The notes below the pieces were generated by a model that saw only the letters and a program-made list of their open reading frames with translations, was not told where the DNA came from and did no database searches. Source: Bordetella genomosp. 4 (GTDB lineage: Bacteria > Pseudomonadota > Gammaproteobacteria > Burkholderiales > Burkholderiaceae_B). Taken from it: a DNA stretch of 64,000 nucleotides. The DNA lies in assembly GCF_002261185.1 (NCBI RefSeq), contig NZ_NEVQ01000015.1:1-64000 (forward strand). The letters are read 5' to 3'. The position numbers were made by a program, and so were the translations under genes. Shown here piece by piece: positions 1-64,000 of this stretch (position 1 is the first letter of the stretch; each line of letters opens with the position of its first letter).

Positions 1-31
1 CACGCCACCCCGCCGCATGCCCGGACCGATC

Positions 32-66
32 GCCATTTTCGGGGGTGCAGGGCACCCGAAAATGGC
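32..66. repeat. Compact hairpin-forming inverted repeat
   Basis: A 17-base left arm (32-48) and 15-base right arm (52-66) are complementary apart from a two-G bulge, around a three-base loop. The outer 12 bases of each arm (32-43 and 55-66) match perfectly. There is no clear T-tract on either side, so a Rho-independent terminator is not established. It could be a processed transcript end or a short palindromic repeat. Confidence 0.6.
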
Positions 67-161
67 AGCCCTGCAAGATCTTCCTCTTTGCCAACACGGT
101 CACAGAAAAACGCCAAGCAAGACAACCGTGCCAGCGATGTGATGAGCTTGAATTACTGCGA

Positions 162-325
162 GTCGAGCCGAGGCAATCGGGCCGTGAGGGCGCCTCAAAG
201 CCGAGTGGAGCGGATGCTGAAGGGAGGCCCGTAGGGGCCGGACGAAGCGAGCGAACACGATGTCCGGCGCCCGCGCGCCGGACCGGCTTTGTGAAGCCCG
301 CACGGCCCGATTGCCTCGGCTCGAC
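162..325. repeat. Long imperfect inverted repeat with internal stems (MITE/REP-like candidate)
   Basis: Bases 162-186 and 301-325 are perfect 25-base reverse complements. The complementarity continues inward with four mismatches to 203/284, giving 42-base arms. The interior has a perfect 9-base stem (262-270 with 275-283), and the heptamer GCCGGAC occurs at 237-243 and 277-283, with its complement at 262-268. No flanking target-site duplication is obvious. The layout suits a small non-autonomous palindromic element or a folded RNA; no second copy was noticed in this window. Confidence 0.6.
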
Positions 326-381
326 GTCCATAAGCACACCACCCTCAGCCACACCTAATCCCTAAACTCTAGACCCGACGA

Positions 382-1239
382 TTACCCCTCGTACCTCTCC
401 CCCGCAGCCAACAATTCCGGCGTCCCAATCACCGCATTAAGCCCGTCAAAATCCAGCATCTGTTCGCGCCACGGCCCCGTACTGCCGTTCTGCCTCAGGC
501 TACCGTAATAACCCGCCAACGTATGCGCCACCGCCCGCGCGGTCCCGCCCGGAAAGATCACGATACGAAAACCCACGTCGGCTAATTCGGAGGCAGCTTT
601 GATCGGCGTCTTGCCCCCCTCGACCATATTGGCGAGCAACGGCACACGTCCCGCAAAGCGAGAACATGCTGCCTGCATCTGCTCAGGTGTACGCAGCGCC
701 TCGATAAACAGCGCATCAGCGCCGTCTTCCAGGTAGTGTTCGGCGCGATCCAACGCAGCGTCCAGGCCCTCGACAGCAATGGCGTCAGTGCGTGCGAGGA
801 TCAGCGTATCGGCGGTATGCCTCGCATCGACAGCGGCGCGCAATTTGCCGCGCATTTCGTTGACCGGCACCACCGTTTTACCGTCCAGATGACCGCAACG
901 CTTTGGGAAAGTCTGATCCTCGAGCTGGATCATCGCCGCCCCAGCGCGCTCGAAGCCGCGCACCGTGCGTTGCACATTCAGTGCATTTCCGAACCCCGTA
1001 TCCCCATCCACGATCACAGGCACCGACACACGCTCTGCGATACGGGCCAAAGTATCCTCGACTTCGGTATAGGTCGTCAGACCGACATCCGAACGCCCCA
1101 ATCGGGTATAGGCGATCGAAGCGCCCGAGAGATAGAGCGCATCGAACCCGGCCTGCTCCGCGATCAACGCTGACAAGGCGTCGTAAACGCCAGGCGCCAG
1201 AACGCAGCCCTGGGCCAGTTGTTGCGCAAGCTTTTTCAT
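382..1239 (-). CDS. Isocitrate lyase/PEP mutase superfamily lyase (2,3-dimethylmalate lyase-like)
   Basis: Predicted 285-residue TIM-barrel enzyme that cleaves or forms a C-C bond next to a carboxylate with Mg2+. Visible family features are the substrate-loop Ser in YLSGAS (about 38), the metal-binding DGDTGFGN (about 78-85), QLEDQ (about 105-109) and the isocitrate-lyase signature KRCGH with Cys115, which indicates lyase rather than mutase activity. GGAG lies 8 bases before the ATG. It is the last gene of the minus-strand array, 92 bases after the flavoprotein. Close families are methylisocitrate lyase, oxaloacetate decarboxylase and dimethylmalate lyase. The aconitase-type genes upstream make dimethylmalate-lyase-like chemistry attractive, but this is inference. 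Confidence 0.88.
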   Translation of the reverse strand: MKKLAQQLAQGCVLAPGVYDALSALIAEQAGFDALYLSGASIAYTRLGRSDVGLTTYTEVEDTLARIAERVSVPVIVDGDTGFGNALNVQRTVRGFERAGAAMIQLEDQTFPKRCGHLDGKTVVPVNEMRGKLRAAVDARHTADTLILARTDAIAVEGLDAALDRAEHYLEDGADALFIEALRTPEQMQAACSRFAGRVPLLANMVEGGKTPIKAASELADVGFRIVIFPGGTARAVAHTLAGYYGSLRQNGSTGPWREQMLDFDGLNAVIGTPELLAAGERYEG

Positions 1240-1331
1240 CCTTGTGACTCCGAGAAACTTCAGTAATTAGGCCAGGAACGTAAGGTATGACCCCGCACCT
1301 ATTGAATGGCCGATCTTTTCGTTGAGCAGCG

Positions 1332-2804
1332 CTATAGCGGCCGGCCCAGCAATTCTGCGGCTGTCGCCGCGGCGATATATCCCCCCGCCACGGCACTCAG
1401 CAGGCCGTTGCCGGAGAGATAGCCCGATACCTCATTCCCCGACACGCCGCGAGCAGCACCACCGGCAGCGAGCAAATTGGGAAAAACGTTGCCGTTCGTG
1501 TTCAACACTCGGCACTGCGCATCGATGTCCAACCCGCCTTGCGTATGGAATAACGCACCCGTCACCTTGATCGCGTAGTACGGCGCCTCGAGACGGCGCG
1601 TGAAACGCCGGCCGAACGCGTCAGCCAGATCGTGGGACACGGATGCCAGAGTAGCCGTCAGCGTTGTCTCGTCACAGCCGATGATATCCGCCAATGCCGC
1701 AGCATCAGCAGCACACCGCAATGCACCGCCCGCCTCCGCGTCCCGGAAATCGGGAAACTCGCGCAACAGCGCCAATGTGTGTGCGTCAAACACATTCCAT
1801 GCGACGCCTTCCGGTTGCGCCAATACGTGCACCGCGGCCTCGGAATACCCCTGCGTTTCGTCGTGAAAACGCTTTCCGGCACGATTGATCTGCACACCGC
1901 CATCCATGATGACTGCCCATGAAATCAACGCGCCCTGAGGAATCGCCCACGAGCCATGTCCCTGATAACCGCCCATATCGGCCAATCGCGCACCCAATTG
2001 CAGGCCCCATTGCACCGCACTGCCATCGTTGCCCACGTGTCCGCCGTACTCGGCGTCGGCCATTGCAGGCAGATATTCCCGGCGCATGGCGAGATTGCCG
2101 CCAAAACCATTGCAAGCGAGCAACAGCACATCGCAGCCGATCACCTCTCTGCCACCATCAGGCCGCTCGCACCCCACGGCCGTAATACGGCCATCGGCGT
2201 CGCACCATAATTCCCGGGCGATGGTATCGGTCAACAGATAGGCGCCGGCCTCAGTGGCCGTGTTGGTCAACGCACCAACCAAAGCCGCGCCTGTACGTTC
2301 CGGCAAGCTATGCATACGGCGCGCATGATGGCCGGGGTACAGAAAACCGTCCAGGACCTCAAACGTCAATCCCGCCTCTTGCAACGCGTCGATAGCCTGA
2401 GGAATCGCCTCGGTATAGGCCGTCACCAGATGAGGCGCCGCCTGGCCATGCGCCTTGGCACGAATGTCGGCCGCAAATTCGGCCGGGCTATCTGTCACCC
2501 CGGCAAGCTGTTGGGCACGCGTGCCCGCAGCCGGAATAAAGCCCGAGGACAGCGCGGTGGAGCCGCTGGGCACCGCGTCCCGCTCGATCAGCACGCATTC
2601 AATCCCGGCACGCCCCAATCGCCAGGCAGCCGTCAAACCGCAAGCGCCCGCGCCAATGATCACGACGGGCACCCGCTCACCAGCGGGGGCCGGCCCTCGG
2701 ATAACACGAGGACCATGCTCGTCTATAGGCACCGGATCTTGCGCAACACGGCGCAAATTATCGCTAGCTGACACTGGCTCCTGCGAGACGTGGCCTACAC
2801 TCAT
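1332..2804 (-). CDS. FAD-dependent oxidoreductase (fumarate reductase/ketosteroid dehydrogenase type)
   Basis: Predicted 490-residue flavoprotein of the FAD-binding-2 family, which oxidises or reduces C-C bonds next to carbonyls or carboxylates. It has a dinucleotide-binding GAGACGLTAAWRLGRAG near residue 50, an HTQGGLDID segment typical of the active-site half, and the C-terminal GGAARG...GYLSGNGLL FAD-contact region. The ATG at 2804 overlaps the stop of the isochorismatase-like gene as ATGA, so the two are translationally coupled; a longer open frame reaching 3215 only shadows that upstream gene. The first 45 or so residues are unusual and not obviously a signal peptide. Substrate unknown. 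Confidence 0.85.
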   Translation of the reverse strand: MSVGHVSQEPVSASDNLRRVAQDPVPIDEHGPRVIRGPAPAGERVPVVIIGAGACGLTAAWRLGRAGIECVLIERDAVPSGSTALSSGFIPAAGTRAQQLAGVTDSPAEFAADIRAKAHGQAAPHLVTAYTEAIPQAIDALQEAGLTFEVLDGFLYPGHHARRMHSLPERTGAALVGALTNTATEAGAYLLTDTIARELWCDADGRITAVGCERPDGGREVIGCDVLLLACNGFGGNLAMRREYLPAMADAEYGGHVGNDGSAVQWGLQLGARLADMGGYQGHGSWAIPQGALISWAVIMDGGVQINRAGKRFHDETQGYSEAAVHVLAQPEGVAWNVFDAHTLALLREFPDFRDAEAGGALRCAADAAALADIIGCDETTLTATLASVSHDLADAFGRRFTRRLEAPYYAIKVTGALFHTQGGLDIDAQCRVLNTNGNVFPNLLAAGGAARGVSGNEVSGYLSGNGLLSAVAGGYIAAATAAELLGRPL

Positions 2805-3397
2805 TTCGACAGACTCGCGATAAATTCCGCACACGTCGCAATGTCGGCCACCGTACGCAAATCCGCCAACGCCGCATCGTGCATCTCGGGTCTGGGCGCA
2901 GCACATCCATCGGCCAATACCGTCACGTGATAATCCCGCATGTGCGCATCGCGTGCCGTGCTGGCCACGCCGCCATTGGTGACAATGCCGCAGATGGCGA
3001 CATGGTCGATACCGGTGCGGCGCAGCACCCAATCCAGTTGGGTATTGAAAAACGCGGAATACGCGACTTTCCAGACCGACACATCGATGAGTCCATCCAA
3101 CTCGGCGACACAGCCATGACCGGGGCTGCCCGCGACAAAATCGCCGCGCTTTAAAAATGGACGCAGGCGGCGCAAGTGTGGCGAGATCATCGGCTCGCCC
3201 TGGGCATCCGGCCACAGCGTGAACTGGCTGGCTGCCACATACCCTCCGGCCGCTTTGACCGCCTGTGCGACAGGCGCCACGCGTGCAGGCAATGCACGAG
3301 CCTCGGGACTGACCGCGCCGCCGCGATCATAGGCGCCACCGGGCGTCAGAAAGTCGTTTTGCAGATCGACGACGATGAGTGCTGTTGAACGTGACAC
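2801..3397 (-). CDS. Isochorismatase-like family protein lacking the nucleophilic Cys
   Basis: Predicted 198-residue cysteine-hydrolase-fold protein. Asp11 (VVDLQNDF) and the Lys of VWKVAYSAF fit the family triad. In CGIVTNGGVASTARDA, however, the position that holds the catalytic Cys in amidohydrolases is Gly. True isochorismatases such as PhzD and EntB also lack this Cys, so a simple amidase role is doubtful. The start is GTG at 3397 with AAGGAG 6 bases upstream; longer frames extend into hydantoinase A. It lies 11 bases after hyuA and overlaps the flavoprotein gene by four bases. Confidence 0.85.
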   Translation of the reverse strand: MSRSTALIVVDLQNDFLTPGGAYDRGGAVSPEARALPARVAPVAQAVKAAGGYVAASQFTLWPDAQGEPMISPHLRRLRPFLKRGDFVAGSPGHGCVAELDGLIDVSVWKVAYSAFFNTQLDWVLRRTGIDHVAICGIVTNGGVASTARDAHMRDYHVTVLADGCAAPRPEMHDAALADLRTVADIATCAEFIASLSK

Positions 3398-3408
3398 GAG
3401 CGTGCTCC

Positions 3409-5457
3409 TTATTCCTGGCGCGAGATCAAGAGATTGCCCAAGGCGTCCACTTGTCCACGGAATCCCGGTTCCAGCCAGATGGTGGTGTCGGGTTGCTCCA
3501 GGATCGCAGGCCCATCCACGTGTGCGTCTATCGGCAGGGCGAGCCGCTCGTAACGCACCGCGTCCCACCATTGCCCGCCGTGGTAGACACGCTGCGTGCC
3601 CAGCGATGCGGGCATATCAGTCGCGGTCGGGGCCAACAAAGCCAAATCGAATTTGGGCCGCTGACCGATCCGTGCATAACGCAAGTTCAAGACACGGATC
3701 GCGATGCCAGCCAAGCTGCGGCCATATGCGCGGCGATATGCAGCCTCAAAAGCCGCGCCAATCGCAGCGCGATCCAGCGCCTCGCGCGAGACCTCAACGG
3801 TCACGGTGTGGCTCTGGCCTGCATACAGCATATCCAGTTCGATACTCTCGCGCACACCCTCGAATGCCATCCCTGCGGAATCCAGGCGCGCCTGGCATGC
3901 CTGGGCCAAGGCATCGATGCGTGCAACCAGCTCGTCGACGTTCAAGCCGTCCAGCGTCACGTTCAATGTCTGCACGCCGTCATGACGCATATCCGCCATC
4001 ACGCAACCCAATGCCGATGTCACGCCGGGAAAGCGAGGAATCAGTCCGCGCGTGCAGCCCACCTCGCGCATCATCGCGCAAACATGCAACGCGCCGCCGC
4101 CGCCGAAAGGCATGTAGGCGAACTTGCGCGGATCGTGGCCGCGTTCGATCGAAACCACACGAATCGCGCCAGCCATCTTGGCGTTTGCCACCGTCAGGAT
4201 GGCCTCGGCGGCCGCGTACGCGTCCAAGCCCAGCGGCTGCCCCACGTGCGTGTCGATCGCCGTGTGTGCCAATTCCGTATTCATTTGCGCCAACAGCCCG
4301 CCGCCCAGTGGGCGATCTGCAGCTATGCGGCCCAACAGAACATTGGCGTCCGTGACTGTAGGGCGCGTATTCCCGCGTCCGTAACAGGCCGGTCCGGGAA
4401 TGCTGCCGGCTGATTCCGGTCCGACTTGCAGCAAACCTCCTGCATCAACGCTGGCGATCGAGCCGCCGCCCGCGCCAATGGTCTCGATTTGAATCATCGG
4501 CGCACGAACCACCATGCCGAACTCAATCGACGTCTGCGCGGCCAGCGATGCTTCTCCGCCCGCGACCAACGAAACGTCAAACGACGTACCGCCCATGTCG
4601 CCGGTCACCACGTCCGGCAAACCGGCCGCACGCGCTATGGCTGCGCACGCAATCACGCCTGCCGCCGGTCCGGATAGCGCCGTACGCACCGGCACATCGC
4701 ACGCGGTTTGACGCGACATGACGCCGCCGTTGCTTTGCACCACCAATAGTTCACCTTCGAACCCGTGGCTTTTCAAATCGGTTTCCAGGCGCGAAAGATA
4801 GCTGCCTACGACGGGCTGCAACGATGCGTTCAAGGTCGCGGTCGAGCAACGTTCAAATTCGCGGATCTCGGGCAATACTTCGGTCGCAGCCGTGACATTG
4901 CTGTTTGGCCATATCTGGCGCACACGTGCGACGGCGGCTGCTTCGTTGGCGGGATTGGCGTAGGCGTTCACAAAGAACACACACACGGCCTCGCACCCCA
5001 AGGCCAGCAGTTCACGTGCCGCCGTCGCCACCTGGTCCAGATCGACCGGCGTGTGAATCGTCCCGTCAGCCAAAACCCGTTCGCTGACCTCGAAGCGCAA
5101 ATCGCGTGATACCACCGGCTCGTAGTTGCCACGCAAACCCCAGGTTTGCGGACGGTCACGGCGGCGCATCTCCAGTACGTCGCGGAATCCCTCGGTCGTG
5201 ATGATGCCCGTACGAGCGACTTTACGCTCCAGCAAGGCATTGGTGCCCACCGTCGTACCATGCACAATGGTCGCAATGGCATCAGCGCCGTCGGCCACAC
5301 GCTCGATGCCGTTCATGAAGCCCCGGGCTTCTTCGCCACGGGTCGAAGGAACTTTCACCACACGGGCGCTGCCGGCTTTTTCATCCAACACAAAAAGATC
5401 GGTAAACGTCCCACCGACATCCACCCCGACCACCAACGATTGCTGCGCGGCGCTCAT
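3409..5457 (-). CDS. hyuA: Hydantoinase/oxoprolinase family protein, subunit A
   Basis: Predicted 682-residue HyuA-type ATP-dependent subunit of N-methylhydantoinase, oxoprolinase or acetone-carboxylase-like enzymes. The actin-fold phosphate loop GVDVGGTFTDLFV is at the N-terminus (Hydant_A_N). A second ATPase segment, VTGDMGGTSFDVSLV, sits near the middle (Hydantoinase_A), and a typical C-terminal domain follows. Length is normal for the family. Its ATG overlaps the hyuB stop as ATGA, so the two subunits should be made together. Known members open cyclic amides or carboxylate ketones with ATP. The neighbouring enzymes favour ring opening of a lactam or imide, which remains inference. Confidence 0.9.
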   Translation of the reverse strand: MSAAQQSLVVGVDVGGTFTDLFVLDEKAGSARVVKVPSTRGEEARGFMNGIERVADGADAIATIVHGTTVGTNALLERKVARTGIITTEGFRDVLEMRRRDRPQTWGLRGNYEPVVSRDLRFEVSERVLADGTIHTPVDLDQVATAARELLALGCEAVCVFFVNAYANPANEAAAVARVRQIWPNSNVTAATEVLPEIREFERCSTATLNASLQPVVGSYLSRLETDLKSHGFEGELLVVQSNGGVMSRQTACDVPVRTALSGPAAGVIACAAIARAAGLPDVVTGDMGGTSFDVSLVAGGEASLAAQTSIEFGMVVRAPMIQIETIGAGGGSIASVDAGGLLQVGPESAGSIPGPACYGRGNTRPTVTDANVLLGRIAADRPLGGGLLAQMNTELAHTAIDTHVGQPLGLDAYAAAEAILTVANAKMAGAIRVVSIERGHDPRKFAYMPFGGGGALHVCAMMREVGCTRGLIPRFPGVTSALGCVMADMRHDGVQTLNVTLDGLNVDELVARIDALAQACQARLDSAGMAFEGVRESIELDMLYAGQSHTVTVEVSREALDRAAIGAAFEAAYRRAYGRSLAGIAIRVLNLRYARIGQRPKFDLALLAPTATDMPASLGTQRVYHGGQWWDAVRYERLALPIDAHVDGPAILEQPDTTIWLEPGFRGQVDALGNLLISRQE

Positions 5458-7124
5458 GCTGCCTGCTCCTGTTCTGCTTGACTGACATATCCCATTTTCT
5501 GGTCGCGCTCGCGAGCCTGTGCCGAACGGGCCTGAGGCGATCCGTAGCCGCCGCCTCCCGGCGTTTCCAGGCGCACACGTTCACCGCGTTTCAAGCGTAT
5601 GCCCAACATTTTTGAGGTCATGGGTGGGGTATGCCATTGCCCCTCGTTTTCGTACTTGAAGACGTTGGGAACGGCCGATGTCCCCCCTGCGATACCCTTC
5701 GGCGCGCTGCGCCCGCGTTCACCAAAGATAAACGCCTCGGCGCTGTCTTCCAGCAGCTCGATTTCGTAGATGGCGCCCAGGCCGCCGCGGTGCTGGCCGT
5801 CGCCGGCAGAGTCCGGACGCAAGGCCCATTGCGTAAAACGCACCGGATAGGCGGCCTCCAGGATTTCCAGCGGCGGTATGGTAGCTGTGGAAATCGGCGC
5901 ATTGCCATGCGACAAGCCATCGCCATCGCTGTGGCCGCCATGTCCGCCGCCAAAGAAACTGAACATCACCCAGCGCTGTCCCTTGCGCGCCTCGTCGCTG
6001 CGGTAACCGGCGATCGACAGCGCATTGATAGTGCCGTAAGCCTGAGCGGGCGCGCGTTCTGGTGCAGCCTGAGCCACCGCGCAGAAAATAACGTCGATCA
6101 TGCGCAAGATGGTTTCGGTATAACCGCCTACGGGCCGTGGACGTGCGGCCGAGATCAGCAAGCCATCGGGCAGCACCACGTCTACAGCGTCCAACACGCC
6201 TGCATTCGCCGGCACATCGGGGAACACATGCTTCAACGCCACATAGCAGGCCGCGATGGCCGTCGCGCGTGAAATGTTCACAGGCCCCGCGCAAGACGGC
6301 GAGGTCTCGGAAAAATCCAGGGTCAGTTTGTCCCCGGCTACCCGCAGCTTCAGCGCAATGGTAAGCGTCTCGTCGCGGACTCCATCGTTGTCCAGCGTAT
6401 CCGCAAAGGCATACTCGCCGTCCGGCAGGCGTTCTATGTGATCACGCATCAGACGCAGCGCCCGCAGGCGCAGGGTCTCCAATGCATCCTTGACCGTGCT
6501 GTCGCCGTACTCGCCCAGCAAGCCGTCCAGCCTCCCTGCTCCGAGTTCCAATGCAGCCAGCTGGCCGTTCAGATCGCCCCAGAGACTATCGGGCAGGCGT
6601 GTATTCGCTTTCAGGATGGCCAGCACGTCTGCGTCGAGCGTACCCCCACGCACGATACGTACGGGCGGAATCTGCACGGCCTCTTGCCAACACTCTGTCG
6701 CCGACGGGTTGTAGTTGCCAGGCACGGCGCCGCCGATGTCATGCCAGTGCGCGGCCGACGCCAGAAAACAAAACAGCTTGCCGTCACGGAAGACCGGGCG
6801 CACCAGCTTGAAATCGTTGGCATGAGTGCCGCCGTCATAGGGATCGTTGAACAGCCACACATCGCCATCGACCATCCCGCCGCGTTCGGCGGCGGCACGC
6901 GCAGCCGCCTGCACAGCAAAGGACATCGCGCCGACAAATACCGGTAAACCGGATTTTCCCTGCACCAGGGTCGCGCCCGACTCGGCGTCGTACAGGCCAT
7001 GGCATGCATCATGAGCCTCTGCGATGATGGGATTGAAGGCGCTGCGATACAGCGTCGCATCCATCTCATCGGCGATTTGTTCCAGCCGTCCCTTCAGGAC
7101 GGCCAAGGTCACGGGGTCAAGCAT
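5454..7124 (-). CDS. hyuB: Hydantoinase B/oxoprolinase family protein
   Basis: Predicted 556-residue HyuB partner of the downstream HyuA. Visible family features are the N-terminal LDPVTLAVLKGRLEQIADEM, the NDPYDGGTHANDF segment and the Gly-rich C-terminal TPGGGGYG. I chose the ATG at 7124 because most family members begin at this MLDPVT; an in-frame TTG at 7151 overlaps the end of the small hydratase subunit and would add nine residues. The upstream Shine-Dalgarno is weak, so translation may be coupled to the preceding gene. Together HyuA and HyuB should form a cytoplasmic ATP-dependent amidohydrolase or carboxylase. Confidence 0.9.
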   Translation of the reverse strand: MLDPVTLAVLKGRLEQIADEMDATLYRSAFNPIIAEAHDACHGLYDAESGATLVQGKSGLPVFVGAMSFAVQAAARAAAERGGMVDGDVWLFNDPYDGGTHANDFKLVRPVFRDGKLFCFLASAAHWHDIGGAVPGNYNPSATECWQEAVQIPPVRIVRGGTLDADVLAILKANTRLPDSLWGDLNGQLAALELGAGRLDGLLGEYGDSTVKDALETLRLRALRLMRDHIERLPDGEYAFADTLDNDGVRDETLTIALKLRVAGDKLTLDFSETSPSCAGPVNISRATAIAACYVALKHVFPDVPANAGVLDAVDVVLPDGLLISAARPRPVGGYTETILRMIDVIFCAVAQAAPERAPAQAYGTINALSIAGYRSDEARKGQRWVMFSFFGGGHGGHSDGDGLSHGNAPISTATIPPLEILEAAYPVRFTQWALRPDSAGDGQHRGGLGAIYEIELLEDSAEAFIFGERGRSAPKGIAGGTSAVPNVFKYENEGQWHTPPMTSKMLGIRLKRGERVRLETPGGGGYGSPQARSAQARERDQKMGYVSQAEQEQAA

Positions 7125-7147
7125 GATTCGATTCCAGTTTGTCGTGA

Positions 7148-7630
7148 TCAAGACGGCCGGCTGCGCGTCTTCAGTAGGTTCAAAAGACCGCCCGCGCGCA
7201 CCATATCCAGCAGAAAATCCGGCACGGGTTCACAGGTCAGCGTCTGGCCTTGTTCGTTGCGGACGAGGCCATGATCCAGGTCTAACGTCACCTGCTCGCC
7301 CTCGGCCAATTGCTCGGCCTGCGCGCACGTCAACAGCAATAGCCCCACATTGAAGGCATTGCGGAAAAACAAGCCGCTGAATGACGGTGCTATCACCGCC
7401 GCTACGCCCAAATGCACCAGCGCCGCGGCCGCCTGCTCGCGCGAGGATCCAATGCCAAAATTAGGCCCGGCGACCAAGACATCTCCGCGTTGTACCGCCG
7501 ATGCAAAATCGGGCCGCACCCGTTGCAGGCAGTGACGTGCGATCTCGTCGATGCCGAATTTCATATAGGCGCCAGGCGCCAGGGCGTCGGTGTCGATATC
7601 CTCACCGACACGCCATACGCGTGCGCTCAT
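7148..7630 (-). CDS. Aconitase-family small (swivel) subunit, LeuD-like
   Basis: Predicted 160-residue swivel domain of a two-subunit hydro-lyase. The hallmark GPNFGIGSSREQAAAALVHLG is present, followed by APSFSGLFFRNAFNVG, which in LeuD and homoaconitase contacts substrate. AGGAG precedes the ATG by 6 bases. It follows the large subunit by 67 bases. Isopropylmalate isomerase, homoaconitase, citraconate hydratase and dimethylmaleate hydratase (DmdB) share this architecture. The catabolic setting, with no leuA or leuB nearby, argues against leucine biosynthesis. Confidence 0.88.
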   Translation of the reverse strand: MSARVWRVGEDIDTDALAPGAYMKFGIDEIARHCLQRVRPDFASAVQRGDVLVAGPNFGIGSSREQAAAALVHLGVAAVIAPSFSGLFFRNAFNVGLLLLTCAQAEQLAEGEQVTLDLDHGLVRNEQGQTLTCEPVPDFLLDMVRAGGLLNLLKTRSRPS

Positions 7631-7697
7631 TGGATTCTCCTGCTATGCGTCACTGTGGGCAGGCACAGGGGTTCATGCACGTCAAGGTATCGCATCA

Positions 7698-8963
7698 TCA
7701 CTGCATCACCTCACGCGGGTCGATAATGCGGCCCGCCACGGCGGCAGCTGCCACACTGTACGGCGAGCCTAAATACACCTGTGCGGACTCCGAGCCCATG
7801 CGGCCTTTGAAATTGCGGGCCGTGCTGGAAATCACCGTGGCGCCATCCGGGATCGAGCCGCCGTAGCCGGCACACGCGCCACATGTGGTCGGCAATACTT
7901 GGGCCCCGGCGTCGGTCAACACTTGCATGACGCCCTCCTGTGTCGCGGCAGCTTGGTCTTTCATGCTGGCTGGCGCGACAATCAGGCGCATGCCATCGGC
8001 CAGACGCTTGCCGCGCAACACTCTCGCAGCGGCTCGCAGGTCCTCCAGTTTGGCGCCGGTACATGCGCCGATATACGCCGCCTGCACCGCAATATCGCGA
8101 TAGCTGCCCGCATCGCGCGCATTGGCAGGGCTATGCGGGGCCGCCACCTGCGGGGCCAATGCACTGGCATCAAAGTCATACCATTCGGCATCGCAGCCCT
8201 CATCGCTGTGCCAACGCTGCACGTCGAGCGGCTCGGTCACACCGACCTCGCGCAACCAGGCTGCAGTCGTCTCGTCCGGTGCCACCAGCCCGACTTGCGA
8301 TCCGAGCTCCGCACTCATATTGGAGAGGGTCATGCGCTCCGGCATGGACAGAGCCCGGACTGCCTCGCCGCAGAACTCCACCGCCTGATACTGTCCACCG
8401 TTCATGCCATAGCGGCCAATCAGATGCAGCATCATGTCCTTGGCCGTCACGCCGTCGGCCAGGCGGCCGTTCCAACGCATCATCAGCGTCCGTGGCACCT
8501 TGACCCAGATCTGCCCCGTGACAACCACGCCCAGCATTTCGGTACTGCCCACGCCGAACATATACGCGCCAAACGCCCCACCGGTCGGCGAATGCGAATC
8601 CCCGCCGACACAGAACATGCCGGGGCGCAAATGACCGCCCTGCGGCACCACGACATGGCAGATGCCCTGGCTGTCATAGACGTGCGGCAAGCGCTCACTG
8701 CGCGCCCAATCCCGCGCAATACGCACGATGCGGCGCGATTCGTCGTCCGATTCCGGCACATAGTGATCGATCACCAGCACCACTTTGTCGCGGTCCCAGA
8801 TTGTCGCGCCCAACTCGCGCAACATGGGCTCCAGCCGGCGCGGGCCGCTGGAATCGTGAAACATCGCCAGATCCACGGAGCACGTCACGATCTCGCCTTC
8901 GGCGACCGTATCGCGACCGCTCGCGGCAGCGATCAGTTTTTGTGCCAGGGTCTGTTTCATCAT
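7698..8963 (-). CDS. Aconitase-family large subunit, LeuC-like (dimethylmaleate/isopropylmalate hydratase type)
   Basis: Predicted 421-residue catalytic subunit that adds or removes water on a dicarboxylate with a [4Fe-4S] cluster. Cluster ligands are visible as Cys301 (IGACTG) and Cys361/Cys364 (TTCGACAG), and GGDSHSPTGGAFG (about 120-132) is the family signature. Its start overlaps the importer ATPase stop (TAATG arrangement) with GGGGA just upstream; ATG at 8960 is an equally possible start. It pairs with the small subunit downstream. The nearby lyase suggests that the hydrated product, a substituted malate, is cleaved next. Confidence 0.9.
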   Translation of the reverse strand: MMKQTLAQKLIAAASGRDTVAEGEIVTCSVDLAMFHDSSGPRRLEPMLRELGATIWDRDKVVLVIDHYVPESDDESRRIVRIARDWARSERLPHVYDSQGICHVVVPQGGHLRPGMFCVGGDSHSPTGGAFGAYMFGVGSTEMLGVVVTGQIWVKVPRTLMMRWNGRLADGVTAKDMMLHLIGRYGMNGGQYQAVEFCGEAVRALSMPERMTLSNMSAELGSQVGLVAPDETTAAWLREVGVTEPLDVQRWHSDEGCDAEWYDFDASALAPQVAAPHSPANARDAGSYRDIAVQAAYIGACTGAKLEDLRAAARVLRGKRLADGMRLIVAPASMKDQAAATQEGVMQVLTDAGAQVLPTTCGACAGYGGSIPDGATVISSTARNFKGRMGSESAQVYLGSPYSVAAAAVAGRIIDPREVMQ

Positions 8964-9673
8964 TACATCCCCAAATATGCCCGGCGCACATCATCGCTGG
9001 CCATCAACTCTGCACAGCCGCCGCTATGGCGAATGGCGCCGTCTTCCAGGACATAGGCCCGCTGCCCGACCTCGAGCGATTGGCCCACGTTCTGCTCGAC
9101 CAACAGGATCGATAAACCGTCTTCGTGCAAACGGCTGATCAAACCGAACATTTCTTCGACCATCAGCGGCGACAGGCCCAACGAGGGTTCGTCCAGAATC
9201 AGCAAGCGCGGCTCGGCCATCAAACCGCGTCCGATCGCCAGCATCTGCTGTTCGCCGCCGGACATCGTTCCCGCGAACTGCGTCAGACGCTCGCCCAGAC
9301 GGGGAAAAATCGTCAACACGCGATCCAGATTGGCGGCACGCCGCTCACGCGCCCGCGTGAAAGAGCCCAATTCCAGATTCTCGCGCACACTCAGATTGGG
9401 AAATACCCGGCGCCCCTCCGGCACTTGAATCAGGCCAGCCTTTACGACCTCGCGGTAATGCTTGCCCGTCAAGTTCTGCCCATCAAAACGCACCTGGCCT
9501 TCCCAGGGTCGATAGATGCCGCATAAGGTGTTGTTCAGCGTGGACTTGCCTGCGCCATTACTGCCCAGCAGCACGACAATCTCGCCTTGTTCGACGTGCA
9601 GATCGACGCCGCGCAGGACCTCCATACGGCCATAGCCAGCTCGCAGGCCGCTGACTTCCAGTAACGCGCTCAT
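8963..9673 (-). CDS. HAAT ABC transporter ATP-binding protein, LivF type
   Basis: Predicted 236-residue ATPase of a branched-chain-amino-acid/amide importer. Walker A is GSNGAGKST, the signature is MSGGEQQMLAIGRGL, Walker B is LLILDEPSLGLSP, and VEQNVGQSL is the switch region typical of LivF. It overlaps the LivG-type gene by ATGA and the hydratase gene at its stop, placing transport and catabolism in one transcript. HAAT systems carry many carboxylates and amides, so the substrate cannot be read from sequence. Confidence 0.92.
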   Translation of the reverse strand: MSALLEVSGLRAGYGRMEVLRGVDLHVEQGEIVVLLGSNGAGKSTLNNTLCGIYRPWEGQVRFDGQNLTGKHYREVVKAGLIQVPEGRRVFPNLSVRENLELGSFTRARERRAANLDRVLTIFPRLGERLTQFAGTMSGGEQQMLAIGRGLMAEPRLLILDEPSLGLSPLMVEEMFGLISRLHEDGLSILLVEQNVGQSLEVGQRAYVLEDGAIRHSGGCAELMASDDVRRAYLGM

Positions 9674-10425
9674 GCCCGCACCTCCATCGCCGCGATGCGC
9701 GCGGCCGCGCCATGGCCGAGATAGGCCTCGACCACCGCCGGGTCACGCGTGACCGCCGACGGCGTGCCATCGGCAATCAATCGCCCCTGCGCCAATACCC
9801 ATACATGTTCTGCCAGGCTCATGACGGCACGCATCACGTGTTCGATCATCAAGACAGTGATGCCATCTGCCGTCAACTGACGCACGACGGGAATCATCTC
9901 GTCGATCTCAGCTGGATTCAGTCCGGCCAGCACTTCGTCGAGCAATAACAAACGAGGCTGCGTGGCCAAGGCCCGGGCCAGTTCCAAGCGCTTGCGGCCC
10001 GCCACGGTCAGATCGGCCGCGGGCTTATCCAATTGGCGATGCAGATTCACCCGTCTCGCAATGACCTCGGCAGCCTCCAGCGCCTGCGCGCGATTGGCGA
10101 GGCGCAAATGCGCGCCTACCGCTATGTTCTGCCGCACCGTCTGCGCGCCAAAGGGCTGCACCACCTGGAAGGTGCGAGTCAGCCCCAACTTTGCCGAGCG
10201 TTGGGGCGCCATCCCCGTAATGTCCGTCCCGTCAAAGACGACACGCCCTTGTTGCGCACGCAAAAAACCGGACAACAAACCGAATAGCGTCGTTTTGCCA
10301 GCGCCATTGGGCCCAACCAGTGCGGTCAAGCTGCCGCGCGGCACGGCCAGGCTCACATCCTGTACCGCTTTTACCCCGCCAAACGTAATCGAGAGATTCT
10401 CTGCCTGAAGCAAGATATCAGCCAT
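9670..10425 (-). CDS. HAAT ABC transporter ATP-binding protein, LivG type
   Basis: Predicted 251-residue second ATPase of the importer. Walker A is GPNGAGKTT. The usual LSGGQQ signature is replaced by LTVAGRKRLELARAL, a variant seen in many LivG proteins. Walker B is LLLLDEVLAGLNP, with Val where many members have Pro, and the H-loop is MIEHVM. The start overlaps the permease stop by eight bases, and the end overlaps the LivF-type start as ATGA. The LivG and LivF proteins should form the heterodimeric motor on the cytoplasmic face. Confidence 0.9.
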   Translation of the reverse strand: MADILLQAENLSITFGGVKAVQDVSLAVPRGSLTALVGPNGAGKTTLFGLLSGFLRAQQGRVVFDGTDITGMAPQRSAKLGLTRTFQVVQPFGAQTVRQNIAVGAHLRLANRAQALEAAEVIARRVNLHRQLDKPAADLTVAGRKRLELARALATQPRLLLLDEVLAGLNPAEIDEMIPVVRQLTADGITVLMIEHVMRAVMSLAEHVWVLAQGRLIADGTPSAVTRDPAVVEAYLGHGAAARIAAMEVRA

Positions 10426-11386
10426 GGCTACGCCCCTTTTGACTAAACAGGCGCATCACTGGCTGGCCATAGCCCGATAATCCGCGCGGCGCAAACATGA
10501 CGATCACAATCAAGACGACGCCATAAATCACCATGCTGATACCTGGCAACTCGCCGAACAAATTGCGCGTAAAGTCCGCCAATACATGCAGCGCCACCGC
10601 GCCTGCAATCGGCCCCCACAAGGTACCAATGCCGCCGACAATCGCTCCCACCAGCGCCTCGACCGATACCGCGGGCCCGAACGCGATCGACGGATCGATG
10701 TACTGAAATACCTGCACGTAGAACGCGCCTGCCGCGCTCATGAAGGCCGCCGAGATCGCAATACCCTTGAGCTTGATGTTCAACGGGTCTACGCCGATGG
10801 CACGTGCCGCATCCTCGTTATCTCGCACGGCTTGCAGATACGCGCCGAAACGCGAATGCCGCAGCCACGCCGTCACCGCCAACGCCAACACCACGAACGC
10901 CAAGATCAAATAGATATAGCCGTGACGCGAGGCAAACTGCATATTGGCCACGCCCTCTTTCAACGGCACCATCAAGCCTACACCGCCGCCCGTGAACGAC
11001 ACGGACCCCGCGACGATGCGAAACACCTCGGCAAAGGCCAACGTCACCAGCGCAAAATAGGAACCACGCAAGCCATAGCGAAAGGTCAGCGCCCCCACCG
11101 CCAGCCCCACCAGCGCGCCGCAGACGATTGCTATCGGCAACACCATCCACGGGTTGAGACCCCAGTTCAGTTGCCCTAATGCCTGCGCATAGGCCCCAAC
11201 GCCAAAAAACAGGGCGTGACCAAACGACAACTGACCGCCATAGCCGCCCAGGATATTCCAGGCCTGAGCCAGCAACGCCGCATACAGCGACATCATGATG
11301 AACGTCAGCCATACGCCGGACTGGACGAACATCGTCGCCACAGCCACCGCCAGGGCGAAAATCAGGATCGCGTAAAAATCCTTCAT
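10418..11386 (-). CDS. HAAT ABC transporter permease, LivM type
   Basis: Predicted 322-residue inner-membrane permease with many hydrophobic helices. The conserved segments GGYGGQLSFGHALFFGVGAY (about 50-70) and GLRGSYFALVTLAFAEVFR mark the LivM branch. The ATG at 11386 lies two bases after the LivH-type stop and has GAGGG upstream. A longer frame to 11785 only shadows the LivH-type gene and was discarded. It should form the membrane channel with the LivH-type subunit. Confidence 0.9.
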   Translation of the reverse strand: MKDFYAILIFALAVAVATMFVQSGVWLTFIMMSLYAALLAQAWNILGGYGGQLSFGHALFFGVGAYAQALGQLNWGLNPWMVLPIAIVCGALVGLAVGALTFRYGLRGSYFALVTLAFAEVFRIVAGSVSFTGGGVGLMVPLKEGVANMQFASRHGYIYLILAFVVLALAVTAWLRHSRFGAYLQAVRDNEDAARAIGVDPLNIKLKGIAISAAFMSAAGAFYVQVFQYIDPSIAFGPAVSVEALVGAIVGGIGTLWGPIAGAVALHVLADFTRNLFGELPGISMVIYGVVLIVIVMFAPRGLSGYGQPVMRLFSQKGRSHG

Positions 11387-11388
11387 GG

Positions 11389-12264
11389 TCAGGCCCTCGC
11401 CCCAAACAGCCCCTGCGGGCGAAACAGCAACACGAGAATAAAGATCGCAAAGATGCCCATCTGGCCCAACGAATCTCCCAGAAACAAGCCACCCAACGAT
11501 TCCACCACGCCGATCAGCAAACCGCCGACCAAGGCGCCGGCAAAGCTGCCCATACCGCCCAGCACCACGATGGTGAAGGCGATCAGCACAAAGCCGCTGC
11601 CCACCTGCGGATTGACGTAATACGCCGGCAATAGAAAACAGGCTGCAGCGCCCAGGCAGGCCATGCCTATCGCAAACGACAAGGCGTAGACGCGCTCTAC
11701 GTCTATACCCATCAGTTTGGCGCCCTGTTTTTCCTTGGCCACGGCGCGTATTGCGCGACCCAGATCCGTGCGGCGGATCACCCACAGCAGCACGGCCGCC
11801 ACTACCATCGCCCCCGCAAAGGCGATGAGTTTGGGCAATGCGATCAAAGCCGGCCCGATCTCCACCGTGGACAGGGTATAGGCCGTATCAATACTGCGCG
11901 TATCCGATTTGAACCACACCAGCGCCAGGTTCTCGAGCACGATCGAGAGACCCAAGGTAACTAAAAGAATATTCTCGTCCTTGCCGTGGCTGGCGCGGCT
12001 GATGATGACGCGCTGCAGGAAATATCCCAGCACAAACATGCCCGCCATCACGAACGGCAGCGCCATATAGGGATCCAGCCCCAGACGCTCTTTCAGCAGA
12101 TAGACAGCGTACAACGCCACCATCAGGGCAGCGCCGTGCGCGAAATTGATGATGTGCAAGACGCCGTAAATCAGCGTCAGGCCCAACGCTACCAACGCGT
12201 ACACCGCGCCCGTGGTCAGGCCGTTGAGCACGGCAGACAATAGAATGGCAGGATCCCACAACAT
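11389..12264 (-). CDS. HAAT ABC transporter permease, LivH type
   Basis: Predicted 291-residue inner-membrane permease. It has the LivH-type N-terminus (LNGLTTGAVYALVALGLTLIYGV, with HIINFAHGAALM following) and the coupling-helix region around ERVYALSFAIGMACLGAAA. The ATG follows the binding-protein stop by three bases, with AAAGG upstream. Length and helix spacing are normal. Partner of the LivM-type permease. Confidence 0.92.
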   Translation of the reverse strand: MLWDPAILLSAVLNGLTTGAVYALVALGLTLIYGVLHIINFAHGAALMVALYAVYLLKERLGLDPYMALPFVMAGMFVLGYFLQRVIISRASHGKDENILLVTLGLSIVLENLALVWFKSDTRSIDTAYTLSTVEIGPALIALPKLIAFAGAMVVAAVLLWVIRRTDLGRAIRAVAKEKQGAKLMGIDVERVYALSFAIGMACLGAAACFLLPAYYVNPQVGSGFVLIAFTIVVLGGMGSFAGALVGGLLIGVVESLGGLFLGDSLGQMGIFAIFILVLLFRPQGLFGARA

Positions 12265-12267
12265 CGT

Positions 12268-13473
12268 TCAGGCCTTTACCGGAAACTGCGCGTTGGCCTG
12301 ACGATATGCCTCCGGGATAATGACCTTGATATCACCATCGATCACCTGTGTCAGCAGGGGCTGGGCTCCCGTATTCTGGCCGTTCACGAATTTCGTCGGG
12401 CCATATGGCATCAGATGGTCCGAGAACGTGCTGCTGGCCAATGCATCGGTAATCGCCGCCCGATCCGTGGATTTGGCGCGCTCGATCGCGTCGACCAACA
12501 AGTAGACGCTGACATAGGTCATAAAGACCTCGTAGCTGAAGTATGCGCCCTTCTCCTCGACGCGGGCCTTCAAGGGCGCGACGCGTGCGTCCTTGGGATT
12601 GAACCAGTGATTGCAATCAATGATCCCGTTGGCCACGTCCGGGAATTCTTTCAGGAATTTATAGCTCGACGCCGCGCCGCCCAATACGGAATAAATCGCC
12701 TTCGGGCTCACCTTCTGCTGCTTCATCGCACGCAATAGCAAGGCGTACTCGTTGTAGTAGTTCGCCGGAATCACGATGTCCGGATTCACCGAGCGCATGC
12801 GCAGCACGATATTGTTGAAGTCCCGCGTGGGGTTCGGGTGTTTGACGACCTCTTTCACCTCGAAGCCATGCTCTGGCAGAGCCTTGGACAACAACGCCGC
12901 CGTCCCCGTACCGAACAACGAGTCTTCGTGCACGATCATCACGGTCTTTGCCGGTTTGCCTGCCGCATCGTTCAGCGCCACCAGATCAGTGATCGCGCGC
13001 TCGGTGCATGTACGATAGCCTGGCCCAAAACGGAAGGTGTTATTCAGGCCGCGCTCGACGATCTGATCCGCCACACCGACATCAACCACGTGAGGCAGTC
13101 CATACTTGGCCGCCGTCTGCGTCGTCGCCAGACAGATGGCGGACGCGTAGGCGCCCACAATTGCCGACACGCCGGCGGCGTTCATCTTTTCCACCTCGGC
13201 AGAGCCTGCCTCGGGACGCGATTGCGCATCGCCCAGCAGAGCCTCGATCTTTGCACCGCCCAACGCCTTGATGCCGCCGGCCTTGTTGATGTCTTCGATG
13301 GCCAGCAGAGCCCCCAGACGGCATTGCTGTCCCGAATACGCCAACGCGCCCGTCACCGGATGCAGAACGCCGACTTTCACCGGCGTGGCGGAGTGGGCGC
13401 GCACCACCCAGGGTGCGGATAACACAGCAGCCGCGGCGGCGGACTGCGTCAAAAAAGTACGGCGCGTCGTCAT
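12268..13473 (-). CDS. HAAT ABC transporter substrate-binding protein
   Basis: Predicted 401-residue periplasmic binding protein (peripla_BP_6 fold). The N-terminus has RRTFLTQ followed by an Ala-rich hydrophobic stretch and a cleavage region near WVVRAHS, so Tat export is plausible. The mature start (TPVKVGVLHPVTGALAYSGQQ) is typical of amide/branched-chain binding proteins. CGGAG precedes the ATG. It is the first transport gene, 20 bases after the GntR regulator, and should set the specificity of the whole locus; the ligand is unknown. Confidence 0.92.
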   Translation of the reverse strand: MTTRRTFLTQSAAAAAVLSAPWVVRAHSATPVKVGVLHPVTGALAYSGQQCRLGALLAIEDINKAGGIKALGGAKIEALLGDAQSRPEAGSAEVEKMNAAGVSAIVGAYASAICLATTQTAAKYGLPHVVDVGVADQIVERGLNNTFRFGPGYRTCTERAITDLVALNDAAGKPAKTVMIVHEDSLFGTGTAALLSKALPEHGFEVKEVVKHPNPTRDFNNIVLRMRSVNPDIVIPANYYNEYALLLRAMKQQKVSPKAIYSVLGGAASSYKFLKEFPDVANGIIDCNHWFNPKDARVAPLKARVEEKGAYFSYEVFMTYVSVYLLVDAIERAKSTDRAAITDALASSTFSDHLMPYGPTKFVNGQNTGAQPLLTQVIDGDIKVIIPEAYRQANAQFPVKA

Positions 13474-13493
13474 GGCAAAACTCCGAAAGAGAC

Positions 13494-14303
13494 TTAATGA
13501 AATTGGGCCGAGAGCTCTTCGCTGACCCAGACTTTGGCGTCGATGTCCCCGACGCGCGACAGCTGTAATTGATATTGATAGCGATCCGGACGGTACAAAC
13601 CATGCAGCAACTGCACCGGACGATCATTCACATCACGCACCAAGCGAACCACCGACAGCAACGCCGATCCCACCGCTACATCCAAATGGCGGCCGATCTG
13701 CGCATCTGCCAAGCGGGCGCCGATTGTCTGCGTAGCCCCGCCGAACTCGACGCCTGCCGCCTCCAGCAACATCAACAGCGGCTGACGTTCCAGATCCGCA
13801 CGGCTGAAATTCGCCACGGCTTGCGGTACGTAGGTGGTGATATGGGATAAAGGCCCCGCCTCGGTACTGCGCACGCGCAGGCTTTTGTGGACGGGCGTAC
13901 CCACCGGGATTTCCAGGGAATCGGCCACTGCTGGCGAGGCATTGACCAACTCGCTGTCCAGCACGTGCACCGACGTGCGCAAACCCATGTTGACGATGTT
14001 TTCCATCAGCCCCACCAGATGGGCCTTTTGGCGCGGGCGCTTTGTCGCACTGCCGGCATCACGCGCACTGTCGGCGGGCGCATGCCGTGTCGGCCACGTC
14101 CCCAATCCTGGGCGGCGCGACACGAGTCCATCGGCCACCAGCATCTCCATTGCCTTGCGAACGGTGATGCGTGCCACCTCGAACTGCGTGGCCAAGGCGA
14201 GTTCGCCCGGCACGCCGTCCTGATCGAAACGCCCTTCTTGCAACTGTTCGCGCAAGACGAGGTAGATCTGGTGATATTTCGGTAGCGGTAAGGAGGTTCC
14301 CAT
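13494..14303 (-). CDS. GntR family transcriptional regulator with UTRA domain
   Basis: Predicted 269-residue regulator: N-terminal winged helix-turn-helix (GELALATQFEVARITVRKAMEMLVADGLVSRRPG, about 35-70) and a C-terminal UTRA/chorismate-lyase-like ligand domain. It heads the minus-strand catabolic array and probably senses its substrate. I chose ATG 14303; a TTG at 14309 would add two residues, and neither has a good Shine-Dalgarno. A perfect inverted repeat covers the start codon, which suggests autoregulation. Confidence 0.88.
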   Translation of the reverse strand: MGTSLPLPKYHQIYLVLREQLQEGRFDQDGVPGELALATQFEVARITVRKAMEMLVADGLVSRRPGLGTWPTRHAPADSARDAGSATKRPRQKAHLVGLMENIVNMGLRTSVHVLDSELVNASPAVADSLEIPVGTPVHKSLRVRSTEAGPLSHITTYVPQAVANFSRADLERQPLLMLLEAAGVEFGGATQTIGARLADAQIGRHLDVAVGSALLSVVRLVRDVNDRPVQLLHGLYRPDRYQYQLQLSRVGDIDAKVWVSEELSAQFH

Positions 14304-14323
14304 GGACAAAGATTCTGTCCATG
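14301..14323. promoter_or_regulatory. Inverted repeat over the GntR start, candidate operator
   Basis: CATGGACA at 14301-14308 and TGTCCATG at 14316-14323 are perfect 8-base complements around a 7-base spacer. The repeat covers the start codon and 5' end of the GntR/UTRA gene. GntR-family operators are short palindromes, so this is a candidate autoregulatory site; no promoter elements were assigned with confidence. Confidence 0.4.
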
Positions 14324-14519
14324 TCCCAATGTATCGTCAATAGAACAAATAAGGATATAGCTGTTCTATCGGGTAATTCCCAATATAGGCCGCGAGCCGG
14401 TTTTCTGGCGCGCCGATGTGGGCGGGACCAAATCCGTTCCGTCTCTACTCTCGGCAAACGCGGGTCAGGCACGCGGCTTGCTGACGATCGGCACGTCAAC
14501 ACTCTGTCAAGGACACACC

Positions 14520-14651
14520 ATGAAAAGCCGTCAATTCCTCGTGATCATGGCGCTAGTCGCCGCAAGCCTCACCGCCGGCTGCAACACCATGCACGGAGCC
14601 GGAGAGGATATCGAACGCGGTGGGGAAAAAATTCAGGAACAGTCGCGATAA
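14520..14651 (+). CDS. Entericidin A/B family lipoprotein
   Basis: A 43-residue secreted lipoprotein. It has a short charged N-terminus, a hydrophobic stretch and the lipobox LTAGC with the modified Cys at residue 21, then a small hydrophilic tail typical of the EcnA/EcnB family. AAGGA lies seven bases before the ATG. Entericidins are small cell-envelope lipoproteins linked to stationary-phase stress. It is divergent from the GntR gene and starts a plus-strand run of four genes. Confidence 0.85.
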   Translation: MKSRQFLVIMALVAASLTAGCNTMHGAGEDIERGGEKIQEQSR

Positions 14652-14673
14652 CTGCCCTCAATAAGGAGACGAT

Positions 14674-14748
14674 ATGCGATCCATACTTTTGTGGCTGCTG
14701 GGCGTACCCATCCCGATCATCATTTTGCTAGCCCTATTCTGGCACTGA
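14674..14748 (+). CDS. 24-residue single-span membrane peptide
   Basis: A very short gene with an excellent Shine-Dalgarno (AAGGAG, 6 bases before the ATG), 22 bases after the entericidin-like gene. The peptide starts MRSILLWLLGVPIPIII and is almost entirely hydrophobic, so it should be a single membrane span. I believe I recognise this sequence type as a recurrent unnamed small protein of proteobacteria, but I can give no function. The strong ribosome-binding site and position between two real genes support it. Confidence 0.65.
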   Translation: MRSILLWLLGVPIPIIILLALFWH

Positions 14749-14788
14749 CCATCCAGTGCAGGTGACTTCAACCAAACAAGGAAATGTC

Positions 14789-15685
14789 ATGCAGAATAAT
14801 CAGTCCGTGACTTCTTATGCTCGTGACGTGAGCGGCGTAGAGTCGCCACACTCCGCGGTATCGTGGGGCGCCGTCATCGCAGGGGCCGTTATCGCCTCGG
14901 CGGTATCGGCTATGTTGGTGATCGGTGGTACAGGGCTAGGGCTCGTTTCGATGTCTCCCTGGCGGGACGAGGGAGCCTCCGGGCCGGCCCTTGCCGTAGG
15001 ATCCATCGTCTGGCTGTTCTTCACACACATCATCGCCTACGGAATCGCCGGCTATACCGCAGGGCGGCTGCGCACGAAATGGACCGGCATCCACGATGAC
15101 GAAATCTATTTCCGGGACACCGCCCATGGCTTTCTCGTCTGGGCCTTGAGCGCCGTCGTGGGGCTGATTTTGTTGGGCACCACCGTGGCATCCGTGATCT
15201 CCGGTACGGCCAAAGCGGGCGCCACGATGGCAGGCGCCAGCGTGGGAGCCGTCACGGCAACCGCAGGGCAAGCCGTTCAAGAAGGCTCGGACCGGTTTTC
15301 CTTGGATTATTTCACCGATGCATTGTTGCGCCCCAACGACCCATTGGTCGCGACGGCTCAGGGCGATGTTCGGCAAGAGACTTCGCGGATACTCGGCCGC
15401 AGCCTCGCCACCGGTGAATTGTCCGATACAGACCAGGACTACCTCGTCAAGCTCATCGCTCAGCGTGCAGGCATAGACGAATCAACCGCGCAGCAGCGCC
15501 TGACGCAGATCCAGGAACAGGCTGAGCAGACTGCACGCGAAACCGAGCAAAAGGCCCGCGAAGCCGCCGACGCCGCACGCAAGGCCGCGGCAGGCTTTTC
15601 CCTGTGGGCTTTTGCCTCGCTATTGGTAGGCGCCTTTGTCGCAAGTTTCTGCGCGACGATCGGCGGACGCTCTCGCGATCGCTAA
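14789..15685 (+). CDS. Membrane protein of unknown function
   Basis: Predicted 298-residue protein. Hydrophobic segments lie near residues 28-50, 70-95 and 118-145, and a final one is near the C-terminus (about 270-292). Between them is a polar region ending in an Ala/Glu/Gln-rich helical, probably coiled-coil stretch (about 225-265). I chose the ATG at 14789 because AAGGAA precedes it; an upstream in-frame start at 14756 has none. Similar proteins are annotated as PhnA-like or simply hypothetical in Burkholderiales. Neighbours suggest an envelope-stress role, which is inference. Confidence 0.7.
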   Translation: MQNNQSVTSYARDVSGVESPHSAVSWGAVIAGAVIASAVSAMLVIGGTGLGLVSMSPWRDEGASGPALAVGSIVWLFFTHIIAYGIAGYTAGRLRTKWTGIHDDEIYFRDTAHGFLVWALSAVVGLILLGTTVASVISGTAKAGATMAGASVGAVTATAGQAVQEGSDRFSLDYFTDALLRPNDPLVATAQGDVRQETSRILGRSLATGELSDTDQDYLVKLIAQRAGIDESTAQQRLTQIQEQAEQTARETEQKAREAADAARKAAAGFSLWAFASLLVGAFVASFCATIGGRSRDR

Positions 15686-15773
15686 AGCACGGTTGCTCCT
15701 CGATATTGGAGGTAAAGTACCAGTGTCGAGGACACCGACCGAATCGGCTTTTCCTCATAAAAATGGAGGCACT

Positions 15774-16235
15774 ATGGCTGCTGCCAATATCTATGACGCC
15801 CTGCGCGAGAGTCATGAGGTCCAACGTTCGCTATGCAGAAAACTGCTACGCGCAGCGCCCCATAGCGAGCGCCGCCTCGAGATCTATCGAGAGCTGAAGA
15901 TCGAGCTCGCTGCTCATGCCGCTGCAGAAGAACGATTTCTGTACGCGCCGATGCTGATGGACGACATGGGATTGGATCCTTCGCGTCATGCGCTGGCCGA
16001 ACATCACGAGATCGACGAGTATGTCGAAGACCTGGGAAAGGCCGAAACGCGCGGCGGCAGCTGGCTTTCCAAAGCGAAAAAGCTGGCAGACGAGGTCCGC
16101 CACCACCTGCGCGAAGAGGAAAAGAAGTTCTTTCAGATCTCTGGAAAGATCCTCAGTGAAAGGGAAAAAGTCCGATTGGGCCGGGAATATCTACAAGACT
16201 ATGCCCGTATGAAAGAAATGCTGGCCAATCAGTGA
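15774..16235 (+). CDS. Hemerythrin HHE domain-containing protein
   Basis: Predicted 153-residue four-helix protein that probably binds a di-iron centre. Iron-ligand candidates are the His of RESHEVQ near the N-terminus, AAHAAAEERFLY (HxxxE), AEHHEIDEY and RHHLREEEKKFF, the usual order for the HHE family. ATGGAGG precedes the ATG at 15774; an open frame further upstream overlaps the previous gene and lacks a site. HHE proteins sense or buffer oxygen, NO or iron. It closes the stress-type group. Confidence 0.85.
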   Translation: MAAANIYDALRESHEVQRSLCRKLLRAAPHSERRLEIYRELKIELAAHAAAEERFLYAPMLMDDMGLDPSRHALAEHHEIDEYVEDLGKAETRGGSWLSKAKKLADEVRHHLREEEKKFFQISGKILSEREKVRLGREYLQDYARMKEMLANQ

Positions 16236-16303
16236 ACAAAAACCACATGCCGATGACACATGGCGGCCAAGCAGTGAAGACTCTCAAAACGTATACACCG
16301 TAA

Positions 16304-16957
16304 TCACGGTATCGGAATAGCGGCCCCATCGACGCAGGCGATCAAGGCATCGCCGTATTCGACCTGGGGCCGCTGCCCTCCTGTAAAGGCGGAAAACGCG
16401 GGCAGAATCGTCATGTCCCGCCTCAGCCAAAACACCGGCCAGTTGCGCGGCACACCTGGCACACGCGCCTGAGGATGCACATGCCCTGCGATAACATGCC
16501 GGCCATCCTCATCGTGCTGCGGCAAGTGACGGAACACGAATGGGCCATCGACTTGGGACTCCCCCAGCTGGCAGATGCCCAACGCCTCGCCATTGAGCGC
16601 GCGATCATGATTACCAGTTAATGCGGCCACCTGCAGGGACGCGTGCGCCTGCCGCCAACGTATCCAGCTGTCGCGCCATTCGGCCTGTGTTGCCGGGCCA
16701 TGCAGCACGTCTCCTACAATCCATAGTTCTTGTGCATCCGTCGCTGCCACCAAAGCGGCCAGGCGCCGCAAATCGCCCTCGGTAGCGCCACTGGGAACGG
16801 CGATGCCCGCGCGGCGAAAGACATGCCCCTTGCCCAGATGCAAGTCGGCAATAATCAAGCGCCTGCGTGCACACCAGAACATCGCGCGCTCTCCGAGCAA
16901 CAACATACGTTCGCCGGCCAACTGTTCGACCCACGCACCCTCAGGCAATGCGGGCAT
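16304..16957 (-). CDS. pdeM: Ligase-associated DNA damage response endonuclease PdeM
   Basis: Predicted 217-residue calcineurin-fold metallophosphoesterase. Metal-binding motifs appear in order: DLHLGKG (about 39-45), GDVLHG, GNHD and GHVHP. The ATG at 16957 overlaps the helicase end by 17 bases, so it is the last gene of the four-gene DNA repair set. Family members of this size occur with ATP-dependent ligase, Lhr-like helicase and MBL exonuclease. It probably acts on damaged DNA ends in the cytoplasm. Confidence 0.88.
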   Translation of the reverse strand: MPALPEGAWVEQLAGERMLLLGERAMFWCARRRLIIADLHLGKGHVFRRAGIAVPSGATEGDLRRLAALVAATDAQELWIVGDVLHGPATQAEWRDSWIRWRQAHASLQVAALTGNHDRALNGEALGICQLGESQVDGPFVFRHLPQHDEDGRHVIAGHVHPQARVPGVPRNWPVFWLRRDMTILPAFSAFTGGQRPQVEYGDALIACVDGAAIPIP

Positions 16958-19403
16958 AGCGTTTCTCCAGTTGCGCAGCGGCGCGTTTGACACGGTCCTG
17001 CCAAGTCTCGGTGCTGAGTTGTCCACGCAAGCTTTCACTCCACAACGGAAACGACAACGGCGTCAGCGCTCGCGGCTCGCACAAGATCAATTGACGTGCC
17101 GCACATTCTTGTAATACCGCCATGAGCCGCGGCATTTCCAGTTGCTGCTCAAAGGCCTCGCGTTCAGCTTGCGCCAACAGCAGATGCCCAGGGTCATAAC
17201 GCCGCAGCACGTCATACAACAGGCCGCTGGATGCCTGCACCTGGCGCAACGAGCGCATTTCGCGCCCAGGCATGGAAGGCGTCAACAATCCCGCAACACG
17301 GGCTATTTCACGGAACTGTCGGCGTGCCAGTTCGCCTACATTGACGCCCTCGCCCAAATCGTTCATCACGCCCTCCGGACTGAGCAATAGCCTCAGCAAT
17401 GCTTCATCCACGGCGGCGGGCTGGGCCAAGGTCAACATCAGTCCATAATCATTCACGGTATAGGAAAACGTGTTGCCCTGCAGCCGCCCCCAGCGCGACG
17501 CCATCATGGCCGCTATCCCCTCGTGCACAGCGCGACCTGAGAATGGAAACAGAAAAAGATGCATGCCGCGACGTGTCGTAATGTGCTCAGCAACCAAGCG
17601 GCCCTGATCTGGCAGCGCACTCGCGCGAGCTTGAATATGCAAAAGCGACTGCGCCACCCGCATTTCCGGGTGAGTGCCAGGGTGCGCAAAAACCGTTTCG
17701 ACCTCGCGCCCCAGTTGCGTAGACAGCGGCATACGTCCGCCCTGCCAGGTCGCCACAGGGCCCACTCCCGTCTTCAGTCGCCGCACATAGGCGGTCATGC
17801 CCTCCAGCCTCACCAGTTGCAGCGTACGGCCCGCGAATTGAAAGGGGTCGCCCGGCCGCAATCGGGCGAGAAAGGCCTCTTCGACCGAGCCCAGTCCGCC
17901 ACCGCGCAGGTACTTTACCGAGATCGCCCCGTCAGCCGTAATCGTACCGATCGAAAGACGATGACGCAGCGCGATGCGCCGATCATGCACGCGATACCAG
18001 CCATCGTCGTCGCGCTGCACTCGCCGGAATTCCGGATAGTTGGCCAACGCATTACCGCCCTGCTCGATGAAATCCAACACGGATTGCCAGGTGTCGGGAT
18101 CCAGCGAAGCATAAGCGTGCGTCTGGCGGACTTCCTCATAAAGCGCCTTGGCGTCGAAGCCTCCCCCCAAGGCCAACGTGACTGCATGCTGCGCCAGTAC
18201 ATCCCAACAATCGCGCAGCGGCCGGCGCGATTCGATATCCCCACGGGCGATAGCCTGCCGGGCCGCGGCAAACTCAACGAGCTCCAGCGCCTGCGTCGGC
18301 ACGCAGATAACGTGGCCCGACGCACCCGGGCGATGCTTGGCGCGGCCCGCACGCTGCAACAGCCTGGCCACGCCTTTGGCGCTGCCGACTTGCAGCACTT
18401 GGTCGACGGCCGGAAAATCGACGCCCAGATCCAGACTCGACGTCGCCACCACGCATCGCAGCCTGCCCTCGCGCAGTCCCTGTTCTACGTTGGCACGCAG
18501 CTTCGGATCCAATGATCCATGGTGCAGCGCCAGCGTCGCGGGATCATCCAACCATATAGACTCCAGCGCGCGATGCCACAGCTCCGCCTGTGCTCGCGTG
18601 TTGGTGAACAGCAAGCTGGTGCCTGCCTTGAACAGACGTTTATAAACGCTGCCGAGCTGCGATAACCCTAGATGACCAGCCCAGGGCAGGCCGCGATCAG
18701 CTTCGGGCAACAACGTCGACAGCGTCATTTTGCGCGGCCGTGCGCCTGCTACCAATACGCTATCGGACAAGTGAGGTATCAGCACAGCGCGCGCTTCATC
18801 CAGATTACCCAGCGTTGCCGACAAGCCCCACGTGCGCTGGTTCGGCGCCAAACATCGCAAGCGTGCCAGGCACAATTGCAGCAGCACACCGCGCTTGTTG
18901 CCCAATAACTCATGCCATTCGTCCACGACTACGCATCGCAGGGCACGAAAACGCGTCGACGAGTCCGCATAAGACAACAGCAAGGCCAAGGACTCCGGTG
19001 TGATGACTAACACATCGGCTTTGCCCTGCCGCGCCAAACGTCTATCGCGTGCGCTCGCATCACCCGTACGCATGGCGACGGTCCAACTCAGATTCAAGTC
19101 CGTCACGACCTGCGCCAGTGCCTGCGTGGTATCGGCCGCGAGCGCGCGCAAGGGCGTGACCCAGAGTACGCGAGGGCCCTGTGCCACAGGAGGCCGCGTC
19201 ACAACAGGCTCGGCCAAGGCCTCCAGTAACGGCCCACCGAATGCCGCCAGCGTCTTGCCGCTGCCTGTCGGCGTATGCAACACACCCGACTGGCCCGCCA
19301 GGTATCGCTGCCATACCTCACGCTGAAATGCGGCGGCCTTCCATCCACGCGCTTGAAACCACGCAGCTAGCGGTGCGTCCCAGCGTCGCGGCCGGCCACT
19401 CAT
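16941..19403 (-). CDS. Ligase-associated DNA damage response DEXH-box helicase
   Basis: Predicted 820-residue superfamily-2 helicase of the short Lhr-like class. The N-terminal RecA domain has TPTGSGKT (about 45-52) and VVVDEWHELLG (DEWH variant of DEAH). The second RecA domain has ATSSLDLGVDFPAVDQVLQVGS and LQRAGRAKHRPG motif VI, followed by the Lhr-type C-terminal winged-helix/DEAD_assoc region. The start overlaps the ligase stop as ATGA. It should unwind DNA or RNA-DNA hybrids for repair together with its neighbours. Confidence 0.9.
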   Translation of the reverse strand: MSGRPRRWDAPLAAWFQARGWKAAAFQREVWQRYLAGQSGVLHTPTGSGKTLAAFGGPLLEALAEPVVTRPPVAQGPRVLWVTPLRALAADTTQALAQVVTDLNLSWTVAMRTGDASARDRRLARQGKADVLVITPESLALLLSYADSSTRFRALRCVVVDEWHELLGNKRGVLLQLCLARLRCLAPNQRTWGLSATLGNLDEARAVLIPHLSDSVLVAGARPRKMTLSTLLPEADRGLPWAGHLGLSQLGSVYKRLFKAGTSLLFTNTRAQAELWHRALESIWLDDPATLALHHGSLDPKLRANVEQGLREGRLRCVVATSSLDLGVDFPAVDQVLQVGSAKGVARLLQRAGRAKHRPGASGHVICVPTQALELVEFAAARQAIARGDIESRRPLRDCWDVLAQHAVTLALGGGFDAKALYEEVRQTHAYASLDPDTWQSVLDFIEQGGNALANYPEFRRVQRDDDGWYRVHDRRIALRHRLSIGTITADGAISVKYLRGGGLGSVEEAFLARLRPGDPFQFAGRTLQLVRLEGMTAYVRRLKTGVGPVATWQGGRMPLSTQLGREVETVFAHPGTHPEMRVAQSLLHIQARASALPDQGRLVAEHITTRRGMHLFLFPFSGRAVHEGIAAMMASRWGRLQGNTFSYTVNDYGLMLTLAQPAAVDEALLRLLLSPEGVMNDLGEGVNVGELARRQFREIARVAGLLTPSMPGREMRSLRQVQASSGLLYDVLRRYDPGHLLLAQAEREAFEQQLEMPRLMAVLQECAARQLILCEPRALTPLSFPLWSESLRGQLSTETWQDRVKRAAAQLEKRYARIA

Positions 19404-21004
19404 CGCGCCAATGCCTTCAGCGTATCCAACTGATCGGCCTCGGCTGCCGGCTTGTCATGCCGCCAGCGCAGGATACGCGGGAAACGCACGGCGACACCCG
19501 ATTTATGGCGCTTGGAAAGGTTGACGCCTTCGAAGCCCAACTCGAACACCTGGACAGGATTGACGGACCTGACTGGGCCAAAACGCTCGAGCGTATGCGC
19601 GCGCACCCAGCGATCCAGCGCCAAGATTTCCTTGTCGTCGAGACCGGAATAAGCCTTGGCGATCGGCACCAAAGCATCCCCGTCCCACAAACCAAAGGTG
19701 TAATCGGTATAAAGCGTGCTGCGCCGCCCATGGCCCGCCTGTGCATATAACAACACCGCGTCGATCGTGAGGGGATCGACTTTCCACTTCCACCAATCGC
19801 CACGCCGCCTGCCGCTCTGATATGGCGCACTGGCGCGTTTGAGCATGAAGCCTTCTACGCCGCGCTCGCGCGACTCCTCTCGCAACGTTGTCGCCGCACT
19901 CCAGTCGGCTATCGGTATCAAGGGAGAAAGACATAGCCGCGTATCCGGGTTCCGCCGCAACAGCGCTTCGAGTTGACGGCGCCGCTCTAGCTGAGGCAGC
20001 TCACGCAGGTCCTTTCCATTGAGCTCCAACAAGTCATACACCAGCATCCGTACCGGTGCTTCGGCCAGCCATTTCGGGCCGGGTTTCAATCTCTGAATGC
20101 GAGTCTGCAAGGCCGAGAACGGCATGGGCCCTGACGCATCCTCCTGCCACGCCAGCAACTCGCCATCCAGCACATAATCGGCGTCCAACGCGGCCGCTGC
20201 GTCCTCGACTTCAGGAAAACGCCCATCCAGACGTTCCTCGCCACGCGACCACAGCGCAACCTCGCGATGACGCCGGATCAACTGAGCGCGAATACCGTCC
20301 CATTTCCACTCCAGCATCCACTCGTCGATAGATCCCAGGCTCGCCGGCTCGCTCTCGAGTGGAGAAGCCAGAAAAAATGGATATGGTTGCTGACGATCCC
20401 CCGGCAATTCTTCGGCACTGAGCAATGTGAGCAAAAACGCCGGGCTAGGCGTCCACTCGCCCATCATGCGCTGGGCGATGCGGGCGATAGGGACTCCCGA
20501 CATTTCCGCCAGCGCCTGCTGCACCAGGCGCTGCGAGACACCGACGCGCAACGCGCCCGTCAATAACTTGTTAAAGACGAGACGCTCGTCAAACGGCAGG
20601 CCATGCCATGCCGACACAATGACATCGCGACGCTCGGCCTCTTCCCGATTGGCTACCGGCACCAGGACCTCTTCGATCCACTCCGCCAGGCTGCGTTCGG
20701 CAATCACCTGTTCCGGGTCGGGCACCAACAGGGCCAGCGTCTCTGCCAGATCGCCCACCTGTTCATAGCTGGCTTCAACCAACCAAGGGGCCGTATTCGA
20801 GGCATCGGCTACCCAGGCGCGCAACTCGCCTACCGCTGCGATCTTGCGGCGTGCGCTGGTGATTTTCCCGCCAGCCAACAGAAACAGTGCCCAGGCGGCA
20901 TCGCGTGGCGGCGCATCGCGGAAATATGCAACCAGCGCTGCCCGCTTGTCCGAGGTGGCAGTAGAGCGGTCCAGATCCTGATAGAGAGCCGCGAATCGTT
21001 TCAT
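19400..21004 (-). CDS. ATP-dependent DNA ligase (ligase-associated repair cluster)
   Basis: Predicted 534-residue ligase with an N-terminal DNA-binding domain, a nucleotidyltransferase core with the adenylated Lys in EWKWDGIRAQ (KxDG type), further motifs such as DGELLAW and EGFMLKR, and a C-terminal OB-fold. I chose the ATG at 21004 with AGGG before it; an upstream ATG at 21025 is possible. Bacteria normally rely on NAD-dependent LigA; this ATP-dependent enzyme is accessory and belongs to the exonuclease-helicase-phosphoesterase set around it. Confidence 0.92.
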   Translation of the reverse strand: MKRFAALYQDLDRSTATSDKRAALVAYFRDAPPRDAAWALFLLAGGKITSARRKIAAVGELRAWVADASNTAPWLVEASYEQVGDLAETLALLVPDPEQVIAERSLAEWIEEVLVPVANREEAERRDVIVSAWHGLPFDERLVFNKLLTGALRVGVSQRLVQQALAEMSGVPIARIAQRMMGEWTPSPAFLLTLLSAEELPGDRQQPYPFFLASPLESEPASLGSIDEWMLEWKWDGIRAQLIRRHREVALWSRGEERLDGRFPEVEDAAAALDADYVLDGELLAWQEDASGPMPFSALQTRIQRLKPGPKWLAEAPVRMLVYDLLELNGKDLRELPQLERRRQLEALLRRNPDTRLCLSPLIPIADWSAATTLREESRERGVEGFMLKRASAPYQSGRRRGDWWKWKVDPLTIDAVLLYAQAGHGRRSTLYTDYTFGLWDGDALVPIAKAYSGLDDKEILALDRWVRAHTLERFGPVRSVNPVQVFELGFEGVNLSKRHKSGVAVRFPRILRWRHDKPAAEADQLDTLKALAR

Positions 21005-21063
21005 ACACGCCCTATTATTCTTCACCCGAAGGTCTAGACAAGACGATTCGCGACATCAGCGCC

Positions 21064-22068
21064 CTATTCCTCGTCCTCGAACTGCGTCATCAGCGTTTCA
21101 GCCGTCACGCCTGCTTCATTCAACGTACGCACCAACGCGCGCGTATCACCATGAGTCGCAATTACGCGCGATGCCCCCGTCTCACGGATCGTACGCAGCA
21201 AACCCGGCCAATCGGCATGATCAGAGACCACAAACCCCCGGTCCATGTTGCGCCGCCGCCGGTTGCCTCGTAACCGCATCCAACCCGAAACGTAGCCCTG
21301 CTGCGCCTTGCGAAACCGCCGCAGCCACGGACTGCCTGCCGCCGAGGGAGGCGCCATGATCAACTCACCAGCAAAATTCGTGCCGCCCGCTTTCGCCGCC
21401 ACTTCGGTTTCCATCACCAATGCCGTGTCTGCCATGGCAATCCCTGCCTGCCGATATACATCGACCCCGGCGGCAATGGCGCCGTGCAGATAGACAGGCC
21501 GGTCGATGTGCGGTGCGAGTTCCGCGAGCACGCGCTGCGCCTTGCCCAAGGCATAACAATAGAGAATGGCGGCCTCTCCACGCTCCGCGCACTGGTCCCG
21601 CCACTGCACGATTTCGCGCGCCACATCGGCAGTGGCCGGCCAGCGATAGATGGGCAGACCAAACGTCGCCTCAGTGATGAAGGTATCGCAAGGGACGACC
21701 TCAAAGGGACGGCAAGTCGGATCCGGTTGACGTTTGTAGTCTCCCGACACAACCCATACCTGTCCGTCAGCTTCGATGCGTACCTGGGCCGATCCCAGCA
21801 CATGGCCTGCGGGATGCAGCGATACCCGAGCATCGCCCAGCGTAAAAGCCTCGCCATAGTCGTAGGCGCGATAGTCCTGCTCGCCCAGCCTCCATTGCAA
21901 AATAGGTTGTCCCTCGCGGCTGGTGTAATAGCGGCCCATCTCCGAGCGGGCATGGTCTCCGTGGCCATGCGTTATCACGGCCGTCGACACCGGCCGCCAC
22001 GGATCCACGTAGAACTGGCCGGCCGGGCAGTAGAGACCTTCGGGGCGCAATTGCACAATATCTGGCAT
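21064..22068 (-). CDS. Ligase-associated DNA damage response exonuclease (MBL fold)
   Basis: Predicted 334-residue metallo-beta-lactamase/beta-CASP-type nuclease related to SNM1 and Artemis. The metal site ITHGHGDHAR (HxHxDH) is near residue 35, with further His/Asp residues in AGHVLGS and VSGDYK, and VVSDHADWPG in the C-terminal half. A strong GGAGGAG lies just before the ATG. It is the first gene of the minus-strand repair cluster, 59 bases before the ligase, and probably trims damaged DNA ends. Confidence 0.9.
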   Translation of the reverse strand: MPDIVQLRPEGLYCPAGQFYVDPWRPVSTAVITHGHGDHARSEMGRYYTSREGQPILQWRLGEQDYRAYDYGEAFTLGDARVSLHPAGHVLGSAQVRIEADGQVWVVSGDYKRQPDPTCRPFEVVPCDTFITEATFGLPIYRWPATADVAREIVQWRDQCAERGEAAILYCYALGKAQRVLAELAPHIDRPVYLHGAIAAGVDVYRQAGIAMADTALVMETEVAAKAGGTNFAGELIMAPPSAAGSPWLRRFRKAQQGYVSGWMRLRGNRRRRNMDRGFVVSDHADWPGLLRTIRETGASRVIATHGDTRALVRTLNEAGVTAETLMTQFEDEE

Positions 22069-22093
22069 AGAAGTCTCCTCCTAAGCGCAGCGT

Positions 22094-22642
22094 TCACCCT
22101 TTGGCTTTCGGTGCGCTCAAGCTTTTGCTATAGAAGCCCGATTGATCGAAACAGCAGACGCGCCGTTCTCCCTCTGCGAGCATCTCACACGCATTCTGCA
22201 CGCGGCGCGCACGTGTCTTGGCCTGCTTGGCAGACTCGATCCAGTGGATCCAGTCGACCCGTGCGAGCGTTGTGGTGTCTTTCCAAGTGGCGGCCGCGGC
22301 GGCTGACCCAGCCAATGCCTCTCGCAGGTCATCCGGCATCTCAGGCTCTGGCTCAGGATCCGCCGCGGCGATGTGAACGCTAACCGTATCGCCGAATGAT
22401 GCGGCAGCTGCCTCTTGCAGCGCATGGGGGACTTTGAGCCAATGACTCAACTGGCCGTCAGGCTCGAGCGTTGCCTGAAAAGGATGTCCATTGATAGTTC
22501 CTTCTACGGACGTTCTGCCTCGCCGCGGCAGCGTGTCGCTGGCGGCTTTGGGCAACACCAGGAACGCCCATGATTCGTCCGCATCCGGGTTTGCTGGACG
22601 CAGCAGTCGTGCCTGGAAAGTCGACGCGTCGGTGTTTGCCAT
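22094..22642 (-). CDS. YdeI/OmpD-associated family protein (DUF1905 plus OmdA)
   Basis: Predicted 182-residue cytoplasmic protein. The N-terminal half (about 8-95) matches the DUF1905 beta-barrel pattern (VEGTINGHPFQATLEPDG then SFGDTVSVHIA). The C-terminal half (about 100-175) is the helical bacteriocin-protection/OmdA type with MPDDLREALAG and the basic KQAKTRARRV. The molecular role of the family is poorly known. It sits 25 bases upstream of the repair cluster on the same strand and could be co-transcribed. Confidence 0.8.
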   Translation of the reverse strand: MANTDASTFQARLLRPANPDADESWAFLVLPKAASDTLPRRGRTSVEGTINGHPFQATLEPDGQLSHWLKVPHALQEAAAASFGDTVSVHIAAADPEPEPEMPDDLREALAGSAAAAATWKDTTTLARVDWIHWIESAKQAKTRARRVQNACEMLAEGERRVCCFDQSGFYSKSLSAPKAKG

Positions 22643-22822
22643 ATCGGGATGTCGTTGGATACCTGCTCAATTTATACCACCCACCATCGCGGCGACCAAT
22701 CCGGCGATTATTCCTTCATGTGAAATTGTGAAGTACCAAATCAATGGATTCTATATAAATCCGTCCTTAATTAATCTTCGTTAACGGCACGGCACATGGC
22801 CCGGCCATCATCGGAGATACAA

Positions 22823-23434
22823 ATGAAGCTCTACCACCACCCGCTTTCCGGCCACGCGCATCGTGCTCGCCTGTTTGTCTCATTGCTAGGACTGCCTCAC
22901 GAACTCATCGAAGTGGACCTGAAGGCTGGCGCACACAAGACCCCGGAATTCCTGGCGCTCAATCCGTTCGGACAAGTCCCCGTCCTGGATGACAACGGTG
23001 TTGTCATTGCCGACTCCAACGCGATCCTAGTGTACCTGGCAAAGAAAGCGGGCCGGACAGAGTGGCTGCCTGAGGATCCACGAGGCGCCGCCGCGGTGCA
23101 GCGCTGGCTTTCCGTCGCGGCGGGCGAAGTGGCATACGGCCCTGCCGCCGCCCGCCTGGTCACCGTCTTTGGCGCCAAATACAACCCCGAGGAAGTCATT
23201 GCACGAGCGCATACCCTGCTCGCCCGCCTGGAAAGTCATCTGACTGATCATGACTGGCTGGTCGGCACGAACCCGACGATCGCGGATGTGGCGCTCTACA
23301 GCTACGTAGCGCGTGCACCCGAAGGCAACGTCGATCTCTCGGGCTATCCGGCGGTCAACGCATTTCTACGCAGGATCGAGGCGCTGCCGGGATTCGTGCC
23401 TTTCGTCCAGACGCCAGCGGGACTCGCCGCCTGA
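22823..23434 (+). CDS. Glutathione S-transferase family protein
   Basis: Predicted 203-residue GST: an N-terminal thioredoxin-like domain with [13 protein letters not shown] and the glutathione-contacting [13 protein letters not shown] (about 53-75), then an all-helical C-terminal domain with the conserved [16 protein letters not shown] lies about 8 bases before the ATG at 22823; an in-frame ATG at 22796 is less likely. The upstream region (22700-22790) is notably AT-rich and probably holds the promoter. It starts a plus-strand group with the oxidoreductase fusion. Confidence 0.88.
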
Positions 23435-23551
23435 GCTCCGCAGCCTTTGGCGACGGCGTGCCGGACTTGGACTATAGGCCCAGCCCACATCAAGACTCGA
23501 GTACGCCGCGTCAAGCGATCCCGCGCGTCACGAACGAATAAGGACACCGAG

Positions 23552-25618
23552 ATGACCACGAAACTGTCAACGCTACCGGTATGGCATGCAGGCGAGACCT
23601 ACCTCCAGGAAAAGGTGGGCGTCGCCGAACGGATGCGCGTCGTCGGCCAACGGGTCGTACGAGACTACATGCCGGATCAGCATCGTGATTTCTACGCCCA
23701 GCTGCCTTTTATCGTGCTGGGTAGTGTCGACGCGGATGACAATGCATGGGCCACGATTCTGTCAGGCAAGCCCGGCTTCATGAACTCGCCCACGCCGACG
23801 ACGCTAGACATTGCGGCTAGTACGGACATGAGCGATCCCGCGTATCCCGGATTGGAAACCAGCTCACCGATCGGCCTGCTCGGTATCGAAATGCACACCC
23901 GCCGCCGCAATCGGATGAACGGCATCGTAACGAGTACGGACAATGGTCTGCATGTCGAGGTGGACCAGAGTTTTGGCAACTGCCCCCGATACATTCAACT
24001 ACGCGACTTCGATTTTGTGCGTGATCCCAATGCGGCGTACGAAGCCGCACGCGAGGATCTGCATGAACTCGACTCTGCCGCCCGATCAATGATCGAGACC
24101 GCAGACGCCTTCTTTGTCGCCTCGTATGCCGATCGGGAAGACCGTCGGCAGGTCGACGTTTCACACCGGGGTGGCAAGGCCGGCTTTGTCCGGGTTGACG
24201 ACGACGGGATGCTCACCATCCCCGACTTTGACGGTAATCTGTTTTTCGCCACGCTCGGCAACTTCATTCTGAATCATCAAGCCGGCATGCTTTTTGTAGA
24301 CTACGAAAGCGGCGATGTATTGCAGATGACCGGGGACGCGCAAGTCATTCTGGATTCCCCGGAAATCGCCGCCTTCCAGGGCGCGGAGCGTCTCTGGACG
24401 TTCCGTCCGCGCCGCATTGTGCGCCGGCCAGGCGCACTCGCACTGCGGTGGCGGCTGCACGCAGATGGCTGGTCGCCCAATTCGCTGATGACGGGCGACT
24501 GGGCGCAAGCGGCCGGCCGCTTGCAGGCGAACGAATTGGCCTCGCGCTGGCGGCCGTTCACCGTGGCACGCATGGTCGACGAAAGCGCATCGATCCGGTC
24601 GTTTTATCTGCAGCCCGCGGATGGACTGAGTCTGCTGGCGCACGAGGCAGGCCAGCATCTGCCGATACGCGTCACGATGCCAGAGACGCCCACGCCACTG
24701 ATCCGCACCTATACCCTGTCGGTCGCCCCATCCGATAACGTCTATCGCATCAGCGTCAAACGCGAGGGCATGGTATCGCAATACCTGCACGACCATGTCC
24801 GCGTGGGCGACACGATCGAAGCCCGCGCGCCAGCTGGCGAGTTCACCATCGATGCGCGCGAAAAACGCCCCGCCGTCTTGCTGGCGGGCGGCGTCGGCAT
24901 CACCCCGATGCTCTCCATGTTGCGGCATATCGTCTACGAAGGACTGCGTAAACAGCGCGTGCGCCCCACCGTGCTATTTCAAGCTGCCCGCTCAAAGACG
25001 GAACGCGCGTTCGATGCAGAGCTCTCTGGACTGGTCGCCGCCTCCAAAGGTGCTGTTGGACTGGTTCGCGTCCTCGGCGATACCGGCGATGCCGAAACCG
25101 GCCGGGACTATGACGCCGAGGGCCGCATCGACATGGCGTTACTCACCCGGTTTCTATCATTCAACGACTATGACTTTTACCTTTGCGGTCCTCCGCCGTT
25201 CATGCAAGCACTCTACGACGGCCTCAGAAGCTACGGTGTGGCTGATCGCCGCATTCATGCGGAAGCCTTCGGACCTGCTTCGCTGACTCGCAGTCCTGAT
25301 GCCGTCGTCGCGGCACCGGCGCGATTGCCCGCCGCAACCGCGCCTGTCCCGGTCGCATTCCTCGATTCCTTGAAAGAGGCACGCTGGACACCCGAATCGG
25401 GCACGCTGCTCGAACTCGCAGAGGCGCGCGGCCTGAATCCAGATTACAGTTGCCGCACAGGCAATTGCGGAACGTGCCGCACCAAACTGATCGAGGGCAC
25501 CGTCACCTATGTCAAGACGCCGACCGCGTCTGTGGCCGACGACGAAGTCCTGATCTGTTGTGCCGTGCCTGCCCAACCAGCCGGCTCGAACGAACAACGT
25601 ATTCATCTGGCGCTGTAA
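23552..25618 (+). CDS. Three-module PNPOx-like/ferredoxin reductase/2Fe-2S ferredoxin fusion
   Basis: Predicted 688-residue cytoplasmic electron-transfer protein. Residues 1-300 look like a pyridoxamine-phosphate-oxidase split-barrel domain. About 320-560 is an FAD/NAD(P)-binding ferredoxin reductase with [10 protein letters not shown] (flavin), [11 protein letters not shown] and the C-terminal [10 protein letters not shown]. The last 80 residues are a plant-type ferredoxin with CRTGNCGTC and a distal ICC. AAGGACA precedes the ATG at 23552. The reductase-ferredoxin half could feed electrons to the barrel domain within one chain. Natural acceptor unknown. Confidence 0.9.
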
Positions 25619-25665
25619 CACCCGGCGCAAGCGACCCTCAACGGCTCTATTCCAGGAGAATCCAC

Positions 25666-26130
25666 ATGCCCCGCCCCCCGCTGCCCCCATTCAGCGAACA
25701 AACCGCCATCGAAAAGGTCCGCCTGGCCGAAGACGGCTGGAACAGCCGCGACCCCGCGAAAGTCTCGCTGGCCTATACCGAAGACACGCGTTGGCGCAAT
25801 CGCGTCGAGTTTGCCAGAGGCCGTGCAGAGGTCGTGGATTTTCTCACTCGCAAATGGAATCGTGAACTCGAATACCGTCTGATCAAGGAACTCTGGGCAT
25901 TCAAAGACAACCGCATCGCGGTGCGCTACGCCTACGAGTATCATGATGACAGCGGACAGTGGTATCGCGCCTACGGCAACGAAAACTGGGATTTCGCGGA
26001 GGACGGGCTCATGCGCGTACGGCACGCCAGTATCAACGAACACCCCATTTCAGAATCAGAACGGCAATTCCATTGGCCGCTCGGCCGCCGCCCTGACGAT
26101 CACCCGGGTTTGAGCCATTTTGGGTTCTAG
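25666..26130 (+). CDS. Nuclear transport factor 2-like family protein (DUF1348)
   Basis: Predicted 154-residue small alpha/beta cone-fold protein. Segments such as [33 protein letters not shown] and the aromatic-rich [11 protein letters not shown] are typical of DUF1348 proteins, whose function is not firmly known. AGGAG lies 7 bases before the ATG at 25666. It follows the oxidoreductase fusion by 47 bases and is probably in the same operon. Confidence 0.85.
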
Positions 26131-26190
26131 GCGGCTACGATGCAGACACTCGTGCTATAGAAGCACAATCGAGATACGGGGGACGTGGCG

Positions 26191-27075
26191 GTGGATCGCT
26201 GGCAGGCAATGAGGATTTTCGTCAAGGTCGCGGAAACAGAGAGCTTCGCGGCATCAGCGCGCGAGTTGCACATGAGTCCGCCAGCCGTGACTCGCGCCAT
26301 TGCCGCACTCGAAGACGTGATTGGCGCACGGCTGTTCGTACGCACGACTCGTTCAGTCAAACTGACAGCGCCCGGCAAGCGCTATCTGGACGACTGCAAA
26401 CGTATCCTGGCCGACATCGTCGAGGCCGAGGCGGCTGCCGCCGGATCTTATGCCATGCCGACCGGAACATTGACCATCACCGCGTCGGTCCTGTTCGGGC
26501 AGATGTACGTCCTGCCCATTGTGCACGAATTTCTGAGGCGCTATCCCAAAGTCAACGGCCGGCTGTTGTTCATCGATCGCCCAGTCAATCTGGTCGACGA
26601 AGGCATCGACGTCGCAATTCGCATCGGCCGCTTGCAGGATTCGGGTTTCTCGGCGATCCAGGTGGGCACCGTCCGCCGAGTGGTGTGCGGCGCTCCTGCT
26701 TATTTCAAGGAACACGGCATCCCCGCCACCCCTGCCGATCTCAAGCACCACCGTATTGCCGCCTCGACCGGCGCATGGGTGTCGCCGGAATGGCGATTTG
26801 CCAATGACCAGCGCGTGACCATACATAACTGGCTGCAGTCCAACTCGAACGAAGCAGCCATTGCCACCGCAGTGGCAGGTCTGGCCCTGACCAGGGTCCT
26901 GCATTACCAGGTCGCCCCAGCGTTGCGTGAGGACAAACTGCAGATCGTACTGGCCGAACACGAAGATCCGCCCTTGCCCATCCACGTACTTTATACAGAA
27001 GGCCGGCAAGCGCCCGCGAAAGTCAGGGCATTTGTGGACTTGGCGGTGTCGATGTTGCGGGCGCGCGTTGGCTGA
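26191..27075 (+). CDS. LysR family transcriptional regulator
   Basis: Predicted 294-residue regulator with an N-terminal winged helix-turn-helix (about 1-60; AASARELHMSPPAVTRAIAALE) and a periplasmic-binding-like effector domain of the CrgA/DmlR branch (INxRPVNLVDEGIDVAIRIG pattern). I chose GTG 26191 because GGGGGA lies 7 bases upstream; the GTG at 26185 is too close to it. The gene lies downstream of and in line with the DUF1348 gene rather than divergent. Targets may be the upstream GST-oxidoreductase group, or genes elsewhere. Confidence 0.85.
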   Translation: MDRWQAMRIFVKVAETESFAASARELHMSPPAVTRAIAALEDVIGARLFVRTTRSVKLTAPGKRYLDDCKRILADIVEAEAAAAGSYAMPTGTLTITASVLFGQMYVLPIVHEFLRRYPKVNGRLLFIDRPVNLVDEGIDVAIRIGRLQDSGFSAIQVGTVRRVVCGAPAYFKEHGIPATPADLKHHRIAASTGAWVSPEWRFANDQRVTIHNWLQSNSNEAAIATAVAGLALTRVLHYQVAPALREDKLQIVLAEHEDPPLPIHVLYTEGRQAPAKVRAFVDLAVSMLRARVG

Positions 27076-27125
27076 TGATCGTATCCGTACTCCGTTCCAT
27101 CGCTAAATGATGGACCAACCTATCA

Positions 27126-27758
27126 TCATCGCTCACGCTCGCGCCAGACATCATATTCCGGCACCACCATCTCAAAATGCCCTCGCGTGGTGGTGTAAAG
27201 TCGGCCAAACATCCGCCCGATCGGATGATATTTCTCGGGATCGATATATTTGAGATCTGCATCGAACAGGCCTTCGCGCACATGCATGCGCACGACCTCG
27301 CCCAGGGTGATATGCCGATGCGGATTGATCTCGATCATCGCAATCTTGCGGCACTCAAAAGCAACGGGCGCCTCTGCGATGCGTTGAGGCTGAACTATGC
27401 TGGATGGCACCAACGTTAAACCCGCCGCGGTTGCTTCGCAGATATCGCTGGGAAAATCGATCGCGCACACATTCATCGCCTGCGCGAGCGCCTCATCGAC
27501 CAGATGCACGACAAACTCGCCGGTCGCGCGAATGTTGATCGTCGTGTCCTTCAACGCACCGCTGCCGCGTTTATCCTCCAGGCCGATCGCCATCACCGGA
27601 GGGGCCTCGCCCATGACATTGAAAAAACTGAACGGCGCCGTATTGTGGCCGGTCTCCTCGGAATACGTAGAGATCAGCGCGATAGGCCGTGGCACCACCG
27701 TCGACGACAACAAGCGATACTGATCTGCGGGAGGTAGAGCCTGAATATCAATGTCCAT
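27126..27758 (-). CDS. Flavin reductase family protein
   Basis: Predicted 210-residue FMN-binding split-barrel protein. The N-terminal QYRLLSSTVVPRPIALISTYSEETGHNTAPFSFFNVMG pattern matches the DIM6/NTAB flavin reductase group. Members reduce FMN with NAD(P)H for a partner monooxygenase or act as flavin-dependent enzymes themselves. AGGACAAAT precedes the ATG. It is the last gene of the minus-strand catabolic unit, 91 bases after the deacetylase-like gene; no obvious monooxygenase partner is adjacent. Confidence 0.85.
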   Translation of the reverse strand: MDIDIQALPPADQYRLLSSTVVPRPIALISTYSEETGHNTAPFSFFNVMGEAPPVMAIGLEDKRGSGALKDTTINIRATGEFVVHLVDEALAQAMNVCAIDFPSDICEATAAGLTLVPSSIVQPQRIAEAPVAFECRKIAMIEINPHRHITLGEVVRMHVREGLFDADLKYIDPEKYHPIGRMFGRLYTTTRGHFEMVVPEYDVWRERER

Positions 27759-27849
27759 ATTTGTCCTGTTTTGCTACAGCGCACGATGCCAGACACTACC
27801 CATTTCCGTGCATCCCTGCAAACATCCAATCGCTTGGCTGTGCCCTTAT

Positions 27850-28746
27850 TCAGACCACGGTGCCTTCCGGCAATGACAGCAGATGGTCATAGATCTCGCC
27901 CGGCCGCGTGATCCATACCTTGTCGGCCTGCGGATGGTTGACGATATGCTCCAGGGCGCGCCGCAACGCATACAAGCGATAAGGCTGCCCCACGATCATC
28001 GTATGCAACGCGATACCCAATACGAGCGGCTGGCGCTCGGATTGGCGCAGCATCTCTTCGAACTGATGCACGATCATGGTCGCGAACTCTTCACCAGTAT
28101 GATGGCGCACCAGAATCTGCGGAGAGTCATTGATCTCCAGCGAATACGGCATGGACATCAAGCGGCCGTTCCGCGTCTGCATCCATATTGGCTGATCGTC
28201 GCCGGGCCAGTCCATCTCAAAACTGTAGCCGGCCTCTTGCAACAGGTCTGGCGTCACACGGCTTTGCGACATCCACGGCCCCATCCACCCCCGGGGAGCC
28301 CGCCCCGTGTGGCTGGAGATCTTGTCGCGTACGTCTTCGATCAAACGCTTTTCGTCAGCTTCCCACCATTGCCCCTGACGCTCCGCATTGGTCCGGCCGT
28401 GCGCGATGATCTCGTCCCCCCGCGCCATGATGGGCTCGATGACTTCGGGACAGTAGTCAAATATCGCCGTGTTCACCAGATGGCAGGCCGGCGCTTTCAA
28501 TTCGTCAAACAGATCGTACATGCGCCACACCCCTACCCGATTACCATAGTCGCGCCATGCAAAGGTACGCGCATCGGGTCCAGGCAACTCATTGGTCATC
28601 GCATGGCCCAGCCCACCGCCATAAGCGAAGTGCTCGATGTTCAGCGCAAAATATATGGCCAACCGCCGGCCCTGCGGCCAGGAATAGTCGGGACGGCGGG
28701 TGATCGCTGAATATCCATAGCGACCGTGATGCGGCAATTCAAACAT
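27850..28746 (-). CDS. Polysaccharide deacetylase-fold protein, PuuE/allantoinase-like
   Basis: Predicted 298-residue NodB-fold hydrolase. The usual metal-binding TFDD is replaced by ALNIEHF and the HSxxH motif by AHGRTN, a degeneration also known from the metal-independent allantoinase PuuE. Segments GWMGPWMSQSRVTPDLLQEAGY and the C-terminal LGIALHTMIVGQPYR match PuuE-like proteins. AAAGGATC precedes the ATG at 28746. Co-location with an importer and redox enzymes points to hydrolysis of a small C-N substrate, not of chitin; the substrate is unknown. Confidence 0.82.
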   Translation of the reverse strand: MFELPHHGRYGYSAITRRPDYSWPQGRRLAIYFALNIEHFAYGGGLGHAMTNELPGPDARTFAWRDYGNRVGVWRMYDLFDELKAPACHLVNTAIFDYCPEVIEPIMARGDEIIAHGRTNAERQGQWWEADEKRLIEDVRDKISSHTGRAPRGWMGPWMSQSRVTPDLLQEAGYSFEMDWPGDDQPIWMQTRNGRLMSMPYSLEINDSPQILVRHHTGEEFATMIVHQFEEMLRQSERQPLVLGIALHTMIVGQPYRLYALRRALEHIVNHPQADKVWITRPGEIYDHLLSLPEGTVV

Positions 28747-28769
28747 GGTGAGATCCTTTCGATCAGAAT

Positions 28770-29591
28770 TCAATATCTGGCGGCGAGCTCGTCATTGGCG
28801 GCGCGGAAACGGGCCACGGCATCCTGGTGAAATGTGCGCTCCTGTTCGCCGTTATCGACCTGTGGCGGCGGCTCCAGATCAAAATTGCCGTAGTCCTTGC
28901 CGCGCACTAATGACGCCGTGAGCCGCGTCTTGCTGATACAGCGCGAACTGGCCGGGATATAGCTGAACCCCAGGCCCACACGCCGGTGATCGGTATTGTT
29001 GGCACCCGACGCATGGATCAGGAAGGTATCGTGCAGCGACATCTGGCCGGCCCTCACCGGCATGAACTCCGTATGCGATCGATCAAAGGGTACGTCTATC
29101 GTCTGCCCTTTGGACAGCAGGATATTGTCGCTATGGTTCTGGCCGTGATGCAGTTGGCCGAGCTTATGTGATCCCGGCACGACCTCCATGCAGCCCGCCT
29201 CGACCGGCGCATCCGACAGCGCCACCCATGCCGTGACCTGGGTCGAGGGCTCGAGACCAAAATAGGTCGCATCCTGATGCCAGTTGATATAGGCCGAATG
29301 ATGCGGGTTCTTGGGCCAGACAGAAAGGTGAAAGAGCAGAATATCCGGGCCAATCAGATCCTCGACGGCATCCAGCACCGCAGGATGCCGGGCGATCTCA
29401 TCCACCCAGGTAAACAACAGATGAGGCTTGAAATTAAATCCCTTGGTCAATTGCTGTCCCTGCGCGCTCTCGAACGTCTCGAGTTTGGCGAGGTAGGCCG
29501 CGGCCTCCTCGCGGCTGAAAACGTCTACCGGACACACAAAACCCTTATCAGCATAATGATCCACCATCGCCTGCGTGAGTTTCTTTCCCAT
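28770..29591 (-). CDS. Phytanoyl-CoA dioxygenase family protein
   Basis: Predicted 273-residue Fe(II)/2-oxoglutarate oxygenase with a double-stranded beta-helix. The facial triad is visible as WHQDATYFG (HxD, about 103-106) and LIHASGANNTDHRRVGLGF, which supplies the distal His and the 2-oxoglutarate-binding Arg. GGAG precedes the ATG at 29591. It should hydroxylate a small substrate. Its place between an SDR and a PuuE-like hydrolase suggests hydroxylation, then oxidation and hydrolysis, in one catabolic route. Confidence 0.88.
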   Translation of the reverse strand: MGKKLTQAMVDHYADKGFVCPVDVFSREEAAAYLAKLETFESAQGQQLTKGFNFKPHLLFTWVDEIARHPAVLDAVEDLIGPDILLFHLSVWPKNPHHSAYINWHQDATYFGLEPSTQVTAWVALSDAPVEAGCMEVVPGSHKLGQLHHGQNHSDNILLSKGQTIDVPFDRSHTEFMPVRAGQMSLHDTFLIHASGANNTDHRRVGLGFSYIPASSRCISKTRLTASLVRGKDYGNFDLEPPPQVDNGEQERTFHQDAVARFRAANDELAARY

Positions 29592-29661
29592 GTCGAATCT
29601 CCAGAATTACGATGCTGCGTGATAGGAATAAGGCGCGGCACAAACATCGCGCCTGCCGTTG

Positions 29662-30432
29662 CTACATTGCAGACCAGCCGCCATCGACGTAGAGATGGCT
29701 GCCCGTCGTGAAAGAAGAATCGTCGCTTGCCAGGAACAACGCCGCACGCGCCACCTCTTCGGCGCGCGCCAAGCGCCCCATGGCATGCCGGGCCATCCAG
29801 CGTTGCCGGCAGCCCTCGGGATCGTCATAGCGCTGTAACGACCGGCGCAACATCGCGGTATCGGTCACACCAGGCATCAGCGCGTTGACGCGAATACCTT
29901 GTGCCGCATGATCTACCGCCATGGTCTTTGCCAATGCCGCTATCGCACCCTTGGATGCGACATAGGCCGCGTTGTTGCCGCCACTGGAAGCCACCAGCTG
30001 CGACCCCACCAAAATCACCGAGCCCCCACCTCTAGCGATCATCGAGGGCAGTACCGCGTGCAGCCACAGGTAAGCGCCCTTCACATTGATATCGAACACG
30101 CGGTCCCATAGCGCCTCGTCTATCGAGACGACAGTGCCTCCAACGGAGACGCCCGAACACGGCATCATGACATCCACCCCGCCCCACGTTTCAATGATCC
30201 GGGACGCCGCGGCTCCGACTTGGCCCGCCTGCGTGACATCGCAGACCTCGACCAAACACTGGCCAGCGTCGGCCTCGATAGCACCGGCTACTGTCTTTAA
30301 GCCTGCCTCGTCTACATCCACCAGCACGACGCGGGCACCATGCCCAGCAAACAATTGCGCCGTTGCTGCCCCTATGCCCGACGCAGCGCCCGTAATCACG
30401 GCAACCTTACCGCGCAATTTCTGTTCGCCCAT
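29662..30432 (-). CDS. SDR family NAD(P)-dependent oxidoreductase
   Basis: Predicted 256-residue classical short-chain dehydrogenase. GAASGIGAATAQLFA is the cofactor loop, the catalytic Ser lies in LVGSQLVASSGG, and YVASK is the YxxxK motif. VLVDVDE near the second strand suggests an NAD(H) preference. I chose the ATG at 30432 with GGGAG 7 bases upstream, not the GTG six bases earlier. It starts two bases after the LivF-type stop, so it is co-transcribed with the second importer. Confidence 0.9.
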   Translation of the reverse strand: MGEQKLRGKVAVITGAASGIGAATAQLFAGHGARVVLVDVDEAGLKTVAGAIEADAGQCLVEVCDVTQAGQVGAAASRIIETWGGVDVMMPCSGVSVGGTVVSIDEALWDRVFDINVKGAYLWLHAVLPSMIARGGGSVILVGSQLVASSGGNNAAYVASKGAIAALAKTMAVDHAAQGIRVNALMPGVTDTAMLRRSLQRYDDPEGCRQRWMARHAMGRLARAEEVARAALFLASDDSSFTTGSHLYVDGGWSAM

Positions 30433-30434
30433 CG

Positions 30435-31145
30435 TCACACTCCCAAGTAAGCGCTGCGTATCTTTGGACTATCGCGCAGCGCGGCAGCATCGCCGGCGTC
30501 GACATTGCACCCCATCTCCAGAATGACGCCCCGATGCGCCACACTCAGCGCCCAATTGGCGTTCTGTTCAGCCAGGACGATGGCCAGCTTCTCGGTATGC
30601 TGAATCTCCAGCAGGATCTCGCCGATGCGCTCCACGATTATGGGCGCCAGACCCAGCGACGGCTCATCCAGCAAAAACAGTTTGGGAAACGACATCAAAG
30701 CGCGGCCGATCGCCAGCATCTGCTGCTCTCCGCCGCTGAGACTGCCTGCGTCCTGCTTATACCGTTCTTTCAAGCGAGGGAAATACTGGTATATCTGTTC
30801 GGTGCGCGCGGCAATTTCATGGGCTGATCTGCTGTATCCGCCCACGCGCAGGTTCTCGCGCACCGTCAACTGCGCAAACACGCGGCGCCCTTCGGGCGAA
30901 AAACCGATGCCCGCCTTCAGGATCTCATGCGGCTTGCGGCCCTTCAGGCTGTTCCCCTGCCACTGAATATCGCCACGGGCGTAGGGCACCATGCCCAGAA
31001 TGGCTTTCAACGTACTGCTCTTGCCCGCGCCATTCGAGCCGATCAATGCGACTGTCTCGCCCGGCGAGATCGCTAGCGACACGCTCTGCGTGCCCTGAAT
31101 GTGGCCATAGCGCACCTGTAGATCACTGACGCTCAGTAGCGGCAT
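30435..31145 (-). CDS. HAAT ABC transporter ATP-binding protein, LivF type (second system)
   Basis: Predicted 236-residue ATPase with GSNGAGKSS Walker A, LSGGEQQMLAIGRAL signature and LFLLDEPSLGLAP Walker B. It overlaps the LivG-type gene by 23 bases and is followed after two bases by the SDR. This is the second complete HAAT importer in the window; its proteins are clearly diverged from the first set, so a different ligand is likely. Confidence 0.92.
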   Translation of the reverse strand: MPLLSVSDLQVRYGHIQGTQSVSLAISPGETVALIGSNGAGKSSTLKAILGMVPYARGDIQWQGNSLKGRKPHEILKAGIGFSPEGRRVFAQLTVRENLRVGGYSRSAHEIAARTEQIYQYFPRLKERYKQDAGSLSGGEQQMLAIGRALMSFPKLFLLDEPSLGLAPIIVERIGEILLEIQHTEKLAIVLAEQNANWALSVAHRGVILEMGCNVDAGDAAALRDSPKIRSAYLGV

Positions 31146-31905
31146 AGGCCTTCCCCAGATAAGCCTCGATGACTTGCGGATCGGCGAGCACTTCCTCAGG
31201 CGTGCCTTCGGCGATCTTGGTCCCTTGCGAGGTCACAAAAAGCCTGTCGCACAGCCCCGAGATGAACCGCATGTTGTGATCGATCACCATGACCGAAATA
31301 CCGCGGTCCCTTACGCGCGAAATGGTTTCGCGCACGTGGTCGGTTTCTTCGGCGCTCAGCCCGGCGACGGGCTCGTCCAGCATGATCATGCGCGGCTCGG
31401 CAGCCAGCGCGATGACGATACCCAAGGTTTTCTGATGACCATAGGGCAATGAATCCGCTTGCGCATCAGCCAGCGAATCCAGCCCCAGCCACGCCAGCAG
31501 ATGATCGGCGCGCGCCTCGGCCTCATCTCGCAACTGCCGCGCACGAGCAGTAGACAGAAACGTTGCCCAATGGCCTGGGTAGGATTGCAGATAAGTACCC
31601 CGGATGGCGTTCTCGCGCACGGTCTGGCTTTTGTAAACCGCTGTCGATTGAAACGTGCGCACCAGGCCACGGCTGGCACGCTCATGCGGCGGCATTCGCG
31701 TCACGTCCTGCCCATCGAAACGGACCTCTCCAGTATTCGGCACGATCATTCCGCTGACCAGATTGACGACTGTAGTCTTGCCGGCGCCATTAGGGCCGAT
31801 CAGTCCCACGATTTCGCCTTTGTCAACGCTGAAACTGAGGTTATTGACGGCCATCAATCCGCCAAACCGCCGCGACAGATTGGAAACCTCGAGCAATCGG
31901 CTCAT
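31123..31905 (-). CDS. HAAT ABC transporter ATP-binding protein, LivG type (second system)
   Basis: Predicted 260-residue ATPase with GPNGAGKTT Walker A, MIMLDEPVAGLSAEE Walker B and VIDHNM switch. The signature region is DSLPYGHQKTLGIVIAL, a typical LivG variant. The start overlaps the LivM-type stop as ATGA. Motor subunit with the LivF-type protein. Confidence 0.92.
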   Translation of the reverse strand: MSRLLEVSNLSRRFGGLMAVNNLSFSVDKGEIVGLIGPNGAGKTTVVNLVSGMIVPNTGEVRFDGQDVTRMPPHERASRGLVRTFQSTAVYKSQTVRENAIRGTYLQSYPGHWATFLSTARARQLRDEAEARADHLLAWLGLDSLADAQADSLPYGHQKTLGIVIALAAEPRMIMLDEPVAGLSAEETDHVRETISRVRDRGISVMVIDHNMRFISGLCDRLFVTSQGTKIAEGTPEEVLADPQVIEAYLGKAYAATERQ

Positions 31906-32870
31906 GTCTGCCTCCGCCGGAAAACAACCGTCGCCCCGTGACGGATCAAGGACAGCAACCCAATCATGCCCCCTGGCAACGCCGCCATCACGACGATCAG
32001 AATCACACCAAAAATAATCTGCTGCAGCTCTACGTAGCCGCGCAACAGTTCCGGCAGAGCCACCATAAAGACCGTACCGATAAGCGGACCCAGCAGGTAA
32101 TACATGCCTCCCAGCACATTCATCACCACCATGCCCAAGGAGACATTCATGTCAAAACCCGTCGGGTCCACTGCATGGACCAGCTGCGCCGACAACGAGC
32201 CCTGCAACCCCACCAACGCGCACGCGATCACAAAGATCATGACCTTCAGCCTGATGACAGGCACGCCAGAGCTTTCCGCGATCCGGTCAGCCTCGCGTAC
32301 CGCGTCCATAGAACGCCCGATTTCCGAGCACAGAATGCGCCACACAATGCCAACGGACAGCACCGTAATGAACAGCGAGAAATAGTAAAACGCCACAGGC
32401 GACGCAAAGAATGGCAATCCCAATGGAATTTCCTGTATGCCATTAGCCCCTCCTGTGACCGATTGCCATTCCACGAACACCAAACGCAATATTTCGCCCA
32501 ATAGAAAGGTCACCAGCACAAAATATTTCCCCGTCAGCCGTAGCACAATAGGGCCAATGATCAACGCCAACAGGCCCGAAGCGGCACAGCCTGCCAACAT
32601 CGCCAATAGAAATGGCCACCCCATCTCGACCTGCAACAAGACGCACGTGTACGCCGCCACACCCATAAAGGCGCCATGCGCCAATGACACATGGCCGGTG
32701 CGGATGATCAGATTCAGGCTGGCTGCGCCTATCATCGCCAGCACCACCATGGTCCCCAGCGTGATGTAAAAGGAGTTGTTGACCACAACGGGCCACAACA
32801 GAGCCACCGCCAGAATGACCATGGTGATCCAGCCAATACGCGAGAAGCCGCGTTTACGTAGCTTGGGCAT
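31902..32870 (-). CDS. HAAT ABC transporter permease, LivM type (second system)
   Basis: Predicted 322-residue inner-membrane permease with about nine hydrophobic segments and the LivM-type RTGHVSLAHGAFMGVAAYT and LRLTGKYFVLVTFLLGEILR regions. The ATG at 32870 has GAGGGAA upstream; a frame starting at 32933 overlaps the LivH-type gene and is not preferred. Partner of the LivH-type protein. Confidence 0.9.
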   Translation of the reverse strand: MPKLRKRGFSRIGWITMVILAVALLWPVVVNNSFYITLGTMVVLAMIGAASLNLIIRTGHVSLAHGAFMGVAAYTCVLLQVEMGWPFLLAMLAGCAASGLLALIIGPIVLRLTGKYFVLVTFLLGEILRLVFVEWQSVTGGANGIQEIPLGLPFFASPVAFYYFSLFITVLSVGIVWRILCSEIGRSMDAVREADRIAESSGVPVIRLKVMIFVIACALVGLQGSLSAQLVHAVDPTGFDMNVSLGMVVMNVLGGMYYLLGPLIGTVFMVALPELLRGYVELQQIIFGVILIVVMAALPGGMIGLLSLIRHGATVVFRRRQT

Positions 32871-32916
32871 GGTTCCCTCTACTCGGATAGTGCTTCGCCC
32901 GCCGATGGGCAAGGAT

Positions 32917-33783
32917 TCATTCAGGTTTTCCAAGGAGCCCCCACGGTCGGAATATCAGCAACGCGACGACCACGCCGAATGAGACGAACGACGATACCGA
33001 CGCGCCATAGAAAGTGGACAGAAAACTCTCCGCAAAGCCCAGCAGTACGCCGCCCAGCGCCGCACCGGATACGCTACCCATTCCCCCTAAGATCACCACA
33101 ATGAATGCGACCATCAGCGGGCGATCTCCCATGAATGGCGACAAGGCATAGGTCTGGGCATACAGACCGCCCGCCAACGCCGTCATGAAAATCGCAATGA
33201 AAAAGGCCAGCATGTAGATGAATCGCGTATTGATGCCTTGCGTGGCCGCGATATCGGAATCGAGCGCCGCGGCGCGCATCGCCAGCCCCTGCCGCGTATG
33301 CGTAACGAAAAACCAGAACAAACCCAGCACCACGACGGCGATGCCCATGATGATCAGCCGATCCATCGGCAGCAATACACCGTGCACATCGAGCATGGTG
33401 TCTGTCACAGCAGGCAATGATCGCTCGTTCACGTCCCATATCAGCACCGCTGCATAGACCAGCGCCATATTCAGGCCCAGCAGCGCAATCATGCTCTGGA
33501 ACATCTTGTGGTAGAACCAGCGGAACACCAGACGTTCCAGCACCAACGCCAACAGCGCGACCAGCAGCGCGCCGCCCACCACGGCCACCGGATACGGCAG
33601 ACCGTACATGCCATACAAGTAGTACAGCGCGTAGCCTCCCAACATGGCAAAGGCGCCGTGCGCAAAATTGACCACGCGCATGATGCCGAACAGCAGCGTA
33701 AAGCCCAACGCAACCAGGATGTAGATGGAACTGAGGCTCAGGCCGTTGATGAAGACCTGGCTCAGGATCGGTAAAGAGAACAT
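32917..33783 (-). CDS. HAAT ABC transporter permease, LivH type (second system)
   Basis: Predicted 288-residue permease beginning MFSLPILSQVFINGLSLSSIY with the conserved MRVVNFAHGAFAMLGGY. A further conserved stretch, VILGGMGSVSGAALGGVLLG, lies near the C-terminus. It follows the binding-protein gene by 94 bases, which contain no further gene. Membrane half-channel of the second importer. Confidence 0.92.
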   Translation of the reverse strand: MFSLPILSQVFINGLSLSSIYILVALGFTLLFGIMRVVNFAHGAFAMLGGYALYYLYGMYGLPYPVAVVGGALLVALLALVLERLVFRWFYHKMFQSMIALLGLNMALVYAAVLIWDVNERSLPAVTDTMLDVHGVLLPMDRLIIMGIAVVVLGLFWFFVTHTRQGLAMRAAALDSDIAATQGINTRFIYMLAFFIAIFMTALAGGLYAQTYALSPFMGDRPLMVAFIVVILGGMGSVSGAALGGVLLGFAESFLSTFYGASVSSFVSFGVVVALLIFRPWGLLGKPE

Positions 33784-33877
33784 CGGCGGATCTCACTAGG
33801 TCGGACGACTGGATGCCGGGCGCCACCGTTCCGAGCGGTCAAGCGGCGCGCGAGTACGACGTCATTGCAGGAATGGC

Positions 33878-35047
33878 TCAGCGCTTTTCGGGCTGCAATG
33901 CCTGGATAGTGACCTGCTTGCCGTCCTTGACCTCGACGATCCAGAACTTCATCAGCAACTGGTGCTCGACGCCGTAGTCTTTCATCCCGCCCCAACGCAC
34001 CGGCCCGAACAGTCCAGCATCGTAGTCGTCGAGTTTCTCCAGCGAATCACGCACCGCAGTGACCTCTGTCGTCCCGGCACGGCGAATCGCCTCGAGCATG
34101 ATTTTGGCGGCGTTGTACCAGCCTGGCGCTTGAGCGTTGATCACGCCGTCGCCGTATTTCTTGCGATAGGCCTCGATAAAGCCCTTTGCGTCAGGCGAAT
34201 CGAAGTCGAACACGTTCAGCGAAATAAAGCCGTTTGCCAGCGGTCCGGCGATATCCACGATCTCGTCGACCGAAGGTCCGCCAACTTGCCAGATGGTCTT
34301 TTTAAAACCGCTCTGGCGCGCCTGTTTCAGCAGCAGTGCGGCCTCACCCGGTGCGTTGCTGTTCAAGTCCAGCGCATCGACATTCTGGGCAATCATGCGC
34401 GCCATCAAGGGAGTGAATTCCTTGGCGCCGCGATCGTAGAGTTCAGTCCAGACCTCGATGCCGTTGGCCTTGTAGTATTCGGCCAATTGAGGCACGACAG
34501 ACTGCCCCACCGCATCGTTGGGCGCGATCAAGGCGACCTTCTTGACCTCGGGATGCGTCTCATGGAACCACTTCACCATCGGCGGCCCGAACTCCACCGT
34601 GCTGTTCATCGCGCGGAAGTTGAAAGGCGATTTCGACTCGTTCTTCAAGATGGTGGGCGAAAAGCCATTGGATAACAACAGCACCTTGGCCGGGTTCGTC
34701 ACTGCTACCGCGCTCAACACCGACGGAGACCCAATGGGGCCGATGATGAACTTGACGTTGTCGGCATTGATCAGGCGATCGGCCGCCAATCGTCCTCCCG
34801 CTGCGGTGTATTTATCGTCGTACATGACCAGCTTCGGCGTGTAGACCTTGTCGCCTACCTTCAGGCCGCCTGCCGCGTTGACTTCGTCGAACGCGATCTG
34901 GATCCCACGCTGCAGGGCCAGCCCCCAGGCGGTACCGCCGCCTGACAGTGGTCCGATGCCGCCGATTTTCAATTCTTCCTGGGCGCCGGCTGTAGAGGCC
35001 AGCATCATCGCTGCAACGAATGACAGTACCTTGATCTGCTTGAACAT
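33878..35047 (-). CDS. HAAT ABC transporter substrate-binding protein (second system)
   Basis: Predicted 389-residue periplasmic binding protein with a Sec signal peptide (MFKQIKVLSFVAAMMLASTAGAQ, cleavage after AGA). The mature start, EELKIGGIGPLSGGGTAWG, is typical of the peripla_BP_6 family. AAGGGGAA precedes the ATG at 35047; a longer frame to 35149 has no site. First gene of the second importer operon, downstream of the amidase on the same strand. Confidence 0.92.
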   Translation of the reverse strand: MFKQIKVLSFVAAMMLASTAGAQEELKIGGIGPLSGGGTAWGLALQRGIQIAFDEVNAAGGLKVGDKVYTPKLVMYDDKYTAAGGRLAADRLINADNVKFIIGPIGSPSVLSAVAVTNPAKVLLLSNGFSPTILKNESKSPFNFRAMNSTVEFGPPMVKWFHETHPEVKKVALIAPNDAVGQSVVPQLAEYYKANGIEVWTELYDRGAKEFTPLMARMIAQNVDALDLNSNAPGEAALLLKQARQSGFKKTIWQVGGPSVDEIVDIAGPLANGFISLNVFDFDSPDAKGFIEAYRKKYGDGVINAQAPGWYNAAKIMLEAIRRAGTTEVTAVRDSLEKLDDYDAGLFGPVRWGGMKDYGVEHQLLMKFWIVEVKDGKQVTIQALQPEKR

Positions 35048-35167
35048 GCGCGTTCCCCTTGAACAATTTGATTTGACTTGCCTCAGCTTGTTGTAGTGAT
35101 CTTCCTCGTGTCGATATGCCTTCCTGAAAGTGTCCACCGCACGTTTCAAGTCCCCGGCGCGCCGCCG

Positions 35168-36574
35168 CTAGGCCGCCTCCCGATCGATAGCGGGATGCTG
35201 TCCGCGCCAGGCTGTGACCTGCTCGAATCCTGCGCCCGCCCGCAGGACTTTGGCGTCCTCATGGCAACGGCCAACGAATTGCAGCGATAAGGGCAACCCG
35301 TCACTGGACAAACCGCACATCACGGCCAAGGCTGGGTGCCCAGTCAGATTGAAAGGCGAACGCGCCTGGCGGGCATAAGTACGAACGAACTCGACTTCGT
35401 CGTCTATCGCCGAAGCCGGCTCCAGAGAATTGGCGACGATCAAGATGTCAACGTCGCGCAACACCCGGTCAACCGCCTGAATCAGCTGCAGGCGCCAGCG
35501 TTGCGCCTGCACATAGTCTCCCGCACCAAGAAATGCGCCGACGATCAGTTTTCGCCGGGCGATATACGAGTAATCCGCCGGCCGCTCGCGCAGCCAATTC
35601 GCGTGCACCGCCCAGGACTCGGCATGGAAGATGACGCGTTGAGCGGTAGTAAAGCGGGCCAGCGGCGGCAGGCTCACATCTGTCACGGACGCACCGTGTT
35701 GACGCAATACCTGAACCGCGTCGTCGATGGCGCCGACCACCTCGGCACTGGCCTGCATGTCCTGCTCATGAAAATGGCGCACCAGACCAAAGCGCAGGTC
35801 GCGCAAACCGCTAGACAATTCGGCGGTGTAATCGTCCACGGTTTGCCGTGCGCTGCCTGGGTCCTCGGGGTCGTGGCCGCCGATAATGTTCATTGCAATG
35901 GCGAGATCCTCGCTCGAACGCGCAATAGGCCCGACATGGTCCAGCGTAAAACACAGTGGAAACACCCCATGGCGCGACACCGCGCCATAAGTAGGTTTCA
36001 ATCCCACCACGCCGCAGTGCCCGGCCGGGTTACGGATCGACCCGCCAGTATCTGTGCCCAACGCCAATGGCACGAACCCTGCCGCCACCGCCGCACCCGA
36101 TCCCGAAGACGAGCCTCCCGTCTGATGCTCTGTATCCCACGGATTGCGGGCCGGCGGATAGGCGGCATCGTCGCTGGGACCTCCGATCGCGAACTCGTGC
36201 AACGCCAGCTTGCCCAGGCTGATCGCGCCCGCGTCATGCAAGCGCCTGACGACTGTCGCATCACGCTCGGCCACTTGGTCGAGCATCAGGCGGGAATGGC
36301 AACTCGTGACTTGCCCGGCCATGTCGATCAGATCCTTGAATGCGACCGGAACGCCATGCAGCGGTCCTCTCCAATTTCCGGCAGCGATCTCGCGCCCTGC
36401 CTGGCGGGCTTGGGCGATCGCACCCTCCGCGTCCAACGACACAAAGGCGTTGATGCCGCCGTCATAGCGGGCAATCCGCTGCAGCAGCGCCGTCACTACA
36501 GTTTCGGGTGTCAGGGCACCGCTACGGTAGGCACGCGACAGTTCCGAGGCAGTCATCCAGTGAATATCGTTCAC
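35168..36574 (-). CDS. Amidase signature enzyme, AtzE/HpxY-like
   Basis: Predicted 468-residue amidase. The Ser-cisSer-Lys triad is visible as Lys80 (VAFKDLIDM), Ser155 (TGGSSSGSG) and Ser179 (GTDTGGSIR), with normal spacing. I chose GTG 36574 because GAGGAG lies 6 bases upstream and the start overlaps the preceding small gene as GTGA; an in-frame ATG at 36604 lies inside that gene. A small partner protein encoded immediately upstream is typical of carboxybiuret/oxalurate-type amidases (AtzE with AtzG, HpxY with HpxX). Ureide or carbamoyl-acid hydrolysis is inferred. Confidence 0.87.
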
Positions 36575-36777
36575 GAGCAACTCCTCGCCTGCATCGGAGG
36601 CCACACCTCGGCCTTCACATCGTCGAGCGCAAACAAGACGTTGCGCAGCTGCATCGCCGACTGAACCGCGGCCAGCAGATCCTGTTCAAAGGTGCCTACG
36701 ATTTCATCCAGGCCCGCATCGCGCGCCATCAGCAGATACAAGGGGTTGACCCGACTGGCCGCACCGGACGACGCCAT
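36571..36777 (-). CDS. Small amidase-partner protein (AtzG/HpxX/GatC-like candidate)
   Basis: Predicted 68-residue protein ending in a GTGA overlap with the amidase start. It is mostly helical with a Pro-containing acidic tail (VLFALDDVKAEVWPPM) reminiscent of DUF4089/AtzG and GatC subunits, which stabilise their amidases and shape the active site. GGGA lies about 9 bases before the ATG. Similarity is judged only from size, pattern and position, so the family assignment is tentative, but the gene itself looks real. Confidence 0.6.
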   Translation of the reverse strand: MASSGAASRVNPLYLLMARDAGLDEIVGTFEQDLLAAVQSAMQLRNVLFALDDVKAEVWPPMQARSCS

Positions 36778-36838
36778 GATTGCATTCCCAGTTAGTAAAC
36801 ATGGCAGTAGTTAACCGGATTACTTCATAAATAACTAT

Positions 36839-36851
36839 TGGATAATATCCA
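36839..36851. promoter_or_regulatory. Candidate LysR-box (T-N11-A palindrome)
   Basis: TGGATA-A-TATCCA is a perfect 6-1-6 palindrome that fits the T-N11-A consensus of LysR-type binding sites. It lies in the 188-base, AT-rich space between the divergent amidase operon and the LysR gene, where such regulators usually bind. Confidence 0.5.
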
Positions 36852-36965
36852 TGCATTATTCGAAAAAAACTAAGTCCCAAATCGGCCTCGGATGGCGGAG
36901 TATTAGCGGCTGCCAATGCAGCAGAGACCTGTGCTGATGCGGACGTCTCGATCGGGGAAACGGGC

Positions 36966-37850
36966 ATGAACATCAAGTACCGGCAACTGCAGGCCTTTAC
37001 CCTTGCCGCCAAGCTGGGATCCTTTGCCAAGGCAGCAGAGGAACTCTGTATTACCCAGCCTTCCTTTTCGGTGCAGATACGCGAGCTCGAGCATGACCTG
37101 GGCCTGCAATTATTCGAACGCACCACGCGCTCGTGCCGGCTGACGCCCGCAGGCACGACCTTTCACCGCGAAATCGCGCCCATCCTGCATGACCTGCGGC
37201 AGGCCTATGGCCGGGCGATCGACGTCGGCGCAGGACGCAGCGGTCAACTGCTCTTGTCGGCCCTGCCTTCGCTGTCTTTCGGACTGCTGACGGAAGTCCT
37301 GGGCCGGTTCAATCAGGATTACCCTAATGTGCGCATCCGCATGCGCGAGGAGTTGAATGTCGCGGTCATCGAGTCCGTCAAACGCGGCGAGGTGGAGCTG
37401 GGCGTCGGATCCGAGCTCAACGGCGATCCGGAGCTAGGGTTCATGCAACTGTTTCACGACGATCTGGTCGTCGTCGCCCCGATGCGGCACGCGATCTTCG
37501 CCGAGCCGCTGAAATGGAGCCGCGTTGGTGACTATCCGCTGATCATGCTGACCATGGGGTCCGCGGATCGCGCCATCCTCGCGAACCGCCCCGGTATTAC
37601 ACCCACCATCGAAGTGGCCTATATGGGTACCGCCGTCAGCATGGTACGCAACGGCATGGGCATCACGATCCTGCCCAGCAGTGCTTTAAAAGGGGTCGAT
37701 ATGGAAGGCCTGCAGGCGCAAGCCCTGCCCGGAAAAGACTGCCGCCGTACGATAGGCGTGCTTTACCGTAAACGTGCCCCCTTGAGCACCATCGCTCATG
37801 CCTTCGTACGGCTGCTAAAGAAAAACGCTGCTACGGTTTCAGCTGACTGA
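36966..37850 (+). CDS. LysR family transcriptional regulator
   Basis: Predicted 294-residue regulator with an N-terminal helix-turn-helix ([29 protein letters not shown], about 13-42) and a C-terminal effector domain of the Cbl/CysB-CynR type. CGGGGAAA precedes the ATG. It is divergent from the amidase pair and converges on the HpxZ-like gene with a 20-base overlap of the 3' ends. Likely regulator of the amidase operon. Confidence 0.88.
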
Positions 37851-38208
37851 CGTGCGCCGCCGCCACGCGCCACCCACCAGGTGTGCGCACCCAGGTCTGG
37901 CTTTGGCGGCCGGTTCCGGCGACACCCTCTCGCCGGAATTCCATGTTGCACGTGGCAAAATCGCGGCCATATGTCGTGATCACCGTTTTGAGCACCTCTC
38001 GATCCAGTCCTTTGGACGGACGGCCGGCGCGAAAGGCCCGAATCTCGTCATAGCCGTATAGATTCTCACCGGCCCCGTACCGCAGGGTATGCGGACTGTC
38101 CCAGAACAGTTCATCCAGCACGGCGACGTCATTGCCGGTGAGCGCCTTTTCATAGCGCTCGAATTGCGTCGTCACCTCGGCCACGACCTCCGGCAGGTTG
38201 ATTTCCAT
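37831..38208 (-). CDS. hpxZ: AtzH-like/HpxZ family protein (DUF3225)
   Basis: Predicted 125-residue SnoaL/NTF2-like protein. [33 protein letters not shown] and [21 protein letters not shown] are characteristic of the HpxZ/AtzH-like family. Its ATG at 38208 overlaps the transporter ATPase stop as TGATG. In Klebsiella hpxWXYZ, this protein sits with the HpxX and HpxY amidase subunits of oxalurate use; here the amidase pair lies on the far side of the LysR gene. Confidence 0.85.
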
Positions 38209-39029
38209 CACCGCCGCACCTCTCGTTGAAAGATTTCCAGGCTGAGTTTTTTGGTCTCGATAAAACTGGGCTGCGACAGCGTCTCGACGGTACGCGGCCG
38301 TGCGTCGCGATAATCGAGAATCTCGGCAACGCGAGTCGGCCGTTTAGTCAGCAACAACACCTGATCGGCGAGATAGACGGCTTCCTCCAGGTCATGCGAT
38401 ACCAACAACATGGTCGTACCCGTTTGTATGAAGACCTCCTGCAATTTTTCCCGGATGAACAAGGTCATCTCGAAATCCAATGCAGAAAAGGGCTCATCCA
38501 GAAACAAGACCTCGGGCTTTGGCGCCAAGGCGCGCATGATCGATGCCGTTTGCTGCTGACCGCCCGACAACTCGTAGGGATAGCGATTCAGGTCGAATTT
38601 CACGTCAAACGACGCGATCAGTTCCTCCATCCGACGATCGACCTCGACCTTGGTCTTGCCCTCCAGCATCAAGGGATAGGCAATATTGTCGATCGTGCGC
38701 ATCCAGGGAAACATCGCTTCGCGATAGTTCTGGAACACATAACCGATGCGCGTGTCTTTCAGCGACTTGCCATCAAAAAGAATCTCGCCGCGATCAATGG
38801 GGATCAGCCCCGCGATCATATTGATCAGCGTGCTCTTGCCGCAGCCATTGGGGCCGAACACCGACACGATGCGGTTTTTCGGGATGTCGAGATCGAAATT
38901 CTCATACAGCGGCCAACCCGCAAAATACTTTGTCAAACCGCGTATCGTGATATGCGTACCCGCTGGTCCAGGGGTAAATCGTGGCGGTGGCACATCGGCA
39001 TACGCCGGAACATTCAACACAGCACTCAT
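38208..39029 (-). CDS. ABC transporter ATP-binding protein, SsuB/TauB type
   Basis: Predicted 273-residue ATPase with GPNGCGKST Walker [16 protein letters not shown] signature, [13 protein letters not shown] Walker B and [11 protein letters not shown]-loop, typical of nitrate/sulfonate/taurine-type importers. The ATG at 39029 overlaps the permease stop as TAATG. An N-terminal extension of about 25 residues precedes the ATPase core. Confidence 0.9.
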
Positions 39030-39859
39030 TATCGTCCGCTCCAATGTACGACACGGCGCTCGATCACCAGGAACAGGATGTTCAGGACATACCCCAACGC
39101 GCCTGCTGCCAGAATCGCGGCATACATCGTTTTGACATTCAGGATCTGCTGGGCATCGATGATGGCGTGACCCAGACCGTTTTCAGAACCGATAAACATC
39201 TCAGCCACAATCACGATCACCAGCGCCATCGACACCGCCGAGCGCAACCCGACAAAACTGGGCTGTAGACTTTCCCATACCAACACGTCCTTGAAAATGC
39301 GCCAGCGAGAGGCGCCCATGACCTTGGCCGCCATGACGCGCTGTTTACGCGCATTAATCACGCCATAGGCGCTGTTAAAGATCACAATCAGCAATGCACC
39401 AAACGCAGCGATGGCCACCTTGTTGAAATCGGACACGCCGAAAATCAACAAGAACAGCGGAATCAACGCGGAGGACGGTGTAGACCGAAAGAAGTCCACC
39501 AAAAATTCAACACTGCGATAAGCGCGCTCGTTGCTGCCCAACAAAACACCCAGCGGCATGCCGATCACGGCGGCAATTGCAAAAGCCTGCAAAGTGCGGC
39601 TGACCGTCACGAGAAAATCCGTCAACAAATCGCCGCCAGCCAGCCCCTGCATCAGCGCCACGAGCGTGTCCACTGGCCCTGGCAACAAAATGGGTTTGAC
39701 AAAACCCATCCGCACGACCACGTCCCAAATGACGAACAATACGATCGGCCCGACAAAAGGCAACAGTCGATCGCTGAATGGCGCACGCGGTGGCGCGGCA
39801 TCATGCGAGGCAGGCGGAGCCCACGTGCTCGCCCCCGAAGAAACTGCAGATTTTTCCAT
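39029..39859 (-). CDS. ABC transporter permease, SsuC/TauC type
   Basis: Predicted 276-residue permease with about six membrane segments. The coupling motif is EAA-like (KVMGASRWRIFKDVLVWESLQPSFVGLRSA). It starts four bases after the binding-protein stop and overlaps the ATPase gene. It should pair as a homodimer with the ATPase for import. Confidence 0.9.
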   Translation of the reverse strand: MEKSAVSSGASTWAPPASHDAAPPRAPFSDRLLPFVGPIVLFVIWDVVVRMGFVKPILLPGPVDTLVALMQGLAGGDLLTDFLVTVSRTLQAFAIAAVIGMPLGVLLGSNERAYRSVEFLVDFFRSTPSSALIPLFLLIFGVSDFNKVAIAAFGALLIVIFNSAYGVINARKQRVMAAKVMGASRWRIFKDVLVWESLQPSFVGLRSAVSMALVIVIVAEMFIGSENGLGHAIIDAQQILNVKTMYAAILAAGALGYVLNILFLVIERRVVHWSGR

Positions 39860-39863
39860 GAGG

Positions 39864-40874
39864 TCAGGCCTTGTAAATCAATCCAGCGACATCGATCTTG
39901 CGCGCGAAGATCTGTTTCTCGGTAAACAGATCGAAGTACTTCTGGAAATACTCCACGTCGCTGGGCTTGAATTCGTCGTACATGACGTAGGCCGCCAGAG
40001 GAACTTCCTTGGTCAAAGCGCCTTCGATCGCGGTGTAGCCTTTCATATACTGCCGAGCCTCATCAGGCTGATTGCGCACGAGGTCGATGCCACGGCGATA
40101 GGCTGCGATGAACTTGGTCGCGGCTTCCGGATTCTTTTTCAGGAATTCGCTGGTCAGGCTGGCCGAGCCGCCATGCCAAGGCGCCATGGGGTCTCCTAGA
40201 ATGTAGTGCGACACGACGCCTGCCTCCAGCACGCGAGTCGTGCCATTGAGCCGCCCTACCGTACCGGTGGGCTCCAGCGTATAGCACCCCTCTACCTGGC
40301 CCGCCGCGACCGCAGCGACGTGCTGACCGATAGGCAACTCAATGACTGACGCGCCCGTGGCGCCCGCGCGTTCGAGCATCGTCTTGGCCAGCGTCATGTT
40401 CTGAATTCCGGGGCCGCACGCAATCCGCTTTCCCTTGAAATCCGCCACGGTTTTATAGGGGCTGTCCTTGGCGACGATGAATTCATCCAATACGTCTTTG
40501 ACGTTAGTGGGATTGGTGCAGAAAATTTTGAACAGGCCGGGCTGCGCAATCTCGCCAATTCCCAGATTGGCGGACCCGGTACCGTTGGAGCTGCCGTCGC
40601 AGCGGCCGGCCAGCATGGCTTCCATGACTTGCTGGGCCCCAGCGAACTTCTGTCCCTCTACATCCAAGCCCGCCTCTTTGAAATAGCCTTTCTCCAGTGC
40701 GGCGTAAAACGGCAGCCCTGATGCGACCGGCCAAAAGCCGATGCGAATTTTGGGCGCGGTCTGAGCTCGTACCAGCGCAGGCGCGGCCAGTACGCCAAAC
40801 AACGCGGCGCTGGAACGCAACACACGGCGGCGGCTGGCACTGGCTAACAGGGTAGCGGAACAAGCTTTACTCAT
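39864..40874 (-). CDS. ABC transporter substrate-binding protein, SsuA/THI5-NMT1 type
   Basis: Predicted 336-residue periplasmic binding protein. The N-terminus has RRRVLRSSAALFGVLAAPALVRAQ, which looks like a Tat-type signal peptide, followed by IRIGFWPVASGLPFYAALEKGYFKEAGLDVE, a pattern typical of NMT1/SsuA proteins. TTGGAG precedes the ATG at 40874; a longer frame to 40955 lacks a site. First gene of the importer operon that ends in the HpxZ-like gene; the ligand may be a ureide or pyrimidine breakdown product. Confidence 0.9.
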   Translation of the reverse strand: MSKACSATLLASASRRRVLRSSAALFGVLAAPALVRAQTAPKIRIGFWPVASGLPFYAALEKGYFKEAGLDVEGQKFAGAQQVMEAMLAGRCDGSSNGTGSANLGIGEIAQPGLFKIFCTNPTNVKDVLDEFIVAKDSPYKTVADFKGKRIACGPGIQNMTLAKTMLERAGATGASVIELPIGQHVAAVAAGQVEGCYTLEPTGTVGRLNGTTRVLEAGVVSHYILGDPMAPWHGGSASLTSEFLKKNPEAATKFIAAYRRGIDLVRNQPDEARQYMKGYTAIEGALTKEVPLAAYVMYDEFKPSDVEYFQKYFDLFTEKQIFARKIDVAGLIYKA

Positions 40875-41299
40875 GAGGAACTCCAATAACAGCAAACTAG
40901 GGGCGGACTCATTGGGAATCCAGGCTTGTATACCGTCACGCAAAATCCGTGCCATATTGGCCTGGCACCGAGCTGCCCTCTCGGGATATCAGCCGCCCCA
41001 CCGCAAACCGCTCGGCCTCTTTGCCGGGCATACATGAATCGTGCGCACCGCTCCTGTGCTAACTCACACGCAAACGCACCATATCGGTGCATAAATACCT
41101 TTATTTCTGTACCCCGCGAGCCCCTATTTCGCCGCCTGCGTAATCGAATGCAATATTTGCGGCCGCCGCCTGCAATTCAGCTCGATGTAAATGAAGGTAA
41201 ACTCGGGAAATAAGACTTATTCCTGATCAGTCGTAGAGGCGGCTGCCTCAGTTACGTCATGACCAGGCTCGTTTGTGCCGCTATACCCGAAGGAACCTC
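40875..41299. other. Divergent intergenic region between two importers
   Basis: This 425-base gap separates the minus-strand SsuA-type gene from the plus-strand siderophore importer and must hold both promoters. I see no credible gene. A short palindrome lies at 41209-41221. A TGGCAC motif near 40973 resembles half of a sigma-54 promoter but its spacing is wrong. Confidence 0.5.
41209..41221. promoter_or_regulatory. Short palindrome upstream of siderophore importer
   Basis: AATAAG-A-CTTATT is a perfect 6-1-6 inverted repeat, 78 bases before the binding-protein start. The 7-1-7-like layout and AT content recall Fur sites, but the match to the Fur consensus is weak. It may instead be another operator. 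Confidence 0.3.
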
Positions 41300-42229
41300 A
41301 TGCGTTTTGCCGTTTTATCCCCCGTTCGCGCCCTGCCCGCTATTGCTGCAGCCCTGATCGCCAGTCTGGCCCTCACTACGCAGGCCCTGGCCGCCGAACA
41401 AACCGTGCAAACCGCATTTGGGGACGTCAAGATCGAGGGCACACCGACCCGTGTTGTCACGCTGGGCGAAAACGCACTGGACGCCACGGCTGCTCTGGGC
41501 ATCAAACCCGTCGGCGCACTGGCGAGCCGCGGCGGCACAGACATTCCGAATTACTTGAAAGACAAGACCGGCCAATTACCGCTGGTGGGCACCGTGCGCG
41601 AGCCCAATCTGGAAGCCATCCTGGCCCAGCAGCCCGACCTGATACTGTCTGCCACCGGCCTGACCAAAGAGATGTACGACAAGCTCAGTCTGATCGCCCC
41701 GACGGTCGTGCCTCCGGGCAGTTCCTTCGACCCATGGGAAGACACGCTGCGGCTCTACGCCAAGGCCGTCAACAAATCCGACGAAGCAGAAAAGCGCATT
41801 GCCGAAGTCGACACGCGCATCGCCGATCTGCGCAAACGTATCCCTGCTGACACGACTGTATCCGTCCTGCGCTGGAATCCTCAAGGCCCCCAGATGATGT
41901 CGAGCCACCTGTTTGTGGGCTCCTTGTTGAGCAAACTGGGCTTGAAACAAAATGCCTTGGCTGAAAGCCTGACGCAACGCCCGCACAGCGATATCCTCAG
42001 CCTGGAAAATCTGAATAAAGCCGACGCCGACTGGATCTTTCTGGCCACGCTGAATCCCGACGGTAAAAAAGCTGTCGAAGAAGCTCGCAATCAACCCGCC
42101 TTTACTCGCCTGAAAGCTGCCCAGGACCAGCACGTCGTCAGCGTCGACGGCCAGATCTGGAGCAGCAGTTCGGGTTACTTCGCCGCGCAACGCGTTCTCG
42201 ACGATGTGGAGAAATCGCTGGCGAAGTAA
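41300..42229 (+). CDS. Iron-siderophore ABC transporter substrate-binding protein (FecB/FepB type)
   Basis: Predicted 309-residue periplasmic protein with a Sec signal peptide (hydrophobic to about residue 30, cleavage near QALAA). The mature part has the peripla_BP_2 pattern: VKIEGTPTRVVTLGENALDATAALGIKPVG, LEAILAQQPDLILSATG and a C-terminal helical lobe. GAAGGAACC precedes the ATG at 41300. First gene of a four-gene iron-chelate importer. Confidence 0.9.
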   Translation: MRFAVLSPVRALPAIAAALIASLALTTQALAAEQTVQTAFGDVKIEGTPTRVVTLGENALDATAALGIKPVGALASRGGTDIPNYLKDKTGQLPLVGTVREPNLEAILAQQPDLILSATGLTKEMYDKLSLIAPTVVPPGSSFDPWEDTLRLYAKAVNKSDEAEKRIAEVDTRIADLRKRIPADTTVSVLRWNPQGPQMMSSHLFVGSLLSKLGLKQNALAESLTQRPHSDILSLENLNKADADWIFLATLNPDGKKAVEEARNQPAFTRLKAAQDQHVVSVDGQIWSSSSGYFAAQRVLDDVEKSLAK

Positions 42230-42250
42230 CGACGAAGTAGTGGCGAACTG

Positions 42251-43255
42251 ATGACCGCGACAAAATCTACGATGCCGCTAAAGGCGCTGGGCCTTAGCGC
42301 GCTGTGCCTGGTGCTGTTATGCCTGCTGAGCTTATTAGTGGGCGCCGGCGATGTAGGTCCTGTCGATAGCCTGCATGCGTTGCTGGGAGGCGGGACCGAC
42401 AATGCGCGCTTCACCATACTGGAACTGCGGTGGACACGCACCGAACTGGCGTTACTGGTGGGCGTGTCGCTGGGAGTCGCCGGCCTGCTCATGCAAGCCG
42501 TGACCCGCAACCCATTGGCCGAACCGGGCTTATTAGGCGTCAGCGCGGGCTCGTCGTTCGCAGTGGTGTTGGCGATCCTGTTGGGCGCGTCAGCGGCTGC
42601 TACTTATCTCTCTGCCGCCTTTATCGGTGCGATGGCCGGCTGCATGCTGGTCATGATCGTCATGCGCATGCGCGGTGTCGGCGATGACCCTATTCGTCTG
42701 GTGCTGGCAGGTGCCGCCTTTACCGGCCTGCTGCAGGCGGGCAGCAGCATGATCCTGCTCTCCGATCAACGCACTGCTGACGAGATCCGGTTCTGGGTCG
42801 TCGGCGGCGTAGCAGGACGTCCGCTCGAAACTTTCGCCTGGACACTACCGGGGCTGATCCTGGGCCTATTGATTGCGTTGCCGTTGATTCGCCCACTGGC
42901 CGCGCTGGCGTTGGGCGAGCACGTCGCCAAGGGCCTGGGCCACCACCCGCACGCAGTACGGCTGGCAACGCTGTTGTCGGTCGCCTTACTGGTCGGCACC
43001 GCCAATGCCGCGGCGGGCCCGATCGCTTTTCTGGGGCTGATCGTGCCCTACATCGCACGCCGCCTGGTCGGCACGGATATCCGCAAACTCCTCGGGCTAT
43101 GCGTCTTGCTCGGACCCTGTGTGCTGCTGCTGGCCGACATTGTGTCCCGCATAGCAGTGCGTCCGTACGAGCTGCCCGTAGGCGTACTGACTGCGTTCAT
43201 AGGCGCACCGATTTTGATTGCAGTAGTGCGTGGCCATCGGCTGCCTAGCTTGTGA
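42251..43255 (+). CDS. FecCD family siderophore ABC transporter permease
   Basis: Predicted 334-residue permease with about nine or ten membrane helices. Conserved segments are GVSLGVAGLLMQAVTRNPLAEPGLLGVSAGS (about 75-105) and GPIAFLGLIVPYIARRLVG near the C-terminus. It follows the binding protein by 21 bases. It should form the channel with the next gene product. Confidence 0.92.
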   Translation: MTATKSTMPLKALGLSALCLVLLCLLSLLVGAGDVGPVDSLHALLGGGTDNARFTILELRWTRTELALLVGVSLGVAGLLMQAVTRNPLAEPGLLGVSAGSSFAVVLAILLGASAAATYLSAAFIGAMAGCMLVMIVMRMRGVGDDPIRLVLAGAAFTGLLQAGSSMILLSDQRTADEIRFWVVGGVAGRPLETFAWTLPGLILGLLIALPLIRPLAALALGEHVAKGLGHHPHAVRLATLLSVALLVGTANAAAGPIAFLGLIVPYIARRLVGTDIRKLLGLCVLLGPCVLLLADIVSRIAVRPYELPVGVLTAFIGAPILIAVVRGHRLPSL

Positions 43256-43261
43256 TTGCCG

Positions 43262-44323
43262 ATGTCTAACTCTGCTTCTCTTCACCACCCTCATGGCTAT
43301 ATCGTGCTGCGTGCGGGCGGCTTGTCGCTGTTGTTGCACCAGCGCAGTACCTGGGTATTTCTGCTGCTGTCGCTGCTGTTGGCATTCGTATGCGTGTTCT
43401 GTCTCAGTGCAGGAGGCCCCAAGCCCCTGGCGTTGAGCGAAACCTTTGCCACGCTGCTGGGCGGCGGCACGCCCATGCAACGCCTGCTGGTCATGGAGTT
43501 GCGCGTGCCGCGTATTCTGGCGGGCCTCTTCAGCGGCGCAGCCTTGGGCGCCGCAGGCTGCCTAATGCAGACGCTCGCCCGCAACCGGCTGGCTACGCCG
43601 GGCATCGTCGGAATCGACAACGGCGCAACGGCCTTTGCCGTGGCGTCGATCGTGGGAGTAGCCAGCAGCTTGGCCCCATCAACGCTGGCGCTGTCCGGCG
43701 CGGCCACGGCTGCGGCCATGACCTTCATACTGGCGTCGGGCGCAGGCGCACGCGGCTATCGCTTCATCGTGGTGGGTATCGCGGTAGGCGCGCTGTTTGG
43801 CGCCCTGACAAATCTGATGCTCGCTCGCGCCGCCATCGACGCCGCCAATGCCGCCTATCCCTGGACCGTAGGCAGTCTGAACGCGCGCCCGACTGCCACC
43901 GTCCATCTCCTGGGCTACAGCCTGCCTGTTCTGTTATTCCTCAGCCTGATGCTGACGCGCGGCCTGGCCGCCATGCGGTTCACAGACAGCGTGGCCATCG
44001 GCCTGGGCGTACGTCTGCAGGCCATGCGCATCGCCACCCTCATCGTGACCGTCTGCTTGACCGCCTTGGCCGTCGCCGTCTGCGGCCCGGTGGGCCTGGT
44101 GTCGCTCATCGCGCCCGAGGCCGCCCGCTATCTCGGCGGACAACATGGCGTGCCTGTTCTGAACTCGGCACTGGCCGGCGCCATCCTGACCGTCTTTGCC
44201 GACTGGATAGGCCGCACGATACTGGCCCCGCTCGAACTGCCCGTAGGCATCATCCTGGCCATCATCGGCGGGCCATACCTGCTGTGGATCATCCTGCGCC
44301 AATCGGCGCAAAAACGCCCGTGA
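43262..44323 (+). CDS. FecCD family siderophore ABC transporter permease (second subunit)
   Basis: Predicted 353-residue permease with an N-terminal extension of about 35 residues before the first helix. GAALGAAGCLMQTLARNRLATPGIVGIDNGA and GPVGLVSLIAPEAARYLGG match the FecCD family. I chose the ATG at 43262; an in-frame TTG two codons earlier directly abuts the previous stop. No strong Shine-Dalgarno is visible, so coupling to the upstream gene is likely. Confidence 0.9.
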   Translation: MSNSASLHHPHGYIVLRAGGLSLLLHQRSTWVFLLLSLLLAFVCVFCLSAGGPKPLALSETFATLLGGGTPMQRLLVMELRVPRILAGLFSGAALGAAGCLMQTLARNRLATPGIVGIDNGATAFAVASIVGVASSLAPSTLALSGAATAAAMTFILASGAGARGYRFIVVGIAVGALFGALTNLMLARAAIDAANAAYPWTVGSLNARPTATVHLLGYSLPVLLFLSLMLTRGLAAMRFTDSVAIGLGVRLQAMRIATLIVTVCLTALAVAVCGPVGLVSLIAPEAARYLGGQHGVPVLNSALAGAILTVFADWIGRTILAPLELPVGIILAIIGGPYLLWIILRQSAQKRP

Positions 44324-44330
44324 TTCGACT

Positions 44331-45164
44331 ATGACCGCCCCGATTTCCCCCCTGCTTTATGCATCCGCCGACACCCGCGCGACCTTGGCCACGCAAGCCT
44401 TGCGCATGGGCTACGGCCAACGGCTCATTATTGACTCGCTGGACCTGAATTTGCCCACAGGCCAGGTCACGGCCATCGTGGGCCCGAACGGCTGCGGCAA
44501 ATCGACCTTGCTGGCGGGGCTATCGCGTTTGCAGAAACCGCTGGGCGGCGCAGTATTGCTCAACGGCAAAGCCATCAACACATTGCCCAGCCGCGAGGTC
44601 GCACGCTTGTTGGCGCTCTTGCCCCAGGACGCAAGCGCCCCTGATGGACTGACGGTATCGGAACTGATTCGTTTTGGCCGCCAGCCCCACCAGGGTTTGC
44701 TGCGCCAATGGAGCGATCAGGACCAGGCCGTCGTCCAGGCTGCGCTCGACGTAGCCGACCTGAACGACTTGGCCGATCGCCCCCTGGAATCCATGTCCGG
44801 CGGCCAGCGCCAACGCGCCTGGATCGCGATGGCGATCGCGCAGGACACCCCCTTGCTGTTGCTCGATGAGCCGACCTCTGCGCTGGACCTCGGGCACCAG
44901 ATCGAGGTTTTTGAACTGATCCGCCAATTGGCGCACGTCGGCAAGACGGTCGTCATGGTGGTCCACGATCTGTCCAGCGCCTGCCGTTACGCCGATCACA
45001 TCGTGGCGATGAAGCAAGGCAAGATCGTGGACCAAGGTCCGCCCGCACACATCGTGACGCCCGAGCTGGTCGAAACTCTTTACGGCGTACGCTGCACCTT
45101 GATGCAAGACCCGCAGACAGGCACGCCTGTGATTGCGGGCGTCAGTTTGATCAATAAGAGCTGA
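44331..45164 (+). CDS. Siderophore ABC transporter ATP-binding protein (FecE/FepC type)
   Basis: Predicted 277-residue ATPase with GPNGCGKST Walker A, MSGGQRQRAWIAMAI signature, LLLLDEPTSALDL Walker B and VVHDLSSA H-loop, plus HxxxxE-type QIEVFELI downstream. It follows the second permease by seven bases and closes the importer operon. Confidence 0.92.
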   Translation: MTAPISPLLYASADTRATLATQALRMGYGQRLIIDSLDLNLPTGQVTAIVGPNGCGKSTLLAGLSRLQKPLGGAVLLNGKAINTLPSREVARLLALLPQDASAPDGLTVSELIRFGRQPHQGLLRQWSDQDQAVVQAALDVADLNDLADRPLESMSGGQRQRAWIAMAIAQDTPLLLLDEPTSALDLGHQIEVFELIRQLAHVGKTVVMVVHDLSSACRYADHIVAMKQGKIVDQGPPAHIVTPELVETLYGVRCTLMQDPQTGTPVIAGVSLINKS

Positions 45165-45340
45165 ATACGGTAAGCCGGACCCGCAACTCAAAGGCGTTGA
45201 GACCGGACATCAGGCGTTGAACATGCCACGCCCTTGCTCGCCGCTATCGCGTCTTTGCCTACGCCAGATCACACGCGTGTCATTTCGTGTTCAGGCCACT
45301 CGTCGTATCATGGCAAGAGCATTCGTCATAGGAGCCGCCC

Positions 45341-46174
45341 ATGAGCAACAACATCGCCCCGACCATAGCATTGCGCAACGGCGTAGCCATGCCGCAATTA
45401 GGGTTGGGCACATGGCCCATGGACGATGCCGAGGCAACGCGTGCAGTTGCCAGCGCTTTGCAGATGGGTTATCGGCTCATCGACACTGCAGAGAACTATC
45501 GCAATGAAACCGGCGTAGGCGCAGGCATCCGCGCATCCGGTATTACGCGCGATCAAATATTCGTCACGACCAAATTCAATCGCGAATGGCATAGCATCGA
45601 AGGCCCCCGACAGGCCTGCGAGGCCAGTTTGAAACGCCTGGGCCTGGACTATATCGATCTGCTGTTGATCCACTGGCCCAATCCCAAACAGGACCGTTAT
45701 GTCGAGGCTTTCGAAGGGCTGACCCGACTGTTGGAAATAGGCCTGGTACGCGCCATCGGGACGTCCAACTTCACCGTCCCGCATTTACAGCGTCTGCTGG
45801 ACCAGGGTTTGGCACCGCATGTGAATCAGATTCAACTGGACCCGTATCATCTGCGCAGTGACATCGTCGCGCTGCATCAAACCCACGGCATTGTCACGGA
45901 AACATGGAGCCCCATTGGCCGCGGCGGGGACATGCTGGCCGACCCGGCGATTGCCGCCGTGGCAAAACGTCACGGCCGCACGCCGGCTCAGATCGTGTTG
46001 CGTTGGCATATCCAGCACGGATTTGTGCCGGCGCCCAAATCTTCCGACCCGGCGCGACAGGCACAGAACCTGAATGTTTTTGATTTTCAGCTATCAGACG
46101 ATGAGGTGGCTGCACTGAATGCACTGGACCGTCCCGATCCAAACATGCTGGATGCGGAACGGTTCGGGCATTGA
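45341..46174 (+). CDS. Aldo/keto reductase (2,5-diketo-D-gluconate reductase-like)
   Basis: Predicted 277-residue TIM-barrel NADPH-dependent reductase. The catalytic tetrad is complete: Asp48, Tyr53, Lys78 and His111 (LIHWPN). IGTSNFTVPHL and the C-terminal PAPKSSDPARQAQNL contribute to cofactor binding. AGGAG precedes the ATG at 45341. It lies between the siderophore importer and the TonB receptor, convergent with the latter by seven bases. A role in siderophore handling is possible but not shown; it may be unrelated. Confidence 0.9.
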   Translation: MSNNIAPTIALRNGVAMPQLGLGTWPMDDAEATRAVASALQMGYRLIDTAENYRNETGVGAGIRASGITRDQIFVTTKFNREWHSIEGPRQACEASLKRLGLDYIDLLLIHWPNPKQDRYVEAFEGLTRLLEIGLVRAIGTSNFTVPHLQRLLDQGLAPHVNQIQLDPYHLRSDIVALHQTHGIVTETWSPIGRGGDMLADPAIAAVAKRHGRTPAQIVLRWHIQHGFVPAPKSSDPARQAQNLNVFDFQLSDDEVAALNALDRPDPNMLDAERFGH

Positions 46175-46181
46175 ACTCGTA

Positions 46182-48629
46182 TCACCAACGATGCTGATAC
46201 GTCAGCGTCAACAACGCCCCCGACGCCGGCAAACGGCTGGTGTTCGTACTGCTGCGCATCAGTTGGCTATAGAGCGGGTAGTAATCGCGATTGAACAGGT
46301 TTTCCACGCCGACGATCAAAGTGTCCTTGGGCGTGAACTCATACCGGCTCATCAGGTCGACCGTGAAATAGCTGCTCACGTCACGGCGCCCAAAGCCCTC
46401 TTTTCCATCCAGACGATAGTCCTCGGCGCCAAAGTAGTTCGCTTGGACCCGGGTGCTCCATCGTTCAGTGGGGCGGTACTGTAAATACGCGGTGAGCTTG
46501 ATCGGAGGAATACGAAAACCCGTCATGTCCTGCCAATCCCCATTTTCGGGCTGCTCGCGGCCTTTCATCCAGGTAAAGGTTCCGCCTGCGCCCCATTTCT
46601 CGTCATCCGTGAGGTAGTCGACTGTTCCCTCGATACCGTAGATGCGCTCTTTCGTACGCGTGAGGATCAGGCCATTGTTGAAACTCTGCGCGTCCCCAAG
46701 TTTTGAGGTGGTGTAGAACACCGCCAACGAGGCCGAGGTATTGCTGCCTATACCGCCGCGCCATCCCAACTCGTAGTTATTGGTCTTGACCGGCTGCAGG
46801 TCCGACGATTCGATATCGAATCCCGGCCGCGCATTGCGCATCTGCACGCCGATATCAGGCAGTTGGAATCCCTGGCTGAAATTGGCATAGAACTCCTGCC
46901 CCTTTACAGGTGCATAGGCCAACCCCGCGTTAAATAGAAACGCGTCATAGCTGACTGACCCACCATCCACTGTCGCAGGCGACGGCACACGCAACTGAGA
47001 CAGGGGCACAAAATCGTCGAACTTTGCGGTCGCATATTCATAACGTATTCCGCCCTGAGCTGACCATCGCTCATTGAAACGATGCTCCAACTGCGCGAAC
47101 ACGCCCGTGCTGCGCGTGGTCAATTCGGGCATATAGGTCAACTGGCCGGTCTTGCGAAAGACCCTGCCACCGCTGGCGTCATACGCCGCCGCATCGAAAA
47201 TATCCAGCGGCATATCACTGCGTTCTTGATTAAAATCCGCGCCCCACAGCACTTTGGACTGATCTCCCAACGGCGTATCGACCGTCAGACGTCCGCCCAG
47301 CACCTTGGAGTTTTGCGTGACCTGATCGACCTGATTTCCGCGGGTGACCACTGCACGAGCGTCGAATGGCGTGAAACGCGTAAAGTAGTCGCGGTAATAC
47401 ATTTGCCCCGTGACTTTGCTGCCCAGCAGATTCAGATGCTGGTATTCCAGGTTCACCAGCGTATTGCGGATCTGATTCTGATCGACGAGCTCCAGACCGC
47501 TCATGGGCAGTGCCCGTGCAGTGCCCGGCGGGAGCCGTGCTACCGATGGATCAGAGGTGTAGTCAGAGTCCTGGTCTGCGTTGTAGTAGCTGGCGGACAG
47601 CTGCACACGCTGGTTCTCGTCGATGCGCAATCCCAGCTTGCCGCCGACGCTATAAATATTGGAATCAAACAGATCGCCTTGGCTGGGCTCGGGTGCAATG
47701 CGCCGGCCGTGAGCGTCGTACGACGCTCCATTGTGACGCGCGCCCAGGTCGAAGGAATAATCCAATATCCCTTCACTGCCCGCGAAATGCTGCTGCAGCT
47801 GCCCACCCAGTCCATCGGCATGCAAACGCGTCAGCGGACTCACGCCGGTCAGCGTCGTTTCCGCGACAAACTCGCCGCCAGCCGGGCGAGTCGTAATCGA
47901 CACAATCCCGCCTGTCGCACCGGCGCCGTAGATGGAACTGCTTCCTCGTAATACCTCGACGCTCTCGATCGTAGCCGGGTCGATATTGGCCAAATTCCGC
48001 GAGGAGTCCCGATTCGTATTGAGCGGAATACCATCGACCAACACCAGCACGCCGCGGCCGCGCAGCGTCTGCCCGTAATCGGTGATCGTACGGCTCGAAT
48101 CCGCCATGCCAGGCACGGCCTTTGCCAACACCGTTGCCAGATTGCCCGATCCCGTACGCAGCTCTTGCAAAGCGTCGTGCTCCAGCACAATCGTCTGCTG
48201 CACCGGGCTCACCAGATTGCTCGACGTACGCGAAGCTGACACTTCAATCGGCGCCATGACCGCCGGATCGGTTGCCGTTGCAGCGTCGGCCGCTGTGTCG
48301 CGCTCGACAATGATCGCTGCGCCCTCCTTGCGGGCGTGCAAGGAAGTCCCCTTGAGCAACGCGTCCAGCGCCTGCTGCGGCGACATGCGCCCCGAGACTG
48401 CCGGCGCATTCAAACCAGCCACCGTTTGCGGGGTATAGAAAATCTGCAGGCCGTGCGTTTGGGCCAGATCCCGCAACGCCTGATCCAGCGATTGAGCAGG
48501 CATATTGATCTCGACCGGCGCCGGCTGTGACTGGACATTGACAGCCCCCAGACTCAGCATCAATGCCACTCCCACAGGCCCCAGGTATGGACGTACCCGC
48601 GCCCCGCTCCCCACTTTCCTTCGCTTCAC
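46182..48629 (-). CDS. TonB-dependent ferric-siderophore receptor with STN signalling domain
   Basis: Predicted 815-residue outer-membrane receptor. After a signal peptide (basic KRRKVG, hydrophobic to about residue 35) comes an STN/secretin-TonB domain (NMPAQSLDQALRDLAQTHGLQIFY, about 42-65), then the plug (LRGRGVLVLVDGIPLN, VEVLRGSSSIYGAGATGGIVSI) and a 22-strand barrel ending in LTYQHRW with an aromatic C-terminus. I chose GTG 48629 with TTGGAG upstream over a TTG at 48680. The STN domain should signal to the FecR-like regulator encoded upstream. Confidence 0.92.
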   Translation of the reverse strand: MKRRKVGSGARVRPYLGPVGVALMLSLGAVNVQSQPAPVEINMPAQSLDQALRDLAQTHGLQIFYTPQTVAGLNAPAVSGRMSPQQALDALLKGTSLHARKEGAAIIVERDTAADAATATDPAVMAPIEVSASRTSSNLVSPVQQTIVLEHDALQELRTGSGNLATVLAKAVPGMADSSRTITDYGQTLRGRGVLVLVDGIPLNTNRDSSRNLANIDPATIESVEVLRGSSSIYGAGATGGIVSITTRPAGGEFVAETTLTGVSPLTRLHADGLGGQLQQHFAGSEGILDYSFDLGARHNGASYDAHGRRIAPEPSQGDLFDSNIYSVGGKLGLRIDENQRVQLSASYYNADQDSDYTSDPSVARLPPGTARALPMSGLELVDQNQIRNTLVNLEYQHLNLLGSKVTGQMYYRDYFTRFTPFDARAVVTRGNQVDQVTQNSKVLGGRLTVDTPLGDQSKVLWGADFNQERSDMPLDIFDAAAYDASGGRVFRKTGQLTYMPELTTRSTGVFAQLEHRFNERWSAQGGIRYEYATAKFDDFVPLSQLRVPSPATVDGGSVSYDAFLFNAGLAYAPVKGQEFYANFSQGFQLPDIGVQMRNARPGFDIESSDLQPVKTNNYELGWRGGIGSNTSASLAVFYTTSKLGDAQSFNNGLILTRTKERIYGIEGTVDYLTDDEKWGAGGTFTWMKGREQPENGDWQDMTGFRIPPIKLTAYLQYRPTERWSTRVQANYFGAEDYRLDGKEGFGRRDVSSYFTVDLMSRYEFTPKDTLIVGVENLFNRDYYPLYSQLMRSSTNTSRLPASGALLTLTYQHRW

Positions 48630-48728
48630 CGTGTCGACTCCAATGCTATTTGACGGCGGCAACCACGCCGCCTGTCTCAATCAGGGAGAAGACGAAACTC
48701 CAGAAAAAAACCTGAATCGCCGGAGCGG

Positions 48729-49730
48729 TTATTTTGTAACAGCCGCTGCGGAAACGATTTCCCGGCGGCCGTCAGCCAGTTGACGCACCTGCACCGGCAG
48801 AAAATGCGGCAAGGCCGCGAGGAACGCGTCCGTATCATCCGTCCGGAAAACGCCGCTGACCTGCAGCTTTCCCAATGATGGTTGTCCGGCCAGGACGACG
48901 GGCTGCTGACGATAACGCGAAACCTCGCGTGCCGCGCTGGCCAAGTCTGTCTCACGAAACACGATCTGTCCCTTGCGCCACGACAATTCCGTCGCCACGT
49001 CGACGTGCTGCGGCGACTCGGCACGGCCATTGGCGCCTATGCGAACGGCATTACCCGCCACCACGGCAACAGGCTCAGTATCATCGCGCCCCTCGACATT
49101 GACCGAACCCGACTCGACCACCACCGACAATTGATCGCTATCACGGCGCACGTCGAACCGCGTTCCCGTGACCAAGGCCGTGCCTATGCCTGCGTCAACT
49201 AGAAACGGATGCTTGGCGTCCTTTTCCACCGAGAACAACGCCTGGCCGGCCAGCAACTTCACTCGCCGCGTCGTTTCATCAAATCGCACCTGAATATGGC
49301 TGCCGCTGTTCAACTCCACCACAGAGCCGTCCGACAAGGTCACGGTTTGCCGCTCGCCCAAAGCGGTGCGGTATTCCATCTCGATCACGCCGCGAGGCCA
49401 ATGCCAGATCGCCAGCCCGAGCACAAGTACGCCCGTACAGAACGCCGCAATAGCCTGGCGTCGATTGACGCCAAACCGCCTCGGCCGCACCGTGGCCAAT
49501 GCTTGCAGGCGCTCCTGCGGTATGTCGGCCGCTGCCTGCCAGATGGACTCCAAGACGCGATACTCATATGCATGGCGTGGATCGGCTGCCAGCCACGCAT
49601 CCCGCTCGGCCTGCGCCGTATCGTCCCACTCGCCTGAATGGGCGCGCGCAAACCACTGGGCCGCCTGGGCACGAATAGGATCGGATCCGACGGCGGCGCT
49701 CACAGCAAAACCTCTATCACGAGCGGACAC
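48729..49730 (-). CDS. FecR family anti-sigma/transmembrane sensor
   Basis: Predicted 333-residue regulator. The N-terminal cytoplasmic part has DPIRAQAAQWFARAHSGEWDD and WLAADPRHAYEY (DUF4880), one membrane span lies near 88-107, then a periplasmic FecR domain (GERQTVTLSDGSVVELNSGSHIQV) and a C-terminal secretin-like repeat. The GTG at 49730 directly follows the sigma-factor stop. A GTG at 49703 with AGAGG 7 bases upstream is a credible alternative. It should relay receptor occupancy to the FecI-like sigma factor. Confidence 0.88.
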   Translation of the reverse strand: MSARDRGFAVSAAVGSDPIRAQAAQWFARAHSGEWDDTAQAERDAWLAADPRHAYEYRVLESIWQAAADIPQERLQALATVRPRRFGVNRRQAIAAFCTGVLVLGLAIWHWPRGVIEMEYRTALGERQTVTLSDGSVVELNSGSHIQVRFDETTRRVKLLAGQALFSVEKDAKHPFLVDAGIGTALVTGTRFDVRRDSDQLSVVVESGSVNVEGRDDTEPVAVVAGNAVRIGANGRAESPQHVDVATELSWRKGQIVFRETDLASAAREVSRYRQQPVVLAGQPSLGKLQVSGVFRTDDTDAFLAALPHFLPVQVRQLADGRREIVSAAAVTK

Positions 49731-50234
49731 TCAATCCGGCGCATAGGCCCCCAATCGCTCTCGTAAATGCAAGGCAGTACGAATCATGTATTTCTCGATC
49801 ATGTTTTTGCTTAACCCCAGGCGCTGAGCGATCTCGGCCTGCGTCAGGCCCTCCACACGCTGCCAGACGAATACCTGGCGGCACTTGAGCGGCAATTCCT
49901 GCAGGGCGGCTTCCAGAGCACGGCCGAGCTGGCTGGCGCGGGCCTGAGAGACGGGGTCGTGTAGAGGATCGGCATAGGCCGCTATGGTATCAAGCGGCAC
50001 CCATTCCTTGGCGCGATCTCGTCGAAAGGCATCGACGGCGGCGTTGCGCGCTGCCTGGTGCAGATACGCCCGAGGCTGCGCCACCTCTGCAGAGCTTGTC
50101 TCCAGGCACTTTACCAAGGCGTCATGCGCAAGATCCCGCGCCGCCTCCCGGCATCCCAATTTCCGGGTCCAGACCGCGAGCAGTTCTTCGTAATAGGCGA
50201 GAAAACCTTGCGGGCGAGATCGGCGGGCTGACAT
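49731..50234 (-). CDS. ECF sigma factor, FecI type
   Basis: Predicted 167-residue extracytoplasmic-function sigma factor. Region 2 has CREAARDLAHDALVKCLE and YLHQAARNAAVDAFRRDRA, and region 4 has LPLKCRQVFVWQRVEGLTQAEIAQRLGLSKNMIEKYM, with IEKYM typical of FecI proteins. It heads the sigma, FecR, receptor order used in Bordetella iron regulation. No strong Shine-Dalgarno is seen. A Fur-box-like sequence lies 26 bases upstream. Confidence 0.9.
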   Translation of the reverse strand: MSARRSRPQGFLAYYEELLAVWTRKLGCREAARDLAHDALVKCLETSSAEVAQPRAYLHQAARNAAVDAFRRDRAKEWVPLDTIAAYADPLHDPVSQARASQLGRALEAALQELPLKCRQVFVWQRVEGLTQAEIAQRLGLSKNMIEKYMIRTALHLRERLGAYAPD

Positions 50235-50260
50235 AACAGAGGATCGATAAGATCGAACAT

Positions 50261-50279
50261 GATAATGTTTTTTATTTAC
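50261..50279. promoter_or_regulatory. Fur-box-like site upstream of fecI-type gene
   Basis: By eye, 13 of 19 positions match the classical Fur consensus, including an exact GATAATG half-site and ATT at the matching place in the other half. It lies in the AT-rich stretch just before the sigma-factor gene, where iron repression would be expected. Confidence 0.55.
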
Positions 50280-50347
50280 ATTAACAAATACAGCCCGCCC
50301 AGGGCCGACGGCAGCCCCCTCCGCCTGGATGCTTCAAAAGGCTAGGT

Positions 50348-51031
50348 CTATGCTGATGAAACCTGCTGCTTTTGCTCGGCCATCACGCGCAGAGCGATCG
50401 TCGCAGCTTTACCGACATGCTCGGCACACAGTTTCGATGCCCGTTCGGCATCACGGCTGCGGATAGCGCCGATGATCGCCTCCAACTCTTTGACCGTATG
50501 AGGCAGCCGCCCAGGCTGGCTCATGGAAAAGCGGCGCAGCGAATTAATGCGATTATTCAATCCTGTCAGCATTTCCTGGACGATGGGGTTGCCACAAGCC
50601 TTGAGCAACACACGATAAAACTCATTTTTGGCTTGGACCAAGGCTTTCTGGTCAGCACTTCCCTGACAGGCGGCCACGCGCTGCAAACTCACCTCCAATG
50701 CAGCGATATCCTGCTCTGACGCGTGCTGCGCGCAACCTGCGCCAGCCAGCGCCTCCAGGGCCTGGCGCACGGCATAAATGGACTTGGCCTCTTCGAGCGT
50801 GATCTCCGCCACGGCGGGCCCGCGATGCGGCACGATGGTTATGAGCGCTTCGGCCTCTAATTTCTGCAAGGCCTCGCGCATCAGAGAACGGCTGACATCG
50901 AATAGCTCGCATAACTCGCGTTCAACCAGTTTCTGGCCGGGCAGAAACGTGCCATCGATAATGGCATTACGCATACTATCGATGACCTGTTTCTTCAGCG
51001 AGACTTCGGCACGTTCAAATTGAATACTCAT
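50348..51031 (-). CDS. GntR family transcriptional regulator, FCD (FadR) type
   Basis: Predicted 227-residue regulator with a winged helix-turn-helix (LCELFDVSRSLMREALQKLEAEALI, about 42-66) and an all-helical FCD domain whose metal/ligand residues include His-rich HTVKELEAIIGAI and AEHVGKA. It is the last gene of the minus-strand dehydrogenase-Bug unit, 43 bases after it. An operator matching its family consensus lies in the divergent promoter at 54563-54575. Confidence 0.88.
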   Translation of the reverse strand: MSIQFERAEVSLKKQVIDSMRNAIIDGTFLPGQKLVERELCELFDVSRSLMREALQKLEAEALITIVPHRGPAVAEITLEEAKSIYAVRQALEALAGAGCAQHASEQDIAALEVSLQRVAACQGSADQKALVQAKNEFYRVLLKACGNPIVQEMLTGLNNRINSLRRFSMSQPGRLPHTVKELEAIIGAIRSRDAERASKLCAEHVGKAATIALRVMAEQKQQVSSA

Positions 51032-51074
51032 GGCCTCATTATCGACCGCTATCGCCGGGCCCCTCAGTCGTCTT

Positions 51075-51965
51075 TCATGGCAGAGTCACATCGCAGCGCT
51101 GCGCAATGAACTTGGCGAGCTCGGTATGATCGGCTCCCTTTCCTAGCGACTCAGCGGCGGCGCGCCACGTTTTCAGACAAAGCTGCGAGAACTCGGCCGT
51201 ATGGTTTTCATCCAATCCCAGAGCGATGCCTAGGTCTTTGACCATCAGCTCCAGCCCAAAACCGGCATTGTACTTTCCCGATAAAACGAACTGCTTGAAT
51301 TTCTTTTGCGTGGAATTGTTCATACCGGTCGAGGCATTCAATACATCCACCATGACTTCGGTATCCAGGCCAAACCGTTTTCCCATCAGAATTGCCTCGA
51401 TTCCGATCAAGAAACCGCCGGCCGACACCAGGTTGTTCAACGCCTTCATCGCGTGCGCGCTGCCCACTTCGCCCGTACGCACGACGCTGGATCCCATGGC
51501 ACGCAGTACCGGTTCGACGATGGACAGGCTCGCATCTGTCCCGCCGAACATGATCGATAGATCGCCAGTATTCGCACGGCTGACACCGCCCGATACGGGC
51601 GCATCGACCAGCGCTGCACCGTGGCCCTGGGCCTCTTGGGCCAAGGCCCGCGTCGCGGCTGGCACCCCCGAACTCATCTCGACGATGATGGAGCCGGGTT
51701 GCACCACAGAAAATACTCCGTCCGAGCCCCTGAGCACTTGCTCCACAATCGCGCTGGTCGGCAGCATCGTGATGATGATAGATGCCCGTTTGGCCACATC
51801 GGCGGGCGTCGCCGACGCGCTGACACGTTCATTTTGCGCCAGTGTAGCGACAGCTTGCGCATTGGTGTCATAAACAGCGAGAGAATATCCCGCCTGCAAC
51901 AAGCATTGGGCCATCGGCTTGCCCATGCTGCCCAAGCCAATAAATCCGATTGTCGGTGTCGTCAT
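51075..51965 (-). CDS. NAD(P)-dependent beta-hydroxyacid dehydrogenase (HIBADH family), copy 1
   Basis: Predicted 296-residue 3-hydroxyisobutyrate-dehydrogenase-type enzyme. GFIGLGSMGKPMA is the cofactor loop, DAPVSGG binds substrate and Lys174 in HAMKALNNL is catalytic. It follows the Bug gene by 19 bases. Oxidation of a beta-hydroxyacid such as tartronate-, threonate- or hydroxyisobutyrate-type compounds is expected. A second, clearly diverged copy starts the same transcription unit. Confidence 0.9.
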   Translation of the reverse strand: MTTPTIGFIGLGSMGKPMAQCLLQAGYSLAVYDTNAQAVATLAQNERVSASATPADVAKRASIIITMLPTSAIVEQVLRGSDGVFSVVQPGSIIVEMSSGVPAATRALAQEAQGHGAALVDAPVSGGVSRANTGDLSIMFGGTDASLSIVEPVLRAMGSSVVRTGEVGSAHAMKALNNLVSAGGFLIGIEAILMGKRFGLDTEVMVDVLNASTGMNNSTQKKFKQFVLSGKYNAGFGLELMVKDLGIALGLDENHTAEFSQLCLKTWRAAAESLGKGADHTELAKFIAQRCDVTLP

Positions 51966-51984
51966 GTCTTGTCTCGATATCGTT

Positions 51985-52965
51985 CTATGGATTGATAGGA
52001 ATATTCGCGTCGTGGATCAATTTAGCAAAGCGGTCCAGGTCTTTGCTCGTCAAACGCTCCATTTCGGCGGGGCCACGCCGCTCGCCCTGCGGTGCCAACG
52101 CTCCCAACGAATCCAATGAGGCCTTCACCTTTGGATCGTCCAGCGCATAATTCAGCGCGCTGACGAGCTTGTCCATCCGATCCTTGGGCGTGCCTTTCGG
52201 CGCGGCCAAGGCATTCCACACCGCGATATCGAATTCCGGCACGCCGCCCTCTGCAAACGTCGGTGTGTCGGGCATTTGCGAAATACGCTCGGGGCTGGCC
52301 ACCGCCAAAGGCACCACGCGCCCGCCCTTGCTGGCCGGGATCATCGCGACGGTCTGATCGATCAGCATGTCGACCGTGCCGGCCATCAGGTCGACCAACG
52401 CGGGCCCCGTGCCACGATACGGAACCATCTGGGCTTTCGTCTTCGTCAGATAGAGAAAATATTCCGCTCCGATGTGCGCCGTGCTGCCCGGGCCACCATT
52501 GCCCAGGTTCACGCTGGGTTTAGATTGGTCGCGCAACCGCTTGAGCAGATCCGGCAGGTTCTTGATGCCGCTGGCCGCGCTGACCGATAGCACCATCGGT
52601 ACCTCTGCAACCAGGCCTATGGGCTCCATTTCCGTCTTGGGGTCGAATTTCATACTGCGATACAGGGTTGGCGCAATCGCAAACGAACCCATATTGCTGA
52701 ACATGATGGTGTAGCCATCGTTGTCCGAGCGCAAGAACTTTTGTACCCCTGGCACGCCGCCGACACCGCCCAGGTTCTCAACGATGACGGTCGTGCCGAG
52801 ATCTTTGCCCATGGCCTCGGCCACGATGCGCGCCAGCGCGTCGGTAGAGCCTCCCGGCGCATAAGGCACGATCATGGTGATGGGTTTCTCCGGATAAGCC
52901 GCATGTGCCGCACTCGCGAGGACGGCCAGGGCGGCCGCCAGCATGGGGCGAAGAAATTTACGCAT
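51985..52965 (-). CDS. Bug family solute-binding protein (tripartite tricarboxylate transporter type), copy 1
   Basis: Predicted 326-residue periplasmic receptor with a Sec signal peptide ending near AHAA. The mature start YPEKPITMIVPYAPGGSTDALARIVA and the VENLGGVGGVPG segment are hallmarks of Bug/TctC proteins expanded in Bordetella. GGAGGGAG precedes the ATG. No TctA/TctB membrane partner is encoded nearby, as is common for orphan Bug receptors. Confidence 0.93.
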   Translation of the reverse strand: MRKFLRPMLAAALAVLASAAHAAYPEKPITMIVPYAPGGSTDALARIVAEAMGKDLGTTVIVENLGGVGGVPGVQKFLRSDNDGYTIMFSNMGSFAIAPTLYRSMKFDPKTEMEPIGLVAEVPMVLSVSAASGIKNLPDLLKRLRDQSKPSVNLGNGGPGSTAHIGAEYFLYLTKTKAQMVPYRGTGPALVDLMAGTVDMLIDQTVAMIPASKGGRVVPLAVASPERISQMPDTPTFAEGGVPEFDIAVWNALAAPKGTPKDRMDKLVSALNYALDDPKVKASLDSLGALAPQGERRGPAEMERLTSKDLDRFAKLIHDANIPINP

Positions 52966-53127
52966 GAGTGTCTCCCTCCACCTTGTCTCAGGCGGATGTC
53001 AGTCCAGCATTGAAAATGAACGACCGGATATGAACGGCCCTGCCCTGCGCTGCCTATCGCGCTGGTCTATGCAGAGGCCTGTTCCGTTAGTGTTGTGTTG
53101 TCATCCCCGGCCGCAGACGCCGATACG

Positions 53128-53529
53128 CTATTTCTCGGTTCCGGCAGCTTGCGCCTCGCGATATTCCTTGATCGCTTCAGAGGCGATCCGGAACGAATCC
53201 ATCCCTGCCGGAATACCGCCATAAATCGCCACGTGAGTCAGTGCGCCGCGGATCTCCGATTCTTTCAAGCCATTGCGCAAGGCGCCTTTGACATGCAGCG
53301 ACAACTCATGCGGACGATTCAGCACGCTGATCATGGCCAGATTCACCAGACTGCGTTCACGGCGAGTCAGGTCATCATTGGCCCAGCACAATCCCCAGCA
53401 CGCCGTCGTCGTGATTTCCTGGGCGATACGATTGAAATCGGTCGCATTGGCGATCGACTTGTCCACGTGTTCGGCGCCCAGCACTTCGCGTCGGACTTTC
53501 AAGCCTTTTTCGTACAGTTCGTTGTTCAT
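53128..53529 (-). CDS. Carboxymuconolactone decarboxylase family protein
   Basis: Predicted 133-residue helical protein. TTACWGLCWANDDLTRRERSLVNLAMISVLNRPHEL and HVKGALRNGLKESEIRGALTHVAIYGGIPAG match PcaC-type proteins closely. AAGGAAGACG precedes the ATG at 53529. It lies between the second dehydrogenase and the Bug gene on the same strand. True lactone decarboxylation is not assured, as the family also includes peroxidase-like and unknown enzymes. Confidence 0.88.
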   Translation of the reverse strand: MNNELYEKGLKVRREVLGAEHVDKSIANATDFNRIAQEITTTACWGLCWANDDLTRRERSLVNLAMISVLNRPHELSLHVKGALRNGLKESEIRGALTHVAIYGGIPAGMDSFRIASEAIKEYREAQAAGTEK

Positions 53530-53643
53530 CGTCTTCCTTGACAGTGAGAAAAGCATTAATCAAAAAGAACAGCCTGACACCCAGAAAGAAACGCCTGCGG
53601 CGTCAAGCGTGGCCGATCGTGGAAATCACGAACGCACCGGTAT

Positions 53644-54543
53644 TTACTGGGAATCGGCATGCCCGCGAATCGTGATGCCGGCCCATTGCTCCATGACACG
53701 GGCGACGTCCGAAATATCGGCGTCCTCGCCACAGGTCGCTGTGGTGATCGCCAGCATCTCGCGGATCGCGACGCTGACAGGCATGGGAATGCCCATGGAC
53801 GCGGCCTCTTCAATGCACAGCGTCACATCTTTGTGGGACAGCTTGTTGGCGAATCCCACCTGAAAACGGCGGGTCAGCACCTCGTTGGGGATCTTGTGTG
53901 TGGTTGCCGTATTACGACCGCTGCTGGCGTTGATGATCTCCAGCGCGACGGCCGGGTCGACGCCTGCCTTGGTGGCCATGGAAAGCGCCTCTGACGAGGC
54001 CACCAAGGCCGCTGCCGACAGCATGTTGTTGGCCAGTTTGGCCGCCTGAGCCAAGCCCGGCGCCTCGCCAGCGTAAAGCACCTTGCCCAGCGGCTGGAAT
54101 ATCGGCTCGACCTGGTGGCGAACGCTCGTAGCGCACGACACCATCAAGGTCAACGTCCCTGCCGCAGCGCCGGTGACGCCGCCGCTGACCGGGGCTTCGA
54201 TCCACTCGATGCCGCGCTCGCTGACGATTTCATGAGCGCGCCGCGCAGCCCGGATACCAATCGTCGACAGATCGATCACCCGGCGGACCTTTGCGCCATG
54301 CCGTAATTCCAGCAAGACGGATTCCACAATCGCAGGTGTGGGCAGGCTCAGGCATATCGTCTCGACCCGATCCGCCAGCGCCCGGACGCTATCTGCCAAG
54401 ACCGCACCGCTCTCTTTCGCAGCGGCCCGTGCCTGCGCGGACGCGTCGAATGCATGCACCGCGTATCCGGCCTTCAGCAGGTTGCGCGCCATAGGCAGGC
54501 CCATACGCCCCAACCCGACAAAGCCGATTTCCTGGTTCTCCAA
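53644..54543 (-). CDS. NAD(P)-dependent beta-hydroxyacid dehydrogenase (HIBADH family), copy 2
   Basis: Predicted 299-residue HIBADH-type enzyme with GFVGLGRMGLPMA, EAPVSGGVTGAAAG and the catalytic Lys of QAAKLANNML. The start is TTG with an excellent AAAGGAGG five bases upstream. It is the first gene of the minus-strand unit, divergent from the second Bug gene. Only moderately similar to copy 1, so it probably acts on a different step or substrate. Confidence 0.9.
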   Translation of the reverse strand: MENQEIGFVGLGRMGLPMARNLLKAGYAVHAFDASAQARAAAKESGAVLADSVRALADRVETICLSLPTPAIVESVLLELRHGAKVRRVIDLSTIGIRAARRAHEIVSERGIEWIEAPVSGGVTGAAAGTLTLMVSCATSVRHQVEPIFQPLGKVLYAGEAPGLAQAAKLANNMLSAAALVASSEALSMATKAGVDPAVALEIINASSGRNTATTHKIPNEVLTRRFQVGFANKLSHKDVTLCIEEAASMGIPMPVSVAIREMLAITTATCGEDADISDVARVMEQWAGITIRGHADSQ

Positions 54544-54562
54544 GACCGCCTCCTTTCATCTG

Positions 54563-54575
54563 ATTGTATGACAAT
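54563..54575. promoter_or_regulatory. Candidate GntR/FCD operator
   Basis: ATTGT-ATG-ACAAT is a perfect 5-3-5 palindrome and fits the TNGTNNNACNA pattern of FadR-type GntR regulators. It lies 20 bases before the TTG of dehydrogenase copy 2, in the divergent promoter region. The FCD-type regulator at 50348-51031 is the obvious candidate binder. Confidence 0.6.
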
Positions 54576-54623
54576 ACGTCAATCCTACGTTAAAGAAGGC
54601 CCAGGAACACATAAGTAATAACC

Positions 54624-54656
54624 CTGGGCCCGCCACATCGGGCGATGTGCCCGGGC
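54624..54656. promoter_or_regulatory. Imperfect GC-rich stem in divergent promoter
   Basis: CTGGGCCCGCCACATC and GATGTGCCCGGGCC can pair around GGGC with one bulge or mismatch. It could be a second protein-binding palindrome or an RNA stem. No T-tract follows on either strand, so it is unlikely to be a terminator. Confidence 0.35.
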
Positions 54657-54702
54657 CTGAACGCCGCCCCTTCGAGGGAAATCCCCTACACGCCAAACCT
54701 TG

Positions 54703-54738
54703 ATGACACATATAAATCTATAGGACACTTCGTGTCAT
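54703..54738. promoter_or_regulatory. Nested inverted repeats before the second Bug gene
   Basis: ATGACAC at 54703 and GTGTCAT ending at 54738 are perfect complements. GACAC-TTC-GTGTC (54724-54736) forms a shorter 5-3-5 palindrome that shares the right arm. The spacing resembles paired operator half-sites 45-80 bases upstream of the Bug gene. The binding protein could be the FCD-GntR or the cupin regulator. Confidence 0.4.
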
Positions 54739-54780
54739 TAAGGAATCATTTTTGACTACAATCAACATCAGGGAAAAATC

Positions 54781-55746
54781 ATGCGTATATCCAGACTTCT
54801 TATCTCGACCCTTTTCGCGGTCAGCTGCAGCACCGCCGCGTCGCAATCCTATCCGGAGCGTGCCGTGCGGCTCATCGTGCCTTTTGGTGCGGGCGGCATC
54901 ACCGATATCGTGGCGCGCCAGGTGGGCAAGGAATTGGGAGACGCCTTGGGCCAGGGCGTGATCATAGAAAACCGCCCTGGCGCCGGCGGCGTGATCGGCG
55001 CCCAGCTCGCGGCCACATCCGCGCCGGATGGCTATACCCTGTTCCTAGGTACGGTCGGCACACAGATCGTGAATCCTCTCGTTCGCGACAAGATCTCCTA
55101 TGACCCGGACCGCGACTTTCAGCCGGTAGGCTTGGTATCGAGCTCACCATTTATGCTCGCCGTCCATCCCAGCGTCCAGGCTCAGGATTTTGCGCAGTTT
55201 GTGACATATGCAAAGGCGCATCCCGGCCAACTGAATTTCGGCTCCGCGGGCAACGCCAGCTCACCGCACCTGGGCCTGGAACTGCTCAAACTTACCTCCG
55301 GCGTCGACATCACGCATGTGCCATTCAAGAGCGGTATCGAAGCCGTCAACGCAGCCATGGGCGGCCAAGTCGACGTCGTCATGGATGCTATACCTGTCAT
55401 CATGCCGCAGGTCCAGGCCGGCAAACTCAGAGCGCTGGTACTGGCCAACCCCAGCCCCCTGCCCTCGGCCCCTGGTGTGCCTACCAGCGTAGACGTGCAT
55501 GTGCCCCAACTGCAAATCAGCTCCTGGAATGGGCTGTATGTCCCGGCCGGCACCCCGGCGCCGATTGTCGCCACGTTAAATACGGCCCTGCAAAAGGCCC
55601 TGTCCTCGCCCGCTTTAAGCGAGCGGTTGGCCTCACAAGGGACGCAGATGTACAAAGGAACCAACGAGGAATACCAACAGTTCATCACCGCCGAAAAAGC
55701 GAAATGGACTGACATCATCCAACGTGCCCATATTCGATTGGACTGA
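54781..55746 (+). CDS. Bug family solute-binding protein, copy 2
   Basis: Predicted 321-residue periplasmic receptor with a Sec signal peptide (MRISRLLISTLFAVSCSTAASQ). The mature YPERAVRLIVPFGAGGITDIVARQVG and IENRPGAGGVIG are Bug hallmarks. CAGGGAA precedes the ATG. First gene of the plus-strand arm, divergent from dehydrogenase copy 2. Diverged from copy 1, so the two receptors may bind related but different carboxylates. Confidence 0.93.
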   Translation: MRISRLLISTLFAVSCSTAASQSYPERAVRLIVPFGAGGITDIVARQVGKELGDALGQGVIIENRPGAGGVIGAQLAATSAPDGYTLFLGTVGTQIVNPLVRDKISYDPDRDFQPVGLVSSSPFMLAVHPSVQAQDFAQFVTYAKAHPGQLNFGSAGNASSPHLGLELLKLTSGVDITHVPFKSGIEAVNAAMGGQVDVVMDAIPVIMPQVQAGKLRALVLANPSPLPSAPGVPTSVDVHVPQLQISSWNGLYVPAGTPAPIVATLNTALQKALSSPALSERLASQGTQMYKGTNEEYQQFITAEKAKWTDIIQRAHIRLD

Positions 55747-55871
55747 TGGCCGTGACGAACTTGAACTCCCTACCCATGACTCACTTCATCGCGCACATCA
55801 GGGATGACCGATCGCGCATGACAAATCAGTCATAACGTACAACGTACAAACACCACACGAAAGGAAGCACC

Positions 55872-56654
55872 ATGGCAGACACCATGCACCTGTCCAAACA
55901 AGAACTGGTCGAAAAAGCCCAGGCCGAGATGCGCCGTCAGTTCGCCGACTCGCAGTGGACAAAGCGCGAACGTCTCGCGCTGACCTGCCGCATCTTGTTT
56001 GACGGCGGCCATGATTCCGGACTGGCCGGACAAATCACCGCACGCGCGGAAACCCCGGGCAGCTATTACACCCAGCGCCTGGGACTGGGCTTTGACGAAA
56101 TCACGGCCAGCAATCTACTGCAGGTCGACGAAGACCTGCAGGTACAAGAAGGCGACGGCATGCCGAACCCGGCCAACCGTTTTCATTCGTGGATCTATCG
56201 CGCCCGGCCCGACGTGCAGTGCATCATTCATACGCATCCGTTGCACGTCGCCTCATTGTCGATGCTGGAGGTCCCGCTCGAGGTGTCGCACATGGACAAT
56301 TGCACACTGTACGGCGATGTCGCGTTTCTGGAAAAATGGCCCGGCGTGCCCGTTGGGAACGAAGAAGGCGAAATCATCTCGGCAGCCCTGGGCGACAAGC
56401 GCGCCATCCTGCTCTCGCACCACGGCATGCTGGTCGCAGCCACGACAATCGAAGAAGCCTGCGTGCTGTCGCTGCAATTCGAGCGCGCTGCCCGCATGCA
56501 GTTGCTGGCGATGAGCGCCGGCACGATCCGGCCCATCCCGCCGGAGCTCGGCACGGAGGCCCACGATTGGATTTTGACGCCAAAACGGTCACAGATCGGC
56601 TTCGCGTATTATGCACGTCGAGCCCTGCGCACCCACACTGACGTGCTGACCTGA
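55872..56654 (+). CDS. Class II aldolase/adducin family protein
   Basis: Predicted 260-residue metal-dependent aldolase-like enzyme. Zinc ligands are visible in IIHTHPLH (His120, His122 with His125 nearby) and in LLSHHGML further on, and GLAGQITAR near residue 50 is the conserved N-terminal loop. GAAAGGAAG precedes the ATG. It may cleave an aldol or decarboxylate the ketoacid produced by the nearby beta-hydroxyacid dehydrogenases. Confidence 0.9.
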   Translation: MADTMHLSKQELVEKAQAEMRRQFADSQWTKRERLALTCRILFDGGHDSGLAGQITARAETPGSYYTQRLGLGFDEITASNLLQVDEDLQVQEGDGMPNPANRFHSWIYRARPDVQCIIHTHPLHVASLSMLEVPLEVSHMDNCTLYGDVAFLEKWPGVPVGNEEGEIISAALGDKRAILLSHHGMLVAATTIEEACVLSLQFERAARMQLLAMSAGTIRPIPPELGTEAHDWILTPKRSQIGFAYYARRALRTHTDVLT

Positions 56655-56666
56655 TCCGAATTGCCT

Positions 56667-57221
56667 ATGCAAGACCTGCCACACCGACTTCGCGCCCTGC
56701 GCCGCCAACAAGACCTGTCGCTGGAACAACTCGCCCAGCGCACAGGCCTGACAAAGAGCTATCTGTCCAAACTGGAGCGCGGCCTGAGCGAGCCCTCCAT
56801 TTCCACGGTGCTCCGCCTGGCGCAGGCGTACGATATCGGTGTGTCGCAGTTGGTCGGCGCAGACATGGACGCACAAGAAGAAACCACCAGCATCGTGCGC
56901 GTGGCAGACCGGGAACCCCTAGTGCGTGATGGCACCCATGTCGGCTACCACTACCAATCCATGGCCGGCCGGCGCAAGATCCGCACCATGGAGCCCTTTG
57001 TCGTACGCCCACCGCGCAAATTCCCTGCCGACAAGGCCGTATTCCCACACCCAGGCGAGGAATTCATGCTGGTCCTGAAAGGGTCGGTCGAGGTCCATGT
57101 CGGCGAACGGCAGTTTCGGCTGGATTGCGGCGACTCAGTGTATTTCGATTCAGAACTGCCGCACCGCATGCGTACAGTCAGCCGGGAGATCGCCGAAGTC
57201 TTGGTGGTCGCAGCGCGTTGA
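56667..57221 (+). CDS. XRE family regulator with cupin sensor domain
   Basis: Predicted 184-residue protein with an N-terminal helix-turn-helix (LRALRRQQDLSLEQLAQRTGLTKSYLSKLERG, about 8-40) and a C-terminal cupin barrel (HPGEEFMLVLKGSVEVHVGERQFRLDCGDSVYFDSELPHRM). I chose the ATG at 56667 rather than the TTG two codons earlier. It follows the aldolase by 12 bases and probably senses a small carboxylate of this pathway. Confidence 0.88.
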   Translation: MQDLPHRLRALRRQQDLSLEQLAQRTGLTKSYLSKLERGLSEPSISTVLRLAQAYDIGVSQLVGADMDAQEETTSIVRVADREPLVRDGTHVGYHYQSMAGRRKIRTMEPFVVRPPRKFPADKAVFPHPGEEFMLVLKGSVEVHVGERQFRLDCGDSVYFDSELPHRMRTVSREIAEVLVVAAR

Positions 57222-57295
57222 TCCCAGCGCTGCGACCACCAGCGAGGCCATCCCGAGGCAGTGTTGCGTCCGTCACATAAACAGGACCGAATGCA

Positions 57296-57325
57296 TTGCC
57301 ATTGTCAAGCCTAGGCTGATACTAT
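57296..57325 (+). promoter_or_regulatory. Candidate sigma-70 promoter with extended -10
   Basis: TTGCCA (57296-57301) and TACTAT (57320-57325) are 18 bases apart, with TG one base before the -10, as in extended -10 promoters. It would transcribe the leader and exporter. Confidence 0.35.
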
Positions 57326-57404
57326 TCGTACTCGGGCGTTTACCGCCCCTCATTCCGTACCCCGCTTTCTTCCACCATTTCACTTGCCACCAGGGAGGCG
57401 TCTG

Positions 57405-57455
57405 ATGTCTATCGTTCGCAATGCTTTCCCCGGCGTGGACCCGCGACACCGTTAA
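57405..57455 (+). CDS. Putative 16-residue leader peptide
   Basis: An ATG preceded by GGGAGG at a 7-base distance opens a 16-codon frame encoding MSIVRNAFPGVDPRHR, then TAA. The ribosome site is better than that of the downstream exporter. The frame lies in a long untranslated leader followed by a stem-loop, so it may control transcription or translation of the exporter. Conservation was not examined; a chance frame cannot be excluded. Confidence 0.35.
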   Translation: MSIVRNAFPGVDPRHR

Positions 57456-57497
57456 GTCGTCGCTGGCGCTGGGCCGCCCGCCAAGCTCTTTTCGCTT

Positions 57498-57521
57498 GTA
57501 AGTACGCATCTGCGCACTTGC
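57498..57521 (+). promoter_or_regulatory. Stem-loop in exporter leader
   Basis: GTAAGTACGCA pairs with TGCGCACTTGC, with one mismatch and one G-U pair, about 42 bases after the 16-codon frame. No T-run follows, so it is not a simple terminator. It may be an anti-terminator or a ribosome-site-sequestering element. Confidence 0.35.
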
Positions 57522-57645
57522 GGCAGCCTATCGCCCATTCCAGACATTTTGCTCGACCCATCCGCCTCTACGGACGCGCGGCGATGTCTGTTTCTATTGC
57601 TTTTGTTGAAAGTCCCGGTATCGCAACGATACTGGGCCATAAAAA

Positions 57646-59523
57646 ATGGCTCGAAGAAAAATTGATTTTCGCGGACACGCGTTCAAGAACGTTTTAGGTT
57701 TTACGTTTCGGCATTGGCGCGAACAGCCCTGGCGCGCTCTGCTGATCATTCTATTGGTGCTGCTCTCGGCCACGGCGGATGTGTTGACACCTATGTTTGC
57801 TGGGCGTCTGGTCGACGCAGTGGCGGCGGGCATCTCCAGCGGCCCGCAGGCCTGGGATACTGCGATGGCCGCATTTTGGGCGCTGGCCGGGCTGGCGCTA
57901 GCCAGCACAGTCTTTCTACAGCTGGTGTACATCAACATCATCAAGCTAACGCTGAAAATGATGAGTGCGGTGGCATCACGCGCATTTCACCGTGTGCAGC
58001 GCCTGTCTACAGATTGGCATGCCAATAATTTTGCCGGTTCGACGGTACGCAAGATCACGCGCGGGATGTGGGCCCTGGACTCGCTCAACGACACCTTGCT
58101 GATCGCACTACTGCCATCGGTCGGCATGCTGGTGGGTGCGACCATTCTCTTGAGCGTGCAATGGCCCATCATGGGCCTGGTGGTTGGCGTGGGATCGCTG
58201 CTGTACATCTCGGTGACAACCGCCTTGTCATTGGGTTTTGTCGCGCCGGCCGCAGCCCTGGGTAATGCTTGGGATACTCGGCTGGGTGGCGCCTTGGCCG
58301 ACACTGTGACCTGCAATGCCGTGGTCAAAGCCTTTGGCGCGGAATCGCGCGAAGAGGACCGGCTGGAGCGCATACTGAGCAAATGGCGGCATCGTACGCG
58401 GCGAGGCTGGGTACGCGGCACACTCAATGGCGGCGTACAGGGCCTCATGCTCGCTGCGATGCAAGCCGCCATTCTGGGCACTGCCCTGCTGCTCTGGGCC
58501 AAAGGCCAAGCCAGTGTCGGCGACATCACCTTTGCGTTGACGATGTTCTTTATCTTGCAAGGGTATCTGCGGGATATCGGCATGCACATTCGGGACTTGC
58601 AGCGATCGGTCAACGATATGGAAGAGCTCGTCTCGCTGCATGCGCAGCCTCTGGGCGTGAGCGACCGTCCCAATGCGCGCCCTATTGCGATCCAGGCAGG
58701 CGAGATCCGTTTTGAGAACGTCACGTTCCGATATGGCGCGCACCCTGTCGCGTTGTACGACGATTTCTCGGTGCGTATCAAACCGGGTGAACGCGTGGGC
58801 CTGGTGGGCCACTCGGGCTCTGGCAAGACGACGTTCATCAAGCTGATCCAACGGCTCTATGACATCAACAGCGGCCGCATCACCATCGACGGCCAGGATA
58901 TCGCCGAGGTGCAGCAGGCCTCGTTGCGCAGCCAGATCGCCATCGTGCAGCAAGAACCCGTGCTGTTTCACCGCACGCTGGCCGAGAACATTGCCTATGC
59001 CCGGCCCGACGCCACGCGCGCAGAGATCGAACACGCCGCACGCCAGGCCAGTGCCCATGATTTCATCATGGCCTTGCCCAAGGGCTATGAAACCATGGTG
59101 GGCGAACGCGGCGTCAAACTCTCTGGCGGCGAACGCCAACGGGTGGCCCTTGCGCGCGCGTTTCTGGCCAATGCGCCTATCCTGATATTGGACGAAGCGA
59201 CATCGAGCCTGGACAGCGAAAGCGAAGCCCTGATCCAGCAAGCCATGGAACGCCTGATGGCCGGACGTACCACGCTGGTGGTCGCACACCGGCTGTCTAC
59301 GATACGTACCATGGACCGTTTGCTGGTGATGGACAAAGGCCGCATCGTCGAGGAAGGCAATCATCACACCCTGATGCAACGCGAAGGCGGCCTATATCGG
59401 CGGTTGCTCGAGCGCCAAGCTCTGGAACTGACCAAAGGCCTGACCTTGCCCGATGGCGCGCAGCAACGCCGCCCGCTCATGGCATCAGACCGGGAGGACG
59501 ATGCGTTGCTGACTGAAGGCTGA
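57646..59523 (+). CDS. ABC transporter, fused permease and ATP-binding protein
   Basis: Predicted 625-residue type IV (MsbA/bacterial multidrug-type) half-transporter. About six membrane helices occupy residues 25-320. The ATPase follows: GHSGSGKTT Walker A (about 385), LSGGERQRVALARA signature, ILILDEATSSLD Walker B and VAHRLST H-loop. It probably acts as an exporter dimer. The ATG has no clear Shine-Dalgarno, and a long structured leader precedes it. Substrate cannot be told from the sequence. Confidence 0.9.
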   Translation: MARRKIDFRGHAFKNVLGFTFRHWREQPWRALLIILLVLLSATADVLTPMFAGRLVDAVAAGISSGPQAWDTAMAAFWALAGLALASTVFLQLVYINIIKLTLKMMSAVASRAFHRVQRLSTDWHANNFAGSTVRKITRGMWALDSLNDTLLIALLPSVGMLVGATILLSVQWPIMGLVVGVGSLLYISVTTALSLGFVAPAAALGNAWDTRLGGALADTVTCNAVVKAFGAESREEDRLERILSKWRHRTRRGWVRGTLNGGVQGLMLAAMQAAILGTALLLWAKGQASVGDITFALTMFFILQGYLRDIGMHIRDLQRSVNDMEELVSLHAQPLGVSDRPNARPIAIQAGEIRFENVTFRYGAHPVALYDDFSVRIKPGERVGLVGHSGSGKTTFIKLIQRLYDINSGRITIDGQDIAEVQQASLRSQIAIVQQEPVLFHRTLAENIAYARPDATRAEIEHAARQASAHDFIMALPKGYETMVGERGVKLSGGERQRVALARAFLANAPILILDEATSSLDSESEALIQQAMERLMAGRTTLVVAHRLSTIRTMDRLLVMDKGRIVEEGNHHTLMQREGGLYRRLLERQALELTKGLTLPDGAQQRRPLMASDREDDALLTEG

Positions 59524-59666
59524 CAGCCTGCTGGGGCTCAGTCTGATTCCTTATAAGGCGCCAACCAGCGCGTTGTATTCCTGTCATAGGCGGGGCGCTA
59601 CAATTAGGCGTTTTTGGCCGCGGGCCATGGCGCCCCTCCGCCTTTTCATTTCCCAAGATTCATTCC

Positions 59667-60860
59667 ATGACCTCCTCTGTTTCCGGGCCGCGTTCGCCCG
59701 GCCTAGTGCTGTTTGCGCTCGCTATAGGCGCGTTTGCCATTGGCACTACCGAATTCGCCACCATGAGCCTGCTGCCGTACTTTGCGCCCGCGCTGGGTAT
59801 TGATGCGCCGACGGCGGGCCATGTCATCAGTGCGTATGCGCTGGGAGTGGTGGTAGGCGCACCATTGATCACCGTTGCGGCAGCACGCCTGCCTCGCCGT
59901 GCACTGCTGTTGCTGTTGATGGGCAGCTTCGCGCTATTCAATGGATTGTGCGCCTTTGCCCCAACCTATGAGTGGATGATGGTGCTGCGCTTTCTGAGCG
60001 GCTTGCCGCATGGCGCCTACTTTGGCATTGCGTCGCTGGTCGCCGTGTCGCTTGTGCCCGAGAACCGCCGCACACAGGCAGTCGGCCGCATGTTTTTAGG
60101 CCTGACGGTTGCCACGATTATTGGTGTTCCTATGGCCAACTGGCTGGGGCATGCCGTAGGCTGGCGCTGGGGATTTGCCCTGGTGGCCGCGACGGGCCTG
60201 CTCACTGTATTGCTCGTTGCCTTGTTTGCACCGGCCACGCCTGCAGATCCCAAAGCCAGCCCGTTGCGCGAATTGAGCGCATTGCGCCATGCTCAGGTCT
60301 GGATGACCCTCGGGATAGGCGCAATTGGCTTTGGCGGCTTGTTCGCAGTCTATACCTATCTGGCCGACATTCTGCTGGAGGTGACTCACGTCTCGCCCGA
60401 CATCGTTCCATTGGTACTAGGCGTATTCGGCATCGGCATGACAGCGGGTAACCTCATCATTCCCAAATTTGCCGATCGCGCGTTGATGCCGACCGCGGGC
60501 GGACTGCTGGTATTCAGTGCGGTCTCGCTGGTGTTGTTTACATTCAGCATTGACAGCATCTGGACGCTCACACCCGCTGTGTTCCTCGTCGGGATCGGCG
60601 GCGCACTCGGTACGGTATTACAGACGCGCTTGATGGACGTGGCAGAACACGCGCAAGGCCTGGCTGCGGCGCTGAACCATTCGGCCTTCAACACCGCTAA
60701 TGCGCTGGGGCCGCTGTTGGGCGGACTGGCGCTGTCTCAAGGCTACGGCTGGCACGCACCAGGCTGGGTCGGCGCCCTGCTCGCCCTGGGTGGCTTTTTA
60801 CTATGGCTGGTTTCGGTCTCGATGGACCGGCAACGCAACACGCTGCAGCAAGCAACGTAA
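59667..60860 (+). CDS. MFS transporter, AraJ/YdhP-type efflux protein
   Basis: Predicted 397-residue major facilitator with 12 hydrophobic segments. The N-terminal SPGLVLFALAIGAFAIGTTEFATMSLLPYFAPALGI and VISAYALGVVVGAPLITVAAARLPRR match the drug/arabinose efflux group. A TACAAT -10-like box lies at 59599-59604, but a matching -35 is uncertain. It is a single gene between the ABC exporter and yegP. Confidence 0.9.
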   Translation: MTSSVSGPRSPGLVLFALAIGAFAIGTTEFATMSLLPYFAPALGIDAPTAGHVISAYALGVVVGAPLITVAAARLPRRALLLLLMGSFALFNGLCAFAPTYEWMMVLRFLSGLPHGAYFGIASLVAVSLVPENRRTQAVGRMFLGLTVATIIGVPMANWLGHAVGWRWGFALVAATGLLTVLLVALFAPATPADPKASPLRELSALRHAQVWMTLGIGAIGFGGLFAVYTYLADILLEVTHVSPDIVPLVLGVFGIGMTAGNLIIPKFADRALMPTAGGLLVFSAVSLVLFTFSIDSIWTLTPAVFLVGIGGALGTVLQTRLMDVAEHAQGLAAALNHSAFNTANALGPLLGGLALSQGYGWHAPGWVGALLALGGFLLWLVSVSMDRQRNTLQQAT

Positions 60861-61009
60861 AGCAATGCAAATCCCAGGCTGGAATCTCAAAAAAACGCGA
60901 CTCCAGCCTAGGCAAAATCCGATGCATTCCCTATGATCGGGAAGCGCTGCGGGACAAGGTCCTGCCACGTATCGTTTCGCTCATCGCCTTCAACCCAAGG
61001 AGTCACATC

Positions 61010-61342
61010 ATGGCAGGTTGGTTTGAACTAAAAAAAGCAAGCAACGGGCAATTCCACTTTTCCCTGAAAGCCGGCAACGGTGAAATCATCCTGACCAGCG
61101 AGATGTACGAGACCAAGGCCTCGGCCTCGAACGGCATCGCCTCGGTACAAAAGAACAGCGGTGACAACGCCCGGTACAAATCGGCCACATCATCGAACGG
61201 CAAATTCTATTTCTCGTTGCGAGCTGCTAATAATCAGGTCATCGCCAACAGTCAGATGTATGGCAGCGAAGCGGCTCGCGATGGCGGTATCGAATCCGTC
61301 AAGCAAAATGGTTCGACCGCGGATATTCGCGATAACAGTTGA
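61010..61342 (+). CDS. yegP: YegP family protein (two DUF1508 repeats)
   Basis: Predicted 110-residue protein made of two tandem DUF1508 units. Each has a FELKKASNGQFHFSLKAGNGEIILTSEMY-like pattern, at about 4-52 and 55-104. CAAGGAG lies 7 bases before the ATG at 61010. Function of the family is unknown; members are small cytoplasmic stress-associated proteins. A strong shared terminator follows. Confidence 0.9.
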   Translation: MAGWFELKKASNGQFHFSLKAGNGEIILTSEMYETKASASNGIASVQKNSGDNARYKSATSSNGKFYFSLRAANNQVIANSQMYGSEAARDGGIESVKQNGSTADIRDNS

Positions 61343-61406
61343 CGCTTTCGTGTCACGGGGCAGTACGCGCTATACGGCGCGTACCGGCTGCCACAACGCA
61401 ATATGC

Positions 61407-61440
61407 AAAAAAAGGCCTCCCTCGGGAGGCCTTTTTTTTT
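61407..61440. terminator. Bidirectional Rho-independent terminator
   Basis: A perfect 8-base GC-rich stem (61414-61421 with 61424-61431) is flanked by seven A on the left and nine T on the right. It serves the convergent yegP and DUF2501 genes; the minus-strand stop codon lies within the T-tract. Confidence 0.9.
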
Positions 61441-62059
61441 ATAGGAACGACTTGCTTTGGTCCAGCACCTGATCGCACGCCTTACGGGTGATTTCTTCTT
61501 TCATGCCACCGCCGCTGCTCAGGTCGAGCGACGCTCCGTTACTGGTGGTCAACACGCCCGACGACCCTTTGGAGTATCCGGCATCGGACGAGGCTTTTGC
61601 GGATCCGCCGAGTTTGCCCATCAACTGATCCTTTACTGATGAGGCGTCATTGCCGCTGAGGTAATTATTCTTGATGCAAAATTCGAGCACACCCGCCGCA
61701 TTGCCCGCCGTGCTAGAGCTCGCCGAGCCGCCGGTGATGGCAGACAGGACCGACGAGCTATTTCCGCCGCCGCTGCCGCCCAGTGCGCCGCCCAACCCTT
61801 GCGTGATGCCGCCGGAAGACGATCCGGTCTGTGCGGCTGCCGCGCCACCCCCTGACACGCCCGTCCCCGAAGAGCCCGTCTGCGCTGCCGCACCACCGCC
61901 TAGTGCTGCACCCGTACCAGACGACCCGGCTTGCGCCGATGCCTCCGCACCCAGCTGTCCCTTGACTGCATCCAGCAACTGCGCATTCGCGCCCGTGGCA
62001 AAAAGCGGCGCGGCGATCATGGCGGCTATGCCGATGACATGACGATGATTCAGTTTCAT
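61439..62059 (-). CDS. DUF2501 family secreted protein
   Basis: Predicted 206-residue exported protein. The signal peptide runs to about GANA at residue 26. Three Gly/Ser/Ala-rich 17-residue repeats follow (about 43-93), then a folded-looking C-terminal part with two Cys (EFCIKNNYLSG and RKACDQVLDQ) that could form a disulfide. GGAGTGATGCA precedes the ATG at 62059. Homologues such as YjjA are uncharacterised periplasmic proteins; the repeat region is an unusual expansion. Confidence 0.82.
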   Translation of the reverse strand: MKLNHRHVIGIAAMIAAPLFATGANAQLLDAVKGQLGAEASAQAGSSGTGAALGGGAAAQTGSSGTGVSGGGAAAAQTGSSSGGITQGLGGALGGSGGGNSSSVLSAITGGSASSSTAGNAAGVLEFCIKNNYLSGNDASSVKDQLMGKLGGSAKASSDAGYSKGSSGVLTTSNGASLDLSSGGGMKEEITRKACDQVLDQSKSFL

Positions 62060-62235
62060 TGCATCACTCCAGTCTGAAAAAACCGAATTCATCCTAGCGG
62101 CCGCATGTGACGCGAAACAAGAAAAACAAAGCAAAGACGGCGGCCCGAATGCGACAAAGTATGAAAAACCGAGGTGGGTCTCCCGGCGTGCCGTAACACC
62201 TCGATCCGTCTTGTCACTGCCCAGACATGGGCCAG

Positions 62236-63381
62236 CTATCGAACACAACTGGCTTGCAACGCCTGCACATCCGGTTCAATACCGATACCCGGCGCCTGTC
62301 CCAAGTGGGCCAGACCTTTATCCAGCTTGAGCAAAGGCTCGCTGAGCAGCGTACGCAAAGGATTGTCGTTCGCGTCGATTTCCAGCAAGCCCCCGTGATG
62401 AATACCATCGACGGCCGCCAGCAGATGAGCCGATGCCATCAGGCCAATGCCGGCCCCCAAGTAATGCGGGCAATAACGCAAGCCCGCAGCCCGCACCGCC
62501 TGAATGACGGGCAAACACCCCGAAATGCCGCCCCATTTGGCGAGGTCGGGCTGAACGACTTGCAGGAACCCCGCACCGATTCCTGCCTGAAACATGGGTA
62601 GCCCCAGATAGTTCTCGCCCGCGGCCAGGGGAATCGCGCTGTGGCGGGACAGCGCTTGCCACTCATCGAATGGCCGATCCGCGCGCAGCGGCTCTTCTAA
62701 CCAGGCGAGATTGAACTCGGCCATCGCCGCCATCATGGTGGCGGCTGTACCTACGTCCCACCCCTGATTCGCATCTGTCATCAGCGGCAAATCCATCCCG
62801 ATCACATCGCGCGCATCGCGCAGATTCTTCAAATCGCGCGCCTGGCCAAATCCGAGTTTGAGCTTGAAAGCGCGATAACCCTCGTCGTATTTCTTGCGCA
62901 CCATGCTGGCTGGCTCATCGGGATTGATGCCGCTCGCGTAGACCTGGACTTGATCGTGCGTACCTCCCAGAAAGGCCCACAGCGGCTGGCCAGCACGGCG
63001 GGCGCACAAGTCCCACAACGCCAGATCAATGCCGGCGATGGCCTGCGCCATGGGGCCTGGTTCGCCGGATTGCAAGGCCAGGACTTCCGTTGCCGCCGTC
63101 AGGTGGGCAAAGGCAGCGGCGGGATCTTTGTATTCGCGATCCAGCAGCAAAGGCTGCAATACCGTCTCGACCAGCAATGCCCGATGCTCGGCCCCGCACG
63201 ATGGGAAATTACACCAGACCTCGCCCCAACCATGCGCGCCATCACGATCCTCTACGCGCACAAAGACGGCGGGACGGCTATACATCGTACCGAACGAGGT
63301 GCGCACGGGGGTTTCCAGGGGATAGCGCAACACATGCACGCTGAGTTTGGTGGGATGGATACTGCGGTTGTTATTCGTCAT
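62236..63381 (-). CDS. Mandelate racemase/muconate lactonizing enzyme family protein
   Basis: Predicted 381-residue enolase-superfamily enzyme with an N-terminal capping domain and a TIM barrel. Catalytic KLK at residues 173-175, metal ligands Asp203 (TDANQGW), a Glu in WLEEPL and a Glu in AGENYLG are visible, as is a later HYLGAG. The set fits acid-sugar dehydratases or racemases of the MR subgroup. A GntR-family gene lies 13 bases upstream and should regulate it; the substrate is unknown. Confidence 0.88.
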   Translation of the reverse strand: MTNNNRSIHPTKLSVHVLRYPLETPVRTSFGTMYSRPAVFVRVEDRDGAHGWGEVWCNFPSCGAEHRALLVETVLQPLLLDREYKDPAAAFAHLTAATEVLALQSGEPGPMAQAIAGIDLALWDLCARRAGQPLWAFLGGTHDQVQVYASGINPDEPASMVRKKYDEGYRAFKLKLGFGQARDLKNLRDARDVIGMDLPLMTDANQGWDVGTAATMMAAMAEFNLAWLEEPLRADRPFDEWQALSRHSAIPLAAGENYLGLPMFQAGIGAGFLQVVQPDLAKWGGISGCLPVIQAVRAAGLRYCPHYLGAGIGLMASAHLLAAVDGIHHGGLLEIDANDNPLRTLLSEPLLKLDKGLAHLGQAPGIGIEPDVQALQASCVR

Positions 63382-63394
63382 GGGTCTGCAACAA

Positions 63395-64000
63395 TCAGGG
63401 AATCAAGTTCATTTCAACGTGGATGAAATCCCCACGGTAGGAGACCTCGCTCAGATAAATCACACGCCCGTCCGCGTCCACAAAGACGCGGCGCACCTCG
63501 GCAATGGGCGTGTTCACCGCCACCTGCAAGTGCTGGGCAACCTCGGTATCGGCAGTGCCGATGGTCAATGCCTGCCGCGCCTGGGCAATCGTGATGCTGG
63601 GCATGGACACCAACAGTGGAATCACGGTTTCATTGCGAAAACGCTCCGGATGCTGGCGAAATACATCCTCGGCCAGATAAATATTGATCACGCAATACGG
63701 CTGGTCCTGGCGTTCGTGGACGCGGCGCATAAAGACATAGCGCTCGGCCGCCGTGCCGTCCTGCGGCGTGACCGGGGCGCGATGGATGGACTCGTCGATC
63801 GTCACGATCTTGGGCTTGGTATCCCGGTACATATTGGCCAGCTCCGCCAGAGTGGTCTGCACCCGTAGCCAGCGGTCGTTGGGAGGCAAGCCTGTTACGA
63901 AGGTCCCTCGCCCCTGTTGGGGTGAAACCAGCCCCTCGCGGGTCAGGACGTCCACCGCCTGGCGAACCGTCACCCTGGCCACCCCGAACTCGGCAACGAG
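63395..64000 (-). CDS. GntR family regulator with UTRA domain, cut by window end
   Basis: Partial gene: the N-terminus lies beyond base 64000. The visible part begins inside the helix-turn-helix (LVAEFGVARVTVRQAVDVLTREGLV) and continues through GRGTFV and a UTRA-type ligand domain to its stop at 63395. It probably regulates the enolase-superfamily gene 13 bases downstream and further genes outside the window. Confidence 0.85.
   Translation of the reverse strand, partial: LVAEFGVARVTVRQAVDVLTREGLVSPQQGRGTFVTGLPPNDRWLRVQTTLAELANMYRDTKPKIVTIDESIHRAPVTPQDGTAAERYVFMRRVHERQDQPYCVINIYLAEDVFRQHPERFRNETVIPLLVSMPSITIAQARQALTIGTADTEVAQHLQVAVNTPIAEVRRVFVDADGRVIYLSEVSYRGDFIHVEMNLIP

Follow-up and report, generated by a model that had tools for sequence, protein, structure and literature searches.

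Thirteen genes in the window, the 64,000-nucleotide stretch of DNA from Bordetella genomosp. 4 analyzed here, form one conserved unit, which we read, with a probability of roughly 0.55, as an operon for a substrate-inducible catabolic route that would take a substituted five-membered cyclic imide via an alkylmalate to pyruvate. Hematinic acid or its dihydro form is the best candidate for the substrate, an assignment that we propose tentatively.

A conserved thirteen-gene unit

The 13 consecutive genes all lie on the minus strand (Table 1), and their 12 junctions are overlaps of 1 to 8 bases or gaps of 2 to 92 bases. The nine non-Liv proteins were assigned to families by Pfam and NCBIfam scans, which were concordant, and the types of the four Liv genes come solely from tblastn comparisons with two annotated relatives, L138 and L140. 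HyuB has two candidate starts, TTG 7151 or ATG 7124. Coordinates and family assignments confirm the initial annotation, which had described 13 same-strand genes of these families with short gaps or overlaps.

Table 1. The 13 genes in their order from position 14303 to 382 of the window.
Feature	Position	Strand	Basis
GntR/UTRA transcriptional regulator	13494..14303	-	PF00392, PF07702
HAAT-type periplasmic binding protein (SBP)	12268..13473	-	PF13458 Peripla_BP_6
LivH-type permease	11389..12264	-	tblastn to annotated branched-chain ABC permeases, L138 and L140
LivM-type permease, start ATG 11386	10418..11386	-	tblastn, L138 and L140
LivG-type ATPase	9670..10425	-	tblastn, L138 and L140
LivF-type ATPase	8963..9673	-	tblastn, L138 and L140
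LeuC-like hydratase large subunit	7698..8963	-	NF001614, TIGR01343
LeuD/DmdB-family hydratase small subunit	7148..7630	-	TIGR02087; substrate-loop Lys24
HyuB, putative ATP-dependent lactam/imide hydrolase subunit	5454..7151	-	PF02538, 551 bits
HyuA, putative ATP-dependent lactam/imide hydrolase subunit	3409..5457	-	PF05378, PF01968, PF19278
ISO, isochorismatase-fold protein without catalytic Cys	2801..3397	-	PF00857
FLV, FAD flavoprotein (flavocytochrome c/ketosteroid-dehydrogenase-like)	1332..2804	-	PF00890
LYA, putative ICL/PEP-mutase superfamily C-C lyase, KRCGH loop	382..1239	-	PF13714

The gene set recurs, with its order mostly kept, in Achromobacter, Paraburkholderia, Limnohabitans, Variovorax, Polaromonas, and several alphaproteobacterial groups, so that a chance grouping of these genes is excluded. 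HyuA, ISO, LYA, and an aconitase-type hydratase are found together at 68 of 80 HyuB-anchored loci from named GTDB genomes, and FLV is also present at 65 of the 80. Within the Marivita family, a HyuB orthologue occurs in 45 of 248 genomes, and the same four components are together at 39 of these 45 loci (with FLV, at 30). At the level of the order, HyuB orthologues (E ≤ 1e-150) were found in four of 300 genomes, the window included, and always clustered with LeuCD. The hydratase can switch type, with LeuC466 in some loci, and among the 125 loci every one that has HyuA, ISO, and LYA but lacks a hydratase is truncated at a contig boundary. The neighborhood comparison that the initial annotation had proposed thus gives no split into unrelated units. 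The GntR gene again adjoins the cluster in relatives, and its product is probably a substrate-responsive repressor.

A promoter scan gave 4 sites where shuffling gave 5.5 on average, and the site at 14340-14312, which precedes the GntR gene, proves nothing; terminator-like sites numbered 24 against 12.9 and lie mostly within genes. Iron-uptake genes stand at 41-50 kb of the window, and a haem link for them was considered and rejected, their receptor scoring above the siderophore cut-off and below the haem cut-off.

Proposed hydration and cleavage, and the candidate substrate

In the route that we propose, the HAAT transporter would import the imide, FLV would desaturate a saturated ring when needed (succinimide to maleimide; some clusters lack FLV), and HyuAB, to judge from their family, would open the ring with ATP to yield a maleamate. 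ISO would then free ammonia from the half-amide with its retained Asp and Lys and a Gly in the place of Cys, a step in which, speculatively, the neighboring cis carboxylate of the substrate may serve as nucleophile. LeuCD would hydrate the resulting alkylmaleate to an alkylmalate, and LYA would cleave the latter in a retro-aldol reaction to pyruvate and a carboxylic acid, most likely glutarate.

The hydratase can be set apart from the leucine enzyme. Its large subunit belongs to the archaeal-type IPMI/homoaconitase subfamily of the aconitase superfamily (NF001614, 517 bits, cut-off 385; TIGR01343, 406 bits, cut-off 386) and its small subunit exceeds the cut-off of TIGR02087 (174 bits versus 109), while the pair misses the leucine equivalog cut-offs (TIGR02084, 132 versus 246; TIGR00170, 242 versus 560). 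Methanogen-type homoaconitase is alike in the subfamilies of both subunits and possibly in a basic residue in the small-subunit loop, but the operon hydratase also stays under the HacB/HacA equivalog cut-offs (147 versus 230 and 350 versus 550). This loop determines hydratase specificity (PMC7308503). The Lys24 of LeuD, present in 82 of 84 rows, aligns with Arg26 of the 2pkp homoaconitase and with a Val of 3vba; four of the five LeuC466-type partners checked carry Lys and one (L134) Ser. Lys24 agrees weakly with an extra carboxylate on the substrate, as the other LeuD of the genome, presumably the leucine enzyme, carries Lys at the same place, which makes a hematinic-type substrate slightly less likely.

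Similarly, LYA can be told from the methylcitrate cycle enzyme PrpB (methylisocitrate lyase), with which it shares the superfamily, the KRCGH loop, and the expected product pyruvate. LYA scores 288 bits against the PrpB model TIGR02317 (cut-off 354), and a true PrpB is encoded elsewhere in the genome (C6:17734-18588). In a tree of 14 lyase rows taken from among about 78 of the operon and trio loci, together with 14 others, LYA falls into a fork of 18 rows, separate from PrpB with a support of 100/100. This fork also takes in L137, L139, L151, and the genome's own C11, whose lyases come from other settings, so that the operon label changes four times along the tree; the L150 lyase lies outside the fork. 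L136, L137, and own C11 have lyases in or near the fork (L136 by 70% identity), but where the operon has HyuAB they carry a TauD dioxygenase (L136, own C11) or an LLM monooxygenase with a flavin reductase (L137). The LYA motif NMVEGGKTP corresponds to NMIEGGKTP of the petal death protein, whose substrates are alkylmalates. Arg235, present in 78 of 78 rows and replaced by Tyr in the petal death protein, was dropped as proof of an extra carboxylate, the own-genome paralogues having it too. One passage of an isoprene paper on Variovorax WS11 assigns the dml of that strain to a methylcitrate cluster.

The nature of the second product is suggested by neighboring genes, since a glutaryl-CoA dehydrogenase (GcdH) gene lies within or against the cluster in three lineages. 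In L135, the cluster also has ETF genes and a transferase of the CaiB family that matches the succinate--glutarate CoA-transferase model best (542 bits, cut-off 750). A pair of GcdH and CaiB-family transferase directly follows FLV in L110, L117, and L153, as does GcdH in L152; elsewhere, GcdH adjoins ISO2-PuuE1-PuuE2 and LeuCD (L031-L033) or lies about 1 kb from GntR (L084). It is near a minority of clusters, namely, three of the 80 GTDB loci and three of the 45 Marivita family loci (one genome being in both), the latter being close relatives, and the cluster-linked GcdH scores 208 bits against the NCBIfam glutaryl-CoA dehydrogenase model (cut-off 470). Among 31 of the 80 genomes that were searched for GcdH, 28 have one copy, two have two, and one has none, and by a hand estimate a GcdH would fall by chance into a 20-kb flank, out of about 5 Mb, with a probability of about 0.4% per locus. 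This linkage suggests glutarate as the acid product and an extra carboxylate on the substrate.

Hematinic acid, 3-methyl-4-(2-carboxyethyl)maleimide, is an oxidation product of tetrapyrroles, and it is the best candidate since its 8 carbons equal those of pyruvate (3) plus glutarate (5). It is conceivable, though doubtful on present grounds, that we have here the first pathway dedicated to hematinic acid and dihydrohematinic acid, leading via methyl-homoaconitate to pyruvate and glutarate; an ATP-dependent imidase would then be followed by a Cys-less, substrate-assisted half-amidase.

Alternatively, the same route might serve a dialkyl imide whose side chains bear no carboxylate (dimethyl- or ethylmethylmaleimide or the corresponding succinimide), ending in pyruvate and propionate or butyrate. 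The membership of LeuD in the LeuD/DmdB family and the closeness of the LYA motif to that of the petal death protein are in line with such a substrate, and Lys24 does not decide the matter, but this reading leaves the glutarate genes of three lineages unexplained, and we regard it as rather unlikely. The nicotinate fermentation of Eubacterium barkeri uses DmdAB and Dml, a LeuD/DmdB-family heterodimeric hydratase and an ICL/PEP-mutase-superfamily lyase as here. The initial annotation had drawn this analogy, and its hydratase-plus-lyase logic fits, but the linked glutarate genes lead away from a dialkylmaleate like that of DmdAB/Dml and suggest an extra carboxylate. The operon further differs from the E. 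barkeri system in its predicted ring opening by HyuAB as well as in the glutarate genes linked in some relatives, and no nicotinate fermentation enzyme was found among the nine scanned proteins, the other four being Liv transporter parts.

Proposed ring opening and amide removal

HyuA and HyuB have complete Hydantoinase_A and _B domains (Pfam), as do caprolactamase, 5-oxoprolinase, and N-methylhydantoinase, but they fall far under the CapA/CapB cut-offs (NF050156 caprolactamase alpha, 509 bits; NF050157 caprolactamase beta, 283 bits; cut-off 1000 for both), and their neighbors here are a hydratase and a lyase. Judged by gene content, HyuAB is replaced in relatives by PuuE-family proteins. A PuuE1 orthologue (E ≤ 1e-90) was found in nine of 399 genomes of the order, with PuuE2 and ISO2 alongside in all nine. 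PuuE is tightly clustered with LeuC and/or the clade lyase in L025, L031-L033, and L151, and more loosely so in L147, L148, and L150, plus one 4.6-kb contig. L151 combines LeuC466, LeuD, TRAP, LYA, ISO2, PuuE1/2, and FLV, with HyuAB absent from the 18 kb examined; in L031-L033, LYA is absent from the DNA examined. The best model for PuuE1 and PuuE2 is the allantoinase PuuE (142 and 128 bits, cut-off 425), so that the exchange is compatible with ureides no less than with imides.

The bacterial cyclic imide route consists of an imidase and a half-amidase; relatives of the operon likewise carry PuuE-family proteins and ISO2, but the operon would differ by a later hydration and retro-aldol cleavage. 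Cyclic-imide hydrolases are among the members of the PuuE family (PMC9304392, PMC3084791). The HxnM/HxnN pair of Aspergillus nidulans (PMC9304392) likewise opens an imide ring and then removes the amide, but the ring there is six-membered, in contrast to the HyuAB and Cys-less ISO of the operon.

ISO has the isochorismatase fold (PF00857) that the initial annotation had assigned to it, but not the catalytic Cys. In the cysteine amidases of this fold (RutB, nicotinamidase, maleamate amidase), an Asp-Lys-Cys triad is catalytic; Asp11, Lys110, and Gly143 occur in 79 of 79 distinct ISO rows, and in the alignment Gly143 stands at the catalytic Cys of RutB. ISO2 of the PuuE-bearing relatives has a TSGCV motif.

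FLV was likewise described correctly as an FAD_binding_2 flavoprotein but hardly as one of fumarate reductase type (TIGR01813, 212 bits, cut-off 285). The active-site arginines of fumarate reductase and succinate dehydrogenase bind and protonate the dicarboxylate; FLV lacks them, with Tyr320 and Tyr462 occupying the fumarate-reductase arginine places in the alignment (Y320, H420, and Y462 in 78 of 78 distinct rows). As for the single route claimed at the outset, its ring-opening, hydration, and retro-aldol steps are compatible with one another and the PuuE-type replacement agrees; FLV is absent from some clusters.

Could the operon act on a hydantoin or other cyclic ureide instead? HyuAB or PuuE would then yield an N-carbamoyl compound, ISO or ISO2 would strip the carbamoyl group, and the rest would handle the product. 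The HyuAB family includes hydantoinases, and the allantoinase model of PuuE1/2, the TSGCV motif of ISO2, N-carbamoylsarcosine amidohydrolase in the family list, and Asp/Glu-racemase-type genes in L139 and L144 all point this way. However, if the product were an amino acid, an ammonia lyase or a transaminase would have to act ahead of LeuCD, and neither is among the nine non-Liv proteins; ISO, moreover, has no Cys, and a ureide is improbable. Somewhat similarly, HyuAB might open a pyrrolinone-type lactam whose ring FLV oxidizes, with acid catalysis by ISO on an enamine or enol ether, as in true isochorismatases: caprolactamase is the nearest NCBIfam model to HyuAB, ISO has no Cys but retains Asp and Lys, and Cys-less isochorismatases act on vinyl ethers. 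Still, the expected substrates of LeuCD and LYA carry two vicinal carboxylates; an imide supplies these directly, unlike a lactam, and we consider a lactam quite improbable.

Finally, LeuC-LeuD-LYA trios occur without orthologous HyuAB in L021-L023, L026, and L027 (L022 has a distant HyuBA pair, of 33-40% identity, 8 kb away), and TctC receptors flank these trios, so that the trio may also serve directly imported acids. HyuBA occurs without the rest of the cluster in L098 and L107 and without LYA and LeuC in L050. That the operon is merely two unrelated adjoining modules, for an amide or imide (HyuAB-ISO-FLV) and for an acid (LeuCD-LYA), is nevertheless very improbable, as both are kept at the 68 and 39 loci counted above, across differing gene orders and transporters.

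A possible link to tetrapyrrole breakdown

PMC7318184 reports hematinic acid from leaves and cites lake sediments for both hematinic acid and maleimides. Among the matches listed from the open-licence literature, we found neither a published description of the operon nor a bacterial route for the last haem or chlorophyll ring fragments. If the hematinic acid assignment is right, the operon would turn this imide into pyruvate, glutarate, and ammonia, a concrete prediction, and would offer lake, soil, and marine bacteria a widespread route to finish the breakdown of tetrapyrroles (haem, bilins, chlorophyll). It would also give a function to genes annotated as hydantoinase, 3-isopropylmalate dehydratase, cysteine hydrolase, and isocitrate lyase/PEP mutase family protein, with ISO as a candidate Cys-less amidase. 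The operon is found widely, its carriers including many soil, lake, and sea bacteria.

Conservation and possible mobility of the gene cluster

The operon lies on the contig (C10 of a 5.5-Mb genome) that the window opens, and its 13 genes, all on one strand, are joined by overlaps of 1 to 8 bases or gaps of 2 to 92 bases, in keeping with the tight packing described in the initial annotation. The protein families named there were also recovered: Pfam and NCBIfam identify a GntR/UTRA regulator, a HAAT binding protein, the aconitase-type hydratase pair LeuC and LeuD, HyuB, HyuA, an isochorismatase-fold protein (ISO), an FAD_binding_2 flavoprotein (FLV) and a PEP-mutase/ICL-superfamily lyase (LYA), and the types of the four Liv genes follow from their similarity to annotated relatives.

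Location and content of the operon, further window features and a lyase paralogue in the same genome (G000)
Feature	Location	Strand	Content
Hyu/Leu operon	window 14303 down to 382	minus	13 genes
Second HAAT operon	window 27126-36604	minus	AtzE-like amidase, binding protein, LivHMGF-like, SDR-like protein, PhyH dioxygenase, PuuE-family protein, flavin-reductase-like protein
Iron-uptake island	window 41273-49730		FecBCDE-like ABC transporter, aldo/keto-reductase-like protein, TonB siderophore receptor, FecR-like regulator
LYA paralogue (L040)	G000:C11 ~37.6-39.6 kb		lyase (68%) directly 3' of a TauD/TfdA-like dioxygenase

Neighbourhood comparison upheld the proposal that these genes form a single unit. 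A HyuB orthologue occurs in four of 300 genomes of the order, the window's included, and is clustered with LeuCD in all four. In a wider survey with one genome per species, restricted to the best 80 HyuB loci from at least 427 candidates encoding a relative, HyuA, ISO, LYA and a LeuC-type hydratase are present in 68 of the 80, FLV additionally in 65 and a HAAT transporter in 59; many of the incomplete loci among these best 80 are short or cut, and L050, L098 and L107 are neither. Within the family of Marivita lacus, which we take to be the Rhodobacteraceae, 45 of 248 genomes carry a HyuB orthologue, accompanied by HyuA, ISO, LYA and hydratase at 39 of the 45 loci and by FLV as well at 30. Because the enzymes remain grouped while gene order and transporter (HAAT, TctC receptors or TRAP) vary, the neighbourhoods do not split the genes into unrelated units, and the operon is almost certainly one catabolic unit. 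The pathway may also be partly mobile: LYA-like proteins (E ≤ 1e-60) are encoded in 76 PLSDB plasmid records, L134 and L135 among them, and in 28 the identity reaches 60% or more; five of the 76 records are typed conjugative, and all 40 listed exceed 140 kb.

Beside the operon, a tautomerase-family protein with an extended C-terminal portion is found repeatedly, at 10 of the best 80 (of at least 427) and 33 of the 45 loci, in alphaproteobacterial loci among L093-L122 and L152-L196. An MmgE/PrpD-family protein lies inside or beside the cluster in L024, L025, L078, L085, L095, L107, L139, L142 and L144.

Hydratase, lyase, ISO and FLV

LeuD exceeds the LeuD/DmdB family cut-off and LeuC those of two broad families, both scoring far under the NCBIfam leucine equivalogs. 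LYA scores 288 against the PrpB model (cut-off 354), and a true PrpB (424 bits) is encoded on contig C6 of the same genome. In a 28-row tree, 14 selected lyases from operons and from LeuC-LeuD-LYA trios without HyuAB fall into one 100/100 fork separate from PrpB and petal death protein, which also holds the lyases of L137, L139 and L151 and the TauD-linked paralogue; those of L145, L146 and L150 lie outside it. The sub-cut-off scores, and for the lyase the separate fork, support a hydratase and lyase distinct from the leucine and methylcitrate enzymes. The L145 lyase (Halomarina sp. BND7 plasmid) is a haloarchaeal relative with 48% identity, with neighbours annotated as TcuA, MmgE/PrpD and acyl-CoA dehydrogenase.

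For ISO and FLV, the annotated families stood, and key residues differ from those of the standard enzymes. ISO is not a standard amidase: it retains Asp11 and Lys110 in 79/79 distinct sequences, but glycine aligns with the catalytic Cys position of RutB in all 79; ISO2, a second isochorismatase-fold protein of related loci, has Cys in 10/10 rows, and the L137 protein has Ala. Dialkylmaleamic acids self-hydrolyse rapidly, and we suggest that in a dialkylmaleamate the substrate's own cis carboxylate might do the job of the missing Cys. FLV is alignable with urocanate and fumarate reductases, in which active-site arginines bind and protonate the dicarboxylate, but Tyr320 and Tyr462 occupy two of those positions in 78/78 distinct rows; tyrosines also feature in ketosteroid dehydrogenases. 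No FLV match was found in the examined DNA of the clusters L096, L140, L166, L178, L180, L182, L188-L191 and L195, all with HyuA, ISO, LYA and hydratase, and L045 has only a short piece. We interpret FLV as an optional ring desaturase.

Ring opening and the candidate substrate

HyuA and HyuB are complete and score far under the NCBIfam caprolactamase cut-offs. In relatives they are replaced by a PuuE-family pair plus ISO2: PuuE1 occurs in 9/399 genomes of the order, accompanied by PuuE2 and ISO2 in 9/9. Five such loci form tight clusters that also contain LeuC, a clade lyase or both (L025, L031-L033, L151), and HyuAB was not found in 18 kb of L151. Looser loci are L147 (LYA ~10 kb off), L148 (the alternative hydratase LeuC466 ~10 kb off) and L150 (lyase outside the fork); L149 is a 4.6-kb contig. 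On a Burkholderia plantarii plasmid (L135), PuuE2-PuuE1-ISO2 is divergent from GntR-LeuC-LeuD-FLV-LYA, and PuuE-like genes adjoin complete HyuAB clusters in L082 and L173, and also L050. The PuuE family includes the imidase HxnM (PMC9304392) as well as a homologue of cyclic imide hydrolase from P. putida (PMC3084791). These patterns are consistent with imide-type ring opening leading to an alkylmalate and its retro-aldol cleavage, to which we assign a probability of roughly 0.55. The ring substrate may instead be a ureide, since the best model for PuuE1/2 is allantoinase PuuE, though they score below its cut-off.

If the imide route yielded pyruvate and glutarate, the precursor would be methyl-homoaconitate, pointing to hematinic acid. 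A glutaryl-CoA dehydrogenase (GcdH) gene lies within or against the L135 cluster, flanked by ETF genes and a CaiB-type transferase; its product scores 735 bits against a solved GcdH, and at most 237 against chains not so named, except 4w9u (584), named acyl-CoA dehydrogenase only. NCBIfam assigns the cluster dehydrogenase no name. GcdH is directly 3' of FLV in L110, L117, L152 and L153, with a CaiB-type transferase in all but L152, where the examined DNA ends at GcdH; it adjoins ISO2-PuuE1-PuuE2 and LeuCD in L031-L033 and lies ~1 kb from GntR in L084. The top transferase model is succinate--glutarate CoA-transferase, at 542 and 532, below the cut-off of 750. Among 31 genomes searched (of the 80), 28 have one GcdH copy, two have two and one has none; the sole copy in the L110 genome is the cluster's. 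LeuD Lys24 (82/84 rows) aligns with Arg26 of methanogen homoaconitase and Val of IPM/citramalate isomerase, in a small-subunit loop that determines specificity (PMC7308503); it is a weak hint because the genome's other LeuD and 4/5 LeuC466-type partners checked share the lysine. PMC7318184 reports hematinic acid in leaves and cites lake sediments for it and for maleimides; maleimides were not detected in that study itself. However, GcdH stands at only 3/80 (best 80 of at least 427) and 3/45 loci, and L031-L033 lack LYA in the examined DNA. A hematinic-type substrate is the leading candidate, at well under even odds.

Related loci

The PuuE-like protein of the second HAAT operon shares 52% identity with one adjoining the L050 HyuAB cluster, and its PhyH protein 43% with one ~5 kb from the L140 operon; this operon may encode another pathway for an imide, ureide or lactam. 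The L040 dioxygenase, its TauD/TfdA likeness judged by eye, could make an alkylmalate directly; a TctC-like protein lies near this lyase, and L136 has an annotated run of TauD, TctC and lyase genes. On Variovorax sp. RA8 plasmid 2, locus L137 combines lyase, LeuCD and isochorismatase-fold protein with an LLM monooxygenase, a flavin reductase and a RibBA-like gene, a set that recalls Rut-like oxidative ring opening.
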